64,000 nt of DNA. Origin: Solidesulfovibrio magneticus RS-1 (GTDB taxonomy: Bacteria > Desulfobacterota > Desulfovibrionia > Desulfovibrionales > Desulfovibrionaceae). The notes beneath the pieces were generated by a model that saw only the letters and a program-made list of their open reading frames with translations, was not told the origin of the DNA and searched no databases. The stretch is from assembly GCF_000010665.1 (NCBI RefSeq), contig NC_012796.1, positions 2,137,501 to 2,201,500 on the forward strand, given 5' to 3'. Position numbers and translations under genes: made by a program. Below are positions 1-64,000 of the stretch, one piece after another (positions within the stretch are counted from its first letter, which is position 1; the number at the start of each line of letters is the position of its first letter).

Positions 1-4
1 TCTT

Positions 5-550
5 CTAGCGGAAAAAGTCCTCGTCGGAGGCGGGCGTCGCCTGTTGGACCGGCGGCGGGACGTCGTCGCCCAAGACCCGGGAAAGGTCGTGTATCTCGTC
101 GCTGGAAAACACCTTGTCCACATCAAGAACGAGGAGAAACCGGTCACCGTGTTTGCCGATGCCCCGAATGAAGTCGGCCCGCACGGCCGCGCCCATGCGG
201 GGCGGCGGATCAATGCGGTCGGTTTCCAGTTCAAGCACTTCCTTGACCGAGTCGGCCAGGGCGCCCATGACGGACAGGGCGTCGTCTTTTTTGATTTCCA
301 CGATGACGATGCGGGTGTTGAGCGTGCGCTCCACCTGTCCCAGGCCGAATTTCATACGCAGATCGACCACGGGCACGGCGCTGCCGCGCACGTTGACCAC
401 GCCACGCATGTATTCCGGCGTCTGGGGAATGCGGGTGATGTCCGTGTAGTCAAGGATTTCCCTGACGGAAAAGATGTCGATGGCGAAAAGCTCATTGCCA
501 AGGGTCAGCGTCAAAAAACGCTGGCTGCCGTACTGGGCGTCCTGGGCCAT
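5..550 (-). CDS. cheW: CheW chemotaxis coupling protein
   Basis: A 181-residue protein made of a single CheW-like beta-barrel domain, which in chemotaxis arrays couples chemoreceptors to the histidine kinase CheA in the cytoplasm. Visible landmarks are the opening strands (RFLTLTLGNELFAIDI), the VREIL and RIPQTPEYMRGVVNVRG stretch and the VPVVDLRMKFG strand, all standard for CheW. The reading frame stays open far upstream, but the ATG at 550 is preferred because GGGAG lies about 7 bases before it and the protein then begins directly with the domain. The acidic Pro-rich tail (about 20 residues) is an extension beyond the fold. No cheA or receptor gene adjoins it here; the only chemoreceptor in the window is at 54-56 kb. 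Confidence 0.93.
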   Translation of the reverse strand: MAQDAQYGSQRFLTLTLGNELFAIDIFSVREILDYTDITRIPQTPEYMRGVVNVRGSAVPVVDLRMKFGLGQVERTLNTRIVIVEIKKDDALSVMGALADSVKEVLELETDRIDPPPRMGAAVRADFIRGIGKHGDRFLLVLDVDKVFSSDEIHDLSRVLGDDVPPPVQQATPASDEDFFR

Positions 551-736
551 GGGATGCTCCCTTGTATCGCGGCTTAACGGGCGTTTTGTGGGACAAAAAG
601 GTCCACTACCTTCTAGCCTACTCGTAATTCGGCAGAATGACAACGCCTTTTTTACTTTTCTTGAGCGCAACGCCCTCTTTTTGCAAGGAGCGGGCAGCCG
701 CCCTGGTCGGGACTGCTCCTGATGGCGGCACTCCAC

Positions 737-769
737 TTTTCCGTTTTTTTCCTTTATAGTAACGGAAAA
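737..769. promoter_or_regulatory. 9-bp perfect inverted repeat over a promoter-like site
   Basis: TTTTCCGTT (737-745) and AACGGAAAA (761-769) are perfect reverse complements separated by 15 bases. A TATAGT hexamer (755-760) that resembles a -10 box lies in the spacer and the Shine-Dalgarno of the next gene follows directly. This could be an operator or a 5'-UTR hairpin controlling the gene at 783. The symmetry is seen; the role is inference. Confidence 0.45.
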
Positions 770-782
770 GGGAGAGGACGCC

Positions 783-1289
783 ATGCCGCCGAAAAACGCC
801 ACCGCCGCCGCCGTAGGCAAGACCCTGGCAGATCGCCGTGAACAGGCCCGAGAAGCCGCCCTCAAGGAACTGCGGGCGCTGCGTGGCGACCTCAACACCC
901 TTGAGGCCGTGCTCACCGGCAAACGCAAGAAATCTGATTTTTCGCCGTTCGACGTGGTGCATGGCGCTTTCGAAATTTTCCGCCACGCCGCCTCGGTCTT
1001 CGAGGCCGAAGACATGCTGGCCGCCTGCGCCCGGGAGCTCGAAGCGGCCAAGGCTCAAGACTATCTCCAGCGCCATGGGGCCAACGACCTGGTCAAGCCG
1101 GCCGGCTGGCACTGGATTTCCCCGCGCGGGGAAATGCATTTTCTCGGCAAGTCCGACGACGCCGACAAGGCTGCGGCCAAGCTGGCCGAGCTGCTCCAGG
1201 CCGGTCGCCGGCCCAAGCGCAAGGACAAGGCCGACGGCCAGACTGAGGCCGAACCCGCTGCTCCGATCCCGGCTCAGATCGAAGCGTAA
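783..1289 (+). CDS. hypothetical protein, charged helical
   Basis: A 168-residue soluble protein of unknown function. No signal peptide or membrane segment is visible. The N-terminal 60 residues are Arg/Lys/Glu/Ala rich and probably helical. The central part (PFDVVHGAFEIFRHAAS) is more hydrophobic, and a compact motif around GWHWISPRGEMHFLG follows. The C-terminus is a Lys/Pro/Ala tail. The start ATG has a good Shine-Dalgarno (GGGAGAGG) and a palindromic promoter-like region upstream. Its stop codon overlaps the start of the next gene (TAATG), so the two are probably co-transcribed. I do not recognise the family. Confidence 0.75.
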   Translation: MPPKNATAAAVGKTLADRREQAREAALKELRALRGDLNTLEAVLTGKRKKSDFSPFDVVHGAFEIFRHAASVFEAEDMLAACARELEAAKAQDYLQRHGANDLVKPAGWHWISPRGEMHFLGKSDDADKAAAKLAELLQAGRRPKRKDKADGQTEAEPAAPIPAQIEA

Positions 1290-2563
1290 TGGATACGTCC
1301 GGCGACACCAGCATGACGTGGCTGCGACGTTTTGGCGCGGCGGGGTTACTGGTCCTGGCCCTGGCCGGCTGCTCCGAGGAACCTGCCGGCGAAGTCGAGC
1401 GCGGCCCGGCCGGCAAGACCCCGGTGGTGCGCCCCGAGGATGTCCACGGCCAGGGAGCCGGCCGGGCCGCCGCCGTCCTGGCCCCGGATTACCGCCAGGA
1501 CATGAAGCCGGGCGTCACCGACCCGCCGGCCGCAGCCAAGGCCCCCGCCGAACCCGCCGGCCGTCTTTTCGCGGCCAAGCCCGGCCAGCCCGCGGCTGCA
1601 CCGCCCGCGGCTGCACCGCCCGCGGCTGCACCGCCCGCCGCGCCAGGTCAGCCTCCGGCCATCTCGACTTTCCCGGTCCAGCCCCCGGCCGTCCCGGCGG
1701 GAGGCGCCCAGTCCGCGCCGTCGCCCGTGCTCATCACCCCAACGCCCGCCGGCCCGACGCCGGCCGCCGTGGTCACCGCCGCTCCTGCGGCCGTTGCCCC
1801 TTCGCCTGCCGCTGCACCAGCTGTCGCCGCGCAGTCCGCCGCCATGCCCCAGGCTGTCCAGACGCCCCAGCCCGGCCCGGGCCAGCGGCCCTCGACCGGT
1901 TTCCCGGTGGAGGAGGCCCGCCAGCTCCTGCTGGTCACAGCCGCCGACGCCCAGGCCGACAAGGGCACGCTGCGGCGGTATACCCGCACCGGCCCGGGCG
2001 CGCCCTGGGTCGAGGCCGGCCAGCCGGTCCCCTGCCGCCTGGGCCGCAAGGGTCTGGGCCAGGGCCGTGGTCTGGCTATGGCGCTCTCCGGCGGACCGGC
2101 CAAGCGCGAAGGCGACGGCCGCACGCCGGCCGGCGTGTTCCCGATTCCGGCCGCCTTTGGCTACGCCTCGGCCGAGGACGCGGCCAAGGCCGGCGTGCGC
2201 TTGCCCTATGTGGCAATAAGCGACCGGACATCGTGCGTCACCGATGCCGGTTCGCCGCTTTTCGGCAAGGTGGTGGGGCCGGGTGAGCGGCCCGAGGGCG
2301 GGGTGCGCCAGGATCGCATGGTGCGCGACGACGGGGCCAATGCCTGGGGCGTGGTCATCGGCCACAATGCCGGCGCGGCCGATCCCCAGGCCGGAACATG
2401 CATTTTTCTCAACGTGCGTCCGGCCGGCGGGCCGGCCACCGGTGGCAGCGTGGGCATCCCGGCCGAGGCCGCCGCCGCCCTGGCCGCTTGGCTCGATCCG
2501 GCGGCCAGGCCCGTGGTGGCGGTTCTGCCCGAGGCCGAGGCCAAGGCCTGGGGCCTGCCCTGA
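1289..2563 (+). CDS. L,D-transpeptidase (YkuD-fold) lipoprotein lacking both catalytic residues
   Basis: A 424-residue protein with a lipoprotein signal (lipobox LALAGC), a long Ala/Pro-rich linker (about residues 50-200, with three tandem AAPP units) and a C-terminal domain resembling the COG3786 class of L,D-transpeptidases. Family landmarks are KREGDGRTPAGVFPI, the RLPYVAISDR strand, WGVVIGHN and GTCIFLNV. In active members the last block reads IFLH with the catalytic His, followed by T-x-GC with the nucleophilic Cys. Here the DNA gives IFLN (AAC) and TGGSVGI (AGC), so both His and Cys are replaced. The protein is therefore probably an envelope-anchored pseudoenzyme, for example peptidoglycan binding. 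An alternative start is the ATG at 1313, which gives a more compact signal peptide. Confidence 0.75.
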   Translation: MDTSGDTSMTWLRRFGAAGLLVLALAGCSEEPAGEVERGPAGKTPVVRPEDVHGQGAGRAAAVLAPDYRQDMKPGVTDPPAAAKAPAEPAGRLFAAKPGQPAAAPPAAAPPAAAPPAAPGQPPAISTFPVQPPAVPAGGAQSAPSPVLITPTPAGPTPAAVVTAAPAAVAPSPAAAPAVAAQSAAMPQAVQTPQPGPGQRPSTGFPVEEARQLLLVTAADAQADKGTLRRYTRTGPGAPWVEAGQPVPCRLGRKGLGQGRGLAMALSGGPAKREGDGRTPAGVFPIPAAFGYASAEDAAKAGVRLPYVAISDRTSCVTDAGSPLFGKVVGPGERPEGGVRQDRMVRDDGANAWGVVIGHNAGAADPQAGTCIFLNVRPAGGPATGGSVGIPAEAAAALAAWLDPAARPVVAVLPEAEAKAWGLP

Positions 2564-2652
2564 GCGTCGTGCGCGGCTGGCGAATGACGGCGGGCCGGGT
2601 AACATGGGGCGAGGGCGCTCGCCACGCGTCGCGTCCACGAAACGGGTCTCTT

Positions 2653-2670
2653 GGCGTTTCGCGGACAACA
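2653..2670. repeat. 18-bp dispersed repeat, copy 1
   Basis: GGCGTTTCGCGGACAACA occurs here, between two convergent genes, and again exactly at 58273-58290, in another intergenic space. Function unknown. Confidence 0.4.
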
Positions 2671-2725
2671 CGCAAACCATAGGAGTCCTCAATAACGGCC
2701 TTCGTCTCCATGAACAGGCCCGACC

Positions 2726-3214
2726 CTAGGCCCGGCCTCGGGACAGGATGCGCTCGATGACGGCGGTGGTGGATAGCCCCGGAACCAGGGGCAGGCTGAC
2801 GACCCGGCCGCCCCGGGCCGCCACCGCCTCGCCGCCGACGATGGACGCCACCGGCCAGTCGCCGCCCTTGACCAGGACATCAGGCGCAACGGCCAGGATG
2901 AGTTCAAGCGGCGTGTCTTCCGCAAAAAGCGACACGTAGTCCACGCAAGCCAGCGATGCCAGGACATAGGCCCGCTGGGCCTCGGGCGTCACCGGCCGGC
3001 TTGCCCCCTTGAGCCGGGCCACCGAGGCGTCGTCGTTAAGCCCCACCACGAGCAGGTCGCCCAGGGCCCGGGCTCGGGCCAGGAGATCGGCGTGGCCGGC
3101 GTGGAGCAGGTCGAAGCAGCCGTTGGTGAAAACCACGGTGCGCCCCGGCCGCGCCTTGGCGATGGCGGCAGCCAGGGCGTAGCGGTCAAGGATCTTGTCG
3201 TGCTCAAATGTCAT
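2726..3214 (-). CDS. rfaE2: D-glycero-beta-D-manno-heptose 1-phosphate adenylyltransferase
   Basis: A 162-residue nucleotidyltransferase matching the C-terminal (HldE2/RfaE2) domain of the bifunctional heptose enzyme. It transfers AMP to heptose-1-phosphate to make ADP-heptose for the lipopolysaccharide inner core. The cytidylyltransferase-type signature [17 protein letters not shown] is present (HxGH is HAGH), as are [19 protein letters not shown] and LVKGGDW. The length fits a stand-alone domain; no kinase domain (RfaE1) adjoins. The start at 3214 gives MTFEHDK and overlaps the stop of the upstream YkgJ gene by 11 bases, so the two are co-transcribed. The longer open frame to 3328 lies inside that gene and is not used. 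Confidence 0.9.
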
Positions 3215-4010
3215 GGCGCTTGCGGCGAAGGCGTTCCTGACGACCGAAAAAGACCAGCTCCAGCCAGTCCAGGCCGAATTCCAACGCGGCTTCCTCATCG
3301 GCCATGATCCGGGCCTGCCGCTCGGCATCGATTTCCACCAGATTGAAGATGCCCATCTTCCCGATAAGGTCCCGGAACTCGTCGGGCAGGTACTGGGCCA
3401 GCCAGACCATCTGGATCTGCTTGGGGGACAAGCCCACGCCCTTGCCGCGCGTGAGCGCCATGAGGAACATGTAGCGGTCGTTGAAGCGGTTGTAGACGGC
3501 CAGATCCTGGTCGGTCAGCCACTGGGCCGAGCTCCAGTCGCGCGATTCCTCGAAGCCCCGGCAGTGCGGCTCCTGGACGATGAAGAACTGTTCGATGACG
3601 CCGCCGTCGTCGTCGAGCTTGGTGGCCCGGCCCAGGGGATAGGTGCGGCAGGCTCCGGGACGGTCGCCGTAGACCTTGCAGCCCTCGGGCGAGACAAAGG
3701 GGCAGCGTTTGGCCCGCTCCTCGCGCATCTTGAGGTGCAGCATGGGAAAGCCGGTGTCCGGGGCTTCGAAGCGGCGGGCGAAGTGGTTCATGAAGTCGAC
3801 CGGGCTGACGCCAAGGGCCCGGCGCAGCCGCAAGGCGTCGTAGGGCGTGAGCATGAGCGTCAGGTCCGAGCAGCAGGCGTTGAAGCAGGGCACTTCGGGA
3901 TGGCAGGCGAAGCGGAAGGTTTCGTCGGCCGTGAGCTCGGGCAGGGATTTGAGAAACGCCTCGGTGGCGTCGGCCTCGTTTTCGGCCAGGGCGTCGTTTA
4001 AGTCTTTCAT
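3204..4010 (-). CDS. YkgJ family cysteine-cluster protein
   Basis: A 268-residue cytoplasmic protein of the YkgJ/CxxCxxCC zinc- or iron-binding family. The cysteine pattern is clear: CFNACCSDL near residue 45, then [26 protein letters not shown], and a later EPHCRGF. In this family the cysteines are thought to bind a metal or Fe-S cluster, but no reaction is established. It is the first gene of a two-gene unit with rfaE2, overlapping it by 11 bases. The C-terminal 90 residues, rich in aromatic and charged residues, extend beyond the cluster domain. Confidence 0.88.
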
Positions 4011-4174
4011 GGCGGCTATGCTCCTTGGCCGATGCCTTTAGCCCCGGGCGGCGTCCCTTGGCAACCGCCGTGGCGGCTCGCCTTGACAGGGCGTTGAAAA
4101 ACGGGAAGCTTCCCCTAATTGGTCGTACGCCCGAGGGCGCGGCCTGATGTTTTTCATGCTGTCGGACGGGACTG

Positions 4175-4657
4175 ATGGCCCGTTTTGCGGCCAATCACGC
4201 GCGCAACGCCCCGCAGCAAGGGACGCGGCGCGCCGGGGACAGGATGCTGCCGGGTTTTTCCTTGCGCATAGCCAACCGCCTGCTGGAACTAGACCGCGTG
4301 GCCGACGCCGTGGAAGCCTTCGGCGAGGCCCATGGCCTCTCCGCCAAGCTGCGCTACCAGCTCCGTCTGGTTCTGGACGAACTGCTCACCAACACCATCT
4401 CTTATGGCTATGCCGATGACGGGGAACACGGCATCCATGTGGGCATGGCCGAGGAGGGCGGGCGGCTGCGTTTTCTCCTGGAAGACGATGCCCGGCCCTT
4501 CGATCCGCTGACGGCCCGGATTCCCGACGTGAATGCGCCGGTGGACGAACGGCCCATCGGCGGGCTTGGCATCCATCTCGTGCGCACCATCATGGACCGG
4601 GTGGCCTACGAGCGCGTGGGCGGTCTTAACCGCCTGGTGCTGGAAAAAGACATTTGA
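4175..4657 (+). CDS. RsbW-type anti-sigma factor / serine kinase (HATPase)
   Basis: A 160-residue ATP-binding protein of the RsbW/SpoIIAB class, which phosphorylates and sequesters STAS-domain partners in partner-switching networks. The N-box is LDELLTNTISYGY, with both Glu and Asn present. The G1-like motif is EDDARPFDP, and the GLGIHLVRTIMD helix and the closing NRLVLEK strand are typical. The start may be ATG 4175 or ATG 4244 (MLPGFSL); the first 23 residues of the long form are low-complexity and both sites have purine-rich leaders. It lies 19 bases before a STAS protein, its expected partner. Confidence 0.88.
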   Translation: MARFAANHARNAPQQGTRRAGDRMLPGFSLRIANRLLELDRVADAVEAFGEAHGLSAKLRYQLRLVLDELLTNTISYGYADDGEHGIHVGMAEEGGRLRFLLEDDARPFDPLTARIPDVNAPVDERPIGGLGIHLVRTIMDRVAYERVGGLNRLVLEKDI

Positions 4658-4676
4658 CATCGACAAAGGGGGCGAC

Positions 4677-5012
4677 ATGCAACTCGTGGAGAAGGAGAGC
4701 GGCGAGGTCACGGTGTTGGAGCTGGGCGGCCGGCTCGACAGCAACACCTCCAAGGTGCTCGAGGACAAGGTGATGGAGATTCTGGGCCAGGGCAAAAAGA
4801 AGGTGCTCATGGATTTCGCCGACGTGGACTACATCAATTCCACCGGCCTTCGCGTGCTGCTTCTGGCCTTGCAGCAGCTCAAAAAGGTTCAGGGCAAGCT
4901 GGTCTTGTCCTCTATCAAGGACTACATGAAGGAAGTCTTCGAGATTTCCGGCTACACCGAGATCTTTCCGATCTTTCCGACCCAGGAAGAGGCCCTGGCC
5001 AATTTTTCCTGA
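4677..5012 (+). CDS. STAS-domain anti-sigma factor antagonist
   Basis: A 111-residue single-domain STAS protein (SpoIIAA/RsbV type). In partner switching the unphosphorylated form binds the RsbW-like kinase, and phosphorylation of a conserved Ser blocks binding. The motif DYINSTGLRVLLLAL supplies that Ser at the start of the signature helix. The opening LELGGRLDSNTS and the closing FEISGYTEIFPIF are standard. The start ATG is preceded by AAAGGGGG. It follows the kinase gene by 19 bases, so the two form a module; the sigma factor or phosphatase that it answers to is not in the neighbourhood. Confidence 0.93.
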   Translation: MQLVEKESGEVTVLELGGRLDSNTSKVLEDKVMEILGQGKKKVLMDFADVDYINSTGLRVLLLALQQLKKVQGKLVLSSIKDYMKEVFEISGYTEIFPIFPTQEEALANFS

Positions 5013-5037
5013 TCCCCGACCGCCGAGAGGAGGACGG

Positions 5038-5685
5038 ATGATGCCAAGACCCGTTAACGCGCCGGCCTGGCTCGCCCTGGCCGCGACCATGGCCTTTACG
5101 CTGCTGCTGGCGGGCCGGCCGGCCCTGGCCGCCGAAGCCCCGAGTTCCCTGGCCGGCATCCGCCTCGGGGCCACGGTCGAGGAGCAGGCGGCCAAGCTTG
5201 TGCCCACTGAAGCCAACAAGACCTTTCATCGGCCGGCTCTTGGCATCATGCCCGTGGCCGCCCTCAAGGGCTTTCGCAGCGGCTATGTCGACTACGGCAT
5301 GTGCGCGGCCAAGGGGCGGGTGGTGCGGATCAAGATGAACTACGCCGACGATTCGTTGGAGTTTTTCAATCGTATCCTGGAAGCCCTCAAGAAACGCTAC
5401 GGCGAGCCCAAGGAGTGGCGCGGCAACGCCTTTGGCACCCTGCGCACCTGGAAATGGAGCCTCAAGTCCAAGGACCTGGGAGCGGTGAGCCTCATTCTCA
5501 TGCATTATGCCGGCGACGACGGGGCTTTTACCGACGGCAACTCCATCCGCATCGCCGCCACCGACCTGGTGCGCGCCGAGGAAGTGTGCCAGGCCGGCGC
5601 GACCACGGCCAAGAAGGACGAACCCAAGCCCGGCAAGGACGCCACCATTGAGGCCCTGGGCCTGGACTGTTTTTTGCCGCAATAG
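5038..5685 (+). CDS. secreted protein of unknown function (paralogue of 13279 gene)
   Basis: A 215-residue protein with a Sec signal peptide (hydrophobic core about 12-27, cleavage after a PALAA-like site). The mature part starts SLAGIRLGATVEEQ, contains GYVDYGMCAAKGRVVRIKMNY and ends with Cys residues about 20 and 4 positions from the ends of its last segments. It aligns by eye with the protein at 13279-13893: IAGIxxGA at the start, GYVxxGxCA with R-V-R residues, then F, L and RYG-P. The fold and role are unknown. The second ATG (5041) is better spaced from the AGGAGG and may be the true start. It follows the STAS gene by 25 bases and may share its transcript. Confidence 0.8.
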   Translation: MMPRPVNAPAWLALAATMAFTLLLAGRPALAAEAPSSLAGIRLGATVEEQAAKLVPTEANKTFHRPALGIMPVAALKGFRSGYVDYGMCAAKGRVVRIKMNYADDSLEFFNRILEALKKRYGEPKEWRGNAFGTLRTWKWSLKSKDLGAVSLILMHYAGDDGAFTDGNSIRIAATDLVRAEEVCQAGATTAKKDEPKPGKDATIEALGLDCFLPQ

Positions 5686-5766
5686 CTTAAACGCCATTCC
5701 CCGGCTTGTCCCAGGCGCGGCCGGCCGCGCCCACCGACGCCATGGCCGGCAAACTACGGGAGCGCT

Positions 5767-7476
5767 GTGACCACGACCTTGCTTGAAGCGCGCTATCTGG
5801 CCCTGCGCGGCGAACTGACCGGGCACCTGGGGCGGCTTTGCGAACTCCTGGCCGCCTGCGGCCGGCCCGAGGGCGCGGCCACGGCCCGCGCGCTCCTTGA
5901 GCACGCCGCCGAACCGTTTCTTTTCGTGGTGGTGGGCGAGGTCAAGGCCGGCAAGAGCAGCCTCATAAACGCCTTGCTCGGTGCCGAGGTCACGGATGTG
6001 GCTCCGGACCCCTGCACCGACCGCATCCGCGTCATCGGCCGGGAAGAGACCGTGGCTAAGGCCCCGTCCGGCGATCTGGTGGTGCGCGTGGCCGTGGACA
6101 ATCCGCTGCTCGACGGCTTGGCCATCGTGGACACACCGGGCGTGGACAGCATCATCGACCGCCACCAGGAGATCACCGAGGCATTTATTCCCCGGGCCGA
6201 TCTGGCGCTTTTCACCTTTTCCGTGCTCAATCCGTATTCCCGCTCAGCCTGGGAGTTTTTCGACCTCGTGGCCGGGGCCTGGGGCCGGCGCGTGGCCTTT
6301 GCCCTGACCATGGCCGATCTGGCCAGCCGTGAGCAGATCGCGGTCAATACCGGCCGGCTGCGCGAGCTGGCCCGGGAGCGGGGCGTCGAAGATCCGGTCG
6401 TTTTCCTCATTTCCTCGGAGAAAAGCCGCGCCGATCCCGAGGCCGGCGGCATTGAGGCCCTGCGCCGCCACATTCGTGAGCTGACCGCCGGGGGCGGGCA
6501 TTTTGCCGGCAAGCTCGACGCCACCAGGCGTTCGGCCCTGCGCCTGCTGCAGGAACTTGGCGAGAGCCTGGACGAACGCGGCCGGGAACTGGCCGCCGAC
6601 CAGGCCGAGGCCGAGCGCATCCGCTCGCGCCTGGACACGGCCCGGCTGGCCGCCGGCCGCGAGGCCGAGGTGCTGCGCACCCGGGTGGAGGCGGCCTACG
6701 CCCGATTGTCCGAGGCGTTTCTGGCCGCTTTTGCCGCTGAACTGACCTTGGGCGGGATGCTTGGCCGATCCGTCACGTCGCTGTGGCGGCGGGGCAAGGA
6801 CGCAGCTAGTCCGGCCAAGCGGCTGGCCGAACTGGGCGAAACCTTCGGGCGCGACCTGGAGCGCGAGGTGGAATCCATCGCCGCCGTGGGCGCGGCCCAC
6901 ATCTTCGAGAGCGTGTCGGGCTATGCCCGCATCCTTCTGGACGAGCTGCGCCTGCGTCGCTTGGCCTCGTCGCCGGCCCTTGGTGATCCGCTGTCCGGCG
7001 AGCGCGACCGGGTGCTGGCCGAGGTGGCCGGCCGGGTGGAGACCCTTTTAGCCGAAGGCGGCCCCATGGCCGGGCTTGACGCCAAGTCCGTCGCGGCCAT
7101 GGACCCCAGGGCGGCCATGGGCGGGGCGCTGGTGGTCCTGGGCACGATTTTCGCCGTGTCGGTCAAAAGCGCGGTCATCGACGTCACCGGCGGCGTGGTG
7201 GCCGCCCTGGGGGCGCTTATTGCCGGCAGCGCCCTCTACTGGCAGCGGCCCAAGGTCTTGCGCGAAATGCGCCGACGGCTGGCCCACGGCGGCGAGACCC
7301 TGCGACAGGAACTCGACGAGCGTCTCTCGGCCCGCCTCGACCGGGTCTTTCGGGAGCTGGCCGACCGGTTCGAGCCCTTTTTCAGTGACATCGCGGCCCG
7401 TGGCGAGACCCTGGCCGACTGTCGAACCCGGCGCGACGAACTGGACGAGGCCCTGCGCCGGTTTTCCACGCAGTGA
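5767..7476 (+). CDS. dynamin-family GTPase
   Basis: A 569-residue large GTPase of the bacterial dynamin-like group, which remodel or tether membranes. The start is GTG. G1 is GEVKAGKSS (near residue 57), G2 is the Thr in PCTDRIR, G3 is DTPGVDS, and the G4 position reads LTMADL, a degenerate TKxD. Two long helical stretches follow (about 250-300 and 330-420), consistent with a stalk. A hydrophobic hairpin near residues 455-495 (GGALVVLGTIFAV and VVAALGALIAGSALYW) resembles the membrane paddle of bacterial dynamins. It is a single gene with no partner dynamin next to it, although these proteins often come in pairs. Confidence 0.85.
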   Translation: MTTTLLEARYLALRGELTGHLGRLCELLAACGRPEGAATARALLEHAAEPFLFVVVGEVKAGKSSLINALLGAEVTDVAPDPCTDRIRVIGREETVAKAPSGDLVVRVAVDNPLLDGLAIVDTPGVDSIIDRHQEITEAFIPRADLALFTFSVLNPYSRSAWEFFDLVAGAWGRRVAFALTMADLASREQIAVNTGRLRELARERGVEDPVVFLISSEKSRADPEAGGIEALRRHIRELTAGGGHFAGKLDATRRSALRLLQELGESLDERGRELAADQAEAERIRSRLDTARLAAGREAEVLRTRVEAAYARLSEAFLAAFAAELTLGGMLGRSVTSLWRRGKDAASPAKRLAELGETFGRDLEREVESIAAVGAAHIFESVSGYARILLDELRLRRLASSPALGDPLSGERDRVLAEVAGRVETLLAEGGPMAGLDAKSVAAMDPRAAMGGALVVLGTIFAVSVKSAVIDVTGGVVAALGALIAGSALYWQRPKVLREMRRRLAHGGETLRQELDERLSARLDRVFRELADRFEPFFSDIAARGETLADCRTRRDELDEALRRFSTQ

Positions 7477-7616
7477 CTGGAGGCGGGCACGGGCTTTTCG
7501 CTCTGTGCGGCGTTTTTCGCGTCCGGGGGCTTCTTGGCCGGGCGTTCCTTCACCGTTCCTTCGAGGAACGGAGTCCAACGGCTGTCGGAGCCTTTGCCGC
7601 TTCTGGTGTTTTCCCT

Positions 7617-8048
7617 TCACCGGGCCGTGACGCCGGCCTCGCTTAAGTCGGGCGTCAGTCCGGCCAGGGCGGCGGCGTCGCGGCCGGCCACCAGCACCAC
7701 GGCGTTGAGGCGGAAGTATTTGTCGCGCCGGATGCGCGTGAGCGTCACGGCCGTGCCCGGCGGGAGTAGGGCGGTCATGGCTTGGCGGGCCTCCTCGGCC
7801 GTCTGGCGCACGGCCGGGTCCGGGTCGCGCCGTTCGGGCGCGTTCACCCCGGCCAGACGTACGCGTATCGCCTTGCCGATAACTGGAGGATACTCCGGGA
7901 TGTCCATCACCACCGTGTCGCCGTCGCACACCCGCACCACCACCGCTTGCACCTGGCCGAAATCCGCGCCGGCGGCGACAACAGGCCCGGATAACAGCCA
8001 GCAGAGGGCAAACAGCAGACAGGCGGCAGGGGATGGGCGCATGGGCAA
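7617..8048 (-). CDS. secreted thermonuclease-like (SNase) protein
   Basis: A 143-residue exported protein with a signal peptide (about 8-26) and one staphylococcal-nuclease OB-fold domain. The motifs are VCDGDTV (metal-binding Asp), RVRLAGVNAPE (equivalents of the catalytic Arg and Glu) and DKYFRLNAVVLV, which carries the second Arg position, although the usual YGR reads YFR. It is near the minimum length for the family. It would cleave nucleic acids in the periplasm with calcium. An AT-rich promoter-like stretch (8049-8100) precedes it. ATG 8042 is an alternative start. Confidence 0.85.
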   Translation of the reverse strand: MPMRPSPAACLLFALCWLLSGPVVAAGADFGQVQAVVVRVCDGDTVVMDIPEYPPVIGKAIRVRLAGVNAPERRDPDPAVRQTAEEARQAMTALLPPGTAVTLTRIRRDKYFRLNAVVLVAGRDAAALAGLTPDLSEAGVTAR

Positions 8049-8321
8049 GTTGTAATCGCTTATTTGATAAAATAGAATAGTAAATTTTCAATCTGTCTTG
8101 CCGCGACGACAGCTGGCCAGCGGCCACGGTGGGGGCAAACCGGCAAAAGGCTTCGCCGCAACCGGCGCACGACCGGCATGCGACCGTCTGGCCCCTACAA
8201 CCAGCTTGACAAGGCCCGCCGGTTTGGCGGAAGCTGCAAAGTCTTTCGCGACATGTACGGGGCATTGGCTTACGCCGCCCCTTGCGCCAACATTCCCGAT
8301 CAATCCATTCAGGGGGAGACG

Positions 8322-9425
8322 ATGGTTCTGGAGCTGATACGGCCCGGCACGAACATCAATTTTCTCAAGTACCGCAAACTGGCCTACCTCGTGTCGGCGG
8401 CCATCGTCCTGGCCGGCTTCATTTCGCTGGCCGTCAAGGGCGGCCCGCGTTTCGGCGTCGACTTCTCGGGCGGTCTGTCCATCCAGGTGCGTTTCGCCAA
8501 GACCATGGACGCCGAGCGCATCGACAAGGCCGTGGAAGAGGTGGGGCTCAAGAACGTGACGGTCCAGCGCTTCGGCAACGAAGAAGCCAACGAGTTCCTC
8601 ATCCGGGCCTCGGACCATGACGTCAACCAGGAGGCCGTGCGCACGAGCATCGAGGCGGCCCTGGCCAAGAACCTGCCCGACTCCGGCTATTCGTTGCAGC
8701 GCCTGGAAATGGTCGGCCCCAAGGTCGGCGCGGACCTGCGCGGCAAGGCCCTGGAAGCCATTTTCTATTCGGTGCTTCTCATCGCCATCTATATTTCGGG
8801 ACGTTTCGAGCATCGCTGGATGGCGGCCGGCCTCATGGCCGCGGGCCTTGCCGGCGGCATCTACGTGCTCAAGCTTGTGGGCGCATCCACGGTCTGGCTC
8901 ATCGTGGCGGCCATGGCCATTACCTTGTTCCTGTGCTTTGTCATGCGGCTCAAGTACGCGCTGGGGGCTGTGGTGGCCGACCTGCATGATGTCTTCATCA
9001 CCGTCGGCATCTTTTCGCTGCTCAACATCGAGTTCGACCTGACCATCGTGGCGGCGCTTTTAACCATCCTCGGCTACTCCCTTAACGACACCATCATCGT
9101 CTACGACCGCATCCGGGAAAAGCTGCGCACAACCGACAAGTCCGTGCCCTTCGAGCAGGTCATCAACCAGAGCATCAACGAGACTCTCTCGCGCACCATT
9201 CTCACGGCCGGCACCACGCTCATCACCGTCACCTGCCTGTTTTTCCTGGGCGGTCCGGTCATCCACGACTTTGCCCTGGCCATGATCATCGGCATCCTGG
9301 CCGGCACCTTCTCCTCGGTCTTTGTGGCCAGCCCCATCCTGCTGGACCTGGGTTCGGGCCTGAGCAAGCCCGAGGAACCCTCGGCCCCTAAGGCCGGCCC
9401 CCGGGTCAACGCCGCCCGGGCCTAG
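8322..9425 (+). CDS. secF: protein translocase subunit SecF
   Basis: A 367-residue inner-membrane protein, the SecF half of the SecDF proton-driven accessory complex that pulls exported proteins out of the Sec channel. Six membrane segments are visible: one at the N-terminus (AYLVSAAIVLAGF) and five in the C-terminal half. Signature motifs are RFGVDFSGG, and GYSLNDTIIVYDRIREK followed by a NETLSRTILT region. The start ATG has AGGGGGAG 5 bases upstream. Unusually, no secD or yajC lies upstream: the 5' neighbour is a nuclease on the other strand. A strong terminator follows, so the gene is monocistronic here. Confidence 0.95.
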   Translation: MVLELIRPGTNINFLKYRKLAYLVSAAIVLAGFISLAVKGGPRFGVDFSGGLSIQVRFAKTMDAERIDKAVEEVGLKNVTVQRFGNEEANEFLIRASDHDVNQEAVRTSIEAALAKNLPDSGYSLQRLEMVGPKVGADLRGKALEAIFYSVLLIAIYISGRFEHRWMAAGLMAAGLAGGIYVLKLVGASTVWLIVAAMAITLFLCFVMRLKYALGAVVADLHDVFITVGIFSLLNIEFDLTIVAALLTILGYSLNDTIIVYDRIREKLRTTDKSVPFEQVINQSINETLSRTILTAGTTLITVTCLFFLGGPVIHDFALAMIIGILAGTFSSVFVASPILLDLGSGLSKPEEPSAPKAGPRVNAARA

Positions 9426-9450
9426 GCTCCGGCTGCCCCATCGCCTGCCA

Positions 9451-9482
9451 AAGGCCGTCCCGTTTCGGGGCGGCCTTTTTCG
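9451..9482 (+). terminator. rho-independent terminator of secF
   Basis: The stem AAGGCCGTCCCG pairs with CGGGGCGGCCTT around a TTT loop and runs into a T-tract, about 25 bases after the secF stop. Confidence 0.88.
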
Positions 9483-9939
9483 TTGGCGGCAGCGAATTCG
9501 GGCTGTTCGGCGTCAGATGGTTCACCAGTCGTGTAGCGGCTGAGAATTTAGCCCAGGCCGGGACTGCCGTTTAAGCAGTGCCTTGGCCCGGCCTCCAGTC
9601 CTTGGTTGCCGAGGCATAGGAAACGGCCCGGCTATCAAGGGCACAGGCGTTTCGTTCAAGGCTGGGGCGAGGAGGCACAGGGCGGGGAGAACTGGGATAG
9701 GGCAAGTCGGCTTGGACGGCACTTGGCGTTATCGGCTGGTTGGGTTCGATTTCGCCAGGATCGAGCAGGGAGCACGTCGAAAGGAAACCGCTCGCCCGGG
9801 GCGGACAAATTCTCCCCCTGGCCTTGGCCCCAACACTTCATGCCAAGGCCGCCGCGAAAGGCCGAAAAGCAAAGAGCGCCACGATTGGCGGCAAAGGGGC
9901 TGGCCGTTCCAGCCGGACGGGAAGACGCTGTCCGGGCGT
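9483..9939. other. gene-poor interval with a strong hairpin
   Basis: These 457 bases hold no convincing reading frame. At 9555-9594 lies a long two-part hairpin: AGGCCGGG pairs with CCCGGCCT, and inside it ACTGC pairs with GCAGT, with GCCTTGG as an asymmetric bulge. No T-tract follows on either strand, so it is not a clear terminator. It may belong to a small structured RNA, but I do not recognise one. Confidence 0.35.
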
Positions 9940-10263
9940 CTACTGGGCGGGCTTGACGCTCTTGGAGGCTTCGTAGGCGGCCAGCTCCCGCTCGTAGCGG
10001 TCCATTTCCACGCGGGCGGCTTCCTTGGCCCGGACGTAGTGGTCCAGGGCTTCGGTGTTGCCGTCCTTGCGGGCCTCGTCCTCGGCCTGGCCGAAGCGAA
10101 CGTAGGCGTTGCGATAGGTCTTGACCTTTTCCGCCAGGAATTCTCTCTTGTCCGGGGCGATCCAGGGATTTTTGGGTCCCGCGCCACAGCCGAGCAGGAA
10201 AAGGCACAATGTGGCAACAGGGACAAGACGCAGACACGGAAGAATCATGCGATATGGCTTCAT
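9940..10263 (-). CDS. small lipoprotein
   Basis: A protein of about 107 residues with a lipoprotein signal (LVPVATLCLFLLGCGAG, lipobox LLGC) and a highly charged, probably all-helical mature region (Glu, Lys, Arg, Ala rich, roughly residues 45-100). Coiled-coil propensity is evident from the heptad-like spacing of Ala, Val and Leu. Function unknown; a periplasmic spacer or adhesin-like helix is possible. The ATG at 10263 gives the compact signal peptide; an in-frame TTG at 10296 would add 11 residues. Confidence 0.65.
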   Translation of the reverse strand: MKPYRMILPCLRLVPVATLCLFLLGCGAGPKNPWIAPDKREFLAEKVKTYRNAYVRFGQAEDEARKDGNTEALDHYVRAKEAARVEMDRYERELAAYEASKSVKPAQ

Positions 10264-10309
10264 AGGAAATGCGGGGTTTGGCTCATGACGCCGCAAGGTT
10301 TGGTCGTGG

Positions 10310-10576
10310 CTAGAGCCGGATGTTGACGATGCCGCCCGAGACGACTTCCACCGCGCCCGCCGGAGCAGGTACGACGCTTCCGGCCGGAGCCGGTTCCACG
10401 GACCCGGCCGGCTGGACGTCGAAGGGGCCGGTGGGCGGCGTGGTCTGGACCATGCCGGCCGGAGACGGCGTGGTCATGCCGGGAGGCAGGGCCTCGACAT
10501 GGCCGGGAGGCAGGGCCTCGAACCGGCCCGGCGGTCCCGCTTCGACGTGTCCCGCCGGTGTGACGGCGTCAGACAT
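10310..10576 (-). CDS. small protein built of 8-residue Pro-Gly repeats
   Basis: An 88-residue protein that is almost entirely a tandem array of about ten octapeptide units, consensus P-(A/P)-G-x-V-x-x-x: PAGHVEAG, PPGRFEAL, PPGHVEAL, PPGMTTPS, PAGMVQTT, PAGSVEPA, PAGSVVPA, PAGAVEVV, ending SGGIVNIRL. The start is supported by GGAGG 9 bases upstream. There is no signal peptide and no Cys. The regular G-x-hydrophobic pattern could form a short beta-solenoid or an extended spike-like strand. The family is not recognised and no function is assigned. It stands alone, next to the small lipoprotein. Confidence 0.65.
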   Translation of the reverse strand: MSDAVTPAGHVEAGPPGRFEALPPGHVEALPPGMTTPSPAGMVQTTPPTGPFDVQPAGSVEPAPAGSVVPAPAGAVEVVSGGIVNIRL

Positions 10577-10786
10577 GGCGTACCTCCGGCGGCGATCCAA
10601 TCGCCGCTGCTGCCTATGTGCCCCACTTCGGGCGGTATGGCAACAGCCGCGATGCTTACGGTAGAGACAGACGTCTGGTGGGGCGTCTCCCGGAAATGGG
10701 GGCATCCAAACGGCGTTACCCGCTCTGGATGCCGGCAACGGGGGCGACGTCAGGGCAGGGCCTGTCGGTTGTGTAACGGCGCGGCG

Positions 10787-11953
10787 TCAGGCCGCCTTGG
10801 CCGAGCGCCGGGGCCGTACCAACGTTTCGGTGGCCAGTCCGGCCAGGTAGAGCACACCCCGCAACAGCAGCGGCAATTGCACGGAAGCGTCCTTGCCTTG
10901 ATCGTCGGCCAGGGGAATCTCGGAGGTGTCGGCCTGGCCGGTGAGGCGGCGGTGGATGACCCGGGCTTCCAGGTGGCGTTCGTTAAGGGACAAGCCCTTG
11001 CGCACGGCCCGTTCGGCCAGGTCCGGCCGGCGCAGGAAGTGGTAGGCCTTGGACAGTCCCACGTAGGCGTCGGCGTTCTTGGGAGCCAGCTCCAGGGCCA
11101 GGCGGAAAAGCGACACGGCGGCGGCATAGTGGCGGTCGCGCACGAGTTCGTTGCCCAGGGCCAGGAAGGGGTTGAACCCGGCTTCGTCGGCGGCAAGCAG
11201 GGTGACGAACTGATCGCGCAGTTCGGCGAAGCGCTGGACCCGGGCGCAGGCGTTGGCCGCCTGCTTCATGTAATGGCGATAGCGGCGCTGGCTGCCCTTG
11301 GCCAGCCAGGCCCGGGCCAGACCCAGGTGGGCTTCGACGTAGAGCTTGTTGGCGGCCAGGGCCCGGTGGAAGGCCAGGATGGCCCGTTCCACGTCGCGCA
11401 CGGCCAGGGCGGCCATGCCTTCCTCGAAATGCCTCGGCGCGTCGTCCGGGGCCTCGGCCAGTGCCTCGTAGCCCCGGACCGCTCCCTCGACGTCGCCGTC
11501 CGCTTCCTTGGCGGCGGCCCGGGCCAGGGCGGCTCGTTCGGCGGCGGCGAAGCGCGCCATGTGGGCGGCCATGGCCAGATGGCGGCGGAAGGTGTCTTCG
11601 GAATAGGGGCGCAGCAGGAATCCGGCCACGCCGAGCTTGACCGCCGAGAGCACCTCGGCCTTGGTGCCGCCGGTCGCGGCCAGGATCACCGGGATGTCGG
11701 CCAGCTCAGGATCGGCCCGAAGGGCGGTGACGAGATCGCGTCCGTCCATGTCGGCCAGGGTCGCGTCGCAAAAGATCAGGCTCGGCCGTTCGCGGCGTAC
11801 GGCAGCCAGGGCCTCGGCTCCGGAGACGACATGGCGCACGGCGAAGATGCGGGCCTGCTTGAAAAAGGCGCGGTCCACCCGGGCCACGGCGTCGCTGGCG
11901 GCAACGATGAGGGCGGAAGCGATGGCGCTGGCGGAAGTGGTCGGCACGGTCAT
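10787..11953 (-). CDS. response regulator receiver domain with TPR-like repeats
   Basis: A 388-residue cytoplasmic protein. Residues 10-135 form a CheY-like receiver with the phospho-acceptor Asp in SLIFCDATLADMDG. The usual switch Lys before Pro is Arg (FLLRPYS). Residues 150-345 are helical repeats typical of tetratricopeptides: EGAVRGYEALAEAP, RAILAFHRALAANKLYVEAHLGLA, and AVSLFRLALELAPKNADAYVGLSKAY. Such proteins act as signal-dependent scaffolds. The ATG at 11953 has AGGA 8 bases upstream and is preferred over 11986. No kinase adjoins. A terminator separates it from gap upstream. Confidence 0.85.
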   Translation of the reverse strand: MTVPTTSASAIASALIVAASDAVARVDRAFFKQARIFAVRHVVSGAEALAAVRRERPSLIFCDATLADMDGRDLVTALRADPELADIPVILAATGGTKAEVLSAVKLGVAGFLLRPYSEDTFRRHLAMAAHMARFAAAERAALARAAAKEADGDVEGAVRGYEALAEAPDDAPRHFEEGMAALAVRDVERAILAFHRALAANKLYVEAHLGLARAWLAKGSQRRYRHYMKQAANACARVQRFAELRDQFVTLLAADEAGFNPFLALGNELVRDRHYAAAVSLFRLALELAPKNADAYVGLSKAYHFLRRPDLAERAVRKGLSLNERHLEARVIHRRLTGQADTSEIPLADDQGKDASVQLPLLLRGVLYLAGLATETLVRPRRSAKAA

Positions 11954-12049
11954 GGGCGCATCCTGGGGTTTGGAGCCGGGCGGCATTGCCCCGGCCTTGC
12001 AAAGCGTATCGGCCGACCGCCGATTTGCATTAGGGCCAAACCAAAAGGA

Positions 12050-12080
12050 AAGCGCCCGTCGGCATTCCCGGCGGGCGCTT
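12050..12080 (-). terminator. hairpin terminator after gap
   Basis: AAGCGCCCG and CGGGCGCTT pair perfectly around a 13-base loop, 24 bases after the gap stop on the minus strand. The downstream T-run is short (TCCTTTT), so termination may be partial. Confidence 0.6.
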
Positions 12081-12103
12081 GAAACCGTCAGGCCAAAGGC
12101 CGA

Positions 12104-13087
12104 CTACAGGGCGGAGACTTTCTTGATGAGGCGCACGAGCTGGTGGGTAAACCCGGCCTCGTTGTCGTACCAGGACAGGACCTTGGCCATGGTGCCGTCG
12201 ATGACCTGGGAGGCCTTGGCGTCCACCACGCCGCCGTGGGTGTCGCCCACGAAGTCGATGGAAACCAGCGGCTCCTCGGTGTAGCCCATGCCGTCGCCGG
12301 CGGCGGCGGCCAGTACGGCCAACATGCCGGCGGTGTCCGTGGGCTTGGCCAGCTCGCAGGTGAAATCCACCACCGACACGTTGGGGGTGGGCACACGGAT
12401 GGACATGCCGTCCAGGCGTCCGGCCAAGGCCGGGATGACCTTGGTCACGGCCCGGGCGGCTCCGGTGGTGGTGGGGATCATGGACAGGCCGCAGGCCCGG
12501 CCGCGCCGCCAGTCCTTGTGGGAGCCGTCGAGAATCCGCTGGCTCATGGTGTAGGAGTGGATGGTGGTCATGAGCCCGTGCTTGATGCCAAAGGCGTCAT
12601 TGAGGGCTTTGGCCACCGGGGCGAGGCAGTTGGTGGTGCAGGAAGCGTTGGAGATGATCTTATGCTCGGGCCGCAGCTCATCGTCGTTGACGCCCATGAC
12701 GATGGTGACGTCCTCGTTTTTGCCCGGGGCGCTGATGATGACCTTCTTCGCGCCGCAGGCCATGTGCTTCTCGCAGGAGTCGCGGTCCACGAATTTGCCC
12801 GTGGTCTCGACGACGTATTGGCAGCCAAGCTCGCCCCAGCGCCATTCGCCGCCACCGTGACGGCTGATCTTGACCAGCTTGTCGTTGATCAAAAGGCCTT
12901 CGTCGCAAGGGACAACCGTGCCGGCGAACCGGCCGTGTACGGAGTCGTATTTGAGCAGATGGGCCAGCTGGGCGTTGTCGGCCCGGGCGTTTATCGCCGC
13001 CAGGGTGATGTCCGGATCGTCGGCCAGAAGCCGGGTCAGGTATCTGCCGATGCGGCCGAATCCGTTGATGCCGATGGTAACCGCCAT
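12104..13087 (-). CDS. gap: type I glyceraldehyde-3-phosphate dehydrogenase
   Basis: A 327-residue enzyme that oxidises glyceraldehyde 3-phosphate to 1,3-bisphosphoglycerate in glycolysis/gluconeogenesis. The N-terminal Rossmann motif is GINGFGRIGR, the active site is SNASCTTNC (nucleophile Cys150), the catalytic His is in TTIHSYTMSQ, and C-terminal PTTTGAARAV and WYDNEAGF are present. The residue after Ile-Asn in AINARADN is Ala, where the NAD-specific enzymes usually have Asp, so the cofactor preference may be relaxed. The start has AGGAGG upstream. It is monocistronic, with a terminator downstream. Confidence 0.96.
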   Translation of the reverse strand: MAVTIGINGFGRIGRYLTRLLADDPDITLAAINARADNAQLAHLLKYDSVHGRFAGTVVPCDEGLLINDKLVKISRHGGGEWRWGELGCQYVVETTGKFVDRDSCEKHMACGAKKVIISAPGKNEDVTIVMGVNDDELRPEHKIISNASCTTNCLAPVAKALNDAFGIKHGLMTTIHSYTMSQRILDGSHKDWRRGRACGLSMIPTTTGAARAVTKVIPALAGRLDGMSIRVPTPNVSVVDFTCELAKPTDTAGMLAVLAAAAGDGMGYTEEPLVSIDFVGDTHGGVVDAKASQVIDGTMAKVLSWYDNEAGFTHQLVRLIKKVSAL

Positions 13088-13278
13088 ATGGGTGTCCTCC
13101 TGGGAAGCAGTGCGTGTCGGATGCTGGAAACGGCCGCGCCCCGGCCCGGGGCCTCGGCGGACGGGTGGCGGCCCGTCCGTGAGCGCGGCGCATGATAGGC
13201 CGGGGGGCGGTTTTGTGTCAACAAAACGTCGCTTTTGCCGGTTGGAAACCGGCCGAAATCACGGGCTTTCCTGGCCAG

Positions 13279-13893
13279 TTACTGGGGCAGCAGCCAGGAG
13301 TCGTCCACGTCGAAGAGCGGAAACGCCGGCTGGGGTTCGGGCGCGCCTTTGATCATGGCGTCGTAGCAGGCTTTTTCCCGATTCATGGCGCTATTGTCGC
13401 TGACGCGGATGACATTGCCCGAGGGCGAGTCGTCGCCGGTCAGTTCGAAATGTTCGAGCAGGACGTCAAGGCCCTTGTTTTTGTTGGCCCCGAAAACCCA
13501 GCGATAGCCCTTGTATTTCGAGCCCTTTGGGACGGGCAAGGGCTGGGGCACGCCGTAACGGTCGCTGAGCTGGCGCACGAGCTTGTCGAAAAGCGCCTTG
13601 GAGCCGTCCTTGTATTGCAGACGCACCCGCTCCACCCGGTTTTGGGTGGCGCAGCCGCCGAGGAGGACATAGCCGGCGGCAAAGCCTTTGGTGGGCTTGA
13701 GGTTGGCCCGCACCAGCCAGGGCTTGTCCCAAAGGGGGGCGACCCGGGCCAGATCCAGGCGGTCGCGCAGATCTTCGGCGTTGGCCCCGATGGCGATGCC
13801 GGCGATCTGGCTGGGGGCGTCGGCGGCCCGGGCCGGGACGGCGGCCAGAACGAGGGCGAGGGCGAGACAGGCGGACAGGACCAATGGGCGCAT
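13279..13893 (-). CDS. secreted protein of unknown function (paralogue of 5038 gene)
   Basis: A 204-residue protein with a clear Sec signal peptide (LSACLALALVLAAVPARA) and a mature region opening QIAGIAIGANAEDLRDRL. The middle GYVLLGGCATQNRVERVRLQY and the following RYGVPQP mirror the protein at 5038-5685, so the two are paralogues. A third, more distant relative appears to be the lipoprotein at 43328-44077. The start ATG has AAGGAG 6 bases upstream. Four-stranded beta structure is likely, but no activity can be assigned. Confidence 0.8.
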   Translation of the reverse strand: MRPLVLSACLALALVLAAVPARAADAPSQIAGIAIGANAEDLRDRLDLARVAPLWDKPWLVRANLKPTKGFAAGYVLLGGCATQNRVERVRLQYKDGSKALFDKLVRQLSDRYGVPQPLPVPKGSKYKGYRWVFGANKNKGLDVLLEHFELTGDDSPSGNVIRVSDNSAMNREKACYDAMIKGAPEPQPAFPLFDVDDSWLLPQ

Positions 13894-14062
13894 GGGCGGC
13901 TCCTTTCCCGGATGGATAACGTAACGGGTCCACCCAAAAAACCGCAATGCCGGGCATTGTCAAGGCCGCGCTACCCTTGCCTGGGGCCGCGCCATGGCGT
14001 AGGACAAAGCCTCGGCCATTTCCCGGGCGGTTTCGTCCGGTTCGATTTCAAGGAGAATAAGA

Positions 14063-14575
14063 ATGTCCAAAAAAGCCCTGGTGTTAGCCGCCTTGATCGT
14101 CAGCATGTCCTTCGGCACGCTGGCCGACGCCGCTTCCAAGACCCCGACCCCGGTCCAGGCCCAGCCCCAGGCCGTCGCCGTCGGCGGCGGTTCCGCCACC
14201 TTCGCCCACAGCTGGTCCGTCTACACGGACAAGGAAAAGCGCTCCTTCCTGTTTGGCCTGGCCACGGCCGTGCGTCTGATGTGCACCGACCTCAGCACCC
14301 GTCAGAAGGACGCCAAGGGCGGACCGGGCGTGGAGCAGACCTTCCGCGACTGCTTCAACGCCTACGCCGGCATGGACCCCGACGCCGTGGTTTCGGCCAT
14401 GAACGCCCTGTACGCCGATCCGAAAAACGCCATGATCCCCATCGACGGGGCCTATATGATTTCGCTCATGAGGGTGCGCGGCGACAAGGTGGACGACATC
14501 ATCGTCCAGGCTCGCAAGTACGGCGAAGGCCTCAAGAAAGAGATCGACCAGCAGCGTCAGAAAGGCGGCCAGTAG
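14063..14575 (+). CDS. secreted protein of unknown function
   Basis: A 170-residue exported protein: signal peptide residues 1-23 (ALVLAALIVSMSFGTLADA), a short Pro/Gln linker, then a helical domain with two Cys (RLMCTDLS and FRDCFNAY) that could form a disulfide in the periplasm. The stretch HSWSVYTDKEKRSFLFGLATAVR suggests an amphipathic helix. A strong Shine-Dalgarno (AAGGAG) precedes the ATG. The family is not recognised. Confidence 0.8.
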   Translation: MSKKALVLAALIVSMSFGTLADAASKTPTPVQAQPQAVAVGGGSATFAHSWSVYTDKEKRSFLFGLATAVRLMCTDLSTRQKDAKGGPGVEQTFRDCFNAYAGMDPDAVVSAMNALYADPKNAMIPIDGAYMISLMRVRGDKVDDIIVQARKYGEGLKKEIDQQRQKGGQ

Positions 14576-14683
14576 GTCCGGCGCGCGCCGCCTTGCCCCA
14601 GCCTCCGGGATGGTTATCTTGGAAGGGTAAGCAGCGGTTTTTTTTGCCGCGAGCTTCCTGATCCTTGAGCCAAGGAGGCGCGT

Positions 14684-14911
14684 ATGTGGATATGGGTTGC
14701 GCGCTGGCTCGTCCGGCCCGGTCGGGAAGAAGCCGTCAGGCAGGCGGCGGAAAACGTCCGCCGGCATTGGCAGGAAGTCAGCCTGGACGTGGGTTTCGAT
14801 CCGGCCAGGAACGTGACCGTGGCCGAAAGCGACAAGGAAATCCGGGTGGGCGTGAGCGAAGAGCTCGACGCCACGTTCCGCGAGGAACCCGGAGAATGGC
14901 GCTACTACTGA
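14684..14911 (+). CDS. small hypothetical protein
   Basis: A 75-residue protein (MWIWVARWLVRPGREEAVRQ at the start) without signal peptide. It is Trp- and Arg-rich at the N-terminus and acidic at the C-terminus, ending in EWRYY. A Shine-Dalgarno (AAGGAGG) precedes the start and a strong terminator follows within 10 bases of the stop, which supports it as a real single-gene transcript. Function unknown. Confidence 0.65.
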   Translation: MWIWVARWLVRPGREEAVRQAAENVRRHWQEVSLDVGFDPARNVTVAESDKEIRVGVSEELDATFREEPGEWRYY

Positions 14912-14918
14912 TAACCGC

Positions 14919-14956
14919 GACGGGGGGTCTGAATCTTCAGGCCCCCCGTCTTTTTT
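14919..14956 (+). terminator. rho-independent terminator
   Basis: GACGGGGGG and CCCCCCGTC pair around a loop and are followed by six T residues, directly after the small gene ending at 14911. Confidence 0.88.
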
Positions 14957-15154
14957 GGCGACCGCCACCGCATCCCCGTTCGCCCCAACTCGGCGCGGCG
15001 GGCCGGCGGCAGCGGTTCGTTGCCCCGCACCCTCGCCTTGCGATGGTTGTCAGGGCGAAAGCGTTTTCCTATGGTGTCCCATGTTCCGTTAGGCATTCTC
15101 CGAAGCCGGACGCCCGTTGCCGGCGGGCCAAACGTCGATCCCCAAGGAGGCGCC

Positions 15155-15637
15155 ATGAATCGTCTATTCGCCCTGGCCTTGGCCGTTTTGTTGGGAACCT
15201 TGCTGGCCGCCGGACCGGCCTTGGCTCAGGAAGGCAAGGCGAAAAAGGAAAAAACCATTCCCCATCTGGTGGGCGTGTGGAAAGGCACATCGGAAGGCGT
15301 GGCCATGGGCGCGCTGGGCCATGTGGACGCCGCCGCCGCGCCGACGTTCGTGAAGGTCGATTGGACGCTGACCATCGACAAGCAGGAAGGCCGAGCCTTT
15401 TCCGGCACAAAAGCCTCGTCCCGGGCCAAGGAGACAGTAGTCGGCGTGGTGGACGGAGCCCAGGTTGCCATGGTCGACGACGACGGCACGTACGTCGGCA
15501 AGCTCACCAGTCCCAATCGGCTGATCGTCCGGTATCTCGAAGCCGGCAAGGCGTCCAAGGTGGCCAGCATCACCTTGTTCGTACGCGAGCGCGACCCGGA
15601 AGCCGGCCAGACGCCATCGGCCGCGCCGGCCCAGTAG
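15155..15637 (+). CDS. secreted protein of unknown function
   Basis: A 160-residue exported protein with signal peptide MNRLFALALAVLLGTLLAAG and cleavage near ALAQ. The mature part has the pattern LVGVWKGTSEGVAMG, then alternating hydrophobic strands (VDWTLTIDKQEGRAFSGT, VVGVVDGAQVAMVDDDGTYVGKL), suggesting a lipocalin-like beta barrel of the kind annotated as 'VWKG-type' uptake or stress proteins. This fold guess is inference only. A perfect AAGGAGG precedes the ATG. It converges on the deacetylase gene with only a 4-base gap. Confidence 0.78.
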   Translation: MNRLFALALAVLLGTLLAAGPALAQEGKAKKEKTIPHLVGVWKGTSEGVAMGALGHVDAAAAPTFVKVDWTLTIDKQEGRAFSGTKASSRAKETVVGVVDGAQVAMVDDDGTYVGKLTSPNRLIVRYLEAGKASKVASITLFVRERDPEAGQTPSAAPAQ

Positions 15638-15641
15638 CCGG

Positions 15642-16703
15642 TTATTTTTCCAGAGGCACGGATGCGGGCTGGGGCGTTGGCCTCGGCCCGCTTTTTTTGC
15701 GCGGGTGCAGTGTGCCGTCGCCAAAGATGGCATCGTACTGGGCCGTATCGCCGGGATGTCCGTCGTAGCAGTCCGAGGCGGCGATGGGCCGACCGCCGGC
15801 CAACAGTTCACTGACCGTCACCAGGGCATAGCCGCGTTTGCGCAGTTCGGCCAAAAGCGCCGGCAGGGCTTCGGCCGTGCCGTGGCCGTTGCCGTTGGCG
15901 TGGCCGATGACGATATCGCCGGGCCGCACCCGTTCCAGGGTCGTACGCAGGATGCGTTCGGGCGTGGAAAGGGGATCGGGATCGCCGGTGGTCAGGCTCC
16001 ACTGCACGGCGGCCAGGCCCAAGTCGGCCAGCAGGGCCAAAGCCTCGGGCCGGCAGCGGCCGTAGGGGAAGCGGAAGAGCGCAGGTGCTGCCGGCACGTC
16101 GTCCAGGGCCGCCTCGGGCAGGCCCCGCTCCCGGGCCAGCACGGCCAGCCTGGCCCGCAGGGCGGCATACTCGGCCTGGGTCCAGACAATCTCCCGAATC
16201 ATGTCCCGGTCGTCCAGGCGGCCAAAGTTGCCGTGAGTCCAGGCGTGGTTGCCGATCTCGAACAGAGGGTCGCTCATGAGCTGCATGGCCCGCAGCGGAT
16301 GGGAGCGCAGCCACTTGCCGCCGACGAAAAGCGTGGCCTTGGCCTTGGCGGCGCGCAGGGCGTCGATGACCCCGCCGTCGTAGCCCGAAGTCTGGTCGGC
16401 CAGTTCGCACAGGTCAAAGGTCAGCGCCAGGCGTTTTTCGCCGTGGGTGTCCACCCGGCGTAGCGACCCGCGCAGAGCCGGCGGCAGCGGCGTCAGCTCC
16501 GGGGCCACGGTGGCTTCGGGCGGCGAGCGGTCGGGTTCGTGTACCCGGCCGGACTTTTTCTCGGCCGGAGTGGACGCCAGCTCGGCCGGCGTCCACAAGG
16601 CTGCAAAAAGCGCTTCCCGGTCATGGCCGGCGGCTGTGGCGGGAAGAGCGGCGGCAAGCAGACAGGCAAGGCACAGGGCAACGGCACGGCCGAGACGTCC
16701 CAC
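15642..16703 (-). CDS. exported polysaccharide deacetylase (NodB homology)
   Basis: A 353-residue exported enzyme of carbohydrate esterase family 4, expected to remove acetyl groups from an envelope or extracellular polysaccharide. The signal peptide is residues 1-25. NodB motifs: motif 1 is LTFDLCEL, where the usual second Asp is replaced by Leu, a variant seen in this subgroup; motif 2 is HAWTHGNF (HxxxH type metal ligands); motif 3 is RFPYGRC; and DIVIGHANG supplies the late His. The start is GTG at 16703, chosen because AAGGAG lies 6 bases before it and the signal peptide starts at once; the upstream in-frame ATG would add a non-hydrophobic tail. Confidence 0.88.
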   Translation of the reverse strand: MGRLGRAVALCLACLLAAALPATAAGHDREALFAALWTPAELASTPAEKKSGRVHEPDRSPPEATVAPELTPLPPALRGSLRRVDTHGEKRLALTFDLCELADQTSGYDGGVIDALRAAKAKATLFVGGKWLRSHPLRAMQLMSDPLFEIGNHAWTHGNFGRLDDRDMIREIVWTQAEYAALRARLAVLARERGLPEAALDDVPAAPALFRFPYGRCRPEALALLADLGLAAVQWSLTTGDPDPLSTPERILRTTLERVRPGDIVIGHANGNGHGTAEALPALLAELRKRGYALVTVSELLAGGRPIAASDCYDGHPGDTAQYDAIFGDGTLHPRKKSGPRPTPQPASVPLEK

Positions 16704-16903
16704 GGCAGGCTCCTTGGCGGTTGGAAAACGGCGTGTACGGGGCAGTGGCCCGGATACGTGGCATGGCGGGTACGGCCTTGGCAAGGCCCAAGGCGGCCCA
16801 AACGCGGCGGAAGCGGAAACAGCGGCGGCTGGATACGGAAGCGTCCGGCCCCGGCCGGGATGCGACGGCCGGGACCGGACCGGAGGGCGGGGCGGTCGGC
16901 GGG

Positions 16904-17113
16904 CTAGTCGGCGACCAGCATGACGCTGGAGGCCTTGATCATGGCCTTGACGGGCTGACCCACGGCCAATCCCATGGCTTCCACGGAGTGTTTGGTGACG
17001 ACAGACACGATTTCAACGCCAGGCGCGATTTCAAGGACAACCTCGCTACTGACCATGCCGTTGCTGATGGACTTGACGGTGCCGGGGACAAGATTGCGGG
17101 CGCTGACTTTCAT
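16904..17113 (-). CDS. mop: molbindin (single TOBE/Mop domain)
   Basis: A 69-residue cytoplasmic protein with one TOBE (Mop) domain: MKVSARNLVPGTVKSISNGM, the VVLEIAPGVEIVSVVTKHSVEAMGL centre and the closing VKAMIKASSVMLVAD. Molbindins oligomerise to bind molybdate or tungstate and buffer the metal oxyanion for cofactor synthesis. The length is exactly one domain. The Shine-Dalgarno is GGAGAC. The same TOBE module occurs twice in the TunR-like regulator at 48-49 kb, and this gene may belong to that regulon, though I could not find a shared operator. Confidence 0.92.
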   Translation of the reverse strand: MKVSARNLVPGTVKSISNGMVSSEVVLEIAPGVEIVSVVTKHSVEAMGLAVGQPVKAMIKASSVMLVAD

Positions 17114-17670
17114 GCAGGTCTCCTGGTTGGATTTTATTGAGATACTTTCTCGTAACAGTTCGTTTTTATGTAGGTCAATGCTGTCAATTTATTTGTACTT
17201 ACAGTCACTGGAATTGGAAACAACATGTCGTTGCGCTGGCGAGACAGTCCTTAAGGGTCTTGCGTCCGGCTTTGGGGAACATCTCGTTGGTGTTTGAAAA
17301 ATCCTGTTATTCAAAGGTGTTGTCAGCCGTAAGGCGCAGGCCGCGACGGCCTCGCCCTGATTGGCGATGAGTACCGCCAACAAGGGCATACGGGTGGAGT
17401 AGCCGCAGCCAGCGGCTGGCGGGCGGCTCAGACGCGGCGTGACGCGTCCTGAACGATGTCTGGCGACAAGTGGCCTCATGCGCGGCAACACCGGAAAATC
17501 CAGGCTGGGGCAGCGCCTATGGCTCAGGGAAGGACATCATCAGGGTGGTCCGGGAGCGCATGATCATGGAGCGCAAAGCGGGCGGCACAGGAAAGGCCGC
17601 CGTCCGGGAGGAGTTCGGGCGGCGGCCGCAAACCGTGAGGCGAGGACGGAAACGATCTGTCGCGGCCGGT
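17114..17670. other. long intergenic interval, nothing recognised
   Basis: The first 120 bases are AT-rich and probably hold the mop promoter. The rest is GC-rich but has no supported reading frame, tRNA or repeat. Short frames here have no ribosome site and run into the dacA gene on the other strand. Confidence 0.4.
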
Positions 17671-18747
17671 CTAGCGGCTGGCCACGTGCTTGGATTTGCC
17701 GGAGGCTTTTTTCTGGGCGGTCTTGGGGGCCGGGGCCTTGTCGGCCTTGCGGGATTTCTTGACCGTGGCTTCGCGGGCGTCGAATCGGGCCGACGCGCCG
17801 CTGCGGGCGTTGACCTTGGCGTGGCGGTCGGCCTTGGCGACCTGCATGGCCTTGGCGTGGCGTTTGGCGGAGGCGCGCTTGGACAGGGACTTGGTCGGCT
17901 GCTCGGGCTCGGGCATGTCGCAGGCTGCGACCATGGTCTGCACGGCCCCGGAGAAGGAGGCGTCGAGGATGCGAACGGCTTCGCGGTTGCGCACCTGCTT
18001 GGTGCGCCCGCCGAGCACCACGGCGATGACCCGGGTGTCTCCGCGTTTGGCCGTGGCGATGATGTTGTAGCCGCTGGCGTCGACATAGCCGGTCTTGATG
18101 CCGTCCGCACCGTCGTAGGAGGCGAGCAGGCGGTTGGTGTTGCCGTGGACCGCGCCGTTGTGGTTGATCTCGGTGGTGGAGTGGTAGCGCAGGGCTTGGG
18201 GGTAGTGGCGCAGATAGCTGACGGCCAGCTTGGTGAGGTCCCGGGCGGTGGTGTACTGGCCGGCGGCGGGCAGGCCGTTGGGATTTTTAAACGTGGTGCC
18301 GGTCATGCCCAGTTCCCGGGCCTTGCGGTTCATCAGGCCCACAAAGGTGGGCACGCCGCCGAAATGTTCGGCCACGGCGATGCAGGCGTCGTTGCCCGAG
18401 GCCACGGCCATGCCGCGCATGAGCTCGTCGAGGGTGACGATTTCGCCGGCGCGAAGCCCCATGGTGGAGCCTCCGGTTCTGTCGGCGCCCCGGCTGACCT
18501 TGATACGATCAGCGAAGCTGGCCTTGCCCGAGGCCACGAGATCGAAAACCACATACATGGTCATGACCTTGGTCAGCGAAGCCGGGGGGATTGGCCGGTC
18601 GGCGTCCTGGCTGTACAGCGTCTTGCCCGAGCCGTACTCCGTGACCAGCGCGGATTTCACGGCCAGCTTGCCGGCGTTTTTAGCCGGAAAGGCCGTTCGC
18701 GGCCCGATCAGACACAGCAGGATGAGCAAGAAGAGTACGCGGCGCAT
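17671..18747 (-). CDS. D-alanyl-D-alanine carboxypeptidase with basic tail
   Basis: A 358-residue exported penicillin-binding protein (peptidase S11, DacA type) that trims the terminal D-Ala of peptidoglycan stem peptides. After a signal peptide (residues 1-22) the three active-site motifs are present: SxxK in PPASLTKVMT, SGN in VASGNDACI and KTG in DGIKTGYVDASG. The domain ends near residue 270. Beyond it is an unusual tail of about 80 residues very rich in Lys, Ala, Arg and Ser, with histone-H1-like composition, where family members normally have a beta-sheet PBP5-C domain or stop. The ATG at 18747 has GGGAGG 5 bases upstream. Confidence 0.92.
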   Translation of the reverse strand: MRRVLFLLILLCLIGPRTAFPAKNAGKLAVKSALVTEYGSGKTLYSQDADRPIPPASLTKVMTMYVVFDLVASGKASFADRIKVSRGADRTGGSTMGLRAGEIVTLDELMRGMAVASGNDACIAVAEHFGGVPTFVGLMNRKARELGMTGTTFKNPNGLPAAGQYTTARDLTKLAVSYLRHYPQALRYHSTTEINHNGAVHGNTNRLLASYDGADGIKTGYVDASGYNIIATAKRGDTRVIAVVLGGRTKQVRNREAVRILDASFSGAVQTMVAACDMPEPEQPTKSLSKRASAKRHAKAMQVAKADRHAKVNARSGASARFDAREATVKKSRKADKAPAPKTAQKKASGKSKHVASR

Positions 18748-18966
18748 GACGCCTCCCTGTTTCAATAAGTGATGTCGATGTCCCTGAAACCGTGGCTTCC
18801 CCCAGCCGTCGTCAGGGCAGCATGATCCATGCCATCAAACGCCACGCAAATGGCCGAACTGCGCCATTAAACCGGTATGTCGCTGGTTTTGCGGGAGCTT
18901 GAAAAGACGTCGCCGACAGCCTCCGGCCGGGACGTCCGAGCAGGGCGGACAATCGTTTAGGATTGT
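18748..18966. other. intergenic DNA left of the mobile element
   Basis: No gene seen. At 18952-18967 GACAATC and GATTGTC form an inverted repeat that abuts the left end of the element, and TCAAACG/CGTTTGA (18966-18982) form a second dyad overlapping the repeat end. Such nested symmetry is common at recombination sites. Confidence 0.4.
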
Positions 18967-19008
18967 CAAACGAGCCGTTTGATATTCTTAAACACTGGCG
19001 CTGGCAAG
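18967..19008 (+). repeat. left 42-bp direct repeat (attL-like)
   Basis: Identical to 26998-27039 except C/T at 18976. The uninterrupted identity is 32 bases (18977-19008). The repeat starts inside a dyad (TCAAACG agc CGTTTGA). Confidence 0.8.
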
Positions 19009-19096
19009 AACCAATAGGCGCAAGTCGCTGATTTTCTCGACTTTGAGGCAGTCCTTAGGACCGTCTGAACCCTCCGCAGAGAGCCTGTTCGTCACC

Positions 19097-19135
19097 ACTG
19101 GTACGAATTGCTGGTCCGAATCGCTGGTCCGAAAA
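19097..19135 (+). repeat. three 13-bp iterons, left arm
   Basis: Units begin at 19097, 19110 and 19123: ACTGGTACGAATT, GCTGGTCCGAATC and GCTGGTCCGAAAA. They sit 88 bases inside the left repeat and 32 bases before the integrase start. Matching units with the same period lie at the right end. Probable integrase or excisionase binding sites. Confidence 0.7.
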
Positions 19136-19316
19136 GGACGGCTACCGGGCCAGGACAGGGGGCTCCGATGGCTGGTCATGCGCCTTCATACCTTGTGTCC
19201 CGCGCTGGGACTGTTCACTTCCGTTTTTGCCTTCCTGCTGATCTCAAGCCCCGATTCAAGCGGTCCGAATTGCGAATCTCGCTCGGGACTGGACGCATGC
19301 GCGAGGCTCGGGTTAA

Positions 19317-20764
19317 CAGCGTGTTGAAAAACTCCGCCAAGTGACCGAGAATCCAGCCATCGGGGTTCCGGAGGTGATCTGATGGGGCTTGGCCGTCAGG
19401 GTGATCAGCAGGGGACGATGTATCTGGCCTGGGATGAGATCCCTCGGTCTCGTGGGCACGTTTTTTACGATCGTCTCCAGCAGATTCTCCGGAAAGCCGG
19501 CTTCGATGGTTTCGCCGAGAAGCTGTGCAAGCCCTTCTATTCCGACAAGGGGCGTCCCTCCATTCCGCCTGGCCGGTATTTTCGGATGCACCTCGTGGGG
19601 TATTTCGAGGGCATCGACAGCGAGCGCGGCATTGAGTGGCGCTGCGCTGATTCGCTTTCCCTCCGGAATTTTCTCCAGCTTTCGCCCAAGGAGTCTGTGC
19701 CGGATCATTCCTCGCTCAGCCGGACACGGTCCCGTCTGCCACTGGCGACCCACCAAGAGGTTTTCACCTGGGTTCTCAAGCTGCTCAGCAAGGATGGCTT
19801 GGTCCTTGGAGGCCGCATTGGCGTGGACGCTTCGACCATGGAGGCCAACGCGGCGCTCAAAACCATCGTGCGCCGGGACACGAGTGAGAGCTACCGCAAG
19901 ATGCTCCTGCGCATGGCCAAGGAGAGCGGCATCGACTCTCCGATAGATGAGGATCTGGCTCGCATGGACCGCAAGCGCGTCGGCAAGACGCTTTCGAACA
20001 AGGACTGGCGGTCACCGGTCGATCCCGAGGCGAAGATCGCCAAGATGAAGGATGGCCGAACGCATCTGGCGTACAAGCCCGAGCACGCGGTGGACCTGGA
20101 CACCGGCGCGGTGGTGGCGGCCGAGGTGCATGAAGCGGACAAAGGGGACACCTCGACTCTGCAAACGACGCTGAAAGCCGCTCAAGAAAGTCTGCGGCGG
20201 GTCACTTCCACACCGCCATGCCCGGACGACCCTGCGGAACTGGTCGCGGATAAAGGCTATTTCTCCCGGGATGTCCTCAAGGTTCTGGACGGTGGACCAT
20301 GGCGGACGAGAATCGCCGAACCCAAACGCAACGGTCTGAACTCCTGGCGTGGCGACCAAGAGGCGCGACGCGCCGTGTACAACAACCGAATCCGGATATC
20401 CTCGATGGTCGGGAAGGCCATGGGAAAACAGCGGACGGAACTGGTCGAAAGAAGCTTCGAGCATACGCTGGACCGGTGCGGCGGCATGCGCCGGGTCTGG
20501 CTCAGAGGACGAGAGAACATCCGGAAACGCTATCTGGTCCATGTGGCTGGTTTCAATCTCGGCCTGCTGATGCGGGTCAAGACCGGCCATGGCACCCCCA
20601 GGGGCTGGGCCAGTGCCTGGCTTGCGCTCATTTGGCCTGACCAGCATCCCTCAATGGCCTATTTGGCCATCGTCATGGTGGTCAAGGGACGATGCTGCGG
20701 GATCATCCCCATCGCCATCATCTGCGGGGGAGAATAGCCGGAAACAGCTTTTTGCAACGGCCTG
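19317..20764 (+). mobile_element. 1448-bp IS element (IS1182/IS5-like) inserted in the integrase
   Basis: The element is bounded by the 4-bp target duplication TTAA (19313-19316 and 20765-20768). Imperfect terminal inverted repeats read CAGCGTGTTGAAAAA at the left and CAGGCCGTTGCAAAA as the right-end complement. It holds one intact transposase gene. IS plus TSD is 1452 bases, a multiple of three, and excision would restore the integrase frame exactly. Confidence 0.9.
19382..20737 (+). CDS. IS transposase, DDE type
   Basis: A 451-residue transposase with an N-terminal DUF772-like domain (FYSDKGRPSIPPGRYFRMHL, YFEGIDSERGIEWRCADSL) and a C-terminal DDE domain. Catalytic candidates are Asp in GRIGVDASTMEAN, Asp in ELVADKGYFS and the later Glu in LVERSFEHTLDRCGG. 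The sequence style matches the IS1182-related group. A very strong Shine-Dalgarno (GGAGGTGAT) precedes the ATG. The frame is intact, so the element may still be mobile, in contrast to the damaged IS256 copy nearby. Confidence 0.9.
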   Translation: MGLGRQGDQQGTMYLAWDEIPRSRGHVFYDRLQQILRKAGFDGFAEKLCKPFYSDKGRPSIPPGRYFRMHLVGYFEGIDSERGIEWRCADSLSLRNFLQLSPKESVPDHSSLSRTRSRLPLATHQEVFTWVLKLLSKDGLVLGGRIGVDASTMEANAALKTIVRRDTSESYRKMLLRMAKESGIDSPIDEDLARMDRKRVGKTLSNKDWRSPVDPEAKIAKMKDGRTHLAYKPEHAVDLDTGAVVAAEVHEADKGDTSTLQTTLKAAQESLRRVTSTPPCPDDPAELVADKGYFSRDVLKVLDGGPWRTRIAEPKRNGLNSWRGDQEARRAVYNNRIRISSMVGKAMGKQRTELVERSFEHTLDRCGGMRRVWLRGRENIRKRYLVHVAGFNLGLLMRVKTGHGTPRGWASAWLALIWPDQHPSMAYLAIVMVVKGRCCGIIPIAIICGGE

Positions 20765-22269
20765 TTAAGGCCCTGGCGCTTGCTGCCGTGGTCTATTCGT
20801 TCATCAACGCCTTGAGGAGTGGGTCGATGTCCGATCTTACGAGTGAAGCCATCTCCGAGCTTGTTCGGCAGGAAATGGTCAAAGTACTTGAGGAAGACAG
20901 GAAGTCACGCATCCGTGAGCCTTGGTCCTACAAGTTCTCGGTCGATTTCCCCAAACCAGACGGCGCTTATGACGATCTCGTGCCCGTTGATGACCCCGAC
21001 AAGGCTCAGGACATGCTGGACGACTTCATCGCTGAGAAGCGGTGGGACAGGATGTCCAAGCCTGTCATGGAATTGTTGGAGAAAAACAAGCACGACGTAT
21101 CGCCGTGGGAGCCAGAATTCAGTGAGACTTGCTATCAGTACACCCAAGGGCTTGGACTCGTGTTGGACGTGATCCGGCACAGAAATGCTGGCGACATTGA
21201 GTACAATGTGGAGCCTTTCGCGCGTAGTGAGTCGGAGGTGGTGAAGGTAGCCCCTGAGAAGGAGCGCCATGGATACACAATCTCTGCACTGCTGGAGAAG
21301 TACATATCTGAGAAGGTTGCGTCTGGTGCATGGGGTGAAAGTTCTATTGTAGAAAGCACTAGGCGTGTTAGGATGCTGTTTACGCTCATGAATGACATTT
21401 TGGTTGACTCAGTTGATCACGACTTCGCTAGGACGTGTAAGGAGCGGTTGATAGAGTATAAGAGCAGGGGGAAGTCGTTGTCTGTCGTGACGGTGAATAT
21501 GAACATAAAAGCAGCGTCCAGCCTCTTCGATTGGATGGAACGTCATGGATACGTTGCTAAGAACTACTTCAAGGGAATGTTGCTTCATAGCAAGCGACGG
21601 GTTAGGGACGAGAGAGAAGCGTTCTCGTCGGAGGATATTGGTAAGATATTTAGCCCTGAACTTGGTGGTTGCTAAGAAAGTCCTTCCGTGGCGTTTTGGG
21701 GTTCCTCTGTTGGGCTTGTATACTGGCGCAAGGGTAGAAGAGATTTCTCAGCTTCACGTAGAAGATGTGAAGTCTGTGGATGGCGTTTTGGTAATAGACA
21801 TCAACGATAACGCTGAGGACAAGCGCGTCAAGACACGTGATAGCATGAGGATAGTCCCACTGCATCCTTTTTTGTTGGACGAGCTAGGTTTTCATCGGCA
21901 CGTTGAACGTGTTCAGGCGGCGGGAAGTGTTCGTATATTTCCAGAGTTGAGACAATTCAATTTGAAGTATGGTCTTTCTGTGTCAGTATGGTTCAGCAAG
22001 TACCGCAAGGAAATTGGTATCGAAGGTGCCAAGTCCTTCCATAGCTTCCGTCACACATTCACCACGAACCTGATTCACAGAGAAGTCCCCGTCCAAGTCG
22101 TGGATTGGCTCACGGGCCATGCCTCGCCAGGGGAGACGGCAGGACGGTATACCAAGTTGCCGACTGACCCGGTAGTGCTGTTGCCGCATGTGTTGAAGCT
22201 CGACTTTGGCGTCGATCTCTCTCACCTCAAGGAGTCGAAGTTTGCCGTGAAAGAGTGACGCCGAGGCCC

Positions 22270-22962
22270 ATGCTTCCCCCCAAGATCATCATCGGCAAGT
22301 CCCCTGTGTCCACCAACGCTGACGGCCTTATCAGCCTGACCGACCTGTGGAAGGCGGCGGGGAAGAATCCCTCGCAACGAATCCCCGAGTGGCTTCGTCT
22401 TCCTGCGACGAACAACTTTGTTAATCGTGTCAGCGAGAAAGAAAAGGTGGGGAAATCACACCTTTTGAAGGCTGTCCCTGGCCGTAACGGCGGAACCTTC
22501 GCCCACTGGCAGATCGCCCTGGCCTACGCCAAGTACCTGTCGCCGGAACTGCACATGGCCGTCAACGATGTGTTCATGCGGTACAAAGCCGGTGACCCGA
22601 AGCTGGCCGAGGAAGTGATCGACAAGGTCGAAGATCTGGCTGCGCTGGAACGGATCGAGCGGCGGGCACGGGCGAAAAAGCAGTACAAACGTCTGGCCAG
22701 CGTGGTCTTCGCCAAGGGTGGTCACCGCAAGACCATCGCCCATGGATTCTTTGAGAGGCGAAGCTGTTTGACTGTGACGCGCACGGATAGTGGGCTACAA
22801 CCGACATGGGGACCATATCCTCGTTCGGAGCTATGCTTTGGCTCGTTTTGCCTATTGGAAACCCCTAGGGCAAAATGGCCGGATACAAGATCAAGTCAAG
22901 GCGTCGTCTTGGCTGTCCTATGTGGATATCCTGCAGGCCGAGTCCGCCATCTCCCCTGGTAG
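22270..22962 (+). CDS. KilA-N domain protein with an altered C-terminus
   Basis: A phage-type DNA-binding protein of about 230 residues. The KilA-N domain runs from about residue 5 to 130: STNADGLISLTDLWKAAGKN, RIPEWLRLPATNNFVN, and GTFAHWQIALAYAKYLSPELHMAVNDVFMRY. KilA-N proteins are antirepressor-like factors found on phages and islands. From about residue 160 the sequence loses family character and its last 98 bases overlap the SGNH gene on the other strand, so the C-terminus is probably foreign, created by a rearrangement near 22740. It follows the integrase directly (a GTG start at 22255 would overlap the integrase stop), indicating one original operon. Confidence 0.75.
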   Translation: MLPPKIIIGKSPVSTNADGLISLTDLWKAAGKNPSQRIPEWLRLPATNNFVNRVSEKEKVGKSHLLKAVPGRNGGTFAHWQIALAYAKYLSPELHMAVNDVFMRYKAGDPKLAEEVIDKVEDLAALERIERRARAKKQYKRLASVVFAKGGHRKTIAHGFFERRSCLTVTRTDSGLQPTWGPYPRSELCFGSFCLLETPRAKWPDTRSSQGVVLAVLCGYPAGRVRHLPW

Positions 22963-24628
22963 TCACTTCGATGTCTAGTTCGTCGATAGACGTTCTCGCC
23001 GATGATACCCGCAGAAAGGCTTCCTGTTCAAAAGAGTTCCACCCGGCGGGGACTGGAGCCTTGGCTGTGGAAAAACGGGCGCTTTGCATTGGGTGGCGAA
23101 GAGTCACATCGCAGAATCCGGCCGGCTCCCCGGGGGATGCATGGGGGAAAAAGACCAATGCCGCGGCCTCGACGGGCTGCCGCAATCGTAGGTGCAACCT
23201 CGCGTGGCCTTCTCCGCCCTCTTTGGAAGTCGTGAGGTATTTAACGGTCCTGTCTGCAGCATACTCAAGGACCATGTTGCGCTGGTCTTGCTCCGAGGCC
23301 GCCACGAGCCAGTTTTCTGGAAGCACAAATCGGCCGTCGTCGTCGAAACTCAGGCTGATGGTGACGGGGTCACGGTAGCGCACGGCCTCATTGGCAGGGA
23401 GAAACACAGGGGGTTCGGCTTCGCCCTGGGCAATTCGGTCGGCAATGGCCCTGGCAATGGCGGCGTTTCCGGCTGCGCTGCAGTGCGTGTCCAACGGCTC
23501 CAGAAAAGGGTTGATTCCCTGGTCCAGGTAGAGTCTGCGAAAGGTCTCAGTCATGTCCAGGGTCTTGATGCCTCGGTTCCGGCAGTGCTCCAGGATGGCC
23601 GCGCTGGGGCCGTTCTTGTAGTCGTGCAGTTGGTCGGGGTCGGGCACGATGACGAGCAGGAAGTCCATGCCGGCGGCGGCCGCCTCCTCGCGCAACCTGT
23701 TCGCTTCATCCAGATAGCGCTGCCAGAGAGGGGCCGTGAAGGCTAGGTAGCGTTCGTCGAGAAGCTTGTCTTTGTTGCCGGCCACTCGTTTGGCCAAGCG
23801 CAATCGGTCTTGTTCCGGGGTTGAGGTCGCACTCGTCGTCGGCTTGGGCTGCAGAGGCGGTTGTGAGGTGAGAAATATGAAAACTGGGTTGGCGTGCAAG
23901 GCTTGGACAAGGGCAACATTGACGTCTTCAGCCAACAATCGGTCTTCGAGCGGGGCGAAGGGCTTACCTTTTCTGTAGTTCTGAACCTCAACGTCCGAAC
24001 GGAGCAATTCTATATCATAGATATTGAACTGGAGCACCATGAGGTCGGCCGGCATTCGGTTGGCCTTTGTCTGGAAGTAATGCAGGTTTTCGATGATGCC
24101 GATGCCCATGACCCCGGCGTTGACGACTTGGAAGCGGTTGGGCCCGGGCCAGGAATTGAGCAGCATTTGGAGTTGCGATGGAAAGGTTTGCGCGTCCGGA
24201 ACGCCAAAACCGAAGGTATAGGAGTCGCCAATGCACAGGATGCGTCTATTGGCTTGCGCCACGGGAGGAACACTATTTCGTAGCCCCTGCTTGTCCGTTG
24301 TGTAGAGAAATGGCAAGTCCGGGTGCCAACGGGCCACGGCCCGCACATCCGGCCTGAGACTGCCGGCAAGGTCGGAATAGAATTTAGGATGGGGTAGCCG
24401 GTTCAAAATGCTGGGGTCCAGGCGATAGGCCACTTCCAGGGTCAGGTAGGAAAAGAGCAAGGCAAGGAAGATCACCACTTGCCAGATATGAATTCGCCGA
24501 AACAACCGCCACCACCTCCAAATAAATGGTTCATATGCCCCCTTCGTGGTGTGGCCGCTCAACGGGCGGATGACGAAGAAGGCGTGCGTATAGTCGCTTG
24601 CCCGGTCGTTGCGTAGTAGGCAAGTCAT
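22865..24628 (-). CDS. membrane-anchored SGNH-hydrolase (AlgX/AlgJ-like)
   Basis: A 587-residue envelope protein. One membrane segment near residues 50-70 (WQVVIFLALLFSYLTLEVAY) anchors it with the catalytic domain outside. The SGNH motifs are ILCIGDSYTFGFGVPDAQ (nucleophile Ser) and the late Asp-x-His in LDTHCSAAGN. Proteins of this type often transfer or remove O-acetyl groups on exopolysaccharides and work with an MBOAT partner; a possible MBOAT remnant lies just upstream. A C-terminal beta-rich domain (residues 420-585) may bind carbohydrate. The ATG at 24628 lacks a clear Shine-Dalgarno, so the start is uncertain. Codon use is richer in AT than the core genes, consistent with being island cargo. 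Confidence 0.78.
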   Translation of the reverse strand: MTCLLRNDRASDYTHAFFVIRPLSGHTTKGAYEPFIWRWWRLFRRIHIWQVVIFLALLFSYLTLEVAYRLDPSILNRLPHPKFYSDLAGSLRPDVRAVARWHPDLPFLYTTDKQGLRNSVPPVAQANRRILCIGDSYTFGFGVPDAQTFPSQLQMLLNSWPGPNRFQVVNAGVMGIGIIENLHYFQTKANRMPADLMVLQFNIYDIELLRSDVEVQNYRKGKPFAPLEDRLLAEDVNVALVQALHANPVFIFLTSQPPLQPKPTTSATSTPEQDRLRLAKRVAGNKDKLLDERYLAFTAPLWQRYLDEANRLREEAAAAGMDFLLVIVPDPDQLHDYKNGPSAAILEHCRNRGIKTLDMTETFRRLYLDQGINPFLEPLDTHCSAAGNAAIARAIADRIAQGEAEPPVFLPANEAVRYRDPVTISLSFDDDGRFVLPENWLVAASEQDQRNMVLEYAADRTVKYLTTSKEGGEGHARLHLRLRQPVEAAALVFFPHASPGEPAGFCDVTLRHPMQSARFSTAKAPVPAGWNSFEQEAFLRVSSARTSIDELDIEVTTRGDGGLGLQDIHIGQPRRRLDLILYPAILP

Positions 24629-24655
24629 GTAGACACTCAATGACTGGCAATGAGT

Positions 24656-24900
24656 CTAGCGGAATTGATTCCGGTTTAAAAGTCTGGGTAGCTTGGCGTA
24701 CACAGATTGTTCTTGGCCGTGTGGGCAAGGAAGGCATCCCCGAGAAGCGCCAGGGTCCGTCCTACGAGTCCAAGGCTCCAAAGCCGAGACGAAGCGCCGG
24801 AAGTTGAGCCAGAGGGTGAGGAAGGAAAAGGTACTCCAGGCGTACATTTTGCCGAAACACCTTCTGATTCCAGGGGAAAATCGTGGTCGCGTCCGTCAAT
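24656..24900 (-). pseudogene. frameshifted gene remnant, possibly MBOAT acyltransferase 3' end
   Basis: Two overlapping minus-strand frames give membrane-like segments: WSTFSFLTLWLNFRRFVSAL in one and SRLWSLGLVGRTLALLGDAF in the other. Read together with one frameshift they resemble the last membrane helices of an MBOAT O-acyltransferase, the usual neighbour of AlgX/AlgJ-type genes. The fragment is cut at its 5' side by the IS256-family element at 24901. The identification is tentative and rests on position and hydrophobicity more than on conserved residues. Confidence 0.3.
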
Positions 24901-26275
24901 GTGGTGTAAATTCCGGTGTGCTTGAGGTGGCAATCGGTCAGGCTGCCCTGAGTGGAATTTGTGCTGGCTGCGCCTCGTTGGGTTGGGGGTTGAGTTCGGC
25001 CATGGCCTCGACCTGCATGTAGCGGCTTTGCAGTTGCCACTCGTCGTTTTGCTCCAGCAAAATGGCCCCGATGAGCTGGATGATGGAGGCTTCGTTGGGG
25101 AAGATGCCGACCACGTCTGCCCGTCGCTTCACTTCTTTATTCAGCCTTTCCAGCGGATTGGTGCTGTACAGCTTGACCCGGTGCTGTGCCGGGAAGGTCA
25201 TGTAGGCCAGCACGTCGTGCTCGGTTTCATCCATGAAGGTGGCGAGCTTTGGCCATTTGCCGCGAAGCTGGTCGGCGACATGCCGCAGGTCTGGCTGGCG
25301 CCTGCCGCATCCGGCTGTAAAAAGGCTTGGCGCAGGGCGGCCGAGACCATGGCGTGCTGGGACTTGGGAACCCGGACCAAAGCGTTTCGCATCCAGTGGA
25401 CCCGGCAGCGCTGCCACGTGCCCCCGAACGTCTTGGCTATGGCGGCCTTGAGGCCTTCATGGGCGTCGGAGACGACAAGCTTGACGCCACTGAGTCCCCG
25501 ACGAAGAAGGCCTTTGAGGAAAAAAGACCAGAACGGCTCGGCTTCGCTGGGGCCAATGTGCAGCCCCACGATTTCCCGGCGGCCTTCGGTGTTTGCCGCC
25601 ACGGCGATTATGGCGGCGACGCTGACCACCCGACCGCCTTGGCGCTGCTTGAGGTAGGTCGCGTTCAGCCACAAATAGGGCCATTCTCCCGTCAGCGGCC
25701 GAAAAAGAAAAGCATGGACCCGTTCATCGATGTCCTTGCACAGCTTGGACACTTGGGATTTCGAGATGCCGGAAAGGCCCATGGCTTGGACAAGATCATC
25801 CACGCGCCGCGTCGAAATGCCGCCGATCCAAGCCTCCTGGATGACGGCCACCAAGGCGCGTTCGCTGGTCTTGCGTGGCCCCAGGAAGGGCGGAAAGTAG
25901 CTGCCCTGGCGCAGCTTGGGGATGCGCAGTTGGAGAGAGCCGACGCGGGTATCAAGGCTGCGCTCCCGGTAGCCGTTACGGTAGCTGACTCGCTCGGCGC
26001 TTCGTTCGTGGCGGCTGGCCCCGATCAAGCCATCCACATCGGCTTCCATGAGAAGCTGCAAAACGGCTTCTGCTAAGGAGCGGAGAAAATCACCGCCATC
26101 GGCCTTTTGCATCAGCTCAATTAATGCCATGCTGTCCTCGGCCATCGTGGTCTCCTTTGGTTGTAGGTGCGGCTTCGCAACTTCACCTTACAGCCAATTG
26201 ACCCGATGGCCACCTCGCCCATCCCGTCCAGACTGGAGGCCGCCCCAGCCTGGACGACTCCAGAATTTACACCAC
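24901..26275. mobile_element. 1375-bp IS256-family element, inactive
   Basis: Terminal inverted repeats GTGGTGTAAATTC (24901-24913) and its complement (26263-26275) bound the element; a second shared block (GAGGTGGCAATCGG, 24924) recurs with one mismatch and one inserted base inside the right end. Flanks do not show a perfect 8-9-bp duplication. The transposase is damaged twice. Confidence 0.85.
24938..26145 (-). pseudogene. IS256-family transposase, frameshifted and with a mutated first Asp
   Basis: The N-terminal frame (26145 to about 25300) and the C-terminal frame (to 24938) join after QAFLQPDAAG with RQPDLRHVADQLRGKWP, needing one lost base restored near 25305. Restored length is 402 residues, normal for IS256. 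Family blocks are intact: VSYRNGYRERSLDTRVG, VSDAHEGLKAAI and STNPLERLNKEVKRR. The first catalytic Asp, normally in LWLDATY, is Asn here (codon AAC in LWLNATY). So both the frame and the active site are lost. The Shine-Dalgarno AAGGAG before the ATG is still present. Confidence 0.88.
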
Positions 26276-26505
26276 CTCCGTGGACTCTGCCCGTGAGCCG
26301 GGTTCTGGTCTGGGGCTTGAGTGAGGTCGAAGCCGGGAAGAAACCCAGCAGCGACAAGGACTCAGCAACTCAAGAGGAAGGTTCAAGAGTCGCTCATGAG
26401 TCGATCATTCCGCCAGAGCTTGAAGCCCGACTCCAGGCAATTGAGGAGCGTTTGGCGAAGCTGGAACCGAAAGCGAGAGGTGACATCTGTCTGGAGGCCC
26501 TGTAG
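26276..26505 (+). pseudogene. C-terminal fragment of an unknown gene beside the IS256 copy
   Basis: An open frame enters from the IS right end and ends at 26505 with a short coiled-coil-like segment (PPELEARLQAIEERLAKLEP). There is no start codon with a ribosome site outside the IS, so this looks like a gene tail cut by the insertion. The family is not recognisable. Confidence 0.35.
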
Positions 26506-26870
26506 ACGAGGCCACCAAACCCGAATTGAGCCATGCCTCTCTCGATTGCTGACCGCAGGGTCAGGAGGTGAGAGCGAAATTCCTTCCGGTTCTTCTTGAT
26601 CTCTTCTCCGCCTCCCGCCTCCTCCGACCTCCCTTTCCCTCCATCCTTCTCCATTACTCAAACGCCAATGGAGATAAATAGTGTAGTCGAGGGTAAATTC
26701 CTACTGTTTCAGTGAGATTTTGTGACAAGCCAGGGACTGAAAGGCTGGGCAGGGGCATGAGGGTGAGAATGGCGGTCAATGATTCCGACTATTTATGTCA
26801 AAAGTAGCATAGCTCAGGAGCAAGGGAGACGAAGTATTCTCGTACTCAGTCCGCCAGGGGCCAGGGGTCG

Positions 26871-26909
26871 AGTGGTACTTGTGGCTGGTCCTTCTTGTTG
26901 GTACGAAGG
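26871..26909 (+). repeat. three 13-bp iterons, right arm
   Basis: Units start at 26871, 26884 and 26897: AGTGGTACTTGTG, GCTGGTCCTTCTT and GTTGGTACGAAGG. They share TGGT(A/C)C with the left units, have the same 13-base period and orientation, and end 88 bases before the right repeat. Confidence 0.62.
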
Positions 26910-26997
26910 CAGTCATCGACAGAGGCTTCAGGTTCTCTGCTCAGACGAAAAAGTCTTTAAAGTCGAGCTGTTATCTGCGCTTGCTTTTTGGTCCCGC

Positions 26998-27039
26998 CAA
27001 ACGAGCTGTTTGATATTCTTAAACACTGGCGCTGGCAAG
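26998..27039 (+). repeat. right 42-bp direct repeat (attR-like)
   Basis: The second copy of 18967-19008, 41 of 42 bases identical. Weaker similarity continues to about 27070, where both copies read TTGATT or CTGATT followed by TCGAC. Confidence 0.8.
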
Positions 27040-27290
27040 GGGATTTGGCGCAACCCGTTGATTGTATCGACAGACCGCGGCCGCTGCGGGCGGGCGGAGC
27101 TGGACATCCCGCCTGACGTCGTGCACAGGCGTTTTTATGGCTGGGCCCTGTCTTGCAAGGATGTTACGGGGCTCAGGCCCGGCGGGGCGCACGTGGCCTT
27201 GAGGCAACGGCCAGACACCGTCAGTGGCGTCCGGGATGTTGCTTCCGGTCAGACAGCGTGCGACACTGGTTCGCAGACATGGAGAATCGC

Positions 27291-28604
27291 ATGGTCGATG
27301 ATTTGAGCCTGTCCATGAATATCCCGCCGGACACCGCGTTCGTCTGCGCGGTGGTGCAGGCGGCCAAAGCGGCGGCGGAGCGCGTGGGAATGAGCCCGCG
27401 GGAAAGCTATCGTTTCCAATTGACGGTCGAGGAGTTCAGCCTTTGTCTTATGGGCCTTGCCCAGTCCGGTGAACCGTTGCGCATCGATCTGTCGGGGAAA
27501 CGGCATCTGCTGCGCGCGGCGTTTTCGTTTACGGCCTCAAACCTGTCGTTGGGCGGACTCAACATCACGGCCTGCGCCGCGGTCCGGGCGCATGACGAAC
27601 CGTCTCGCGGCCTGGGGCTGCTGCTGGCCGCCAAGGCGGCGGACCGATTTCACGTCGAACATGTTGGCGGCGACCGCTTTCGCATCGTGGCTGAAGTGGA
27701 CAGGCGCTATCCGGAGTGGACGCCGGTCCATGCCGGCGACCAGCCGCGTCTGCCGTTGCGGCTAGCGCATGACCTCGATCCGGCTCGGCTTTCCCAGGCC
27801 GCCGCCCTGGCTGTGGGAGCCTACCCGGTCTGGCAGTGTCCTGGTGCGTTTCGCACGCCGGAACGTTTCGCGGATCTCGTTGCCGACGGACAGGTGTCTT
27901 GCGTTCGCGCCGTTGACGCCGCCGGTCAGACCGTGGGCCTGTTGACCTGGTCGCCCTGCAGCGAGCAGGCCTTGCTGTTTTCCGGGCCCTTTGTCTTCGC
28001 CCCCCGGGAAACGCGCGAAGCGGCGGCCAAACTGCTTGTCGAGGCGTTTTTGCAAGCCGTGGCTCGCCAGCGCTACGCCATTGTCCTGAGCTTTCGGGCG
28101 ACTGCCGATCTGCCGTCCGGCTATTTCGAGTCCCTGGGCAATCTCCAGGCCAGCGCCGAGGATGGCTGTCGCCAACAACCGGTCATTTTCCGGCATCTGC
28201 AGGAAGACATGGGGCAGGCCGTGTGGTGCAGTCCCCGGATCGAGGACTTTGTGCGCCAGGCCTACGACCGTCTGGCCATGGCCCGGGATCTCCTGCCCGT
28301 GGAAGAGTCGGCCGGCCGACCGAGGCGCGAATCCCTCTTGGGCACAACCCTGGACCGACCCCGCGATCTGGCCGAACTGCGCCCGTTTTTGGATGGCCAG
28401 GACATGGCCGCCAATCTGGCTGCCCATGTAGCCGCCATCCGCGACAAGGGCATTGGCCGCATCCTGTTTTACATGGACTTGGCCCGCCCCTGGGAGGCGG
28501 CCCTGGCCGGAGACCTGCTCCAGTCCGGTTTCACTCCGAAAGTCGTGCTGCCCTACGCCGGGCAGGGCGACACGGTCGTCTGGCAGCATGATCAGCCTTG
28601 TTGA
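27291..28604 (+). CDS. RsbW-like domain fused to a GNAT-type acyltransferase module
   Basis: A 437-residue protein. Residues 1-140 resemble an RsbW/HATPase domain (IPPDTAFVCAVVQAAK, YRFQLTVEEFSLCLMGL, SRGLGLLLAAKAADRF), but the N-box Asn is missing, so ATP binding is doubtful. Residues 150-437 are a GNAT-like module followed by a region with ILFYMDLARPWEAALAGDLL, GFTPKVVLPYAGQGDTVVWQ. The same closing pattern ends the ACP fusion at 36349. The ATG 27291 is chosen for GGAG six bases upstream; ATG 27279 is also in frame. Its stop lies 17 bases inside the aminotransferase gene, so the two are translationally linked. The substrate is unknown. Confidence 0.7.
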   Translation: MVDDLSLSMNIPPDTAFVCAVVQAAKAAAERVGMSPRESYRFQLTVEEFSLCLMGLAQSGEPLRIDLSGKRHLLRAAFSFTASNLSLGGLNITACAAVRAHDEPSRGLGLLLAAKAADRFHVEHVGGDRFRIVAEVDRRYPEWTPVHAGDQPRLPLRLAHDLDPARLSQAAALAVGAYPVWQCPGAFRTPERFADLVADGQVSCVRAVDAAGQTVGLLTWSPCSEQALLFSGPFVFAPRETREAAAKLLVEAFLQAVARQRYAIVLSFRATADLPSGYFESLGNLQASAEDGCRQQPVIFRHLQEDMGQAVWCSPRIEDFVRQAYDRLAMARDLLPVEESAGRPRRESLLGTTLDRPRDLAELRPFLDGQDMAANLAAHVAAIRDKGIGRILFYMDLARPWEAALAGDLLQSGFTPKVVLPYAGQGDTVVWQHDQPC

Positions 28605-29697
28605 CCGCGTGCCGGACTATGTCCGGTCTTTCGAGCGCTATGTCCCAAGCCGCCCCGATACGGCGCTCATGCGCCAGTACGGGGTGTCGCACCTGCATCG
28701 CCTCAACAACAACGAAAATCCCCTGGGGCCGCCGGCCTTGGCCTGCGAAGCCATCGCCGCCTTCGCTCCGGAGCGGGCCGCCGTCTATCCCAGCGGCGAC
28801 GCCTACGGCCTGCGGGAGACCTTGGCGGCGCGATTTGGCAAATCCCCCGAGCAATTCCTGGTCGGCAACGGCTCCTGCGAGGTCATCAGTTCCGTGATCC
28901 GGGCTTTTTGCGGGCCCGGCGACGCCGTGGTCACCGCCGACAAAACCTTTGCCGTCTACGAATGGGTGGCCCGTTTTTCGGGCATCGAGGCCCGCCTTGT
29001 TCCCCTTGTTGGCCAGGCTTACAACCCGGCCGGGCTGCTGGCCGCCGTCACGGACAACACCAAGATCGTCTTTGTCTGCAACCCCAACAATCCCACCGGC
29101 GATTGGTGGAACCGGGCCGTGCTGGAGCGGTTTCTGGCCGCACTGGGCGGCCGGGCCTTGGTGGTTCTCGACGAAGCCTACTGCGAATACCTGGACGATC
29201 CCGACTATCCCGACGGCATGGAAGTCCTGGAGCGCCACGACAATGTTTTGGTTTTTCGCACCTTCTCCAAGATGTACGGCCTGGCCGGATTCCGGGTGGG
29301 CTATCTGTGCGGTTCCCGGGAGGCGGTGGACTACGTGCGGCGCACCCACATAGCCTATTCGGTCAACGCCCTGGGCCAGATCGCGGCCACGGCGGCCCTG
29401 GCCGACGACGCCGGCCATATCGCCGACACCCGGCGCATGGTGGCCGAGGCCAGGGGGTATCTGCACGATCTCTTTGACGCCATGGGGCTGGAATACGTCA
29501 GCGGGGCCGGCAATTTCATCATGGTCGCCGCCCCCGTCTCCGATACCCTGCTCTACCGGCGACTCATGCGCGAGGGCGTCATGGTGCGCACCATGACGGG
29601 CTTTCGCTACCCCAACTGGATTCGTGTCACCCTGGCGCGCGAACCGGCCATGGAGGCCTTTGCCAAGGCTTTTCGCAAGGTACTGGCTATCCCGTGA
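28588..29697 (+). CDS. HisC-like PLP-dependent aminotransferase
   Basis: A 369-residue fold-type I aminotransferase of the histidinol-phosphate/aromatic aminotransferase family. Conserved features are LNNNENPLGPP at the N-terminus, NPNNPTG for cofactor phosphate and ring contacts, VVLDEAYCEY with the Asp that holds the pyridine nitrogen, and TFSKMYGLAGFRVGY with the Schiff-base Lys228, plus the late RxT stretch WIRVTLAR. It is not next to other his genes; its partners are a GNAT protein, a transporter and an aryl-CoA ligase, so its substrate is probably a pathway-specific keto or amino acid rather than histidinol phosphate. It overlaps the genes on both sides (17 bases and 4 bases), forming a tight three-gene operon. 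Confidence 0.88.
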   Translation: MISLVDRVPDYVRSFERYVPSRPDTALMRQYGVSHLHRLNNNENPLGPPALACEAIAAFAPERAAVYPSGDAYGLRETLAARFGKSPEQFLVGNGSCEVISSVIRAFCGPGDAVVTADKTFAVYEWVARFSGIEARLVPLVGQAYNPAGLLAAVTDNTKIVFVCNPNNPTGDWWNRAVLERFLAALGGRALVVLDEAYCEYLDDPDYPDGMEVLERHDNVLVFRTFSKMYGLAGFRVGYLCGSREAVDYVRRTHIAYSVNALGQIAATAALADDAGHIADTRRMVAEARGYLHDLFDAMGLEYVSGAGNFIMVAAPVSDTLLYRRLMREGVMVRTMTGFRYPNWIRVTLAREPAMEAFAKAFRKVLAIP

Positions 29698-30908
29698 ACG
29701 ACCGCGCCGTATCCCGGCCCGAGCGGCTTTTCAGCTACGACTTCATCGTGCTGACCCTGGCGGCCGCCTTCGGGTTTTGCAACATCGCCGTCTTTTACGG
29801 CTTCAGCGCCTATCTGGGCCGCCTGGGAGTGGACCCGGCCTGGTGGGGGCCGCTGCTGGCCGCCGAACCCCTGGCCGCTTTTTGCCTGCGGCCATTTTTG
29901 AGCCTGCTGGTCACGCCGCAAAACGCCCTGTCCATCGCCAGGTGGTCCCTGGTCGGCCTGGGGGCGGCCCTTGGCGGATATCCCCTGGTCCACGGCGTCG
30001 CGCTGCTCGCGGTTGTCCGGCTCTGTCACGGCGTGGCCTTCGTGTGTCTGGTCAGCGCCGTCACGGCGCTGCTCGCCCAGGCCATCCCCAAGAGCCTCGC
30101 CGGCCGGGCGTTCGGTTATTTTTCCCTTTCGGCCCTGGTGCCTTATGCCGTCATGCCGCCCCTGGCCGAGGGGCTGCTGCCGCTTTTGGGACGCGAGGAT
30201 CGGGTGTACGCGTGTTGCGCGGTTTTTGTGTTGCCGGCCCTGGCGTTGCTGGCCCCCCTTGAGCGGCGTCTTGGGCGGCGGGCCATGGCCGAGGTCGCGG
30301 GGACGAGCCGGCCGACGCTAGGGCAGATGCGCCAAACCCTGGCTCAGCCGTCGGTGCGCTTGGTGCTTGCTGCCAATTTGTGCCTGTTTTTGAGCACCAC
30401 CTTGATTTTCTTTTTCATCAAGCCCTTTGCCTCGGGCCTTGGGCTGGCCGATCCGGGCTTGTTTTTCACGGTCTCCACGGCCGCTTCCATCGCCGTCCGG
30501 GTGCTGGCCGGGGCGGCCTACGACAAACTGCCCCGGGAAACGCTGCTTGTTGCCGCGCTGCTCGCTCTGGCCGGCTGTATCGCCGGTTTTGCCGACACAA
30601 GCGGCCAGGGCCGGCTCCTGGCCCTGGCCGCCGGCTACGGCCTGTGCCTGGGCGTGGCCATGCCCCTTGCCAACGCCATCATGTTCGGCTTGTCCAAGCC
30701 GGCCATGCGCGCAACCAACTTGAACCTGATGCTGTTCATGATGGACACGGCTTACGTGTTCGGCCCCTTGGCAGGCGGCGCGCTGCTGGCGACCGGGGCC
30801 GGCTATCCGACGCTGTTTCTTATCGCCGCCGGCTGCGCCCTGGCCGCCGGGCTGCTTATGGCCCCTCTGGCCGTCGTCGGCTGGCGCGCCTTGGGAAAAG
30901 TGCGATAG
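29694..30908 (+). CDS. MFS transporter
   Basis: A 404-residue inner-membrane protein with about 12 hydrophobic segments, typical of the major facilitator superfamily. GTG is the start and overlaps the aminotransferase stop (GTGA). The first helix contains FGFCNIAVFYGFSAYLGRLG, the cytoplasmic loop reads SLAGRAFGYFSLS and the second half repeats the pattern (AIMFGLSKPAMRATNLNL). The subgroup resembles small-solute/drug exporters rather than sugar symporters. As the last gene of the operon it is a good candidate to export the pathway product or import its precursor. Confidence 0.85.
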   Translation: MNDRAVSRPERLFSYDFIVLTLAAAFGFCNIAVFYGFSAYLGRLGVDPAWWGPLLAAEPLAAFCLRPFLSLLVTPQNALSIARWSLVGLGAALGGYPLVHGVALLAVVRLCHGVAFVCLVSAVTALLAQAIPKSLAGRAFGYFSLSALVPYAVMPPLAEGLLPLLGREDRVYACCAVFVLPALALLAPLERRLGRRAMAEVAGTSRPTLGQMRQTLAQPSVRLVLAANLCLFLSTTLIFFFIKPFASGLGLADPGLFFTVSTAASIAVRVLAGAAYDKLPRETLLVAALLALAGCIAGFADTSGQGRLLALAAGYGLCLGVAMPLANAIMFGLSKPAMRATNLNLMLFMMDTAYVFGPLAGGALLATGAGYPTLFLIAAGCALAAGLLMAPLAVVGWRALGKVR

Positions 30909-30979
30909 TGCTTTATGAAGCAGGATAAATTTAGCCTAGTGACGGCAAAGTGCCCTCGGCGGCTTTTCAAGATGCGGCG

Positions 30980-31810
30980 CTAAAGACCAAGAAGTCGCAA
31001 GGGAAGGTTGCCGGCCAGACGCAGGCGATAGGCGGCCGTGGCCCGGAGGTCGTCGATGGGCGAGACGTCCTCGCGGAGGCGTTGGCCGGCCTCGGCCAGG
31101 CTATGCCGGTCGAGACGCCGGCCGAGCAGACAGGCTTCGGCCTGGGCGCAACGACGCGCCGTCGGCCCCAGGCTGCCTACGGCCAAGCGCGCCTTGGTTA
31201 CGCATCCGGCCTCGTCGCGGACGATGACGGCGGCCAGGCTGGCCACGGCGATGGCCAGGGCGTCGCGTCGCCCGACCTTCTCGAAATGGTGCAGTGCGCC
31301 GGGGGGTGGCGGACTAACGAGGACCGCCGTGACGATTTCTTCCGGGGCCAGGGCCGTGCGTCCCGGACCGAGGATGCACTCGGCCAGGGGGAGGCGGCGG
31401 ATGCCCTGGCGTGAGGCCAGTTCCACCTGGGCGTCCAGGGCGTGCAGCGGCGGCAGCGTGTCCCCGGCCGGGGAGGCGGTCGCGATGTTGCCGCCCAGGG
31501 TGCCCATGTTGCGGACAAGCGGCGAACCCAGGACGGACAGGGCCCGGGCCAAGGCCGGCAGGCGCTCGCGGACCAGGGGATGGGCCAGGAGCCGGGCATG
31601 GCAGGCGGTCGCGCCAAGGCGAATGAGTCCGTCTTCCAGGCCGACGGCGTTCAGGCCGGAGATGGCCTCCAGGAGGGCCACGTCGCAGGGTGTTTGCCGC
31701 TGCCTCAGGCCCACAAGCAGATCCGTGCCGCCGGCCATGGGGCGCGCTCCGTCTTCCAGCATGGGCCACAGCGCTTCCAGACTGTCTGGCCGCATGACCC
31801 GGCCGATCAT
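30980..31810 (-). CDS. molybdenum hydroxylase, FAD-binding subunit
   Basis: A 276-residue subunit of the xanthine-dehydrogenase/CO-dehydrogenase family, carrying FAD and passing electrons from the Fe-S subunit. The FAD motifs are ARPMAGGTDLLV and LVRNMGTLGGNIATASPAGD, which bind the pyrophosphate and flavin. The C-terminal domain follows with KVGRRDALAIAVAS. The length fits the CoxM type and lacks the extra [4Fe-4S] loop of the 4-hydroxybenzoyl-CoA reductase beta subunit as I know it. It overlaps the Fe-S subunit by 4 bases and is last in the three-gene unit. It converges on the MFS gene with no obvious terminator between. Confidence 0.93.
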   Translation of the reverse strand: MIGRVMRPDSLEALWPMLEDGARPMAGGTDLLVGLRQRQTPCDVALLEAISGLNAVGLEDGLIRLGATACHARLLAHPLVRERLPALARALSVLGSPLVRNMGTLGGNIATASPAGDTLPPLHALDAQVELASRQGIRRLPLAECILGPGRTALAPEEIVTAVLVSPPPPGALHHFEKVGRRDALAIAVASLAAVIVRDEAGCVTKARLAVGSLGPTARRCAQAEACLLGRRLDRHSLAEAGQRLREDVSPIDDLRATAAYRLRLAGNLPLRLLGL

Positions 31811-32292
31811 GACTTTTCCTCCCGGATGACCGCGGCCGCAGCCATGACGGCGTCCACGATCTTCACGTAGCCGGTGCAGCGGCACAGGTTGCCCGACAGG
31901 CCCTGGCGCACGGCCGCCCGATCCGGCGCGGGGTCGCGAGCCAGGAGGTCGGCGGCGGCGATGGTCATGCCCGGCGTGCAATAGCCGCATTGCACGGCGC
32001 CGCAGTCGGCGAAAGCTGTTTGCAGGGGATGGGGCGCTTGGGGGCTGCCGAGTCCCTCGGCGGTGGTCAGCACACGTCCTTCGAGTTGGGCGGCGAGCAT
32101 GAGGCAGGACAGCTTCGCCGTCCCGTCCACCAGCACGGCGCAGGCCCCGCATTCCCCCGTGCCGCAGCCTTCCTTGACGGCGGTCAGGCCGCAAGCCTCG
32201 CGCAGGACGTCCAAGGCCCGCGCGCCCGGCGCGGCCTGGACGCTCACGGGTTCGCCGTTGAGCCGAAACGTTAGTGTTTGGCGTTCCCTCAT
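31807..32292 (-). CDS. molybdenum hydroxylase, [2Fe-2S] subunit
   Basis: A 161-residue electron-transfer subunit with two [2Fe-2S] clusters. The plant-ferredoxin-like N-terminal cluster has CGTGECGACAV and a fourth Cys in LSCLML. The helical C-terminal cluster has CGYCTPGM and LCRCTGY. This is the CoxS/XdhC-type small subunit, between the molybdenum centre and FAD. Starts and stops overlap both neighbouring subunits by 4 bases (ATGA), so translation is coupled, consistent with stoichiometric assembly. Confidence 0.95.
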   Translation of the reverse strand: MRERQTLTFRLNGEPVSVQAAPGARALDVLREACGLTAVKEGCGTGECGACAVLVDGTAKLSCLMLAAQLEGRVLTTAEGLGSPQAPHPLQTAFADCGAVQCGYCTPGMTIAAADLLARDPAPDRAAVRQGLSGNLCRCTGYVKIVDAVMAAAAVIREEKS

Positions 32293-34547
32293 GAAAAAGC
32301 GTCCTCCATGGCTGCAAGAACCTGTTCCGGGGAAACGGGCAGGCGTGTCGCAAAAAAACCAGCGGCGTCCTGGAGCGCCTGGGCCACGGCCGGACCGGGC
32401 CCGTGGACGGCGATTTCGCCCATGCCTTTAAGTCCCATGGGGCCGGTGGGTTCGTCGTCGTCCAGGGCCAGACAGTCCATATCCGGAAGATCGGCGGCCG
32501 TGGGGAGCAGATAGGTGCACAGATCCCCGGCCCTCATATGGCCATCTTGCAGGACCGGGTCTTCATAAAGAGCCAGGCCCGCCCCCTGGGCCGCCGCGCC
32601 GTGGAGTTGCTGCTCCACGCCCTCCAAGGAAAACACCTTGCCGCAGGCCACGGCCAGGAAGCACTGGACCAGCCGCGCCGTCCCCGTCAGCGTATCGACC
32701 TCCACCCCGCACAGGCAGGCTCCATAAGCATAGAACCGGTGGGGGAAGCCGAAGCGGAATTCCCGCCCTGTGGCCGGTGGGTTTTGGACCACGGCCATGG
32801 TGTGCTGGTCAATGCAGATGCGGTCGTCGCGGGAGAGGAAACCGGCCAGCACGGCCAGGGGAACGGCCCGGCCGGTGGCCGGATCGGACACCGCGCCGGG
32901 CACGAGGACGAGGCGGTCGGGTTCGTCGCACAAAAGCGCCAGGCTTGCCCGGTGGCGCAGTTTCGTGGCCATGGCCCGGCAGGCGCCAAGGAGCGCGTTG
33001 CCGAAGGTGTAGGTGGTTCGGCTGGCCGAGGAAGAGCCGGCCGGGGGGCAGCGTTGGGTGTCGGGCTGCAGGAGGGTGAAAGCGGTTTGAGGCTGGTTGA
33101 GGGCCTTGGCGGCCATGGCCGCGAAGGTCGGGGCATTGCCCTGGCCCATGTCCGGCACGGAATTGTATAGGCGAAACGTGCCCTGGCGCGTGAGTTCCAG
33201 CTTGGCGGCGGCGTGGTCAGGCAGGCCCCGGCCGTAGCCCATGCCGTTGTGCATGGCGGTCAAGCCCACGCCGCGCCGGATAAACGGCGGGGCGGCCATT
33301 TTCCAGGCTTTCCGCTCCGCCCACAGCGGATGGGCCATGGCGGCGTCGAGGCAGGCGGCCACGTCGGTTCCGGGTTCGGCCGACACGCCGACGCCGTTTG
33401 CTTCGCCGGCCCGCAAGGCGTTTTGCCGCCGTAGTCCGGCCGGATCGCGCCCCAGCCGGCCGGCCAGCAGATCCATGGCCCGCTCCATGGCGAACGTCGC
33501 CTGCACCACGCCAAATCCCCGGAAAGCTCCGCCCACGGGATTGTTGGTGTAGGCGCAAAGGCCCTCGACGCGGGTGTTGGGGATGCGGTAGGGGCCGGCA
33601 GCATGTTCCATGCCAAGGGCCATGATCTCGGCGCTTAAGTGGGCATAAGGGCCGACGTCGAACAGCATCCGGCACTCCAGGGCCGCCAGCGTCCCGTCGG
33701 CGTCGGCTCCCAGGCGGATGTCCATGACGGCGCGATGGCGCTTGTAGCCGGCCAGGAAGGTTTCCTCACGGCTCCAAACCATCTTGATCCACCGTCCCGG
33801 AACGCGCAGGGCGGCCAGGGCCAGCAGGCACTGCACCGTGGCTCCGTCCTTGCCGCCGAAACCGCCGCCCAGGTAGGGTGCGCGGACGCGGATGCGCTGG
33901 GGATCAATCCCCAGGGCCTGGCCGATCTCGAAACGGTCGCGAAATGGGGCCTGGGTGGAGACGACCAGGTCCAGCCGACCTGACGGCGCAAGGCGGGCCA
34001 GGCCGTTTGGCGGTTCCAGAAAGGCGTGCTCCTGCATGGGCGTCTCGAAGCGTCCTTCCACGACCACGGCGCACCGGGCCAGGGCGGCCGGCGCGTCGCC
34101 CTTTTCCATGAGCCCCCGGGCCAGCAGATTGCCGTCGTCACGGCCGGAGTGCACCAGGGGGGCATCCGGGGCCAGGGCCTTGGCCGGGTCAAACACGCCG
34201 GGCAACGGCTCCAGGGTAAGCCGGATGCGGGAAAGGGCCTGGGCCAGCGCGTCCCGGCTTTCGGCCACGACCAGGGACACGGCATCGCCGCAGTGGCGCA
34301 CGCGATTGCCGCACAACACCGGTTGGTCCTTGTGCACGATGCCCTGGCGATTGGTTCCAGGCACGTCAGCCCGGGTCAGGACCGCCACGACGCCGGGTGT
34401 TTCGCGGGCCCTGGCCGCGTCCAAGGCGGTGATGCGGCCGTGGGGGATGCCGGCCCGCAGCGCCCCGGCCCAGAGACAGTCCGGGGGCGTTTCGTCCACG
34501 GCGTACCGCTCCCGGCCGCAGGCCTTGTCCAGGGCATCGATCCGCAT
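32289..34547 (-). CDS. molybdenum hydroxylase, molybdopterin-binding large subunit
   Basis: A 752-residue catalytic subunit of the xanthine-dehydrogenase superfamily. Molybdopterin-contact motifs are PYLGGGFGGKDG, GGAFRGFGVVQA and SVPDMGQGN, and the catalytic Glu is in GLKGMGEIAVHG. The substrate-pocket loop of CO dehydrogenases (Cys in AYRCSFR) is not seen, so it is an aldehyde, aromatic or N-heterocycle hydroxylase, or a reductive relative. The neighbouring aryl-CoA-ligase-like gene makes an aromatic or aryl-CoA substrate attractive, but this is inference. The ATG at 34547 with GGAG upstream is preferred to the longer frame. No XdhC/CoxF-like maturation gene adjoins. It is first of the three-gene unit, transcribed away from the ligase gene. 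Confidence 0.93.
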   Translation of the reverse strand: MRIDALDKACGRERYAVDETPPDCLWAGALRAGIPHGRITALDAARARETPGVVAVLTRADVPGTNRQGIVHKDQPVLCGNRVRHCGDAVSLVVAESRDALAQALSRIRLTLEPLPGVFDPAKALAPDAPLVHSGRDDGNLLARGLMEKGDAPAALARCAVVVEGRFETPMQEHAFLEPPNGLARLAPSGRLDLVVSTQAPFRDRFEIGQALGIDPQRIRVRAPYLGGGFGGKDGATVQCLLALAALRVPGRWIKMVWSREETFLAGYKRHRAVMDIRLGADADGTLAALECRMLFDVGPYAHLSAEIMALGMEHAAGPYRIPNTRVEGLCAYTNNPVGGAFRGFGVVQATFAMERAMDLLAGRLGRDPAGLRRQNALRAGEANGVGVSAEPGTDVAACLDAAMAHPLWAERKAWKMAAPPFIRRGVGLTAMHNGMGYGRGLPDHAAAKLELTRQGTFRLYNSVPDMGQGNAPTFAAMAAKALNQPQTAFTLLQPDTQRCPPAGSSSASRTTYTFGNALLGACRAMATKLRHRASLALLCDEPDRLVLVPGAVSDPATGRAVPLAVLAGFLSRDDRICIDQHTMAVVQNPPATGREFRFGFPHRFYAYGACLCGVEVDTLTGTARLVQCFLAVACGKVFSLEGVEQQLHGAAAQGAGLALYEDPVLQDGHMRAGDLCTYLLPTAADLPDMDCLALDDDEPTGPMGLKGMGEIAVHGPGPAVAQALQDAAGFFATRLPVSPEQVLAAMEDAFS

Positions 34548-34840
34548 ACAGAGGGCTCCATCTGGTGGTGTCGCCTCGCCCGGGGGCCACAGGCGTTTTT
34601 TCCGGCGGCGGACGGTTTGAGGTCCGGGGAAGGTGGCCTCTCCGACGCGGGGCAACAGGTCATTTATGAAATCGAAACATGGCGTATTTTTGGGAAGATA
34701 CCTGTTCTGTCGTCGCGGGACAAGGGCGTGAGGCCCTGATGGCCTGCCAAACGGCACGGCGGGCGCTTGTTGCCGCCGCGTTTGACCGGTCCTGGCGGGC
34801 GGGGTAGGGGTGACGCATTCCAACACATGGGAGAAGGACC
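34548..34840. promoter_or_regulatory. divergent promoter region of the hydroxylase and ligase units
   Basis: This 293-base space separates two outward-reading units. Around 34640-34700 it turns AT-rich (CATTTATGAAATC, CGTATTTTTGGG), and ACAGGT (34647) is mirrored by ACCTGT (34699), a widely spaced dyad. No known operator is recognised. Confidence 0.35.
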
Positions 34841-36328
34841 ATGCGCGACGGAGAAAACGCCGCCCGGGCCATCTTGGACGCCGGCCTGGCTTTCGGGGCC
34901 GAGCGGCCGGCCTATCTGTGGGGCGACGCCGTATTGCCCTACGGCGCGTTGGACGCTCGAGCCCGGCGATTCGCCGCCTTCCTCGCCGCACGGGCCATAG
35001 CCCCGGGCGAGCGCGTGCTGCTGGTTTTGCCGGATACGCCCGCCTTTGCCGTGGCCTTTCTCGGGGCCATGCTCGCGGGAGCCTGTCCCGTGCCCCTCAA
35101 CACGAATTTGACGACTGAAGACTATGCCTTTTTGCGCGACGACGCCGGAGCCCGGCTCGTCGTGACCGTCGCCGGCCATACCGCTCTTGGCGCGGTCACG
35201 CAGGATGTCCAGGGCGTGTGCTGTAACGATCTGGGGCCGCCGGAAATCAAGAATTTTTCCTCAGAGTTGGCTGCACATCCCGCTAATGATGCCCTGCCGG
35301 GTTTCATGCTCTACAGTTCGGGGTCCACCGGCCGTCCCAAGGGCGTGCCCCACCACCAACGGGATCTGCTGATTCCGTCCGCCACCTGGGGGCACCTGCT
35401 CGGGCTGTCCGGCCGGGACATCGTCTTTTCCTCCAGCAAATGCTTTTTCGCCTACGGGCTGCTGGCGAACTTGGCGCTCCCCCTGGCCGTGGGGGCCTCG
35501 GTCGTGCTTTTCCCGGGCAAACCCGGCCCCGGAGAGGTGTTTGACATCCTGGCCGGTCGCAGCCCCACGGCGTTTTTCGGCGTGCCCACGCTCTACAATT
35601 TGATGATCCGGACTTTCGAGCCCGGCTTGCGCCAGCACGTGCCGGCGATCTGTTTCAGCGCGGGCGAAGCCCTGCCCGGTGTGCTGCACGAGATCTGGCT
35701 GGAGTTGACCGGCCGGGAGATCCTCGACGGCATAGGCTCCACCGAGGCCTTCAACGTGTTTATCGCCAACAGCAAAGGCGCGTCCCGGGCCGGTTTCGCC
35801 GGCCGGCCTGTTCCGGGCTTCGAGACTCGGCTCGTGGACGACGGCGGGGCCGAGGTTGCGCCCGGGACCGAGGGCAATCTGCTCATTCGCGGTCCGGGGC
35901 TGTGCCGGGGCTACTGGAACCGCCCGGACAAGACCCGTGAAACCATGTTGGAAGACGGCTGGATGCGCACGGGTGATGTGTTCGTCGAAAAGGACGGCTG
36001 GTTCGCCCATCTGGGCAGAAGCGACGACATGCTGAAATCCGGTGGGCAATGGGTGTCTCCGGTCGCGGTGGAGGAAGCGCTTTTGCGCCACCCGGCCGTG
36101 GCCGAATGCGCCGTGGCGGCCCGGCGCGTCAACGGTCTGGACGTCGTGTGCGCCTATGTGACGCCTGTGCCGGACGCCGGGCCGGAAAAGGCGCTTGGGG
36201 CCGCCTGGCGCGAGTTCTTGCGCGCCTGCCTGCCCGAGCACATGTGCCCGGCGCTTTTTGTGTGCGTCCCGCAGCTGCCCAAGACGGCGACAGGCAAAGT
36301 GCAGCGCTTCAAACTGCGCCAACTATAA
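34841..36328 (+). CDS. aryl-CoA-ligase-like AMP-forming enzyme
   Basis: A 495-residue ANL-superfamily enzyme that adenylates a carboxylic acid and passes it to CoA or a carrier protein. Core motifs: YSSGSTGRPKG (phosphate loop), DGIGSTEAFNVFI (A5, the form seen in benzoate/hydroxybenzoate-CoA ligases), WMRTGD, GRSDDMLKSGGQWVSPVAVEE (hinge, aryl-type) and the catalytic Lys in KTATGKVQRFKL. The length and style point to benzoate-CoA-ligase relatives rather than fatty-acid enzymes. A carrier-protein fusion gene lies 20 bases downstream, so the acyl group may be loaded on its phosphopantetheine instead of on CoA. The start has GGAGAAGG-like bases upstream. Confidence 0.88.
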   Translation: MRDGENAARAILDAGLAFGAERPAYLWGDAVLPYGALDARARRFAAFLAARAIAPGERVLLVLPDTPAFAVAFLGAMLAGACPVPLNTNLTTEDYAFLRDDAGARLVVTVAGHTALGAVTQDVQGVCCNDLGPPEIKNFSSELAAHPANDALPGFMLYSSGSTGRPKGVPHHQRDLLIPSATWGHLLGLSGRDIVFSSSKCFFAYGLLANLALPLAVGASVVLFPGKPGPGEVFDILAGRSPTAFFGVPTLYNLMIRTFEPGLRQHVPAICFSAGEALPGVLHEIWLELTGREILDGIGSTEAFNVFIANSKGASRAGFAGRPVPGFETRLVDDGGAEVAPGTEGNLLIRGPGLCRGYWNRPDKTRETMLEDGWMRTGDVFVEKDGWFAHLGRSDDMLKSGGQWVSPVAVEEALLRHPAVAECAVAARRVNGLDVVCAYVTPVPDAGPEKALGAAWREFLRACLPEHMCPALFVCVPQLPKTATGKVQRFKLRQL

Positions 36329-36348
36329 CGACCGGATCGGAGTGGGCC

Positions 36349-37638
36349 ATGTCTGTTTCCCTTGACGTCTTGCGCGAGTTGCTTGTTGAAGCCGGTGTTG
36401 CCGCCGACGTTGCCGAGGCCATCCGACCGGATGCTCCACTGCTGCGCCAGGGCGTGGATTCTCTCAATTTTTCGGCTTTTTGCCTGGCCGTGGAGCACCG
36501 AATCGGGCTGTCCCTGAACGAACGCGACGCCCTGACCCTGCGGACTCTTAACGATTTCGTGGGGTATCTGGGCGCGGCCCGAAACGATACGCCGCCGGCC
36601 GATCCTGTCGGACGGATCGTGCGAAACTGGCGGGAGGTTGAGGCCGGCCGCTCCTTTGCGGTGGGGCCGTTGCGTCCTGGCGACGGGCAAGGCGTCGCCC
36701 AGCTATTTTACGCCATTTACGGCGATCGCTACCCGGTGGAAGATTATTACATTCCCGAGCGCATCGAATCCTTGAACGCCCAGGGCCATCTGCTGACCGT
36801 GGTGGCCCGGCTGGAGACGGGAGCCGTGGCCGGCCAGGGGGCCTATTACCAAAGCTCCCCGCCCAACAAGGCCCTGTTCGAGTTCGGGCAGGTGATGGTC
36901 GATCCGGCCTATCGAAACACGACCATGGCCGCCAGGATCGTCCGGGAAATGGAACGCCTGTCGCGACTCATGCCCCAGGCGGAGGGCTTTTTCGGGGAGG
37001 CGGTGTGCACCCATTTGGTCACCCAGAAGCTCGTGGACAGACACGGTTACGCGGAGTGCGGCCTGGAAGCGGCCCTCATGCCCTCCGGCGCCTACGAGAA
37101 GGAGGGCGCGGGTTCCCTGCGAGTGAGCTGTCTCCTGGCTGCACGCGTCGATCGCGACCGGCCCATGAAAATGCATCTGCCCGAATGTTATCGGCGGGAA
37201 TTGGCCTACATTCTGGAGGGGTTTTCCCTGAACCGCGACATCTCGTTCGACGGACGGCAGGAGCCGACCATCCGGGAATCTTCGTTGGAACGACGCCTTT
37301 TCGACTTTGCCCAGGTCGAGCGAGTGCAGGCCGTCGGCATCGGGGCTGATTTTCCCGAACGGGCGGCCGTCTTGGATCGTGAGGCGGCGCAGCGGGGGCT
37401 GGCCGTGCTCCAGGTGTTCGTCAATGTCGGCGATCCGGGAGCGGCATTGGCTGTGGAGGCTTTGCGCGAGCGCGGTTTTTTCCTGGGCGGCCTCATTCCG
37501 CTCTGGTTCGGCACCGACGGGCTGCTCATGCAAAAGGTGTATGTCGCGCCAGAATTCGAGGCCATCAACTTGTATTCGTCCAGGGCCAAGACGCTTTTGG
37601 AATTCATTCGCGACGACTACGACCGTATTGGCAAATAG
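36349..37638 (+). CDS. acyl carrier protein fused to a GNAT-type module
   Basis: A 429-residue fusion. Residues 1-80 form an acyl-carrier domain with the phosphopantetheine Ser38 in QGVDSLNF and a helical layout typical of ACPs. Residues 95-270 look like a GNAT acetyltransferase (VGPLRPGDGQGVAQLFYAIYG, FEFGQVMVDPAYRNTTMAARI, the acyl-CoA-loop region). Residues 280-429 form a second module ending GLAVLQVFVNVGDPGAALAV, RGFFLGGLIPLWFGTDGLLMQK. The last module matches the end of the RsbW-like protein at 27291. ACP-GNAT fusion in one chain suggests that a carrier-bound acyl group is handed to, or taken from, the GNAT site. It starts 20 bases after the ligase gene with GGAG upstream. Confidence 0.75.
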   Translation: MSVSLDVLRELLVEAGVAADVAEAIRPDAPLLRQGVDSLNFSAFCLAVEHRIGLSLNERDALTLRTLNDFVGYLGAARNDTPPADPVGRIVRNWREVEAGRSFAVGPLRPGDGQGVAQLFYAIYGDRYPVEDYYIPERIESLNAQGHLLTVVARLETGAVAGQGAYYQSSPPNKALFEFGQVMVDPAYRNTTMAARIVREMERLSRLMPQAEGFFGEAVCTHLVTQKLVDRHGYAECGLEAALMPSGAYEKEGAGSLRVSCLLAARVDRDRPMKMHLPECYRRELAYILEGFSLNRDISFDGRQEPTIRESSLERRLFDFAQVERVQAVGIGADFPERAAVLDREAAQRGLAVLQVFVNVGDPGAALAVEALRERGFFLGGLIPLWFGTDGLLMQKVYVAPEFEAINLYSSRAKTLLEFIRDDYDRIGK

Positions 37639-37871
37639 CCGCACAAGAATGCGTTTTTTTCCTGTCTGGAAACGGCCAGGGAAACGGCGTTCGTTGGTGA
37701 GACGTCCCGTTGGCGCAGATGAGACGGGGGAGATTGTCGCGAACCGATTGTCGAGTGCCGGTTGAAGACCAACCTCGCCGTAGGGGGGAATTTGTCTTTA
37801 GGCGGCAAAATGGCAAAGGCCGTTTCGCCGCGCGTCCATTTTCTGGTCCCTGAGAGCGGGCTGCATGGTGC

Positions 37872-39047
37872 TCAAACGCCGTCGTCGGGCAGTGCCAGCC
37901 GGCGCAAGGCTCCGATTTTCTCCAGATACTCGGCGCGGTAGGCTTCGCCGTTGGCGGTGAAGGCGGCGGCGCGTTTCGCATGGACGTCGCACCAGCCGGC
38001 CAGGGCGGGAACCGGGCGGCGCGCGCCGTAAGCCCGCACCATGTGGAGCAGATTGTGGCACACCGGCATGTGCGGGGCGGCCTCGACGAGCAGGTCGGTG
38101 AAGTCCTCCTCGGGGCGCGCCAGGAAGTTGCCCACGGCCCGGGCCGCCCGGTAGTTGGAGCCGGAGACGAGGTGTTCGAGTAGGGCGTTGTTGTCCAGGC
38201 GTTCAGGCGACCATGTACCGCGCCAGGCCTCGGGCACGGTCTCGTGTGGGAGATAGTCGGCCCGGCCGGCCGCCAGGCTCCGAACGATGGCCGCCACAAG
38301 AGCGGGCCAGAGGCTGCCGGCATGTTCCAGGTCCCGGGCCATGGCCGGGTGATCTGGGTTTGGCTCGTCGGCGATGCGCAGGAAGGGGAAGTGGGCCTCC
38401 ACCGGAAGGTCCGAGCGGGCAAAAACGCCGCCCATGACGCGGTCGGCGTCCAGGAAGGTGACCCCGGGCAGGCCGTCCGCCCAGGCCGCGAACTGCCGGG
38501 CCGGACCATCCCAAAGGGCGTCCCAGCCGTCGAGATAGGAGTGAGGCGCGGGGCCAAGGCCGGGATAGTGCCCCATACGGCCGATGACGAGGATGGGCAC
38601 GCCCGGCAGTCGCTCGCGAAAGAGCAGCAGCATGGCCGCGAAACGATTGAGATAGCCAGCCGGATTGGGCACAATGGCGTCGAAATGGCGCTCCATGGCC
38701 CGCTTGAGGCCGGGCTTGCGCTCCAGGGCGGCCGGGTCGAGGTAGAAGCAGTATTTTTCTATTTTATGAAGTAAAAGCGGCCGGTTTTCATGGAAAAGAT
38801 TGACCACCAGCGCTTCGGGCCGGGGCGTGGCCGGCGGCGGGGTGAACTGGTCGATCAGTTCACGGGTGTGTAGGTATTCCTCGACCCTGGCACCGGCGAT
38901 GAGATCAGCCACAAGCCGCGGCACGGCTGCCGGCGAGGCGGTCAGGGTCAGGGGCGAGGCCAGGGAGGCAAACGAGACGTCCAGGCCGGCGGCGGCCGCC
39001 GCCTCGGCGCAAAACTGCATCTGGCAGTTGCCGCGAAAAAGGATCAT
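37872..39047 (-). CDS. WcbI-like polysaccharide biosynthesis protein
   Basis: A 391-residue protein that begins MILFRGNCQMQFCAEAAA. The GNCQ box at the extreme N-terminus is the hallmark of WcbI-type putative acyltransferases of capsule biosynthesis, with later conserved stretches NLFHENRPLLL, VPNPAGYLNRF and LVIGRMGHYPGLGP. The C-terminal third is helical and variable. The reaction is not established for the family; O-acylation of a glycan is the usual suggestion. The start has GGAGG upstream. It is convergent with the ACP fusion and does not share its transcript, so membership of the cluster is uncertain. Confidence 0.75.
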   Translation of the reverse strand: MILFRGNCQMQFCAEAAAAAGLDVSFASLASPLTLTASPAAVPRLVADLIAGARVEEYLHTRELIDQFTPPPATPRPEALVVNLFHENRPLLLHKIEKYCFYLDPAALERKPGLKRAMERHFDAIVPNPAGYLNRFAAMLLLFRERLPGVPILVIGRMGHYPGLGPAPHSYLDGWDALWDGPARQFAAWADGLPGVTFLDADRVMGGVFARSDLPVEAHFPFLRIADEPNPDHPAMARDLEHAGSLWPALVAAIVRSLAAGRADYLPHETVPEAWRGTWSPERLDNNALLEHLVSGSNYRAARAVGNFLARPEEDFTDLLVEAAPHMPVCHNLLHMVRAYGARRPVPALAGWCDVHAKRAAAFTANGEAYRAEYLEKIGALRRLALPDDGV

Positions 39048-39199
39048 CTTCGGCCTCCAGGCTCCTGAGGGTTCACGAATAGGCTTGCTGCTCCGCCTTG
39101 CGCGGCATCCCGCATCAGGCAATGGAATTATTTACAATGCGCAGAATTTCAGGGCGTTGCGCGGGGCGCAGGCGAGATGCCTTCGAGGTCGCGCCATAA

Positions 39200-39236
39200 G
39201 CGTCAGGCGTCCCCGCATGGGGGCAACGCCTGACGC
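39200..39236. other. perfect 11-bp stem hairpin in an intergenic region
   Basis: GCGTCAGGCGT (39200-39210) and ACGCCTGACGC (39226-39236) pair perfectly; an inner CCCC-GCAT-GGGG extends the stem. It lies between the divergent WcbI-like gene and the MBL gene, with no T-tract on either side. It may be a 5'-UTR element or protein-binding dyad. Confidence 0.5.
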
Positions 39237-39340
39237 GTCAGGAGATAAAGCGCGCCCGACACGCGGCGGGCCAGCCGCAACCGTTTACGGCAAGGGGCTT
39301 GCAGACGCGTCCCGTTGTGGGACTTTATTGCCGGTAGCCT

Positions 39341-39967
39341 ATGTACATCAAGACGTTTTCCATGCAGCCCTACGCGGTCAACAGCCACCTCGCCTGGATC
39401 GACTCCGGCGAGGCCGTGGTGGTGGACTGCGGCGGCGAACCCGAGCGGATGCTCGACGAGATCGCGACCCGAAAGCTGCGCCTTGGCGCGGTGCTTCTTA
39501 CCCATCTCCACCAGGACCACATCCTGGGCGTGGCCCGGCTCATCGAAGCGACGGGCGCGTCCGCCCTGGCCCCGGCAGCCGACGCCGCCCTGGCCGGCCA
39601 GCCCGGCTACGGCCTCAAAATGCCCATGCCGGACGTGCCGCTTTTTGCTTTCAAGCCCGTGCCCCTGGGCCGGACGGCGTTTCTGGGCGAACCCTGTCTG
39701 GTGCTGCCCGTGCCCGGACACACGCCGGGCCATGTGGTCTATTTTTTCCCCAAGTCATTGGCGGCCTTTACCGGCGACACGCTCTTTCGGGGGAGCGTGG
39801 GGCGCACGGACACCGCCTACGGCGACGCCGACCTGCTGTTGCGGTCCATCCGCGAGCGGCTGCTCGTCCTGCCCGAGGCCGTGGAATTTTTCCCCGGGCA
39901 TGGTCCCTCCACGACGGTGGCCCGGGAAAAGGCCGAAAACCCCTTTTTCGCGCTAAAAGCGCCCTGA
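39341..39967 (+). CDS. metallo-beta-lactamase-fold hydrolase (glyoxalase II-like)
   Basis: A 208-residue cytoplasmic hydrolase of the MBL superfamily. The metal site motif is LLTHLHQDHILG (HxHxDH), with further ligands at His in VPGHTPGHV, Asp in FTGDTLFRGSVGRTD and His in FFPGHGPSTTV. The layout and length match the hydroxyacylglutathione-hydrolase-like family found in anaerobes, which hydrolyse thioesters or related bonds. The exact substrate cannot be read from sequence. The gene stands alone and is followed 145 bases later by the phosphodiesterase gene in the same direction. Confidence 0.9.
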   Translation: MYIKTFSMQPYAVNSHLAWIDSGEAVVVDCGGEPERMLDEIATRKLRLGAVLLTHLHQDHILGVARLIEATGASALAPAADAALAGQPGYGLKMPMPDVPLFAFKPVPLGRTAFLGEPCLVLPVPGHTPGHVVYFFPKSLAAFTGDTLFRGSVGRTDTAYGDADLLLRSIRERLLVLPEAVEFFPGHGPSTTVAREKAENPFFALKAP

Positions 39968-40111
39968 TCCCTTGATGTGGGGGGACAACCGCCACAGACC
40001 GGGTCGGCGTCTCCAGGCTTTCCCTTTGCCGGGGCGGCGTGTACCTTGCCGCGAACACCGTTCACAGCGCGCGCCCGCATTCTGGCCGGGACGACGTTCA
40101 AAGGAAAGACC

Positions 40112-41434
40112 ATGGCAGCCATCGGTGGTTCGGACACGTTTCTCCTTTTTTCCGACGTCCACTTCAATCCCTTTGCCGATCCGTCCCTGGTTCCGGCCTT
40201 GGCCGCCGCCGACGTGTCCCAATGGAAGACCATCCTGGCCTCTTCGAGCCAGACTGGCTACCCGGCCTACGGCAGCGACAGCAACTACGTCCTTTTCGAA
40301 TCCACCCTGGACGACATGGCTGGCCGGGCCGGCGACGTGGACCTCATCCTCTATCCCGGCGACATCCTGGGCCATAATTTCGGCGCGAATTACGTTGCCT
40401 TGACGGGCGATTCGAGCCAGGCCGGTTATGAATCCTTTGTCCTTAAGACCGTACAGTTTTTCGTTCAGGAAGTGGACAGCCGCTTCCCCGACGCCACGGT
40501 GCTCGTGGCCGACGGCAACTGCGACACCGACGCCGTGCCAAACGGCATCGGCGCGCGGCCCGGCGACGCCTATCTCGCCAGCACCGCCCCGGTCATCGCC
40601 CAGGCGTTTTTCAACAACGACGCGGACCGGGCGGCCTTTACCGCCGGTTATTCCCAGGCCGGGTACTACGTGCTGGAACCCGACGGCCCCACGGGGCTGA
40701 AATACCTCGTGCTCAACAGCAACCTGTGGATCAGCGAGTACGACGACCCCACGGCCGGGGCCATGGAAATGGCCTGGTTCGCCTCGGAGCTGGCCGATTC
40801 GGCCCGGGATTTCCAGAAAGTCTGGGTGCTGGGGCACATCCCGCCTGGAACCGCTGCCTCCGGCGTGGTTTCGAGCTATGCCCAGACCGGGCAGATAGCC
40901 TATCAGGGCAACATGGAGGACACATTCAACAACGCCTTCGTGTCCCTGGAGCTGGCCTATTCCTCCACCATCGCGGCCACGTTTGCCGGCCACACCCACT
41001 CCGACGACTTCCGGCTGCTGACCGCCATGGACGGTTCGGACGCCTCGGAACTGGTGCGCATCGCTCCGGGCATTTCGCTTTTTCTTGGCGGCAACCCCGG
41101 CTATCAAATCTACAGCTATGACGCCCAGACCTTTGCCCTGCAAGACGAGACGACCTACGTCCTGGACGTCGGCGCGAGCAAACCGGCCTGGAGCCTGGAG
41201 TATGATTACGCCGCGAGCTACGGCGTCGGCCTGGCCACGCCACAGGAGTGGCAGGCGGCCTATCTCGCCGTGCTGGCCAATCCGGCCAGCCAGACGACCT
41301 ATCTGTCGGCGCTCAACCAGGGGGCCGACAATCAGACCGCCGTCACCGCCGCCGTCGCGCCGATCTATTTGATGACGCCGGGGCTGACGACGCCGGCCAG
41401 CTTCAACGCCGTGGGCGCTGTCCTGGCCGGATAA
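40112..41434 (+). CDS. calcineurin-like metallophosphoesterase (sphingomyelinase-like)
   Basis: A 440-residue phosphoesterase with the dimetal motifs in order: LFSDVHFNP (DxH), LILYPGDILGHN (GD), VADGNCDTD (where GNHD or GNND is usual, here GNCD), VLGHIPPG and FAGHTHSDDF (GHxH). The arrangement resembles the acid-sphingomyelinase-like phosphodiesterase group. No signal peptide is visible from the chosen ATG (AAGGA upstream), which is odd as the group is mostly exported; an upstream frame adds a weakly hydrophobic extension but no clear signal. Long insertions rich in Ala, Ser, Gly and Tyr separate the motifs. A terminator follows. Confidence 0.82.
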   Translation: MAAIGGSDTFLLFSDVHFNPFADPSLVPALAAADVSQWKTILASSSQTGYPAYGSDSNYVLFESTLDDMAGRAGDVDLILYPGDILGHNFGANYVALTGDSSQAGYESFVLKTVQFFVQEVDSRFPDATVLVADGNCDTDAVPNGIGARPGDAYLASTAPVIAQAFFNNDADRAAFTAGYSQAGYYVLEPDGPTGLKYLVLNSNLWISEYDDPTAGAMEMAWFASELADSARDFQKVWVLGHIPPGTAASGVVSSYAQTGQIAYQGNMEDTFNNAFVSLELAYSSTIAATFAGHTHSDDFRLLTAMDGSDASELVRIAPGISLFLGGNPGYQIYSYDAQTFALQDETTYVLDVGASKPAWSLEYDYAASYGVGLATPQEWQAAYLAVLANPASQTTYLSALNQGADNQTAVTAAVAPIYLMTPGLTTPASFNAVGAVLAG

Positions 41435-41538
41435 AGCGAGACGTCCCGCGTCGGTTCCGCCCGAGACAGGGCGCAGCCAGCCCAGCCACAGGCCGCAGCC
41501 TGCGAAGCTCCATCAGTTTGGGCAACGAGCAAACGCAA

Positions 41539-41568
41539 GAAAAGCGCGTCCTGTCGGCCGCGCTTTTC
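41539..41568. terminator. rho-independent terminator after the phosphoesterase
   Basis: GAAAAGCGCG and CGCGCTTTTC form a perfect stem around a 10-base loop, with T-rich sequence following; A-rich sequence on the other side could make it bidirectional. Confidence 0.7.
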
Positions 41569-41744
41569 TTCGGCCGAAACGGCCAAAAATCCTATGATCT
41601 CACCTTGGCGGCAAGCCTGCCGCCCCGTGTTCTTCAGGAATGCCGGCCCAAAGGCCCGCAACCCAACGCTCCTTCGTTTCGCCCCAACTCCCGCCCGCCG
41701 TAGCAGCCAAGCTCCCGTTGCCCCCTTCACCCCTTTTCCCGTTT

Positions 41745-41783
41745 GGGGGGTCTGGGGGCCTCAGGCCCCCAGCCGCCGGAGGC
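41745..41783. repeat. 39-bp REP-like palindromic repeat, copy 1
   Basis: The centre CTGGGGGCC TCA GGCCCCCAG is a perfect palindromic stem. A second copy at 56947-56985 differs at two positions that restore pairing (T-A here, C-G there). It lies between convergent genes. Confidence 0.65.
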
Positions 41784-41818
41784 ACTCTTTACTCTTCACT
41801 CTTCACTTTTCACTCTTC
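41784..41818. repeat. five tandem heptamers ACTCTTY/ACTTTTC
   Basis: Units of 7 bases run ACTCTTT, ACTCTTC, ACTCTTC, ACTTTTC, ACTCTTC directly after the REP-like repeat and 8 bases before the end of the M32 gene. Non-coding; a slippage-prone tract. Confidence 0.6.
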
Positions 41819-41825
41819 TCTTCCC

Positions 41826-43331
41826 CTAAACCCCATAAATCGCCGAGGCCTTGGCGCGCAGGTGGCGCACCAGGGGGGCGGCGGTGGGCTGCTGGCCGGT
41901 GGCGGCGGCGATGAGCGCCCGAGGGGGCAGTTGGCGGCCCTTGGCGTGGATGTTGGTGTGCAGCCACTGGAGCAGGGGGGCGAAATCGCCGGCGGCCATG
42001 CGTTCGGGCAGGTCCGGGATGGCCCGGCCGGCGGCTTCGAACAGGCAGGCGGCGTAGATGTTGCCCAGGCTGTAGGTGGGGAAATAGCCGAACGCGCCGG
42101 TTGACCAGTGGACGTCCTGGAGGCAGCCCAGGGCGTCGGTGGGCGGGGTGAGGCCCAGGATGGCCTGGGATTTTTCGTTCCAGGCCCCGGGCAGGTCGGC
42201 CACGGCGAGGTCGCCGCGCACAAGCGCCAGTTCGAGTTCGAAGCGCAGGATGATGTGGAGATTGTAGGTGGTCTCGTCGGCGTCCACCCGGATGAGCCCG
42301 GGCCGCACCGCGCCCACGGCTTTGACCATGGCTTCGGGGGAGGTGCCCGCCAGTTGCGGGAAGCAGGCGGCGGCCATGGGGGTGACGTGTCGCCAGAAGG
42401 GCAGGCTGCGGGCCACCTGGTTTTCCCAGAGCCGGGACTGGGATTCGTGGACGGCGAAGGAAGCCGGTTCGCCCATGGGCGTGCCGTAGTGGCCGTTGCC
42501 CACGTGGCCAAGGCTATAGAGGGCGTGGCCGGTCTCGTGGACGGCTCCGAAAAAGGCCTTGGTGAAGTCGGCTGGGTCGAAGCGGGTGGTGATGCGGGCG
42601 TCGCCAGGGCCGATCAGCGTCGAGAAGGGGTGGGCCGAGACGTCCAGGCGCGAGGCGGTGGGCGACAGTCCGATAAGCGCGGTCACCTGGCGCAAGAGCG
42701 TTTCCTGGGCGGCCGTGTCGTAGGGGCCGTCCGGCAGATCGGCCGGGGCCGGGGCGTCCTTGATGCGGCCAAGGATGTCGACGGCGGCGTCACGCAGTTC
42801 GGCCAGGACCGGGGCGATGGCGGCGGCTTTTTCGCCGGGCTCGTACAGGTCGAGCAGGGCGTCGTAGGCTTCGGTCTGGTAGCCCAGGGCCTGGGCCTTT
42901 TCCCGGGACAGGTCGAGGAGCGTTTGGAGATGGGGGGCGAAGGCCTGGAAATCGTTGTCCTTGCGCGCCAGTTCCCAGGCCCGCTGACCGGTGCTGGCGG
43001 CCTGGGCCAGGGCCACGGCCAGGGCTTCGGGGATTTTCACGGCCTGGTCGTAGTCGCGGCGCAGCTCCCGGATGTTGGCCGCCTCGGGCGTGGCCGGGTC
43101 GGCGGTCAGTTCCGAGCCTTCGCAGTCGGCCAGCCACTGGCCCATGGCCGGATCGCAGGCCCGACGGTGGAGGATGGCGGTCAGCGCCCCGATCTGGTTG
43201 GCCCGGCCGGCATGGGCCTGGGCCGGCAGCATGACCTGCTGGTCCCAACCCAGCAGGCTTAGGGCGGCGATGATGTCGGCCGAGGCCCGGCTGTGGGCCA
43301 AAAGGGCGTCATAAGCTTGGCGGGCGGTCAT
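41826..43331 (-). CDS. M32 family carboxypeptidase (carboxypeptidase Taq type)
   Basis: A 501-residue zinc metallocarboxypeptidase. The active-site HEXXH is VHETGHALYSLGH, with the family's third ligand Glu about 27 residues on in AVHESQSRLWEN; DARITTRFDPADFTKAFFGA and the late IRVDADETTYNLHIILRFELE are further M32 signatures. It removes C-terminal residues of peptides in the cytoplasm. The length is normal. Its start codon overlaps the stop of the upstream lipoprotein gene by 4 bases (ATGA), so they form an operon. Confidence 0.95.
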   Translation of the reverse strand: MTARQAYDALLAHSRASADIIAALSLLGWDQQVMLPAQAHAGRANQIGALTAILHRRACDPAMGQWLADCEGSELTADPATPEAANIRELRRDYDQAVKIPEALAVALAQAASTGQRAWELARKDNDFQAFAPHLQTLLDLSREKAQALGYQTEAYDALLDLYEPGEKAAAIAPVLAELRDAAVDILGRIKDAPAPADLPDGPYDTAAQETLLRQVTALIGLSPTASRLDVSAHPFSTLIGPGDARITTRFDPADFTKAFFGAVHETGHALYSLGHVGNGHYGTPMGEPASFAVHESQSRLWENQVARSLPFWRHVTPMAAACFPQLAGTSPEAMVKAVGAVRPGLIRVDADETTYNLHIILRFELELALVRGDLAVADLPGAWNEKSQAILGLTPPTDALGCLQDVHWSTGAFGYFPTYSLGNIYAACLFEAAGRAIPDLPERMAAGDFAPLLQWLHTNIHAKGRQLPPRALIAAATGQQPTAAPLVRHLRAKASAIYGV

Positions 43332-44077
43332 TTCTTGGCGCTCCTGGCCGGAGCCTTGGCTCCGGCGGCTTTGCGGGCGGCGATCATGCGCTCGTAGAGG
43401 GGCTGATAGAAAAAGCTGACGTCGCCTTCGTTTAAGTCGCGGTGGTAGGCGCAGTAGATGTTGACCTCGCCGAGCTGCCAGGCGTGGTAGAACTTGTCGC
43501 GGTTTTCCTGGGTCGGCGGCCCGTAGGCGCGGGTCAGGCCGGCCAGGGCTTTTTCATAGGCGGCCTGGCCGTCGAAGTTGATCCAGACATGGTAGAACTG
43601 GTCTTTGAAGAATTCGTAATAGGCGTCGCGGACGGGCGCGCCGAGGATGTCCTTGGGGCCTTGGGGCCAGAGGTAGGTGGCGGTGGCGGACTCGGCCGAG
43701 GTCTCGTACTGGGCCATGCCCGATTGGGAGGCGGCTTGGGCGCCCCAGGTCAAGCCGCCAAAGCCGGTGGGCGCGCCGGGGGCCAGTTCCGTCGGAGCGA
43801 GGGAAACATTCGGGGCGGACGCTGCCGGCGGCGTGGACGGTGGCATGGCGGCGGCCGGCGCTGGCGCGGCCGGTTTGGGCGGTTGCGCCCCGGGCGCGCC
43901 GGGGGGCGGCGTGGGTTTGGCTGCTTGGGCGCTGGCTGGTTTCTTGGCCGGCTGGTTGATGGGCGTCCCGCCGCTGACGGGCTTTTCGCCTTGTTTCGGA
44001 GCGGTGCGGGCGGCCGGGGAACAAGCGGCGAGGGCGATGACGAGCAGGATCGCGGCGAGGCGCGGAAAAAAGGGCAT
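43328..44077 (-). CDS. lipoprotein with proline-rich linker, distant relative of two secreted proteins
   Basis: A 249-residue lipoprotein (lipobox LAAC after ILLVIALAACS). A Pro/Ala/Lys-rich linker covers about residues 25-95, followed by a folded domain: TGFGGLTWGA, then AYYEFFKDQFYHVWINFDG, LTRAYGPPT and VNIYCAYHRDL. The FGGLTWG opening and the f-x-v-x-i-x-f / YG-P order recall the proteins at 5038 and 13279. The C-terminus is Lys/Ala-rich. GGAG precedes the ATG. It is co-transcribed with the M32 peptidase, but a functional link is unknown. Confidence 0.78.
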   Translation of the reverse strand: MPFFPRLAAILLVIALAACSPAARTAPKQGEKPVSGGTPINQPAKKPASAQAAKPTPPPGAPGAQPPKPAAPAPAAAMPPSTPPAASAPNVSLAPTELAPGAPTGFGGLTWGAQAASQSGMAQYETSAESATATYLWPQGPKDILGAPVRDAYYEFFKDQFYHVWINFDGQAAYEKALAGLTRAYGPPTQENRDKFYHAWQLGEVNIYCAYHRDLNEGDVSFFYQPLYERMIAARKAAGAKAPARSAKK

Positions 44078-44154
44078 GGGACACTCCGGACGAGACGGTC
44101 GATACGCTGCGGCAATGTAGCCAAAGCGCCGGGGAAAGGAAAGGGACGCGGCGT

Positions 44155-44910
44155 TTATTGTTGGGGCGGCGGCGCGAAGCCGTAACGTCCGAGCGTCGCC
44201 ACGCCTTGGGGCGAGGCGAGGTAGCTGATGAAGGCGGCGGCCAGCTTGGGCTCGGCCGTCTTGGCGGCCACGGCGGCCACGTAGGTGACGGGCGAGGGCA
44301 GGGGAACCGGCGCGGCCACGGCCACGGCCTTGCCAGCCGAGGCGGCGTCGGTGGCGTAGACAAAGCCGGCGTCGATTTCGTCCTTGGCCAGGGCGGCCAG
44401 GACATGGCGCACCGAGGGGTAGTAGACCAGCTTGGAGGTCAGGGCGAACCACAGGGCCTTTTGCTGCAAGGCCCGCTTGGCGTAGCGTCCGGCCGGCACG
44501 GATTCGGGGTTGCCGACGCCGATGCGGCGCACGCCGCCGCGAGACAGGCTGTCGAGATTGTCCACCTTGGCCGGATTGCCGGCCGGCACGGCCAGCACCA
44601 GGTCGTTTAGGGCCACCACCCGCAGCGTCGCGCCATCGACCCGGCGGCGGTCCACGGCCAGGGTCATGGTTTCGGGGTCGGCGCTGACGAATACGTCGTA
44701 GGGCACGCCCGTGCCCAGGCGTTCAAGCAGCGTTCCCGAGGCGGCGAATTCCATGGCGAGGGTGTCGCCGGGATGGGCGGCCTCGAAGCCGGTTTTGCAG
44801 TCGGCCAGGGCGTTGGTAAGGCTGGCGGCGGCGAAAACGGTGATGGAACCGGCCGAGGCAGGGAGACTGGCGGCCAGGATGAGGAGGAGCGCGGCGAACA
44901 GGCGTTTCAT
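44155..44910 (-). CDS. modA: periplasmic molybdate-binding protein ModA
   Basis: A 251-residue substrate-binding protein for molybdate/tungstate import. The signal peptide is residues 1-20. Oxyanion-binding segments are FAAASLTNAL and FAASGTLLERL near the start, GNPESVPAGRYAKRAL in the middle and FVYATDAA late, all canonical for ModA. No permease or ATPase gene adjoins, so this is an orphan binding protein that must use transporter subunits encoded elsewhere, possibly those at 50-53 kb, which have their own binding protein. An inverted repeat (44927-44943) lies directly upstream and may be the binding site of a metal-responsive regulator. Confidence 0.93.
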   Translation of the reverse strand: MKRLFAALLLILAASLPASAGSITVFAAASLTNALADCKTGFEAAHPGDTLAMEFAASGTLLERLGTGVPYDVFVSADPETMTLAVDRRRVDGATLRVVALNDLVLAVPAGNPAKVDNLDSLSRGGVRRIGVGNPESVPAGRYAKRALQQKALWFALTSKLVYYPSVRHVLAALAKDEIDAGFVYATDAASAGKAVAVAAPVPLPSPVTYVAAVAAKTAEPKLAAAFISYLASPQGVATLGRYGFAPPPQQ

Positions 44911-44926
44911 GCGGGAACCCCGGGAG

Positions 44927-44943
44927 TGCTGTTTGCTACAGCA
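44927..44943. promoter_or_regulatory. inverted repeat upstream of modA
   Basis: TGCTGT-TTGCT-ACAGCA is a perfect 6-5-6 dyad about 17 bases before the modA start. Together with the following GCATAG it shares the CTATGC/GCATAG hexamer with the tunR upstream dyad. Candidate operator; inference. Confidence 0.45.
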
Positions 44944-44970
44944 TAGCCCATGGCGGCCCGAAACAAAAGG

Positions 44971-44997
44971 GCCGGCCGGGAGCGCTTCCCGGCCGGC
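44971..44997 (-). terminator. terminator of the porin gene
   Basis: GCCGGCCGGGA and TCCCGGCCGGC pair perfectly around a short loop. Read on the minus strand it is followed by CCCTTTTGTTTC, 30 bases after the porin stop. Confidence 0.78.
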
Positions 44998-45026
44998 TCG
45001 CTCAGTTCATGTGGGCAACAAGGGGT

Positions 45027-46466
45027 CTAGTACCAGTACTTGAGTCCCAGGGCCACCTTCCAGGCGTCCTGGACGTTGCCGGTGAAGTCGCGGGAGGTGG
45101 TGTTCCAGACGCTGCCCTTGGGGTTGCCGTAATGGGCCCAGCCGGTTTCCATGACCAGGGCCAGGCTCTTGTCGTAGATCCAGTACTTGGAGTCGATGTT
45201 GACGCCCAGCAGATACTCGCCGATGGCCAAGTCCTTGCCCATGGTCAGGTACTTGCCATTGCCGCCGGAAGCGGTGACGGCCTTGCGCAGGCCGGCAGCG
45301 GAGTTGGTGCCCCAGGCGGCGGCGAAGGTCACGACATGGCTGAGCTTGTCAATTAACGAGACGTTGTCCAGGGAGGCGGACAGACCCCAGGAACCGATGG
45401 GGTTGGCCAGCATGGTGTCGTTGGTGAATTCCTGGCCGCTCTGGTACAAAAACGAACCGCCCATGCCCCAGTAGTTGGCGATGGTGGGGATGCGCTCGGA
45501 ACCGTTGCGGATGCTCGAATCCTCGCCCGAGCTCCACCAGCCTCCGATCATGGGGGTCATGAAGGTCAGGCCGGTGTACTTGACGCCGCCGTCGATGAAC
45601 CAGCCGTGGCGCTGGTTGCGCTGCCGGTCGCCCATGGCTCCTTCGCCGTAGATCACGTCGCTGTAAAAACGTACCGGGTCGAGGGCGTCGACCTCGAACA
45701 TGGAGCCGGCCCACCAGTAGTTGGACTGGTTCTGGTTGTAGCCCGAGGGAGACAGGAAGTAGCCGCCCGAGACCACGCCGTACTTGATGGAATCAACGGT
45801 CAGGCTGGATTTGCCAACCACGCTGGCCATGGCCCAGGGCGTGGCCTTGGAGCCTTCCAGGGTGATGGGCAGGGTCAGGAAGAAGGCGTCGAACTCGTCG
45901 TCCACCTGGGTGGTGGTGGTGTCGTAGGTGCGATTGGCGTCGATAAGGCGCGTGTAGCCGAGGTTGGCGGCCAGCGTGTCCTTGATCAGCGGCGCCTTGA
46001 TGGTCAGGGCGGCGAAGGTCTTGTTGTTGTTCTTGGAGGCCAGGATGGGCGAATCGTAGAAGATCGCGGCATGGGGCAGGGAGATGGGCTGCAGGCCGGC
46101 CGTCACCTGGATGTCGGTGTCGGGCACCTTGAACTGGAGATAGGCTTCCCAGACAGTGATGGACACTTCCGGGTTGGCGGCGGTGAAGGTTCCGGTACCC
46201 TAGGTCTGGTCGCCGACCATGGTGGCCAGGCGGAATTTTACGGCCTCGCTGGCCACGAAGTCGGCGCGCAGGCGGAAACGTTCCCATATTTCAAAGGTGT
46301 CTTCGGTCTTGGTGCCGGTGGCGTTCCAGGAGGTCCAGTTGCGGTTCTCGAAGAACATGCCGTAGACACGGGCGTCGCCGGCCATTTTGACTTCCGTGGC
46401 CGCGTTGGCTCTGGCCACGCCCAGGGCGAGCAGGCAGCAGGCCAGACAGAGCAGGGTCTTTCGCAT
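45027..46466 (-). pseudogene. outer-membrane porin interrupted by an in-frame amber codon
   Basis: A Desulfovibrio-type homotrimeric porin of about 479 codons. The N-terminal 88 residues (46466-46203) carry a signal peptide and the typical GDARVYGMFFENRNWTSWN; then TAG at 46200-46202 stops translation in the same frame that continues, undamaged, for another 390 codons (GTGTFTAANPEVSITVWEAYLQFKVPD to KVALGLKYWY). In homologues as I recall them this position is often Trp (TGG), so one G-to-A change explains it. The rest, including the C-terminal aromatic residue needed for outer-membrane insertion, is intact. It is a recent nonsense mutation, a sequencing error, or a suppressed or recoded stop. 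The start has GGAG upstream. Confidence 0.85.
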
Positions 46467-46545
46467 CGATGCTTCTCCGTTGCGCGATGGGGTTTTCTCC
46501 GAAAAGGACCTGGGGACGATGGTTGTGTATGTTACGGTTCTGAAA

Positions 46546-46606
46546 TTGACAGGACAACGAATCCGTGGTTAGGTAAAACAAGCCGAGATGTCGGCTTTGT
46601 CTTTTT
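46546..46606 (+). promoter_or_regulatory. trpB2 leader: promoter-like box and intrinsic terminator
   Basis: TTGACA (46546) precedes a weak -10 region. At 46580-46597 AAGCCGA and TCGGCTT pair around GATG and are followed by TGTCTTTTT. No plus-strand gene lies upstream to be terminated, so this terminator sits in the trpB2 leader and suggests attenuation. No Trp-rich leader peptide is visible. Confidence 0.5.
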
Positions 46607-46665
46607 GGATAAAGAGCCGCCCTGGCGGACCGGGGGGCGAAATTACTCGTAAGGTGGAGAATTGC

Positions 46666-48009
46666 ATGGAGATGAAGATCAATCTGCCTGAGGCGGAGAT
46701 GCCGACGCAGTGGTATAACGCCCTGCCCGATCTGCCCACGCCCCTGGCGCCGCCCCTTGATCCTCAGACCAAGGAGCCCGTGACCCCCGAACAGCTGGAA
46801 GTCATCTTCCCCAAGGCCGTCATCGAACAGGAAATGTCGCCGCAGCGTTGGCTGCCCATTCCCCAGCCGGTGCTTGACGTCTACCGCCTCTACCGGCCCA
46901 CCCCCCTTGTGCGCGCCAAGCGTCTGGAAGAAGCTCTCGGGGTCAAGTGCAAGATCTATTATAAAAACGAATCCGTTTCGCCGGCCGGCTCCCACAAGCC
47001 CAACACCGCCATCCCCCAGGCCTATTACAACAAGGCCGAAGGCGTGCGCCGGCTGGCCACCGAAACCGGGGCCGGCCAGTGGGGCACGGCCCTGTCTTTC
47101 GCCTGTTCCATGCTGGACATGGAATGCACGGTCTATATGGTGAAGGTGAGCTACGACCAGAAACCGTATCGGCGCATCCTCATCAACGCCTACGGCGGCG
47201 AAGTCTTTGCCTCGCCCTCCCCGCGCACCCAGACCGGCCGGGCCATGCTCGAAAGCGACCCCGATTGCACCGGTTCGCTGGGGCTGGCCATCTCCGAAGC
47301 CGTGGAAGACGCCGCCACCCACGCCGACACCAAGTACGCCCTGGGCAGCGTGCTCAACCACGTGCTGCACCATCAGACCATCATCGGTCTTGAAGTCGAG
47401 AAGCAACTGGCCATGGTCGGCGACAAGCCGGATTACCTGGTCGGCTGCGTGGGCGGCGGCAGCAACTTCGCCGGCCTGGTCCTGCCGTTTTTGCCGCGAA
47501 AGCTGGCCGGCGAGGCCATCGAGTTCATCGCCGTGGAGCCGCAAGCCTGCCCGACCCTGACCAAGGGGCAGTTCCGCTACGACTACGGCGACGTGGCCAA
47601 GCTCACGCCCCTGCTCAAGATGCACACCCTCGGCCACGCCTTCATGCCGGCCCCCATCCATGCCGGCGGGCTGCGCTACCACGGCGACGCGCCCATCGTG
47701 TGCAATCTGGCCGCCGAAGGGTTGGTGAACGCCCAGGCCTACTACCAGACCGAGTGTTTCGAGGCAGCCAAGCTGTTCCTGCGCACCGAGGGCTTTCTGC
47801 CCGCGCCGGAGACCTCCCATGCCATCAAGGGCGCCATCGAGACCGCCAAGAAGGCCAAGCCCGGCGAGTCGGTGGTGTTCCTCTATTCCGGCCATGGCCT
47901 CCTCGATCTGGCGTCCTACGACGCCTTTTTGCAGGGCAAACTCTCCGACTTCGCCTATCCCGAAGAGCATATCGCCGAGGCTCTCAAGGCCTGCCCGACC
48001 GTCGGGTAA
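46666..48009 (+). CDS. trpB2: tryptophan synthase beta chain, TrpB2 type
   Basis: A 447-residue PLP enzyme of the TrpB2 subgroup, which joins indole (or a precursor) and serine to give tryptophan, often without the alpha subunit. The Schiff-base Lys is in AGSHKPNTA, the phosphate-binding glycines are in [13 protein letters not shown], and [11 protein letters not shown] and the closing [11 protein letters not shown] fit. The longer N-terminus and the HKPN form separate it from TrpB1. It stands apart from any trp operon, as TrpB2 genes often do. The start has GGTGGAG upstream. A leader terminator suggests regulation by attenuation, and a strong terminator follows the gene. Confidence 0.94.
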
Positions 48010-48060
48010 AGCGATTCCCGCCGCCGCCCTATACGGCGGCGGGGCTTGGCAAGAACGGCA

Positions 48061-48092
48061 GCCCGCCGGACCACGGTCCGGCGGGCTTTTTT
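48061..48092. terminator. rho-independent terminator between trpB2 and tunR
   Basis: GCCCGCCGGAC and GTCCGGCGGGC pair around a short loop, followed by TTTTTTC. A second hairpin (CCGCCGCC/GGCGGCGG) lies at 48020-48042. Confidence 0.88.
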
Positions 48093-48099
48093 CATGCGG

Positions 48100-49284
48100 C
48101 TACGGGATGTTGATGATGACGCTGAAGGCCTTGAAGGAAAACCACACCGTGTCGCCTTCCTTGAGGTCCAGGCTCTCCACGGATTCGGCGGTGATAAGCG
48201 CGCACATGGGCGTGCCGTCGAGGAGTTCGCCCATGATCTCCACAGCCACGCCGTCGCCCCGGATGCCCGTGACCTTGCCGGAAAAACAGTTGCGGGCGCT
48301 GGTCTTGGCCTTGTTTTCGTCCTTGGCCAGAAGCACCCACGGGGCCTTGACCAGGGCGGTGACCGGCTCGGCCTCGGACAGGCCCAGACGGTCGAAGCTC
48401 TCGTTGGTGATGACCGCCACGATCTCCTGATTGGTGGTGGTGGTCATGGAAATTTCCGTGAAAAGCGGGCTTTTACGCACGCTCGAAACGGCTCCGAAAA
48501 ACGTGTTGCGGGCGCTGGTCTTCATGCGGGTCTCCTTGGCGACGCATCGGCTGACGATGCGTTGGCAGTCGGCGTCGGAAAACGAACAGTAGATGGAGGT
48601 CAAGACCACGCTGGAATGGCCGAGCATCATCTGCACCACGGGCAGGGGGACGCCGCTGCGCAGCAGCTCCACGGCCCGGGAGTGGCGCAAGGCCGTGGGG
48701 CTCACCCGTCCCGGCGGCAGTCCGGCCCGCTTGGCCTGCTCGTAGAGCTTGCGGCGCACGAAACCGGGGTCGAGGCGGAACAGTTCCCCCCGCAGGGCCC
48801 GGTTGATGGGGGCCGACGCGAAACGCTCCACATCGTCCAGGAAGTCGCGCGGCATGACGACCTTGCGGGCGGCCTCGCCTTCGTGGTTGGCCGGAAAGCG
48901 CACCGTGCACTTGGTGCGGTCGATGTCCGTGCGTTCGTTGACCGCCAGCACCTCGCCGAGCTTGGCCCCGCTTAAGCGCAGCATGGCGTAGACAAGGCGC
49001 ATGCGCTCCCTGGCCCGGCGGATCGACGGCGTGCGGGCGGCGTCGCGCCAGACGACGAAGGCCTTGGTCAGCCGGTCGAGTTCGTCGGCGTCGAGATAGC
49101 GGATGCCGGACGGCACGCTGAACAAGGCGGCCTGGCAGGCGGCGGTCCCGCGCGGCGTATGCCGGGTCGGGGCGTCGAGATCCTTGCGGGCCAGGGTCGC
49201 GCCGGCATGATCGCACAGACGCCGCAGTGTGGGGACGTCCAGACGATTGACGAGATCGAATATGGTTTCTTCAGCGGTGGTCAT
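48100..49284 (-). CDS. tunR: TunR-like regulator: degenerate tyrosine recombinase fused to two TOBE domains
   Basis: A 394-residue fusion. Residues 60-250 have the tyrosine-recombinase fold, but its catalytic set is eroded: the first Arg is Lys (SGAKLGEV) and HxxR reads TALRH, although a GHSSVVLTSIY segment with a Tyr remains. Residues 255-394 hold two TOBE (molbindin) domains, each starting KTSARN. This is the architecture of TunR, the tungstate-responsive regulator described in sulfate-reducing bacteria, in which the recombinase domain serves as DNA-binding domain and the TOBE pair senses molybdate or tungstate. It is divergent from a unit leading to mod transport genes. A dyad directly before its start suggests autoregulation. 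Confidence 0.88.
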   Translation of the reverse strand: MTTAEETIFDLVNRLDVPTLRRLCDHAGATLARKDLDAPTRHTPRGTAACQAALFSVPSGIRYLDADELDRLTKAFVVWRDAARTPSIRRARERMRLVYAMLRLSGAKLGEVLAVNERTDIDRTKCTVRFPANHEGEAARKVVMPRDFLDDVERFASAPINRALRGELFRLDPGFVRRKLYEQAKRAGLPPGRVSPTALRHSRAVELLRSGVPLPVVQMMLGHSSVVLTSIYCSFSDADCQRIVSRCVAKETRMKTSARNTFFGAVSSVRKSPLFTEISMTTTTNQEIVAVITNESFDRLGLSEAEPVTALVKAPWVLLAKDENKAKTSARNCFSGKVTGIRGDGVAVEIMGELLDGTPMCALITAESVESLDLKEGDTVWFSFKAFSVIINIP

Positions 49285-49308
49285 GGTTGCATTGTCTAGC
49301 GAAGTGGC

Positions 49309-49326
49309 TATGCATTGTAAAGCATA
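49309..49326. promoter_or_regulatory. TunR-like operator candidate
   Basis: TATGC-ATTGTAAA-GCATA is a perfect 5-8-5 dyad 25 bases before the tunR start; it overlaps a second dyad (AAAGC-ATATGC-GCTTT, 49319-49334). Half-site CTATGC recurs before modC (near 50312) and, inverted, before modA. I cannot confirm the published motif from memory. Confidence 0.45.
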
Positions 49327-49409
49327 TGCGCTTTATATCACGAATAATACCCTGTACGTGTCAGTAGTTGTTTGGATTCTGCGTTAACTGTCACTTGTTT
49401 TGTATTTGC

Positions 49410-49436
49410 CGTGTCGTCTATTTGCTCTATGACACG
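49410..49436. promoter_or_regulatory. spaced inverted repeat between tunR and the hydrolase gene
   Basis: CGTGTC (49410-49415) and GACACG (49431-49436) flank an AT-rich 15-base spacer in the divergent control region (49285-49547). Possible regulator site or promoter element. Confidence 0.3.
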
Positions 49437-49547
49437 CAAAGTAGAAAAGTCATGACGCTTCACTTTTTCGAGAAATACGGTATGCCGCAGGGGTGAATTG
49501 GTCCGCGACCCGCTGGGCGAGGGCCGGGAAGTCCCAAAGGAGGCGTC

Positions 49548-50261
49548 ATGGCGACGTTTGTCTGCATCCACGGAGCATTTCAGGGCGGTTGGGTCTGGCG
49601 GGAGGTCGCCAAGGCCCTGGCCGCCCTGGGTCATGAGGCCTTGGCCCCGACATTGTCGGGCTGCGGCCATCTGGCCCACGCCCAGGGGCCGGGGCTGGGC
49701 TTGGCTACCTATGTCCTCGACGTCGAACAGTTTTTCGAGCTTGAGGATCTTGAGGAGGCCATCCTCGTCGGCCACAGCTACTCCGGGATCGTCTGCGCCG
49801 GGGCCTTGGCGGGGATCGCCCCGCGTCTGGCCGGGCTGATCTACGTCGATGCCCTGTTGCCCAAGGCCGGCGACAGTTTTACCGGCATGGCCGGCGAGCC
49901 GTTTCGGGCCATGCTGGACGCCCGGGTGCGTGACGGCTGGCAGGTGCTGCCCTGGGACGCGCCCCTGTTCGGCGTGGCCGGCGATGCCCGGGAGTCCTGG
50001 TTCCTGTCGCGGCTGTTTCCATTCCCCCTGGCCGGGTTCACCGACCCCACGCCGGGCGAAGCGCCGGCCTGGCCGGCCAAGCGCCACTATGTGCGCTGCG
50101 TCGCCAACCCCAATCCCATGCTGGCCGCCAACGCGGCCCGGGCCGAAGCGGCCGGGTTCGCCATGCAGGCCATGGACGCCGGCCACTGCCCCCAGATCAC
50201 GGCTCCGGTGGAGCTGGCCCGGGTGCTGGCCGCCATCGCCGAGACCATTGTCGCGGCCTGA
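49548..50261 (+). CDS. alpha/beta-hydrolase (esterase/hydroxynitrile-lyase-like)
   Basis: A 237-residue serine hydrolase. The oxyanion-hole segment is VCIHGAFQGGWVW, the nucleophile elbow is LVGHSYSG and the catalytic His is in MDAGHCPQI near the C-terminus; a short cap covers about residues 105-170. The family resembles the EstC/salicylate-esterase/hydroxynitrile-lyase group, which act on small esters or cyanohydrins. The start follows AAAGGAGG. It precedes the mod transporter genes by 80 bases in the same direction, but has no evident role in metal uptake. Confidence 0.88.
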   Translation: MATFVCIHGAFQGGWVWREVAKALAALGHEALAPTLSGCGHLAHAQGPGLGLATYVLDVEQFFELEDLEEAILVGHSYSGIVCAGALAGIAPRLAGLIYVDALLPKAGDSFTGMAGEPFRAMLDARVRDGWQVLPWDAPLFGVAGDARESWFLSRLFPFPLAGFTDPTPGEAPAWPAKRHYVRCVANPNPMLAANAARAEAAGFAMQAMDAGHCPQITAPVELARVLAAIAETIVAA

Positions 50262-50341
50262 CGGCGCGTGTCCGGCAAGGCGAGGTTGCGCGCGTTGCCG
50301 GCGCGAAGCCCTATGCTGCATTCGAGGACGGGACGCGAGAA

Positions 50342-51193
50342 ATGTTGCACGCCAGGGTCGTCAAACGGCTGCCGCACTTTACCCTTGAAGCGGAAATCCG
50401 CTGCCCGGCCGGGTGCGTCACGGTCCTGACCGGGCCTTCGGGGTCGGGCAAGAGCACCTTGCTGCGGCTCTTGGCCGGCCTCGACGACCCGGACGAAGGC
50501 GTCATCGGCCTTGGCGACACCGTCTGGCGCGACACGGCGGCCGGGGTGCGGCTGCCGGCCCGGCGACGCGACATTGGCCTGGTCTTCCAGGAGTATTCGC
50601 TCTTTCCCCACATGACGTTGGCCCGAAACGTGGCCTATGCCGCCGTGGACGCCGGCTACGCCGACGAGCTGTTGGCGCTTTTTGGCATCATCCACCTGGC
50701 CGGGGCCAAGCCGGCGGCCATGTCCGGGGGCGAACGCCAGCGCGGGGCCATTTGTCAGGCCCTGGCCCGCCGGCCCCGGGCGCTGCTCCTGGACGAACCC
50801 TTCTCGGCCCTGGACGCGGCCACCCGTCTGGCCCTTCGCGCCCAGCTCCTGAAGGTGCGGGATCGCTTCGGCATCCCCATCGTCCACGTCACCCACGATC
50901 TGGCTGAAGCGGCCCAGCTTGGCGACGCCATCGTGTCCATCAATCAGGGTCGCCTGGACCCGGACTGGTTCGACCGCCAGCTCGACGTCCACCTGCGGGA
51001 GCAGGGGGCGCTGCTCGCCCGGCGCGGCATTGACTGGGCCGGCAGCGGCCCTGGGCCCATCGGCAAGGAGGGCGGCGCGACGACGGTGGGGCGTGGCGAG
51101 GAGCGGCCGGCCCGCAAGCCGACGCTGGCATCGACGGGGGGCGGGAGCCTTCCAACGCCCGGGCGTCCCCGCCGGGAAGACCAGGCTGTTTGA
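50342..51193 (+). CDS. modC: molybdate/tungstate ABC transporter ATPase
   Basis: A 283-residue ABC ATPase that energises oxyanion import. Walker A is GPSGSGKST, the Q-loop is LVFQEYSLF, the signature is MSGGERQR and Walker B is ALLLDEPFSALD, with the switch His in HVTHDLAEA. The ATPase domain ends near residue 215; the final 65 residues are Gly/Pro/Arg-rich and disordered-looking, where ModC usually has a TOBE domain for feedback by molybdate, so the regulatory domain appears to be missing. A GCGAG-type leader precedes the ATG. The binding protein and permease genes follow in the same direction. Confidence 0.9.
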   Translation: MLHARVVKRLPHFTLEAEIRCPAGCVTVLTGPSGSGKSTLLRLLAGLDDPDEGVIGLGDTVWRDTAAGVRLPARRRDIGLVFQEYSLFPHMTLARNVAYAAVDAGYADELLALFGIIHLAGAKPAAMSGGERQRGAICQALARRPRALLLDEPFSALDAATRLALRAQLLKVRDRFGIPIVHVTHDLAEAAQLGDAIVSINQGRLDPDWFDRQLDVHLREQGALLARRGIDWAGSGPGPIGKEGGATTVGRGEERPARKPTLASTGGGSLPTPGRPRREDQAV

Positions 51194-51244
51194 TGCCGTG
51201 GAAATGCGGCCCAGGCCGCGTCAAACCGTAAGGAGCAACGAACG

Positions 51245-51973
51245 ATGCGACGGATTGCCTGTCTGTGCGCGGTGTTGGCCGCGACGCTGTGCCTGGCCGT
51301 TTCGGCTTTGGCCCAAACCTTCACCGTGGCGGCCGGGGCCGGCTACAAGAAGCCGGTCACCGCCCTGGCCAAGGCCTTCGAGGCGGCCGGCGGCGTCAAG
51401 ACCGACCTCATCTTCGGCAATATGGGCCAGCTCATTCCCCAGGCCAAGACCAGCGGGGCCATCGACGTGCTGGTGGGCGAGAAGGGCTTTTTGGAAGGGG
51501 CCGGCTTGCGGTTCAGCGGAGCCGTGCCGCTTGGTCGCGGCGTGCTGGTGGTGGCCTGGCCCAAGGGCATGACCCTGGCCGCGCCGGGGGACGTGGCCAA
51601 GCCCGAGATCAAGCGCCTGGCCATGGCCGATCCGGCCAAGGCCATCTACGGCAAGGCGGCCACGGAATATCTGCAGAAAGCCGGGCTGGACAAGGCTGTG
51701 GCCGACAAACTGCTGGTGGTGGCCACCGTTCCCCAGGTGACGACCTATGTCCAAAGCGGCGAGGTGGATGCCGGATTCGTCAACCGCACCGACGTCATGG
51801 ACCTGGGCGACGCCATCGGCGGCTATCTGGAAATCGACCCGTCCCTCTACGACCCCATCGACCTGGCCGCCTTGCCCTTGGCCGACGCCAAGAATACCCA
51901 GGCCATCAAGGCTTTCGCCGCTTTCCTGGAGACTCCCCAAGCCCGGGAAATCCTCAAGAAGCACGGTTTGTAA
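51245..51973 (+). CDS. ModA-like periplasmic substrate-binding protein
   Basis: A 242-residue exported binding protein (signal peptide 1-23, cleavage near ALAQ). The pattern FTVAAGAGYKKPVTALAKAF, then IFGNMGQLIPQAKTSGAIDV, the MADPAKAIYGKAATEYLQ segment and GEVDAGFVNRTDV follow the ModA layout of domain segments, though the serines of classical ModA are largely replaced (AGAGY in place of AAASL). It sits between the ATPase and permease genes, so it is the cognate binding protein, for molybdate, tungstate or another oxyanion. GGAG lies before the ATG. It differs clearly from the ModA at 44155. Confidence 0.87.
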   Translation: MRRIACLCAVLAATLCLAVSALAQTFTVAAGAGYKKPVTALAKAFEAAGGVKTDLIFGNMGQLIPQAKTSGAIDVLVGEKGFLEGAGLRFSGAVPLGRGVLVVAWPKGMTLAAPGDVAKPEIKRLAMADPAKAIYGKAATEYLQKAGLDKAVADKLLVVATVPQVTTYVQSGEVDAGFVNRTDVMDLGDAIGGYLEIDPSLYDPIDLAALPLADAKNTQAIKAFAAFLETPQAREILKKHGL

Positions 51974-52067
51974 TGCCGCGCATCGGCATCGGCCTTGGGG
52001 CCGTCCGACCCTTGGCGGCGGCGCGGACAAGGCGCTACCGCGCTGCCCGCCGCCGGGGGGATCGGGC

Positions 52068-52757
52068 ATGATCCCGGCGACGCTTGCGGCCACGGCCGCC
52101 GACCCGGACGTGCTGTTCTCCATCCGGCTCACGCTGCGGGTCATGGCCGTGGCCGTGCCGCTGTTTTTCCTGCTTGGCGTGCCGCTGGGCTATGTACTTG
52201 GCCGGGGCCGGGGGCGCTTGGTGGCCGCCCTGGACGTGACCGTGTCGCTGCCCTTGGTGTTGCCGCCCATGGCCGTGGGCTTTTTTCTCCTGCTGCTCCT
52301 TGGCCGAAACGGTCTTTTCGGCGGGCCGTTGGGCAAAATCGCCGGTATTGAGATCATCTTCGGCTTTCCGGGATTGGTGGTGGCGGCGGTGGTGTCGGGG
52401 CTGCCGCTTATGGTGCGGCCGGTGCAGGCGGCGGTGCGGGGCGACCTCACGCGGCTCATGGAACTCTCGGCTGTGCTGGGTAAGTCTTCGGCCGAGACCT
52501 TCGTGTGGGTGGTCCTGCCCCATTGCCGCCGCAGCGTGGCCGCCGGTATGTTCCTGGCCGTGGGGAGAGCCCTGGGCGAGGTCGGGGTGAGTTTGCTCCT
52601 TGGCGGCGACATCATCGGCCGCACCAACACGGTGTCGCTGGAAATCTACAACGCCGTCTTTTCAGGCCAGTACGACCGGGCCGGTTATCTGGCCGGACTG
52701 CTCTGTCTGGTCTCCCTGGCCCTGACCTGGCTGCTCAAGCGGACCGGCCGGGGCTAA
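52068..52757 (+). CDS. modB: molybdate/tungstate ABC transporter permease
   Basis: A 229-residue inner-membrane permease with five or six hydrophobic segments (from LTLRVMAVAVPLFFLLGVPLG to AGYLAGLLCLVSLALTWLL). The EAA loop that contacts the ATPase is ELSAVLGKSSAETFVWVVLP, typical of the ModB/CysT family, and GRALGEVGVSLLLGGDI is the usual conserved loop near the C-terminus. The ATG at 52068 is chosen from the frame; GGGGGGATCGGGC lies upstream. It closes the modC/modA-like/modB unit, and a Fur-box promoter follows 56 bases downstream. Confidence 0.92.
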   Translation: MIPATLAATAADPDVLFSIRLTLRVMAVAVPLFFLLGVPLGYVLGRGRGRLVAALDVTVSLPLVLPPMAVGFFLLLLLGRNGLFGGPLGKIAGIEIIFGFPGLVVAAVVSGLPLMVRPVQAAVRGDLTRLMELSAVLGKSSAETFVWVVLPHCRRSVAAGMFLAVGRALGEVGVSLLLGGDIIGRTNTVSLEIYNAVFSGQYDRAGYLAGLLCLVSLALTWLLKRTGRG

Positions 52758-52812
52758 GGCCGCCTGACGCATTCCCGTTGTTTGCTGTTACGACATGGTG
52801 ACGCCAGAGCTT

Positions 52813-52831
52813 GACAATCATTCTCATTGTC
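52813..52831. promoter_or_regulatory. Fur box
   Basis: GACAATCATTCTCATTGTC is a close match to the consensus GATAATGATAATCATTATC and overlaps a TTGACA -35-like element (52811). It lies 30 bases before the first feoA, so iron repression by Fur is likely. Confidence 0.8.
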
Positions 52832-52860
52832 GTTACTTCTCGGACAACAAGGAGACAGGC

Positions 52861-53106
52861 ATGGCCCCGTATGGAGCGCTTTCCACTTTTCCGGCCGGTA
52901 GCCGCGTGCGCGTCGAGACGTTGTGCGACTGTCCCCGGGCGCGCGGAAGGCTGTGCGCCATGGGCATCACGCCCGGCACGGTGGTGGAAATCACTTCCTG
53001 CTGCGGCGGGCCGGTCTGTCTGCGGGCCAGGGGCGCGTGCATGACGTTGGGGCACGGCTTGGCCGAAAAGGTGTACGGCCGGCTGGACGCCGTGGCCACG
53101 GTCTGA
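52861..53106 (+). CDS. feoA: FeoA-family ferrous iron transport protein (first copy)
   Basis: An 81-residue SH3-like FeoA protein: SRVRVETLCDCPRARGRLCAMGITPGTVVEI and the closing ARGACMTLGHGLAEKVY. FeoA proteins are small cytoplasmic partners of the iron permease FeoB. It has additional Cys pairs (CDC, CC) not usual for the family, so it may bind metal. The Fur box and promoter lie directly upstream, and AAGGAG precedes the ATG. A second FeoA gene follows after 22 bases. Confidence 0.9.
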   Translation: MAPYGALSTFPAGSRVRVETLCDCPRARGRLCAMGITPGTVVEITSCCGGPVCLRARGACMTLGHGLAEKVYGRLDAVATV

Positions 53107-53128
53107 AAGGCCGGGAGAACGTCAGCAC

Positions 53129-53371
53129 ATGGAGCAGGAAACGATCATCGGCATGCGCCAGTTGCAGGTCGGCCAGAAGGCCCGCATCGTCAGCGTGGGC
53201 GCTTCGGGAGAGATGGGACGCCGCATCCGCGACATGGGGCTGGTGCCCGGCACGGAAGTCGCCATCATCGGCCGCGCGCCGTTGCGCGACCCGGTGGCCC
53301 TTCGCCTCAAGGCCTTCACCCTGACCCTGCGCAACAGCGAGGCTGACCACATTACCGTGTCGCCGCTGTAG
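53129..53371 (+). CDS. feoA2: FeoA-family ferrous iron transport protein (second copy)
   Basis: An 80-residue FeoA protein, closer to the family norm: MRQLQVGQKARIVSVGASGEMGRRIRDMGLVPGTEVAI and DPVALRLKAFTLTLRNSEADHITV. It differs from the first copy, so the two are not recent duplicates. It is presumably co-transcribed from the Fur-box promoter. A terminator follows the gene, and no feoB lies in the window, although feoA pairs normally precede feoB in these bacteria. Confidence 0.92.
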   Translation: MEQETIIGMRQLQVGQKARIVSVGASGEMGRRIRDMGLVPGTEVAIIGRAPLRDPVALRLKAFTLTLRNSEADHITVSPL

Positions 53372-53402
53372 GGTTTTTCGACGTACACTTGCGTCATTGG
53401 CC

Positions 53403-53430
53403 GGTCGCCCTTGGGCGGCCTTTTTGTTTT
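53403..53430 (+). terminator. rho-independent terminator after feoA2
   Basis: GGTCGCCC and GGGCGGCC pair (one G-T) around a tight loop and run into TTTTTGTTTT, separating the feoA pair from the next gene. Confidence 0.75.
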
Positions 53431-53535
53431 CGGCCGGGGCCGCCTGCGGCGTCTTGCCTGCGGGATAATGTCGGGGTATGGCCTGCCGGACGGGGACAGG
53501 GTCCCGGAAAGGGCCGCATCCCCCGGGAGGAAACC

Positions 53536-53997
53536 ATGGCGGACCAAGATATTGCCGGAAAGGCCGGGGAGCATTTTGCCGCCGGCTGCAACTGCGCCCA
53601 GGCGGTGTTACGCTGCTTTGCCGACCAGTATGGCCTCGACGCCGACACGGCCGTGCGTCTGGCCACGGGGTTTGGCGTGGGCATGGGGCGCGGCGGGGCC
53701 TGCGGCGCGGTTTCCGGCGCGGTGATGGTGCTGGGGTTGGCCGGGGGCGGCGGCGGGCCGGACGGCGCGGCGGCCAAGGCCGCCACCTATGCCCGGGCTC
53801 GGGAATTTTACGACCGCTTTCTGGAACGCCATGGGTCGCTTATCTGCCGCGACCTCATGGAGCTTGATCCTTCGACCCCCGACGGCCTGGAGCAGGCCCG
53901 GCGCGAAGGGCGTTTTACCGCCCGGTGCAGCCGCTATGTGGGCGACGCCGCCGCCATTGTCTCGGCCATGATCGAGAGCCTGCCGCCGCGCGTCTGA
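53536..53997 (+). CDS. C_GCAxxG_C_C family redox protein
   Basis: A 153-residue protein of the C_GCAxxG_C_C family: FAAGCNCAQAVLRCFADQYG at the start, GMGRGGACGAVSGAVMVLG in the centre, SLICRDLM and a late TARCSRYVGDAAAI. The four conserved Cys sites suggest a metal or redox centre; the family occurs mainly in anaerobes and is of unknown function. The start has GGAGG upstream. No obvious partner adjoins; it lies next to the feoA pair but behind a terminator. A bidirectional terminator follows it. Confidence 0.88.
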   Translation: MADQDIAGKAGEHFAAGCNCAQAVLRCFADQYGLDADTAVRLATGFGVGMGRGGACGAVSGAVMVLGLAGGGGGPDGAAAKAATYARAREFYDRFLERHGSLICRDLMELDPSTPDGLEQARREGRFTARCSRYVGDAAAIVSAMIESLPPRV

Positions 53998-54049
53998 CGC
54001 CCGAGGACTTCATCTTCCATTACGGCTCAAGCGGGGCATGAACAATCGA

Positions 54050-54085
54050 AAAAGCCCCCGCGTTGCCTTGGCAGCGCGGGGGCTT
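54050..54085. terminator. bidirectional terminator
   Basis: AAAGCCCCCGCG and CGCGGGGGCTTT form a long stem between the convergent redox-protein and chemoreceptor genes, with A/T-rich flanks on both sides. Confidence 0.85.
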
Positions 54086-54108
54086 TGTGATTGTGCGAAA
54101 CGACCGAC

Positions 54109-56142
54109 CTAGAAGCGTTCGAAGTCGCTGTCGTCGGCGTCATTGCCCAGATTCGCCTTGGTGGCAGCAGGGCGGGCAGGCCGAATGACCGGACGGGACG
54201 ACTTGCGGCCGGAGGCCAGGGCCTTGGGGGCGCTGGGTCGGCGGGTCATGGTGTCAAGGCGGAAGTAAGCCACGGTGTCCTGGAGCTGCAGGGCCTGGCT
54301 CGACAGTTCCTGGGCGGTGGAAGCCATTTCCTCGGAGGCCGAAGCGTTTTGCTGCACGACCTGATCGAGCTGCTGGATGGCCCGGTTGACCTGCTCGGCT
54401 CCGGAATTTTGCTCCACGCTTGAGGCCGTGATTTCCTGGATGAGTTCGGTGGTGCGCTGGATGTCCGGCACGATGCGGGCCAGCAGTTCGCCGGCCTTTT
54501 CGGCGATCTGCACGCTGGACGAGGACAGTTCGCTGATTTCCCCGGCCGCGTTGCCGCTGCGTTCGGCCAGCTTGCGCACTTCGGCCGCGACCACGGCGAA
54601 GCCCTTGCCGTGCTCGCCGGCCCGGGCCGCCTCGATGGCGGCATTAAGGGCCAGCAGGTTGGTCTGGCGGGCGATTTCCTCGATGATGCCGATTTTTTCG
54701 GCGATCTGCTTCATGGCGCCCACGGTCTTGGCCACGGCTTCGCCGCCGTTTTGGGCGTCGGAGGCGGTCTTGAGCGCCATCTGTTCGGTCTGCTTGGCGT
54801 TGTCGGCGTTCTGGCGGATATTGGCGGCCATTTCTTCCATGGACGAAGAGATTTCTTCGACGCTGGCCGCCTGTTCGGTGGCGCCCTGGGACAGGCTCTG
54901 GGTGGTGGCCGAAAGCTCTTCGGAACCCGAGGCCACGTTTTCCGCCCCGGACTGCACCTGGCCGACCACTTCGCGCAGCTTTTCGATCATGTGGCGCAGG
55001 GCCTTGGCCAGATCGCCGATCTCGTCTTTCTGGTCGATCTCGATGCGCTGGTTGAGGTCGCCGGCAGCCAGGCCTTCGGCGGCGCGCACGCCCAGGAGAA
55101 TGGGACGCGTGATCATGCGAGAGATGACGATGCCCAGGAGCAGCGCCATCACCACGCCAAAGCCGATGCCGACGATGGCGATCATCCTGGCCTTGGCGGC
55201 GGCGGCTTCGCCTTCGGCCTGGCTCTTTTCGGCGTCGGCCACGGATAGGGTCATGAGCCGGTCAAGGAGCTCGAAGCAGCGGATCTGCTTGTCGCGCACC
55301 GTGACCATGGCGTCCTGGCGCATCCGGGCATAGATTTCCTCGACACGCCCCACTTCGTCGGCCATGAGATTGAACTGGGCCACGGTCTGTTCCACGGGTT
55401 CGTGGATATCCGTGCGGACAAGGGTCAGCATCTCTTCTTTGGGAGCGTTTTTGGCGGCCATTTCCTTGAGGCGGGCCACGCCGCGATGCAGTTTTTCGTG
55501 CACTTGGCGCAAATCCTGGATAGCCTTTTTGAAGACCGGGTTATTGATGTTGCGCCCGGTCGAGGCCATCCATTGCCCGAAATTGCACTGCTCGGGGTTG
55601 TCGCCGCCGGCCAGGGGCTTGCCGGACAAGGCTAGGCCGTAGGCGTCGTCGAGCAGTTTGTAGTGGTCGCCGCGAAATAAATAGATCTTCTGGCGCAGGA
55701 CCGCAGGGTCGTCTATATCGGTCTTGTCCCACTGTTTGGCCAGCTCGAAGGTTTCGTTGTTGATTTTGACCCATTCCTGCCAGGCCGGGCCGAATTCCCG
55801 CCACAGGCGTTCGGCTTCGGGGGATTTGGGTAGTTTATCATATTCATCCCAGGACTTGCGGTAGGTGTCGCGCACCCGGGCGATATTTTCATACTGCCGA
55901 TCCCGGTCTTTCTGGTCGAGTCCGGGAATGAGCAGGCTGCGCTGCGCCACCCGGACGGTCTCGCCGGCGATCTTGATCAGCTGCAGATCGCGCACGGTGG
56001 GCAGGCTGACGTCGGTGACGGTTTGCAGGTGGCTGGTCACATTGGACAGACCCGACAAGCCGACCAGACCGACAATAAGGGTGATGGCCGCCGTGACGAG
56101 AAAACCGCCGACCAGTTTGACCCCGAGCTTCAAGTTGCGCAT
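54109..56142 (-). CDS. methyl-accepting chemotaxis protein with periplasmic CZB-like motif
   Basis: A 677-residue chemoreceptor. TM1 is about residues 9-30 and TM2 about 310-335 ([22 protein letters not shown]), followed by HAMP and the kinase-control tip [41 protein letters not shown]. The periplasmic region is four-helix-like, and carries near residues 155-225 a pattern resembling the zinc-binding CZB domain: [15 protein letters not shown] and VHEKLH (His, Cys, His, His). CZB domains are usually cytoplasmic, so this is an unusual placement. ATG 56142 has GGAG 9 bases upstream. The tail contains Arg/Lys-rich residues, no CheR pentapeptide. Confidence 0.93.
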
Positions 56143-56225
56143 GTAACAATCTCCTGCGGTTCCGTCTTGCTTGTTGCCGTATCGACGAAACAAGACATTT
56201 CCCTAAGGGGGCGCGGGAAGATTTG

Positions 56226-56930
56226 TCAAACGGTTCGGCTTGGCTCGGGGGCGGGCGTTCCATTGTCGGCCGCCAGCCTGCCGTCGGCGATTTCCACCAG
56301 ACGACCGGCCATGCGGGCGTAGAGCGGTTCGTGGGTGACCAGCACCACGGTGAGGCCTTCCTTGTTGAGGTCCGACAGGATGTCCATGATCTGACGGCCG
56401 GTGCCGCCGTCCAAGCTGCCGGTGGGTTCGTCGGCGAAAAGGGCCCGGGGCCGGGTGACCAGGGCCCGGGCGATGGCCACCCGCTGTTGTTCGCCGCCGG
56501 AGAGGTTGCCCGGCAGGCGCTCAGCCTTGTCGGCAAGGCCGACCCGCTCCAGGCATTCCAGGGCAAAGGCTTTGCGCGCGGCGTCCACCGGCCGCCAACC
56601 CGAGAGAAAGGGGGTTAGCACGTTTTCGAAGGCGGTGAGGTAGGGGAGCAGGTGGTGCATCTGGAAGACCATGGAGAAGTCCGTGGCCCGCAGTTTGTCG
56701 CGCTCCCGGGCGGACAGGGCGGCCAGGTCGCGGCCTTCGTAGAGCACCTGACCGCTGTCCGGGGTGAGCAGGCTGGAGAGGATGTTGAGCAGGGTGGATT
56801 TGCCCGAGCCTGACCGGCCGACCACAGCCACGAATTCGCCGGCCGTGACGGAAAGCGACACGCCGCGCAGGGCCGGGGCGTTGCCGGTCTCGCCGGCGAA
56901 AGTCTTGACGATGTCCTTGGCGACTAGCAT
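56226..56930 (-). CDS. ABC transporter ATPase (LolD/MacB class)
   Basis: A 234-residue ATPase of the LolD/MacB group. Walker A is GRSGSGKST, the signature is [15 protein letters not shown], Walker B is [12 protein letters not shown] and the switch His is LVTHEP. It partners the FtsX/MacB-like permease gene directly upstream (68 bases, with a REP-like repeat between them). With the DUF2318 protein further upstream, it forms a three-gene set known from iron-uptake loci of other bacteria, where the ABC pair of this class acts on periplasmic iron handling. The direction of transport is not established. Confidence 0.9.
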
Positions 56931-56946
56931 TAGTGTTTTCCTTGAT

Positions 56947-56985
56947 GGGGGGTCCGGGGGCCTCAGGCCCCCGGCCGCCGGAGGC
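56947..56985. repeat. 39-bp REP-like palindromic repeat, copy 2
   Basis: CCGGGGGCC TCA GGCCCCCGG is the palindromic centre. It matches 41745-41783 at 37 of 39 positions; both differences keep the stem paired. It lies between the permease and ATPase genes of one operon. Confidence 0.65.
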
Positions 56986-56998
56986 TCTTGCTTTTGGG

Positions 56999-58165
56999 CT
57001 ACAACATCACCAGCGCCTGGGACGGCTCGATGCGGGAGGCGGCCAGGGCCGGGGGCAGCGAGGCCAGGCTGGTCAGGGCGGCCACGCCCACGAACACCAG
57101 GGCGAACTGCAGGGGATCGAATGTGGGCGCGGCCTGTTCGCCCAGGTCAAGTAGCGCCATGAGCCGGCCGCTGGCGGCAAAGCCTGCCGCCTGGCCGATG
57201 ACCGCCGCCGTGGCCCCGAGGAGCAGCGCCTCCAGATGCATGAGCAGGAACACCGAACCCTTGGAGAATCCCAGGGCCCGCAGCAGGCCGATCTCGTTTT
57301 TGCGCTCGTTGACCGAGGAGAAGATCGACAGGCCGATCATGACGCAGGCCGTGAGCAGGATGACGCCGGACACGGCAAAGGCCAGATGTTTGACGAAATC
57401 CACGGTCATCATCCGGCTTTTGACCACCTGTTGCATGGCCTTGACCTCGGCTCCGGGCAGATTTGCGCCGATTTGGGCCGTGATCTCCTCGATGGGGCAG
57501 CCGGCGCACAGGGCCGCCACTTCGACGAAGTGGATGCGGTTGACCTTGCCGGCGGCGGCCTGCAAGGCGTGGAGATCGGCGAAAAGGAGCTTGTCGTCCT
57601 CGGAGCCGGTGGGGCCAAGGACGCCGGCCACGGTGAAGTCGCGCCCTTCCAGGGTCACGACGGACCCCGGGGCGAGGTTCAGGCGGGCCGCCGCCTCGCT
57701 GCCGGCCAGCAGGCCGAAGGAATCCAGGGAGAGCGTGCCGGCTTCGGTGAACCAGTGGCTTTTGATCTGGCGTTCCTGCTCGAAATCCACGCCGATGACG
57801 CCGACCGGCGTGTCGGCCACCCGGGCCAGCAGCACGAACTTTGGGGCCACGGCGCTTAAGCGGTCCTTGTGGTGGATACCGGAAATGGCGGCCAGGGTCT
57901 CGTCTTCCTTGAAATACTTGATGTCCACCGAGACGTCGCCCAGGGCCATGCCGCCGTAGCCCACCGACAGCGTTTCGGTTTTTGGGCTGACCAGGATGTT
58001 GGCCCCGTAGGCGGCGAGCTTGGATTCCAGGCTCTCGCCCACGGCCTTGGACAATTCGACCAGGGCCGTCACCGAGGCCACGCCCACGGCGAAGACCACG
58101 GCCGTCAGCAGGCTTCTTGCCAGTTTACGGCGTAAATTGCGCAGCGGAATGGTCAGGATGTTCAC
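56999..58165 (-). CDS. ABC transporter permease (FtsX/MacB class)
   Basis: A 388-residue permease: one N-terminal helix (LLTAVVFAVGVASVTALVEL), a large periplasmic MacB-PCD-like domain (residues 45-255) with Cys residues (ALCAGCPIEE) that may bind metal, and three C-terminal helices, including the FtsX-type NERKNEIGLLRALGFSKGSVFLL motif. Start is GTG 58165, chosen for the GAGG 4 bases upstream; the frame continues upstream to ATG 58231 without ribosome site. It is the partner of the ATPase downstream and follows the DUF2318 gene. Confidence 0.9.
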   Translation of the reverse strand: MNILTIPLRNLRRKLARSLLTAVVFAVGVASVTALVELSKAVGESLESKLAAYGANILVSPKTETLSVGYGGMALGDVSVDIKYFKEDETLAAISGIHHKDRLSAVAPKFVLLARVADTPVGVIGVDFEQERQIKSHWFTEAGTLSLDSFGLLAGSEAAARLNLAPGSVVTLEGRDFTVAGVLGPTGSEDDKLLFADLHALQAAAGKVNRIHFVEVAALCAGCPIEEITAQIGANLPGAEVKAMQQVVKSRMMTVDFVKHLAFAVSGVILLTACVMIGLSIFSSVNERKNEIGLLRALGFSKGSVFLLMHLEALLLGATAAVIGQAAGFAASGRLMALLDLGEQAAPTFDPLQFALVFVGVAALTSLASLPPALAASRIEPSQALVML

Positions 58166-58272
58166 GGTTCCTCGCTGGGTGTGGTGTTGCCGGCGGCCCA
58201 TGGCCGTTTGGTTGCGGGAACGTTCCCCCAATGCGCGCCGGGCCGAGTGTCGCGTCTAGGAAAAGCGCTTAG

Positions 58273-58290
58273 GGCGTTTCGCGGACAACA
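58273..58290. repeat. 18-bp dispersed repeat, copy 2
   Basis: GGCGTTTCGCGGACAACA, identical to 2653-2670. It lies between the DUF2318 and permease genes. Confidence 0.4.
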
Positions 58291-58308
58291 GGCTATCACC
58301 ATTATTTT

Positions 58309-58335
58309 CTTCAAAATACTTCCGTATTTTTGAAG
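58309..58335 (-). terminator. AT-rich hairpin after the DUF2318 gene
   Basis: CTTCAAAATAC pairs with GTATTTTTGAAG (one bulge) around TTCC. Read on the minus strand it is followed by AAAATAATGG, so it lacks a T-tract; it could stabilise the mRNA end or lower expression of the downstream ABC genes. Confidence 0.4.
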
Positions 58336-58346
58336 GGCCGTGCCGT

Positions 58347-58817
58347 CTAGAAGTAAGCCGCTCCGGCGGCGAGATCGGCCATTTTGATGCGCACGGATTC
58401 GCCTGCGACCTCCGAGGCCAGGGGCGAAGGGTTGCAGCCGCCGCGCTGGTCGCCCACCATGTTCATGTGGAAGCGCCGGCCGCAGTTGATGCAGAGCATG
58501 AAGTCGCCTTCCTGACGGTAGCCTTTTTTCTCGGGATAACACACGTCGCAGGCGTCCAGGGCGGTGCGCACCCGGCCGTCCTTGGTTTTGACGGCGAAAA
58601 AGCGCACTTCCTTGCCGGCGGCGTCCACAGCGTAAAAGTGGGCCTTGCCGTCGGTTAGATCGGCCACTGGAAAGGAAACGACGCCATCGGCCGGCTTGAG
58701 GCTGGTCGGGCCGGACGAAAAGCCAAGCAGGGCATGGCCGGGGCCGGCGGCGACAAACAGAACGGCCAGACAGGCCAGAGCTACGGGCAGCAGGCGTTTG
58801 GGGGCGGAGAAGGGCAT
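58347..58817 (-). CDS. DUF2318 exported metal-binding protein
   Basis: A 156-residue exported protein. The signal peptide or anchor is residues 8-29 (LLPVALACLAVLFVAAG). The mature domain has the DUF2318 signature ACDVCYPEKKGYRQEGDFMLCINCGRRF and GGCNPSPL, with four or five Cys for a metal site. Proteins of this family sit in iron-transport loci with MacB-type ABC genes; here the permease and ATPase genes follow on the same strand, so it is probably the metal-handling component. The ATG has AAGGA upstream. Confidence 0.9.
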   Translation of the reverse strand: MPFSAPKRLLPVALACLAVLFVAAGPGHALLGFSSGPTSLKPADGVVSFPVADLTDGKAHFYAVDAAGKEVRFFAVKTKDGRVRTALDACDVCYPEKKGYRQEGDFMLCINCGRRFHMNMVGDQRGGCNPSPLASEVAGESVRIKMADLAAGAAYF

Positions 58818-59065
58818 AGGGGGTTCCTTTGGCTGACAAGCGTAGTGGGGGAGCCGGAAAAGGCTACAAGTGCGGTCGGAATTTAAGCAATGCCCGTGCC
58901 AGGGGTGGGCCGTCCCGACCGCTGTCTAGCCCGGTTCGGCCGGAAGTCGTGTTTGGAACGGGGGATGCAGACGTTGGGGACAGACGCCGGCCGGCAGCTT
59001 GGCCATTGCCCAGGCGTCGCTTTTCTAGACAGTAGCCCCTTAGGTGTGTATAGAATGTATGCAAC

Positions 59066-60910
59066 ATGGCTGTTTTCTATCCAGGCGCTTCCGAGCGCTG
59101 CCCAGGCGGGTCCGTGCGCCAGATAATCAAGCGCTGGTCGTTTCGCGGCGGCGCGTCGCCTTTGCTGCTGCTTGGCGCGGCCGGCATCCTGGCCGCCGTG
59201 GTGGCGGCCATGGCGGCCATGGACCTGGGCCGCGAAAAGCAATACATGACCCAGCTTTTGCTGGAAAAAGGCGCGGCGCTCATCAAGGCTTTCGAGGCCG
59301 GGGCGCGCACCGGGATGCGGGGCGGCTTTGGCGCGGACATCCGGCTGCAGCATCTCATCGAGGAAACCGCCAACCAGCCCGGCATCTTCGCCATCGCCGT
59401 CACCGACGAGGACGGGCGCATCCTGGCCCACAGCGATGCCTCGCGCATCGGCCAGGCGCTTTTCGATCCGCCGGTCATGGCCGAGCTGGCCCCGGACGCC
59501 GCCGAGAAATGGCGGCTGGCCGTGGAGGAAGAGGCCGGGCGCGAGTCGTTTTTGGTCTACCGGCGCTTCGTGCCTTCCTCCGCCGGCCGAGGCCCCCACG
59601 GGCTGCGCGCCCATCCACCGGTTGGCGAGCGGGAGTTTCTGTGCACCGAGGACTGCGACGCCAAGGGCGTGCGCCGGCCCCTGCGCGGCGTGCCGCTCAT
59701 TATTTTCGTCGCCCTGGACGTGGCCCCCATCGAGGCTGCACGGCGGGCCGATCTGCACAACATGCTGACCTCGGCCTCGGTCATCCTCATTGTGGGCCTG
59801 GGCGGCGTGCTCGGGCTTTTCTGGGCCCAGAGCTACCGGGCCCAGCGCAAGGCCCTGCGCCAGACCACGGCCCTGGCCTCGGAAGTGGTGGCGGCCATGC
59901 CGGCGGGACTGATCCTCATCGGCCCCGACGATAAGGTGGCCATGGCCAACGGCGCGGCCGAACAGTTGGCCGGCGTCGCTCCGGGCGGGCTGGTCGGCCG
60001 CGAAGCCGCCTCGGTCCTGCCCTGGGAAGAGGTGCGCCGGCCGGCCGCCGACGAGCGCGAGATGGACATGTCCCTGGCCGGCGGCCCGGTGGTCGCCCTG
60101 GGCGTATCGGTCTCGGCCGTGCGCACCGAGGAGGGCACGCCGGTGGGGTCGCTTGTGGTGCTGCGCGACCTGCGCGAGGTGCGCCGGCTGGAAGCCGAGG
60201 TGCGCCGCCGCGAAAAGCTCGCCGCCGTGGGCAACTTGGCTGCTGGCGTGGCTCATGAGATCCGCAATCCGCTCAGTTCCATCCGGGGCTACGCCGCCTA
60301 CTTCGGCGGCAAGTTCGACCCCGGCAGCGAGGACCGGCAGGCCGCCGAGATCATGGTGCGCGAGGTGGACCGGCTTAACCGCGTCATCTCGGAACTCATT
60401 GAATTCTCCCGACCCTCGGACATCCAGCGCCGGCCGGTGCGTCTGGCCGATCTGGCCGGCCACGCCGCCCGCCTCATCCGCCCCGACGCTCTTGCCCGGG
60501 GTGTGGAGATCGCCGTCGAGGACGCGCCGGGCGTGCCCGACGTTCCGGCTGATCCCGACCGGCTGGCCCAGGCGGTGCTCAACCTGTGCTTAAACGCCGT
60601 CCAGGCCATGGACGCGGGCGGCACGCTCGGCCTGCGTACCGGGCTGGCCCCGGACGGCCGGGCCTATCTGGAAGTCACGGATACCGGCCGGGGCATCGAC
60701 CCGGCCGAGCGCGACCGGATTTTCGATCCCTATTATACGACCAAGGCCCGGGGCACGGGCCTGGGCCTGCCCATCGCCCACAAGATCGTGGCCGCCCACG
60801 GCGGCGAGATACGGCTGACGCCGCGCCCCGAGGGCGGCACCTCGGCCATGGTGCTGCTGCCGGTCACGGGCGGCGAGGGGGCCGATACGGAGGAAGCCGA
60901 TGCGGGCTGA
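59066..60910 (+). CDS. membrane sensor histidine kinase (NtrB/ZraS class)
   Basis: A 614-residue sensor kinase. TM1 is about residues 33-51, a periplasmic sensor domain runs to about 225, TM2 is about 236-253, then a PAS-like region (270-375), the HisKA helix with the phospho-acceptor His397 in GVAHEIRNPLSS, and the HATPase with NLCLNAVQAMD, VTDTGRGIDP and GTGLGLPIAHKI. The periplasmic domain has a Cys pair (EFLCTEDCDAK) that could respond to metal or redox. The kinase stop overlaps the response-regulator start by 11 bases. An in-frame GTG at residue 16 is an alternative start. Confidence 0.92.
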   Translation: MAVFYPGASERCPGGSVRQIIKRWSFRGGASPLLLLGAAGILAAVVAAMAAMDLGREKQYMTQLLLEKGAALIKAFEAGARTGMRGGFGADIRLQHLIEETANQPGIFAIAVTDEDGRILAHSDASRIGQALFDPPVMAELAPDAAEKWRLAVEEEAGRESFLVYRRFVPSSAGRGPHGLRAHPPVGEREFLCTEDCDAKGVRRPLRGVPLIIFVALDVAPIEAARRADLHNMLTSASVILIVGLGGVLGLFWAQSYRAQRKALRQTTALASEVVAAMPAGLILIGPDDKVAMANGAAEQLAGVAPGGLVGREAASVLPWEEVRRPAADEREMDMSLAGGPVVALGVSVSAVRTEEGTPVGSLVVLRDLREVRRLEAEVRRREKLAAVGNLAAGVAHEIRNPLSSIRGYAAYFGGKFDPGSEDRQAAEIMVREVDRLNRVISELIEFSRPSDIQRRPVRLADLAGHAARLIRPDALARGVEIAVEDAPGVPDVPADPDRLAQAVLNLCLNAVQAMDAGGTLGLRTGLAPDGRAYLEVTDTGRGIDPAERDRIFDPYYTTKARGTGLGLPIAHKIVAAHGGEIRLTPRPEGGTSAMVLLPVTGGEGADTEEADAG

Positions 60911-62288
60911 ATTGCTGGTCGTTGACGACGACGCCGGGCACTTGTCCATGCTGCGCACGGTGCTCACCGGCTGGGGCTACGGCGTCACCGGGGCAACGGA
61001 CGGGGCCGAGGCCGTGGAACTGGTGCGAAGCCGTCCCTTCGACGCGGTGCTGCTGGACGTGCGCATGGCCGGCATGGGCGGCATGGAAGCCTTATCACTC
61101 ATAAAAGAGTATAACCCGGCCGTGCCGGTGCTCATCATGACGGCCTATTCGTCGGTGGAGACGGCCGTTTCGGCGCTCAAGTCCGGGGCCTACGACTATC
61201 TCACCAAGCCGCTGGACCTCGACGTCATGCGGCTGACCGTGGAACGCGCCCTGGACCATCTGCGTCTGGCCCGGGAAAACGAGAACCTGCGCCAAAAGCT
61301 CGGGCCTGGCGTGGTCGGGCCGGAGATCATCGGCAAAAGCCCGGCCATGCGCGAACTGTTTTCCATGATCGCCATGGTGGCCCCCACCGAGGCCACGGTG
61401 CTGGTCACCGGCGAATCCGGCACGGGCAAGGAGCTGGTGGCCAAGGCGCTGCATGCCGGCAGCCCGCGCGCCGGCGGGCCGATGGTGGCCGTCAACTGCG
61501 CGGCTTTAAATGAAACCCTGCTGGAATCGGAACTCTTCGGCCACGAGAAAGGGGCCTTCACCGGGGCCGAACGGCGGCGGGAAGGGCGGTTCATGGCCGC
61601 CGACAAGGGCTCGATCTTTTTGGACGAGATCGGCGAAATCGCCCCGTCCATCCAGGCCAAGCTGTTGCGCGTCATCCAGGAGCGCGAGATCCAGCGCGTG
61701 GGCGGCGACCGGCCGGTGGGCGTGGACGTGCGCATCCTGGCCGCCACCAACCGCGACCTCAAAAAGGAGGTCGAGGCCGGCCGGTTCCGCGAAGACCTCT
61801 ACTATCGCCTCAATGTCGTGGCCATTTCCGTGCCGCCCTTGCGTGAGCGGGGCCAGGACATTCCGCTTCTGGCCCAGCATTTCCTGACCCGCTTTGCCGA
61901 GAAAAACCGCAAACGCATCAAGGGCTTCACCCCGGCGGCCATGGACCACCTGCTGCGTTGTCCCTGGCCGGGCAACGTGCGGGAGCTGGAAAACGCCGTG
62001 GAGCGCGCCGTCATCCTGTCCGTCGGGGAATACGTCACCGAGCGCGAACTGCCGCTGTCGGCCATGCGCGAGGCCGGCGGCAACGGGGCCCCAGGCGGAG
62101 CAGGCGGAGGCGCGCCCGCGCCGGGCGACATGGCCGGACTGGCCGGCATGGCCCTGGACGATGTGGAGCGCGAGGTCATCCTGGCCACCCTGCGCGACAC
62201 CGGCGGCAACAAGAGCGAAGCGGCCCGGGTGCTCGGCATCACCCGGGCCACCCTGCACAAGAAGCTCAAGAAGTACGGCGAGGAATAG
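60900..62288 (+). CDS. sigma-54 response regulator (NtrC/ZraR class)
   Basis: A 462-residue transcription activator. The receiver (1-120) has acceptor Asp in VLLDVRMAGMGG; the AAA+ domain (about 145-380) has Walker A GESGTGKE, the sigma-54 loop ESELFGHEKGAFTGAE and Walker B GSIFLDEIGEI; the C-terminal Fis-type helix-turn-helix is NKSEAARVLGITRATLHKKL. A Gly/Ala/Pro linker precedes the DNA-binding part. It works with the sensor kinase upstream, activating sigma-54 promoters after phosphorylation. The target genes are not evident in the window. Confidence 0.95.
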   Translation: MRAELLVVDDDAGHLSMLRTVLTGWGYGVTGATDGAEAVELVRSRPFDAVLLDVRMAGMGGMEALSLIKEYNPAVPVLIMTAYSSVETAVSALKSGAYDYLTKPLDLDVMRLTVERALDHLRLARENENLRQKLGPGVVGPEIIGKSPAMRELFSMIAMVAPTEATVLVTGESGTGKELVAKALHAGSPRAGGPMVAVNCAALNETLLESELFGHEKGAFTGAERRREGRFMAADKGSIFLDEIGEIAPSIQAKLLRVIQEREIQRVGGDRPVGVDVRILAATNRDLKKEVEAGRFREDLYYRLNVVAISVPPLRERGQDIPLLAQHFLTRFAEKNRKRIKGFTPAAMDHLLRCPWPGNVRELENAVERAVILSVGEYVTERELPLSAMREAGGNGAPGGAGGGAPAPGDMAGLAGMALDDVEREVILATLRDTGGNKSEAARVLGITRATLHKKLKKYGEE

Positions 62289-62488
62289 GGGGCTTTCGCC
62301 GCCCGGGTCGAGACAGGAGGCGGGGTCGGCAGCCTGTCTCCTAATCCAATACGACGCGTGCCAGCCGCCCGGGCCGCGCCGGCGGGCAGGACTGGCAGCC
62401 CGTTTCCTGATCCGAGACCAAACGTGGCCGTCGCTCGCCAACGAAACTGGGATGGTTTCCCGGCCCGCCGCCACGCCCGACAATAAAA

Positions 62489-62510
62489 GGGCGCGGACTG
62501 GTCCGCGCCC
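62489..62510 (-). terminator. terminator of the acyl-CoA synthetase gene
   Basis: GGGCGCGGAC and GTCCGCGCCC form a strong stem. On the minus strand it is followed by TTTTATTG, 49 bases after the synthetase stop. Confidence 0.7.
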
Positions 62511-62558
62511 CGGTAACTTGACTTTATCCGTCGGGAGAAAACCCTCCCGCCCCTTGTC

Positions 62559-64000
62559 CTACCGCATGGCCTCGGGAAAGAGCTTGCCCGCCAGCTCGCG
62601 CAGCTTGTACTTCTGCACCTTGCCGCTGGTGGTCAGCGGAAACTCCTCCACGAACGCGATGTACTTGGGAATCTTGTGCCAGGCGATCTGGCCCCGGCAG
62701 AAGTCCTTGACGTCCTCGGGAGCCATCTCCACGTCCTTGCGCAGGATAATAAACGCCCCCACTTCCTCGCCGTACTTGCGGCTGGGCACGCCGGCCACCT
62801 GCACGTCGGCGATGCCCGGCATGGTGTAGAGGAATTCCTCGATCTCTCGGGGGTAGATGTTCTCGCCGCCGCGAATGATCATGTCCTTGATGCGACCGGT
62901 GATGACCACGAAGCCGTTTTCGTCCATGACGCCAAGATCGCCCGAATGCAGCCAGCCGTCCGCGTCGATGCACTTGGCCGTGGCTTCGGGATTCTTGTAG
63001 TAGCCCTTCATGGCGTTGTAGCCCCGGCAGCAGACTTCGCCCTGCTTGCCGCGCTCCACTTCTTCATTGGTCTCGGGGTCGAGCACCTTGACTTCGACGT
63101 GGGGGAAGGCCTTGCCCACGCTTTCCACCCGGTAGTGGTAGGGGTCGTCCACGTCGGACTGGGTCATGCCGGGCGAGCTTTCGGTCAGGTCGTAGACGCT
63201 GGTGATCTGCTTCATGTACATCTTCTCGGTCACCTGCCGCATGGTCTGCACCGGGCAGACCGAGCCGGCCATGATGCCGGTGCGAAGGGACGAGAAGTCG
63301 AATTTCGGGAACAGCGGATGCTCCAGCATGGCGATAAACATGGTGGGCACGCCGTAAACGGCCGTGCACTTCTCCTGCTCGATGGACATCATGGATTTGA
63401 CCGGGTCGAAAACTTCGGTGAAAACCATGGTGGTGCCGTGGTTGAGGCAGGCCATGACGCCGAGCACGCAGCCGAAGCAGTGAAACAGCGGCACGTGGAT
63501 GAGCAGCTTGTCCTTATTGGTGAACCGCTGGCGCTGGCCGATAGAGTAGCCGTTGTTCAGGATGTTGTGGTGGCTCAGCATGACGCCCTTGGGGAAGCCG
63601 GTTGTCCCCGAGGTGTACTGCATGTTGACCACGTCGTGGCAGTTGAAGGTGGCCTGCCGGGCTTTCAATTCCTCGTCGGTGACGGTGCGGGCCAGACCGA
63701 TGATCTCGGGGATGGAGTACATGCCCCGGTGTTTTTCCACGCCCAGGAAGCACACCCGCTTGAGGTGGGGGAAAGTCTCGCTTCTGATCGCCCCACGCTG
63801 CATGTTGCGCAGCTCCGGGGCCAGGTCGTAGAGGATCTCGATATAGTCCGAATCCCGGAAGCCGTTGATGATGAAGATGTTGTCGGCGTCGGAATTGGTG
63901 AGCAGATACTTGAGCTCGTTGCGCTTGTAGGCCGTGTTGACGGTGAGCAGCACGGCGCCCATCTTGGCCGTGGCGAACATCAACGCCACCCAGAAGGGCA
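62559..64000 (-). CDS. fatty-acyl-CoA synthetase, 5' part beyond the window
   Basis: At least 480 residues of an AMP-forming acyl-CoA synthetase; the frame is still open at the right edge, so the N-terminus lies outside. Motifs: [11 protein letters not shown] (phosphate loop), [18 protein letters not shown] (A5), [44 protein letters not shown] (hinge, fatty-acid type) and the catalytic Lys in [11 protein letters not shown]. It activates medium- or long-chain fatty acids to CoA thioesters. It differs from the aryl-type ligase at 34841 in the A5 and hinge motifs. A terminator follows. Confidence 0.93.

Follow-up and report, generated by a model that had tools for sequence, protein, structure and literature searches.

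An 18.9-kb insertion of two modules, possibly stacked by site-specific recombination, at the 3' end of a protein gene of Solidesulfovibrio magneticus RS-1

Described systems and the RS-1 locus

In ICE-CIME tandem accretion, as presented in a review on cis-mobilizable elements (PMC5704250), elements follow one another in the order attL-element-attI-element-attR at an att site at a gene end, with a tyrosine integrase and a decayed member. The island of Solidesulfovibrio magneticus RS-1 described here would share these features and differs in that no conjugation or mobilisation gene was recognised among the ORFs examined, and no former integrase of its second module (E2) was seen. The PAISt island of Streptomyces turgidiscabies, likened here by its description in PMC4057263, has three copies of a protein-gene 3' end (attL, attI, attR) that divide it into two modules, as is proposed for RS-1, but its length is 674 kb versus 18.9 kb here, and it has an active integrase and an 8-bp palindromic core. 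The DUF6538-integrase/KilA-N elements of Solidesulfovibrio resemble the first module (E1) in integrase family (G133 and G143; G-numbers denote comparison genomes), in the KilA-N gene and in size (8.9 kb between the G133 repeats), whereas their ends lie in tRNA-Leu (G133, G143) or another tRNA-like sequence (G174), and those of E1 in a protein-gene 3' end. In the Islander survey, which covers tRNA and tmRNA targets, Desulfovibrio magneticus RS-1 is the genome with the most islands, 19 (PMC4383910). Because the target here is a protein gene, an island of this type would be missed by tRNA-based finders. Literature searches returned no published account of the RS-1 island.

An insertion of 18.9 kb absent from relatives

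Coordinates are positions in the window, the 64-kb stretch of NC_012796.1 that was analysed. The left flank of the locus is a host gene for an S11 D-Ala-D-Ala carboxypeptidase (17671-18765, minus strand; PF00768), present in all 14 genus genomes searched, RS-1 included. The right flank is a host gene (37872-39122, minus strand) for a 416-aa protein of unknown family, which had no match in NCBIfam, Pfam, PHROG or PDB sequences and was found in 9 of the 13 other genus genomes at E<=1e-20. Site counts refer to these nine informative relatives; G152, G167, G174 and G181, from which the gene was absent at that threshold, were left out. The distance from the S11 gene to the 416-aa gene is 237-253 bp in 9/9 informative relatives versus 19,109 bp in RS-1; in the same nine, 19.04 kb is joined to 37.9 kb, and the site occurs once in the locus. 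Since the relatives' site joins the S11 gene directly to the 416-aa gene, the insertion limits are set at approximately 19,039 and 37,900. In G025, the match covers 9298-19038 and resumes at 37900 to run to 39953, and nothing of 60 bp or longer between 19038 and 37900 is matched. The left-hand and right-hand homologies of the closest relative overlap, at 19016-19038/37900-37921. We conclude that RS-1 carries an insertion of 18.9 kb that is absent at the same place in all nine informative relatives. A genome-wide site search, in which at most four candidates per genome were scored, revealed a single copy in four of the nine among the matches listed; the other five (G025, G133, G097, G080 and G058) gave no match in that search, though the locus comparison shows the site there.

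A sequence-only reading of this DNA had set the limits of an 8.1-kb element at a pair of 42-bp direct repeats, with a metabolic cluster merely beside it, and had predicted an empty site (attB) joining 18.97 to 27.04 kb. That junction was not found, the comparison with all nine relatives extends the insertion to 18.9 kb, and the cluster is part of what the relatives lack. The comparison thus corrects a natural error, in which the obvious repeat pair is taken for the insertion limits. The repeat itself was confirmed: a search of 18000-28500 (minimum length 20, seed 12) returned one direct-repeat family, whose copies at 18967-19008 and 26998-27039 are identical at 41 of 42 positions, with a spacing of 8031. 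The likeness is graded, extending beyond 42 bp to about 74 nt at 84% between both copies, and the next-best ungapped match to the 42-mer in the window is 24/42 (forward) or 25/42 (reverse). Of the eight matches that a 95-nt query gave in the 5.3-Mb RS-1 genome, one was the query, another was the second copy (84% over 74 nt), and the remaining six were 14-19 nt long (E>=0.8); no third copy was found. The dyads claimed at the left core are real as well. A 39-nt dyad (18955-18993) stands immediately 3' of the stop codon that originally ended the 416-aa gene, in a stretch conserved in nine relatives; its 18-nt arms (18955-18972 and 18976-18993) are 83% complementary, and smaller dyads surround them.

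Insertion took place at the 416-aa gene, whose 3' end served as the target and has three sites related to it. Site L (18967-19038, attL-like), which contains the left repeat copy, is the displaced original gene end; its likeness to the relatives' site extends to 19038 in the closest ones, and over 74 nt it is 95% identical to the gene end of G109 and 91% to that of G160. Site M (26998-27069, attI-like and internal), at the E1/E2 boundary, matches L at 41/42 and then departs from it, including a 1-nt indel. Site R (37872-37921, minus strand, attR-like) is the present, altered gene end, which keeps frame, length and stop position; the C-terminus of the protein is swapped at equal length (...EYLEKIGALRRLALPDDGV in RS-1 versus ...EYLEKINALRRLVLASASV in G109), and the protein ends in V in all nine relatives. 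Common to all three sites is GGCGCAA, after which comes an arm with GATT. In the three-site comparison L and M are strong, while R, the gene's own end, is only partly similar; left of the last codons its likeness to L is weak (11 of 5000 shuffles were equally good), and some likeness is expected anyway, because R is the end of that very gene. Any placement of the crossover is provisional, since three adjacent bases of R, to the right of GGCGCAA, deviate from those of the closest relatives, and of the nine relatives only the closest three retain GGCGCAA. A tRNA was rejected as the target, ARAGORN finding none in the window. Of the attL/attR pair proposed earlier, this much stands: E1 does resemble a genuine integrative element, with int/KilA-N relatives and an integrase just inside the left copy, but the true gene end is a third, diverged site.

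Contents and relatives of the two modules

E1 (19.04-27.0 kb) is a decayed DUF6538 tyrosine-integrase/KilA-N element, flanked at its ends by the direct repeats L and M. Its tyrosine recombinase gene, at one end, lies in pieces within 19168-22258 (plus strand), interrupted by an IS1182-type insertion sequence and a frame change. The first piece (19168-19316) codes for the DUF6538 domain (PF20172, 1.6e-10 with 19168-19326 as query) and is 79% identical to the G133 integrase; the middle piece (20830-21675), with a stop at its end, matches PHROG integrase (1.1e-7) and the G133 integrase (55%) and has no Pfam match; the catalytic piece (21677-22258), in a different frame, is 73% identical to the G133 integrase, with PF00589 on ORF 21545-22258. 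The IS1182-type sequence (19317-20764, plus strand; transposase ORF 19382-20737) has TTAA on both sides, and its DDE transposase scored under the NCBIfam family cut-off. A KilA-N domain gene follows (22255-22962, plus strand; PF04383, 7e-17; PHROG transcriptional regulator, 4e-32), and then, on the minus strand, a cargo ORF of SGNH/GDSL (AlgX-like) type (22865-24640), whose PF13472 match is weak (5.7e-8; 33.9 bits, just over the cut-off, 32.9), and an IS256-type (Mutator/IS256) sequence (24903-26273) with inverted ends and a transposase in two frames (24938-25417 and 25198-26145). The right part of the backbone (26292-26838) consists of two blocks, 88% and 79% identical to contig C110 of G174. 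The gene content given by the sequence-only reading was largely borne out, as Pfam and NCBIfam identify the integrase catalytic domain, KilA-N, SGNH (weakly) and two IS types; the integrase, however, is not one open gene. Broken twice, it should leave E1 immobile unless another integrase acts in trans; two more integrase matches, 39-40% identical, are present in the RS-1 genome. No relaxase or conjugation genes were seen by Pfam among ten ORFs (eight in E1). As to virion, packaging or replication genes, seven ORFs (six in E1) were compared with PHROGs, where none but the integrase pieces and the KilA-N ORF had a match.

Pieces of the E1 backbone match int/KilA-N elements in G133, G143 and G174, and E1 is a decayed element with relatives elsewhere. 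Measured inward from the left site, the homology starts after 60 bp in RS-1 and after 97 bp in G133; it stops approximately 160 bp (RS-1) and 200 bp (G174) short of the right end. The last block that G133 has in common with E1 stops 3.3 kb before the right repeat of that element, and so only G174, in which there is no integrase match, supports the right end of E1. The integrases closest to that of E1 (73-75% over the catalytic part) adjoin tRNA-Leu 3'-end sequence instead of a site like this one, and on our reading face their target in the opposite orientation. Neither E1 nor E2 was found by itself at the site in any genome, so that E1 as a unit bounded by L and M is inferred rather than observed.

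E2 (27.07-37.87 kb, 11 kb) is a metabolic gene cluster within the insertion. Its first gene (27291-28604) has a weak HATPase_c_2 match, under the Pfam cut-off, and is followed by genes for a HisC-like aminotransferase (28453-29697; TIGR01141, PF00155) and an MFS transporter (29694-30908; PF07690), all on the plus strand. Two minus-strand ORFs contain a molybdenum hydroxylase FAD-binding subunit (30980-32353; PF00941 and PF03450, in the C-terminal part) and a molybdenum-binding subunit of xanthine-dehydrogenase type (32289-34991; PF02738, PF20256, PF01315). The last two, on the plus strand, are a gene for a benzoate-CoA-ligase-family AMP ligase (34841-36328; TIGR02262, PF00501) and an ORF with an acyl-carrier (PP-binding) domain (36049-37638; PF00550). 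No integrase was recognised by NCBIfam or Pfam among the E2 ORFs examined.

Trees of the aminotransferase and the S11 protein were built (LG+G4, mixture=False) for the 12 genus genomes, RS-1 included, that have both proteins; G160 and G167 (aminotransferase absent at 1e-60) and G088 (another genus) were excluded from both. The S11 tree supports RS-1+G025+G109 (100/99) and rejects RS-1+G152+G174 (p 1.3e-10), while the aminotransferase tree rejects RS-1+G025+G109 (p 1.9e-9). We conclude that the phylogeny of the E2 aminotransferase is foreign, in conflict with the neighbouring S11 gene. The relatives of E2 in G152 and G174 are 80-83% identical. GC content is 0.553 in E1 without IS, 0.667 in E2 and 0.66 in the flanks. 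By GC, phylogeny and genome comparison, two modules of different origin, both absent in relatives, occupy one target. Toward the ends of E2, stretch 27064-27268 gave one short match, in G044. Stretch 37626-37871 was matched in 12 of 199 genomes at E<=0.01 (RS-1 included; at most three candidates scored per genome), and among the matches listed those in the 11 other genomes span 20-30 nt and include no convincing relative.

Proposed stacking and rival explanations

The order L-E1-M-E2-R best fits tandem accretion of the ICE/CIME kind, a known one. With moderate confidence, we favour the reading that the 18.9-kb composite island consists of two foreign pieces stacked in the 3' end of the 416-aa gene by site-specific recombination, in the order L(attL)-E1-M(attI)-E2-R(attR)-gene. 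E2, adjoining the 416-aa gene, would be a CIME-like passenger with metabolic cargo, its integrase absent or lost, and E1 would have entered the attachment site at the end of E2 that faces away from the gene. That an integrase acted each time, which module came first and where the crossover lay are presumptive parts of this model, and from M and R only do we infer that E2 integrated as an element. The island shows how a metabolic block probably joined a magnetic-crystal-making sulfate reducer.

In principle the repeat could have nothing to do with the element and be of the common dispersed kind, or a regulatory dyad present in several copies, and the 42 bp do include part of the dyad conserved 3' of the gene in nine relatives. 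This explanation, whose dispersed-repeat form the sequence-only reading had itself named as refuting, is hardly credible, as only two copies were found in 5.3 Mb and the exact dyad pattern occurs once. Moreover, every strong match in relatives (four genomes) lies at this locus, and three others, among the matches listed, are of 19-23 nt. An unlikely alternative, though one to be taken more seriously, is a single event in which a composite E1+E2 island with M inside it, preformed in a donor Solidesulfovibrio, integrated once between L and R. Close relatives of both modules do occur within the same group (of E2 in G152/G174, 80-83%; of the right part of E1 in G174, 88%), but M matches RS-1's own L at 41/42, the modules differ sharply in GC (0.553 versus 0.667), and in G174 the E1-like DNA (C110) and the E2 cluster (C214) are on separate contigs, though that assembly is divided into 450 of them.

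It is also doubtful that E1 is the only integrase element and that E2 and the altered gene end came from another strain by homologous or illegitimate recombination. The lack of a recognised integrase in E2 would suit such a course, as would the differing surroundings of the E2 cluster across the compared loci, which indicate that the cluster also moves by some other route. However, no imported stretch stands out past the last ca. 16 codons of the 416-aa gene, whose body is 88.3-92.0% identical to the three nearest relatives (themselves 90.6-92.0% identical to each other), and at either end the break falls on the site.

For stacking by site-specific recombination, a precedent in the genus is provided by G143, where the order is tRNA-Leu, an element with its own integrase, a partial tRNA-Leu copy and an E1-like integrase. 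A wider and rather improbable reading is that E2-type clusters roam the genus as passengers, accreted and moved in cis by target-switched integrases of the E1 family (tRNA-Leu sequence in G133/G143, protein gene in RS-1); if so, an entire metabolic unit can move to new sites and new hosts although it has no mobility genes itself.

Sources of E1 outside the compared genomes were also searched. For a viral source, neither the catalytic piece of the integrase nor a 35-nt exact repeat pattern had a match in IMG/VR. A phage collection queried with 20700-22960 only yielded one 53-nt KilA-N match, and 12 records of a plasmid collection (query 18900-27200) matched within the IS stretches. When named genomes were scanned for the catalytic piece, one relative, Desulfovibrio sp. 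DV, was revealed.

Extent of the insertion and its target gene

The gene for an S11 peptidase (17671-18765, minus strand) is present in all 14 genomes of the genus (RS-1 counted), and the gene for a 416-aa protein (37872-39122, minus strand) in 10 of them. The gap between the two, computed from the coordinates of matched genes, was 237-253 bp in the nine other genomes that have both and 19,109 bp in RS-1. Blast comparison of the relatives' loci with the window revealed that homology on the left stops at or before 19038, and resumes on the right at 37871-37913, instead of at 27.04 kb, where the sequence-only reading had placed the right side of an empty attachment site beginning at 18.97 kb. 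Some loci also matched 26998-27069, which is expected of a repeat. The closest relative, G025, matched 9298-16815 (93.8%) and 17584-19038 (95.5%), and further on 37900-39953 (89.6%) and 41388-50268 (94.7%), while no match of at least 60 bp was obtained over 19039-37899. We therefore conclude that RS-1 carries an insertion of ~18.86 kb, from ~19039 to ~37,900. The 8.1-kb extent previously proposed (18967-27039) is thus incorrect, and the metabolic cluster, taken for a mere neighbor of the element, lies inside the insertion. To the right of the island, another ~1.4 kb of RS-1 DNA (39953-41388), absent from G025 and G160, marks a second small insertion or deletion.

The site at 18967, read earlier as attL, is the 3' end that the 416-aa gene originally had, with the last ~16 codons, the stop codon, and a dyad. 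At the present end of the gene the last residues are changed, with length and stop position unchanged; the RS-1 protein ends in ...EYLEKIGALRRLALPDDGV, and its counterparts in ...EYLEKINALRRLVLASASV (G109), ...VLARISV (G160), and ...VLARVSV (G025). Compared with the G025 gene, the final 50 nt are 70% identical and the adjoining 50 nt 88%. Ordinary divergence could produce such an end, but a gene end that matches closely is located at the left boundary, at a distance of 18.9 kb, and because of this we favor integration into the 3' end of the gene with replacement of that end, of which the altered residues would be the expected trace.

Attachment-like sites and proposed order of arrival

The 42-bp direct repeat was confirmed, with 41 of 42 positions identical between 18967-19008 and 26998-27039. 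Elsewhere in the window the next best ungapped match to the 42-mer was 24/42 on the forward and 25/42 on the reverse strand, and a search of the whole genome (5,315,620 bases in three contigs; the window spans 2137501-2201500 of contig C2, which has 5,248,049 bases) revealed two copies only; the repeat is thus not a dispersed one. Similarity extends beyond the 42 bp, to ~74 nt at 84%. The sequence-only reading placed the left core within two dyads; here the left repeat copy was seen to lie in one of 39 nt with 18-nt arms. This dyad (18955-18993) directly follows the stop codon that the 416-aa gene originally had and is kept in nine relatives, 24 of the 51 columns of their alignment with RS-1 being invariant. 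It may act as an operator or form an RNA hairpin; examination of 37840-37930, where the gene now ends, revealed no comparable dyad.

Three attachment-like sites, L (18967-19038), M (26998-27069), and R (37872-37921), delimit two modules, E1 (19,039-26,997), which contains an integrase and a KilA-N gene, and E2 (~27,070-37,870), which contains the metabolic genes. Past the 42 bp, the next 30 nt of M resemble the gene end of G109, and so does the same stretch of R (in each case 0 of 5000 shuffles were as good); further left in R the likeness decreases (11 of 5000). Tandem accretion provides the simplest history, in which E2 would have arrived first, giving L'-E2-R, and E1 would then have entered L', giving L-E1-M-E2-R; the left part of M would represent E1's version of the gene end and the right part E2's arm. 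The motif GGCGCAA, common to L, M, and R, would suit a 7-bp overlap, but among the nine relatives it is kept in the three closest only. Alternatively, the crossover could have occurred within GATTTTCTC, which is common to L and R.

Published work describes tandem accretion in which an element decays to a CIME and an incoming element integrates in an att site, at gene ends (PMC5704250), the Streptomyces island PAISt, whose two modules are bounded by three bacA 3'-end copies (PMC4057263), and, in Islander, 19 tRNA/tmRNA-gene islands in RS-1, the highest number among the genomes surveyed (PMC4383910). Literature searches on RS-1 islands and integrases, and on its genome and insertion sequences, revealed no account of the 18.9-kb island, and a search for literature on DUF6538 integrases returned none. 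As far as these searches go, the island is a previously unreported instance of an already described type.

Module E1 and related elements

From the left, E1 consists of a first integrase piece (DUF6538), an IS1182-type element (19317-20764, TTAA at either side), the middle and catalytic integrase pieces, whose frames differ, a KilA-N gene, an SGNH-like ORF, an IS256-type element (24903-26273), and a right part common to G174 (88% and 79%). The gene content noted earlier is therefore all present, though with the integrase in pieces, and E1 is probably an integrative element; that part of the original idea stands, while its extent, its empty site, and the status given to the metabolic cluster do not. 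The IS256-type transposase occupies two overlapping frames, a split that recalls that of the integrase. We attribute both splits to decay; sequencing error may also account for them. In G133 and G143 (Desulfovibrio sp. DV) the integrase is a single open frame of 567 and 578 aa, respectively, with DUF6538 and phage-integrase domains; the first, middle, and catalytic RS-1 pieces match the G133 protein at 79%, 55%, and 73%. The catalytic piece also has many more distant relatives, with matches in 68 of 199 family genomes (E<=1e-15, RS-1 counted).

The G133 element is flanked on both sides by CCCCCCTTCGGCACCA, with 8.9 kb between the two copies. This sequence forms the 3' end of the G143 tRNA-Leu, but ARAGORN called no whole tRNA in the fetched G133 locus. 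The last block shared by E1 and the G133 element stops 3.3 kb short of the right repeat of the latter. In G143 (locus positions 1-15250), a whole tRNA-Leu (gag) precedes an element that has an integrase of its own (Arm-DNA-bind_3) as well as a Toprim/AAA gene and that we read as P4-like; a partial tRNA-Leu copy (one base missing) and the E1-like DUF6538 integrase come next. On this reading, G143 provides a tandem array at a tRNA in the same genus. No integrase match was found in G174; ~200 bp past the sequence it shares with E1 we read a putative tRNA-like 3' end, at which ARAGORN called no tRNA.

Module E2 and its phylogeny

The GC content of E2 is 0.667, that of the flanks 0.66, and that of E1 without its IS elements 0.553. 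The E2-type cluster (27291-37638) encodes an aminotransferase, an MFS protein, a molybdenum hydroxylase, a CoA ligase, and an acyl-carrier ORF; G152 is colinear with it over 27278-34572 (82.5%) and 34770-37625 (80.3%). At E<=1e-60 the aminotransferase was detected in 11 of the 13 other genus genomes and gave one match in RS-1, among the best nine of 24 candidates. Judged by this gene, the same 11 genomes contain the cluster, whole or in part, in surroundings that differ among the compared loci. When the G025 and G152 loci were each compared, as queries, with those of 11 other genomes (the G174 contig being only 4.6 kb), matches of at least 200 bp were confined to 2874-11943 of the 19,901-base G025 locus and to 7810-18136 of the G152 locus. 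Thus, the cluster is common to the loci and its flanks are not. Near 1.02-1.03 Mb, RS-1 retains DNA from one side of the G025 cluster locus.

Trees of the S11 peptidase and the aminotransferase (LG+G4) gave conflicting placements. RS-1 groups with G025 and G109 in the former (100/99), where a grouping with G152 and G174 is rejected (p 1.3e-10), and with G152 and G174 in the latter (91/95, not starred), where the grouping with G025 and G109 is rejected (p 1.9e-9). We therefore conclude that E2, at least in its aminotransferase part, is a horizontal acquisition, whose source was probably on the G152/G174 side of the genus. Contrary to the S11 tree, the aminotransferase tree also joins G025 and G133 (100/99), a sign of further transfers.
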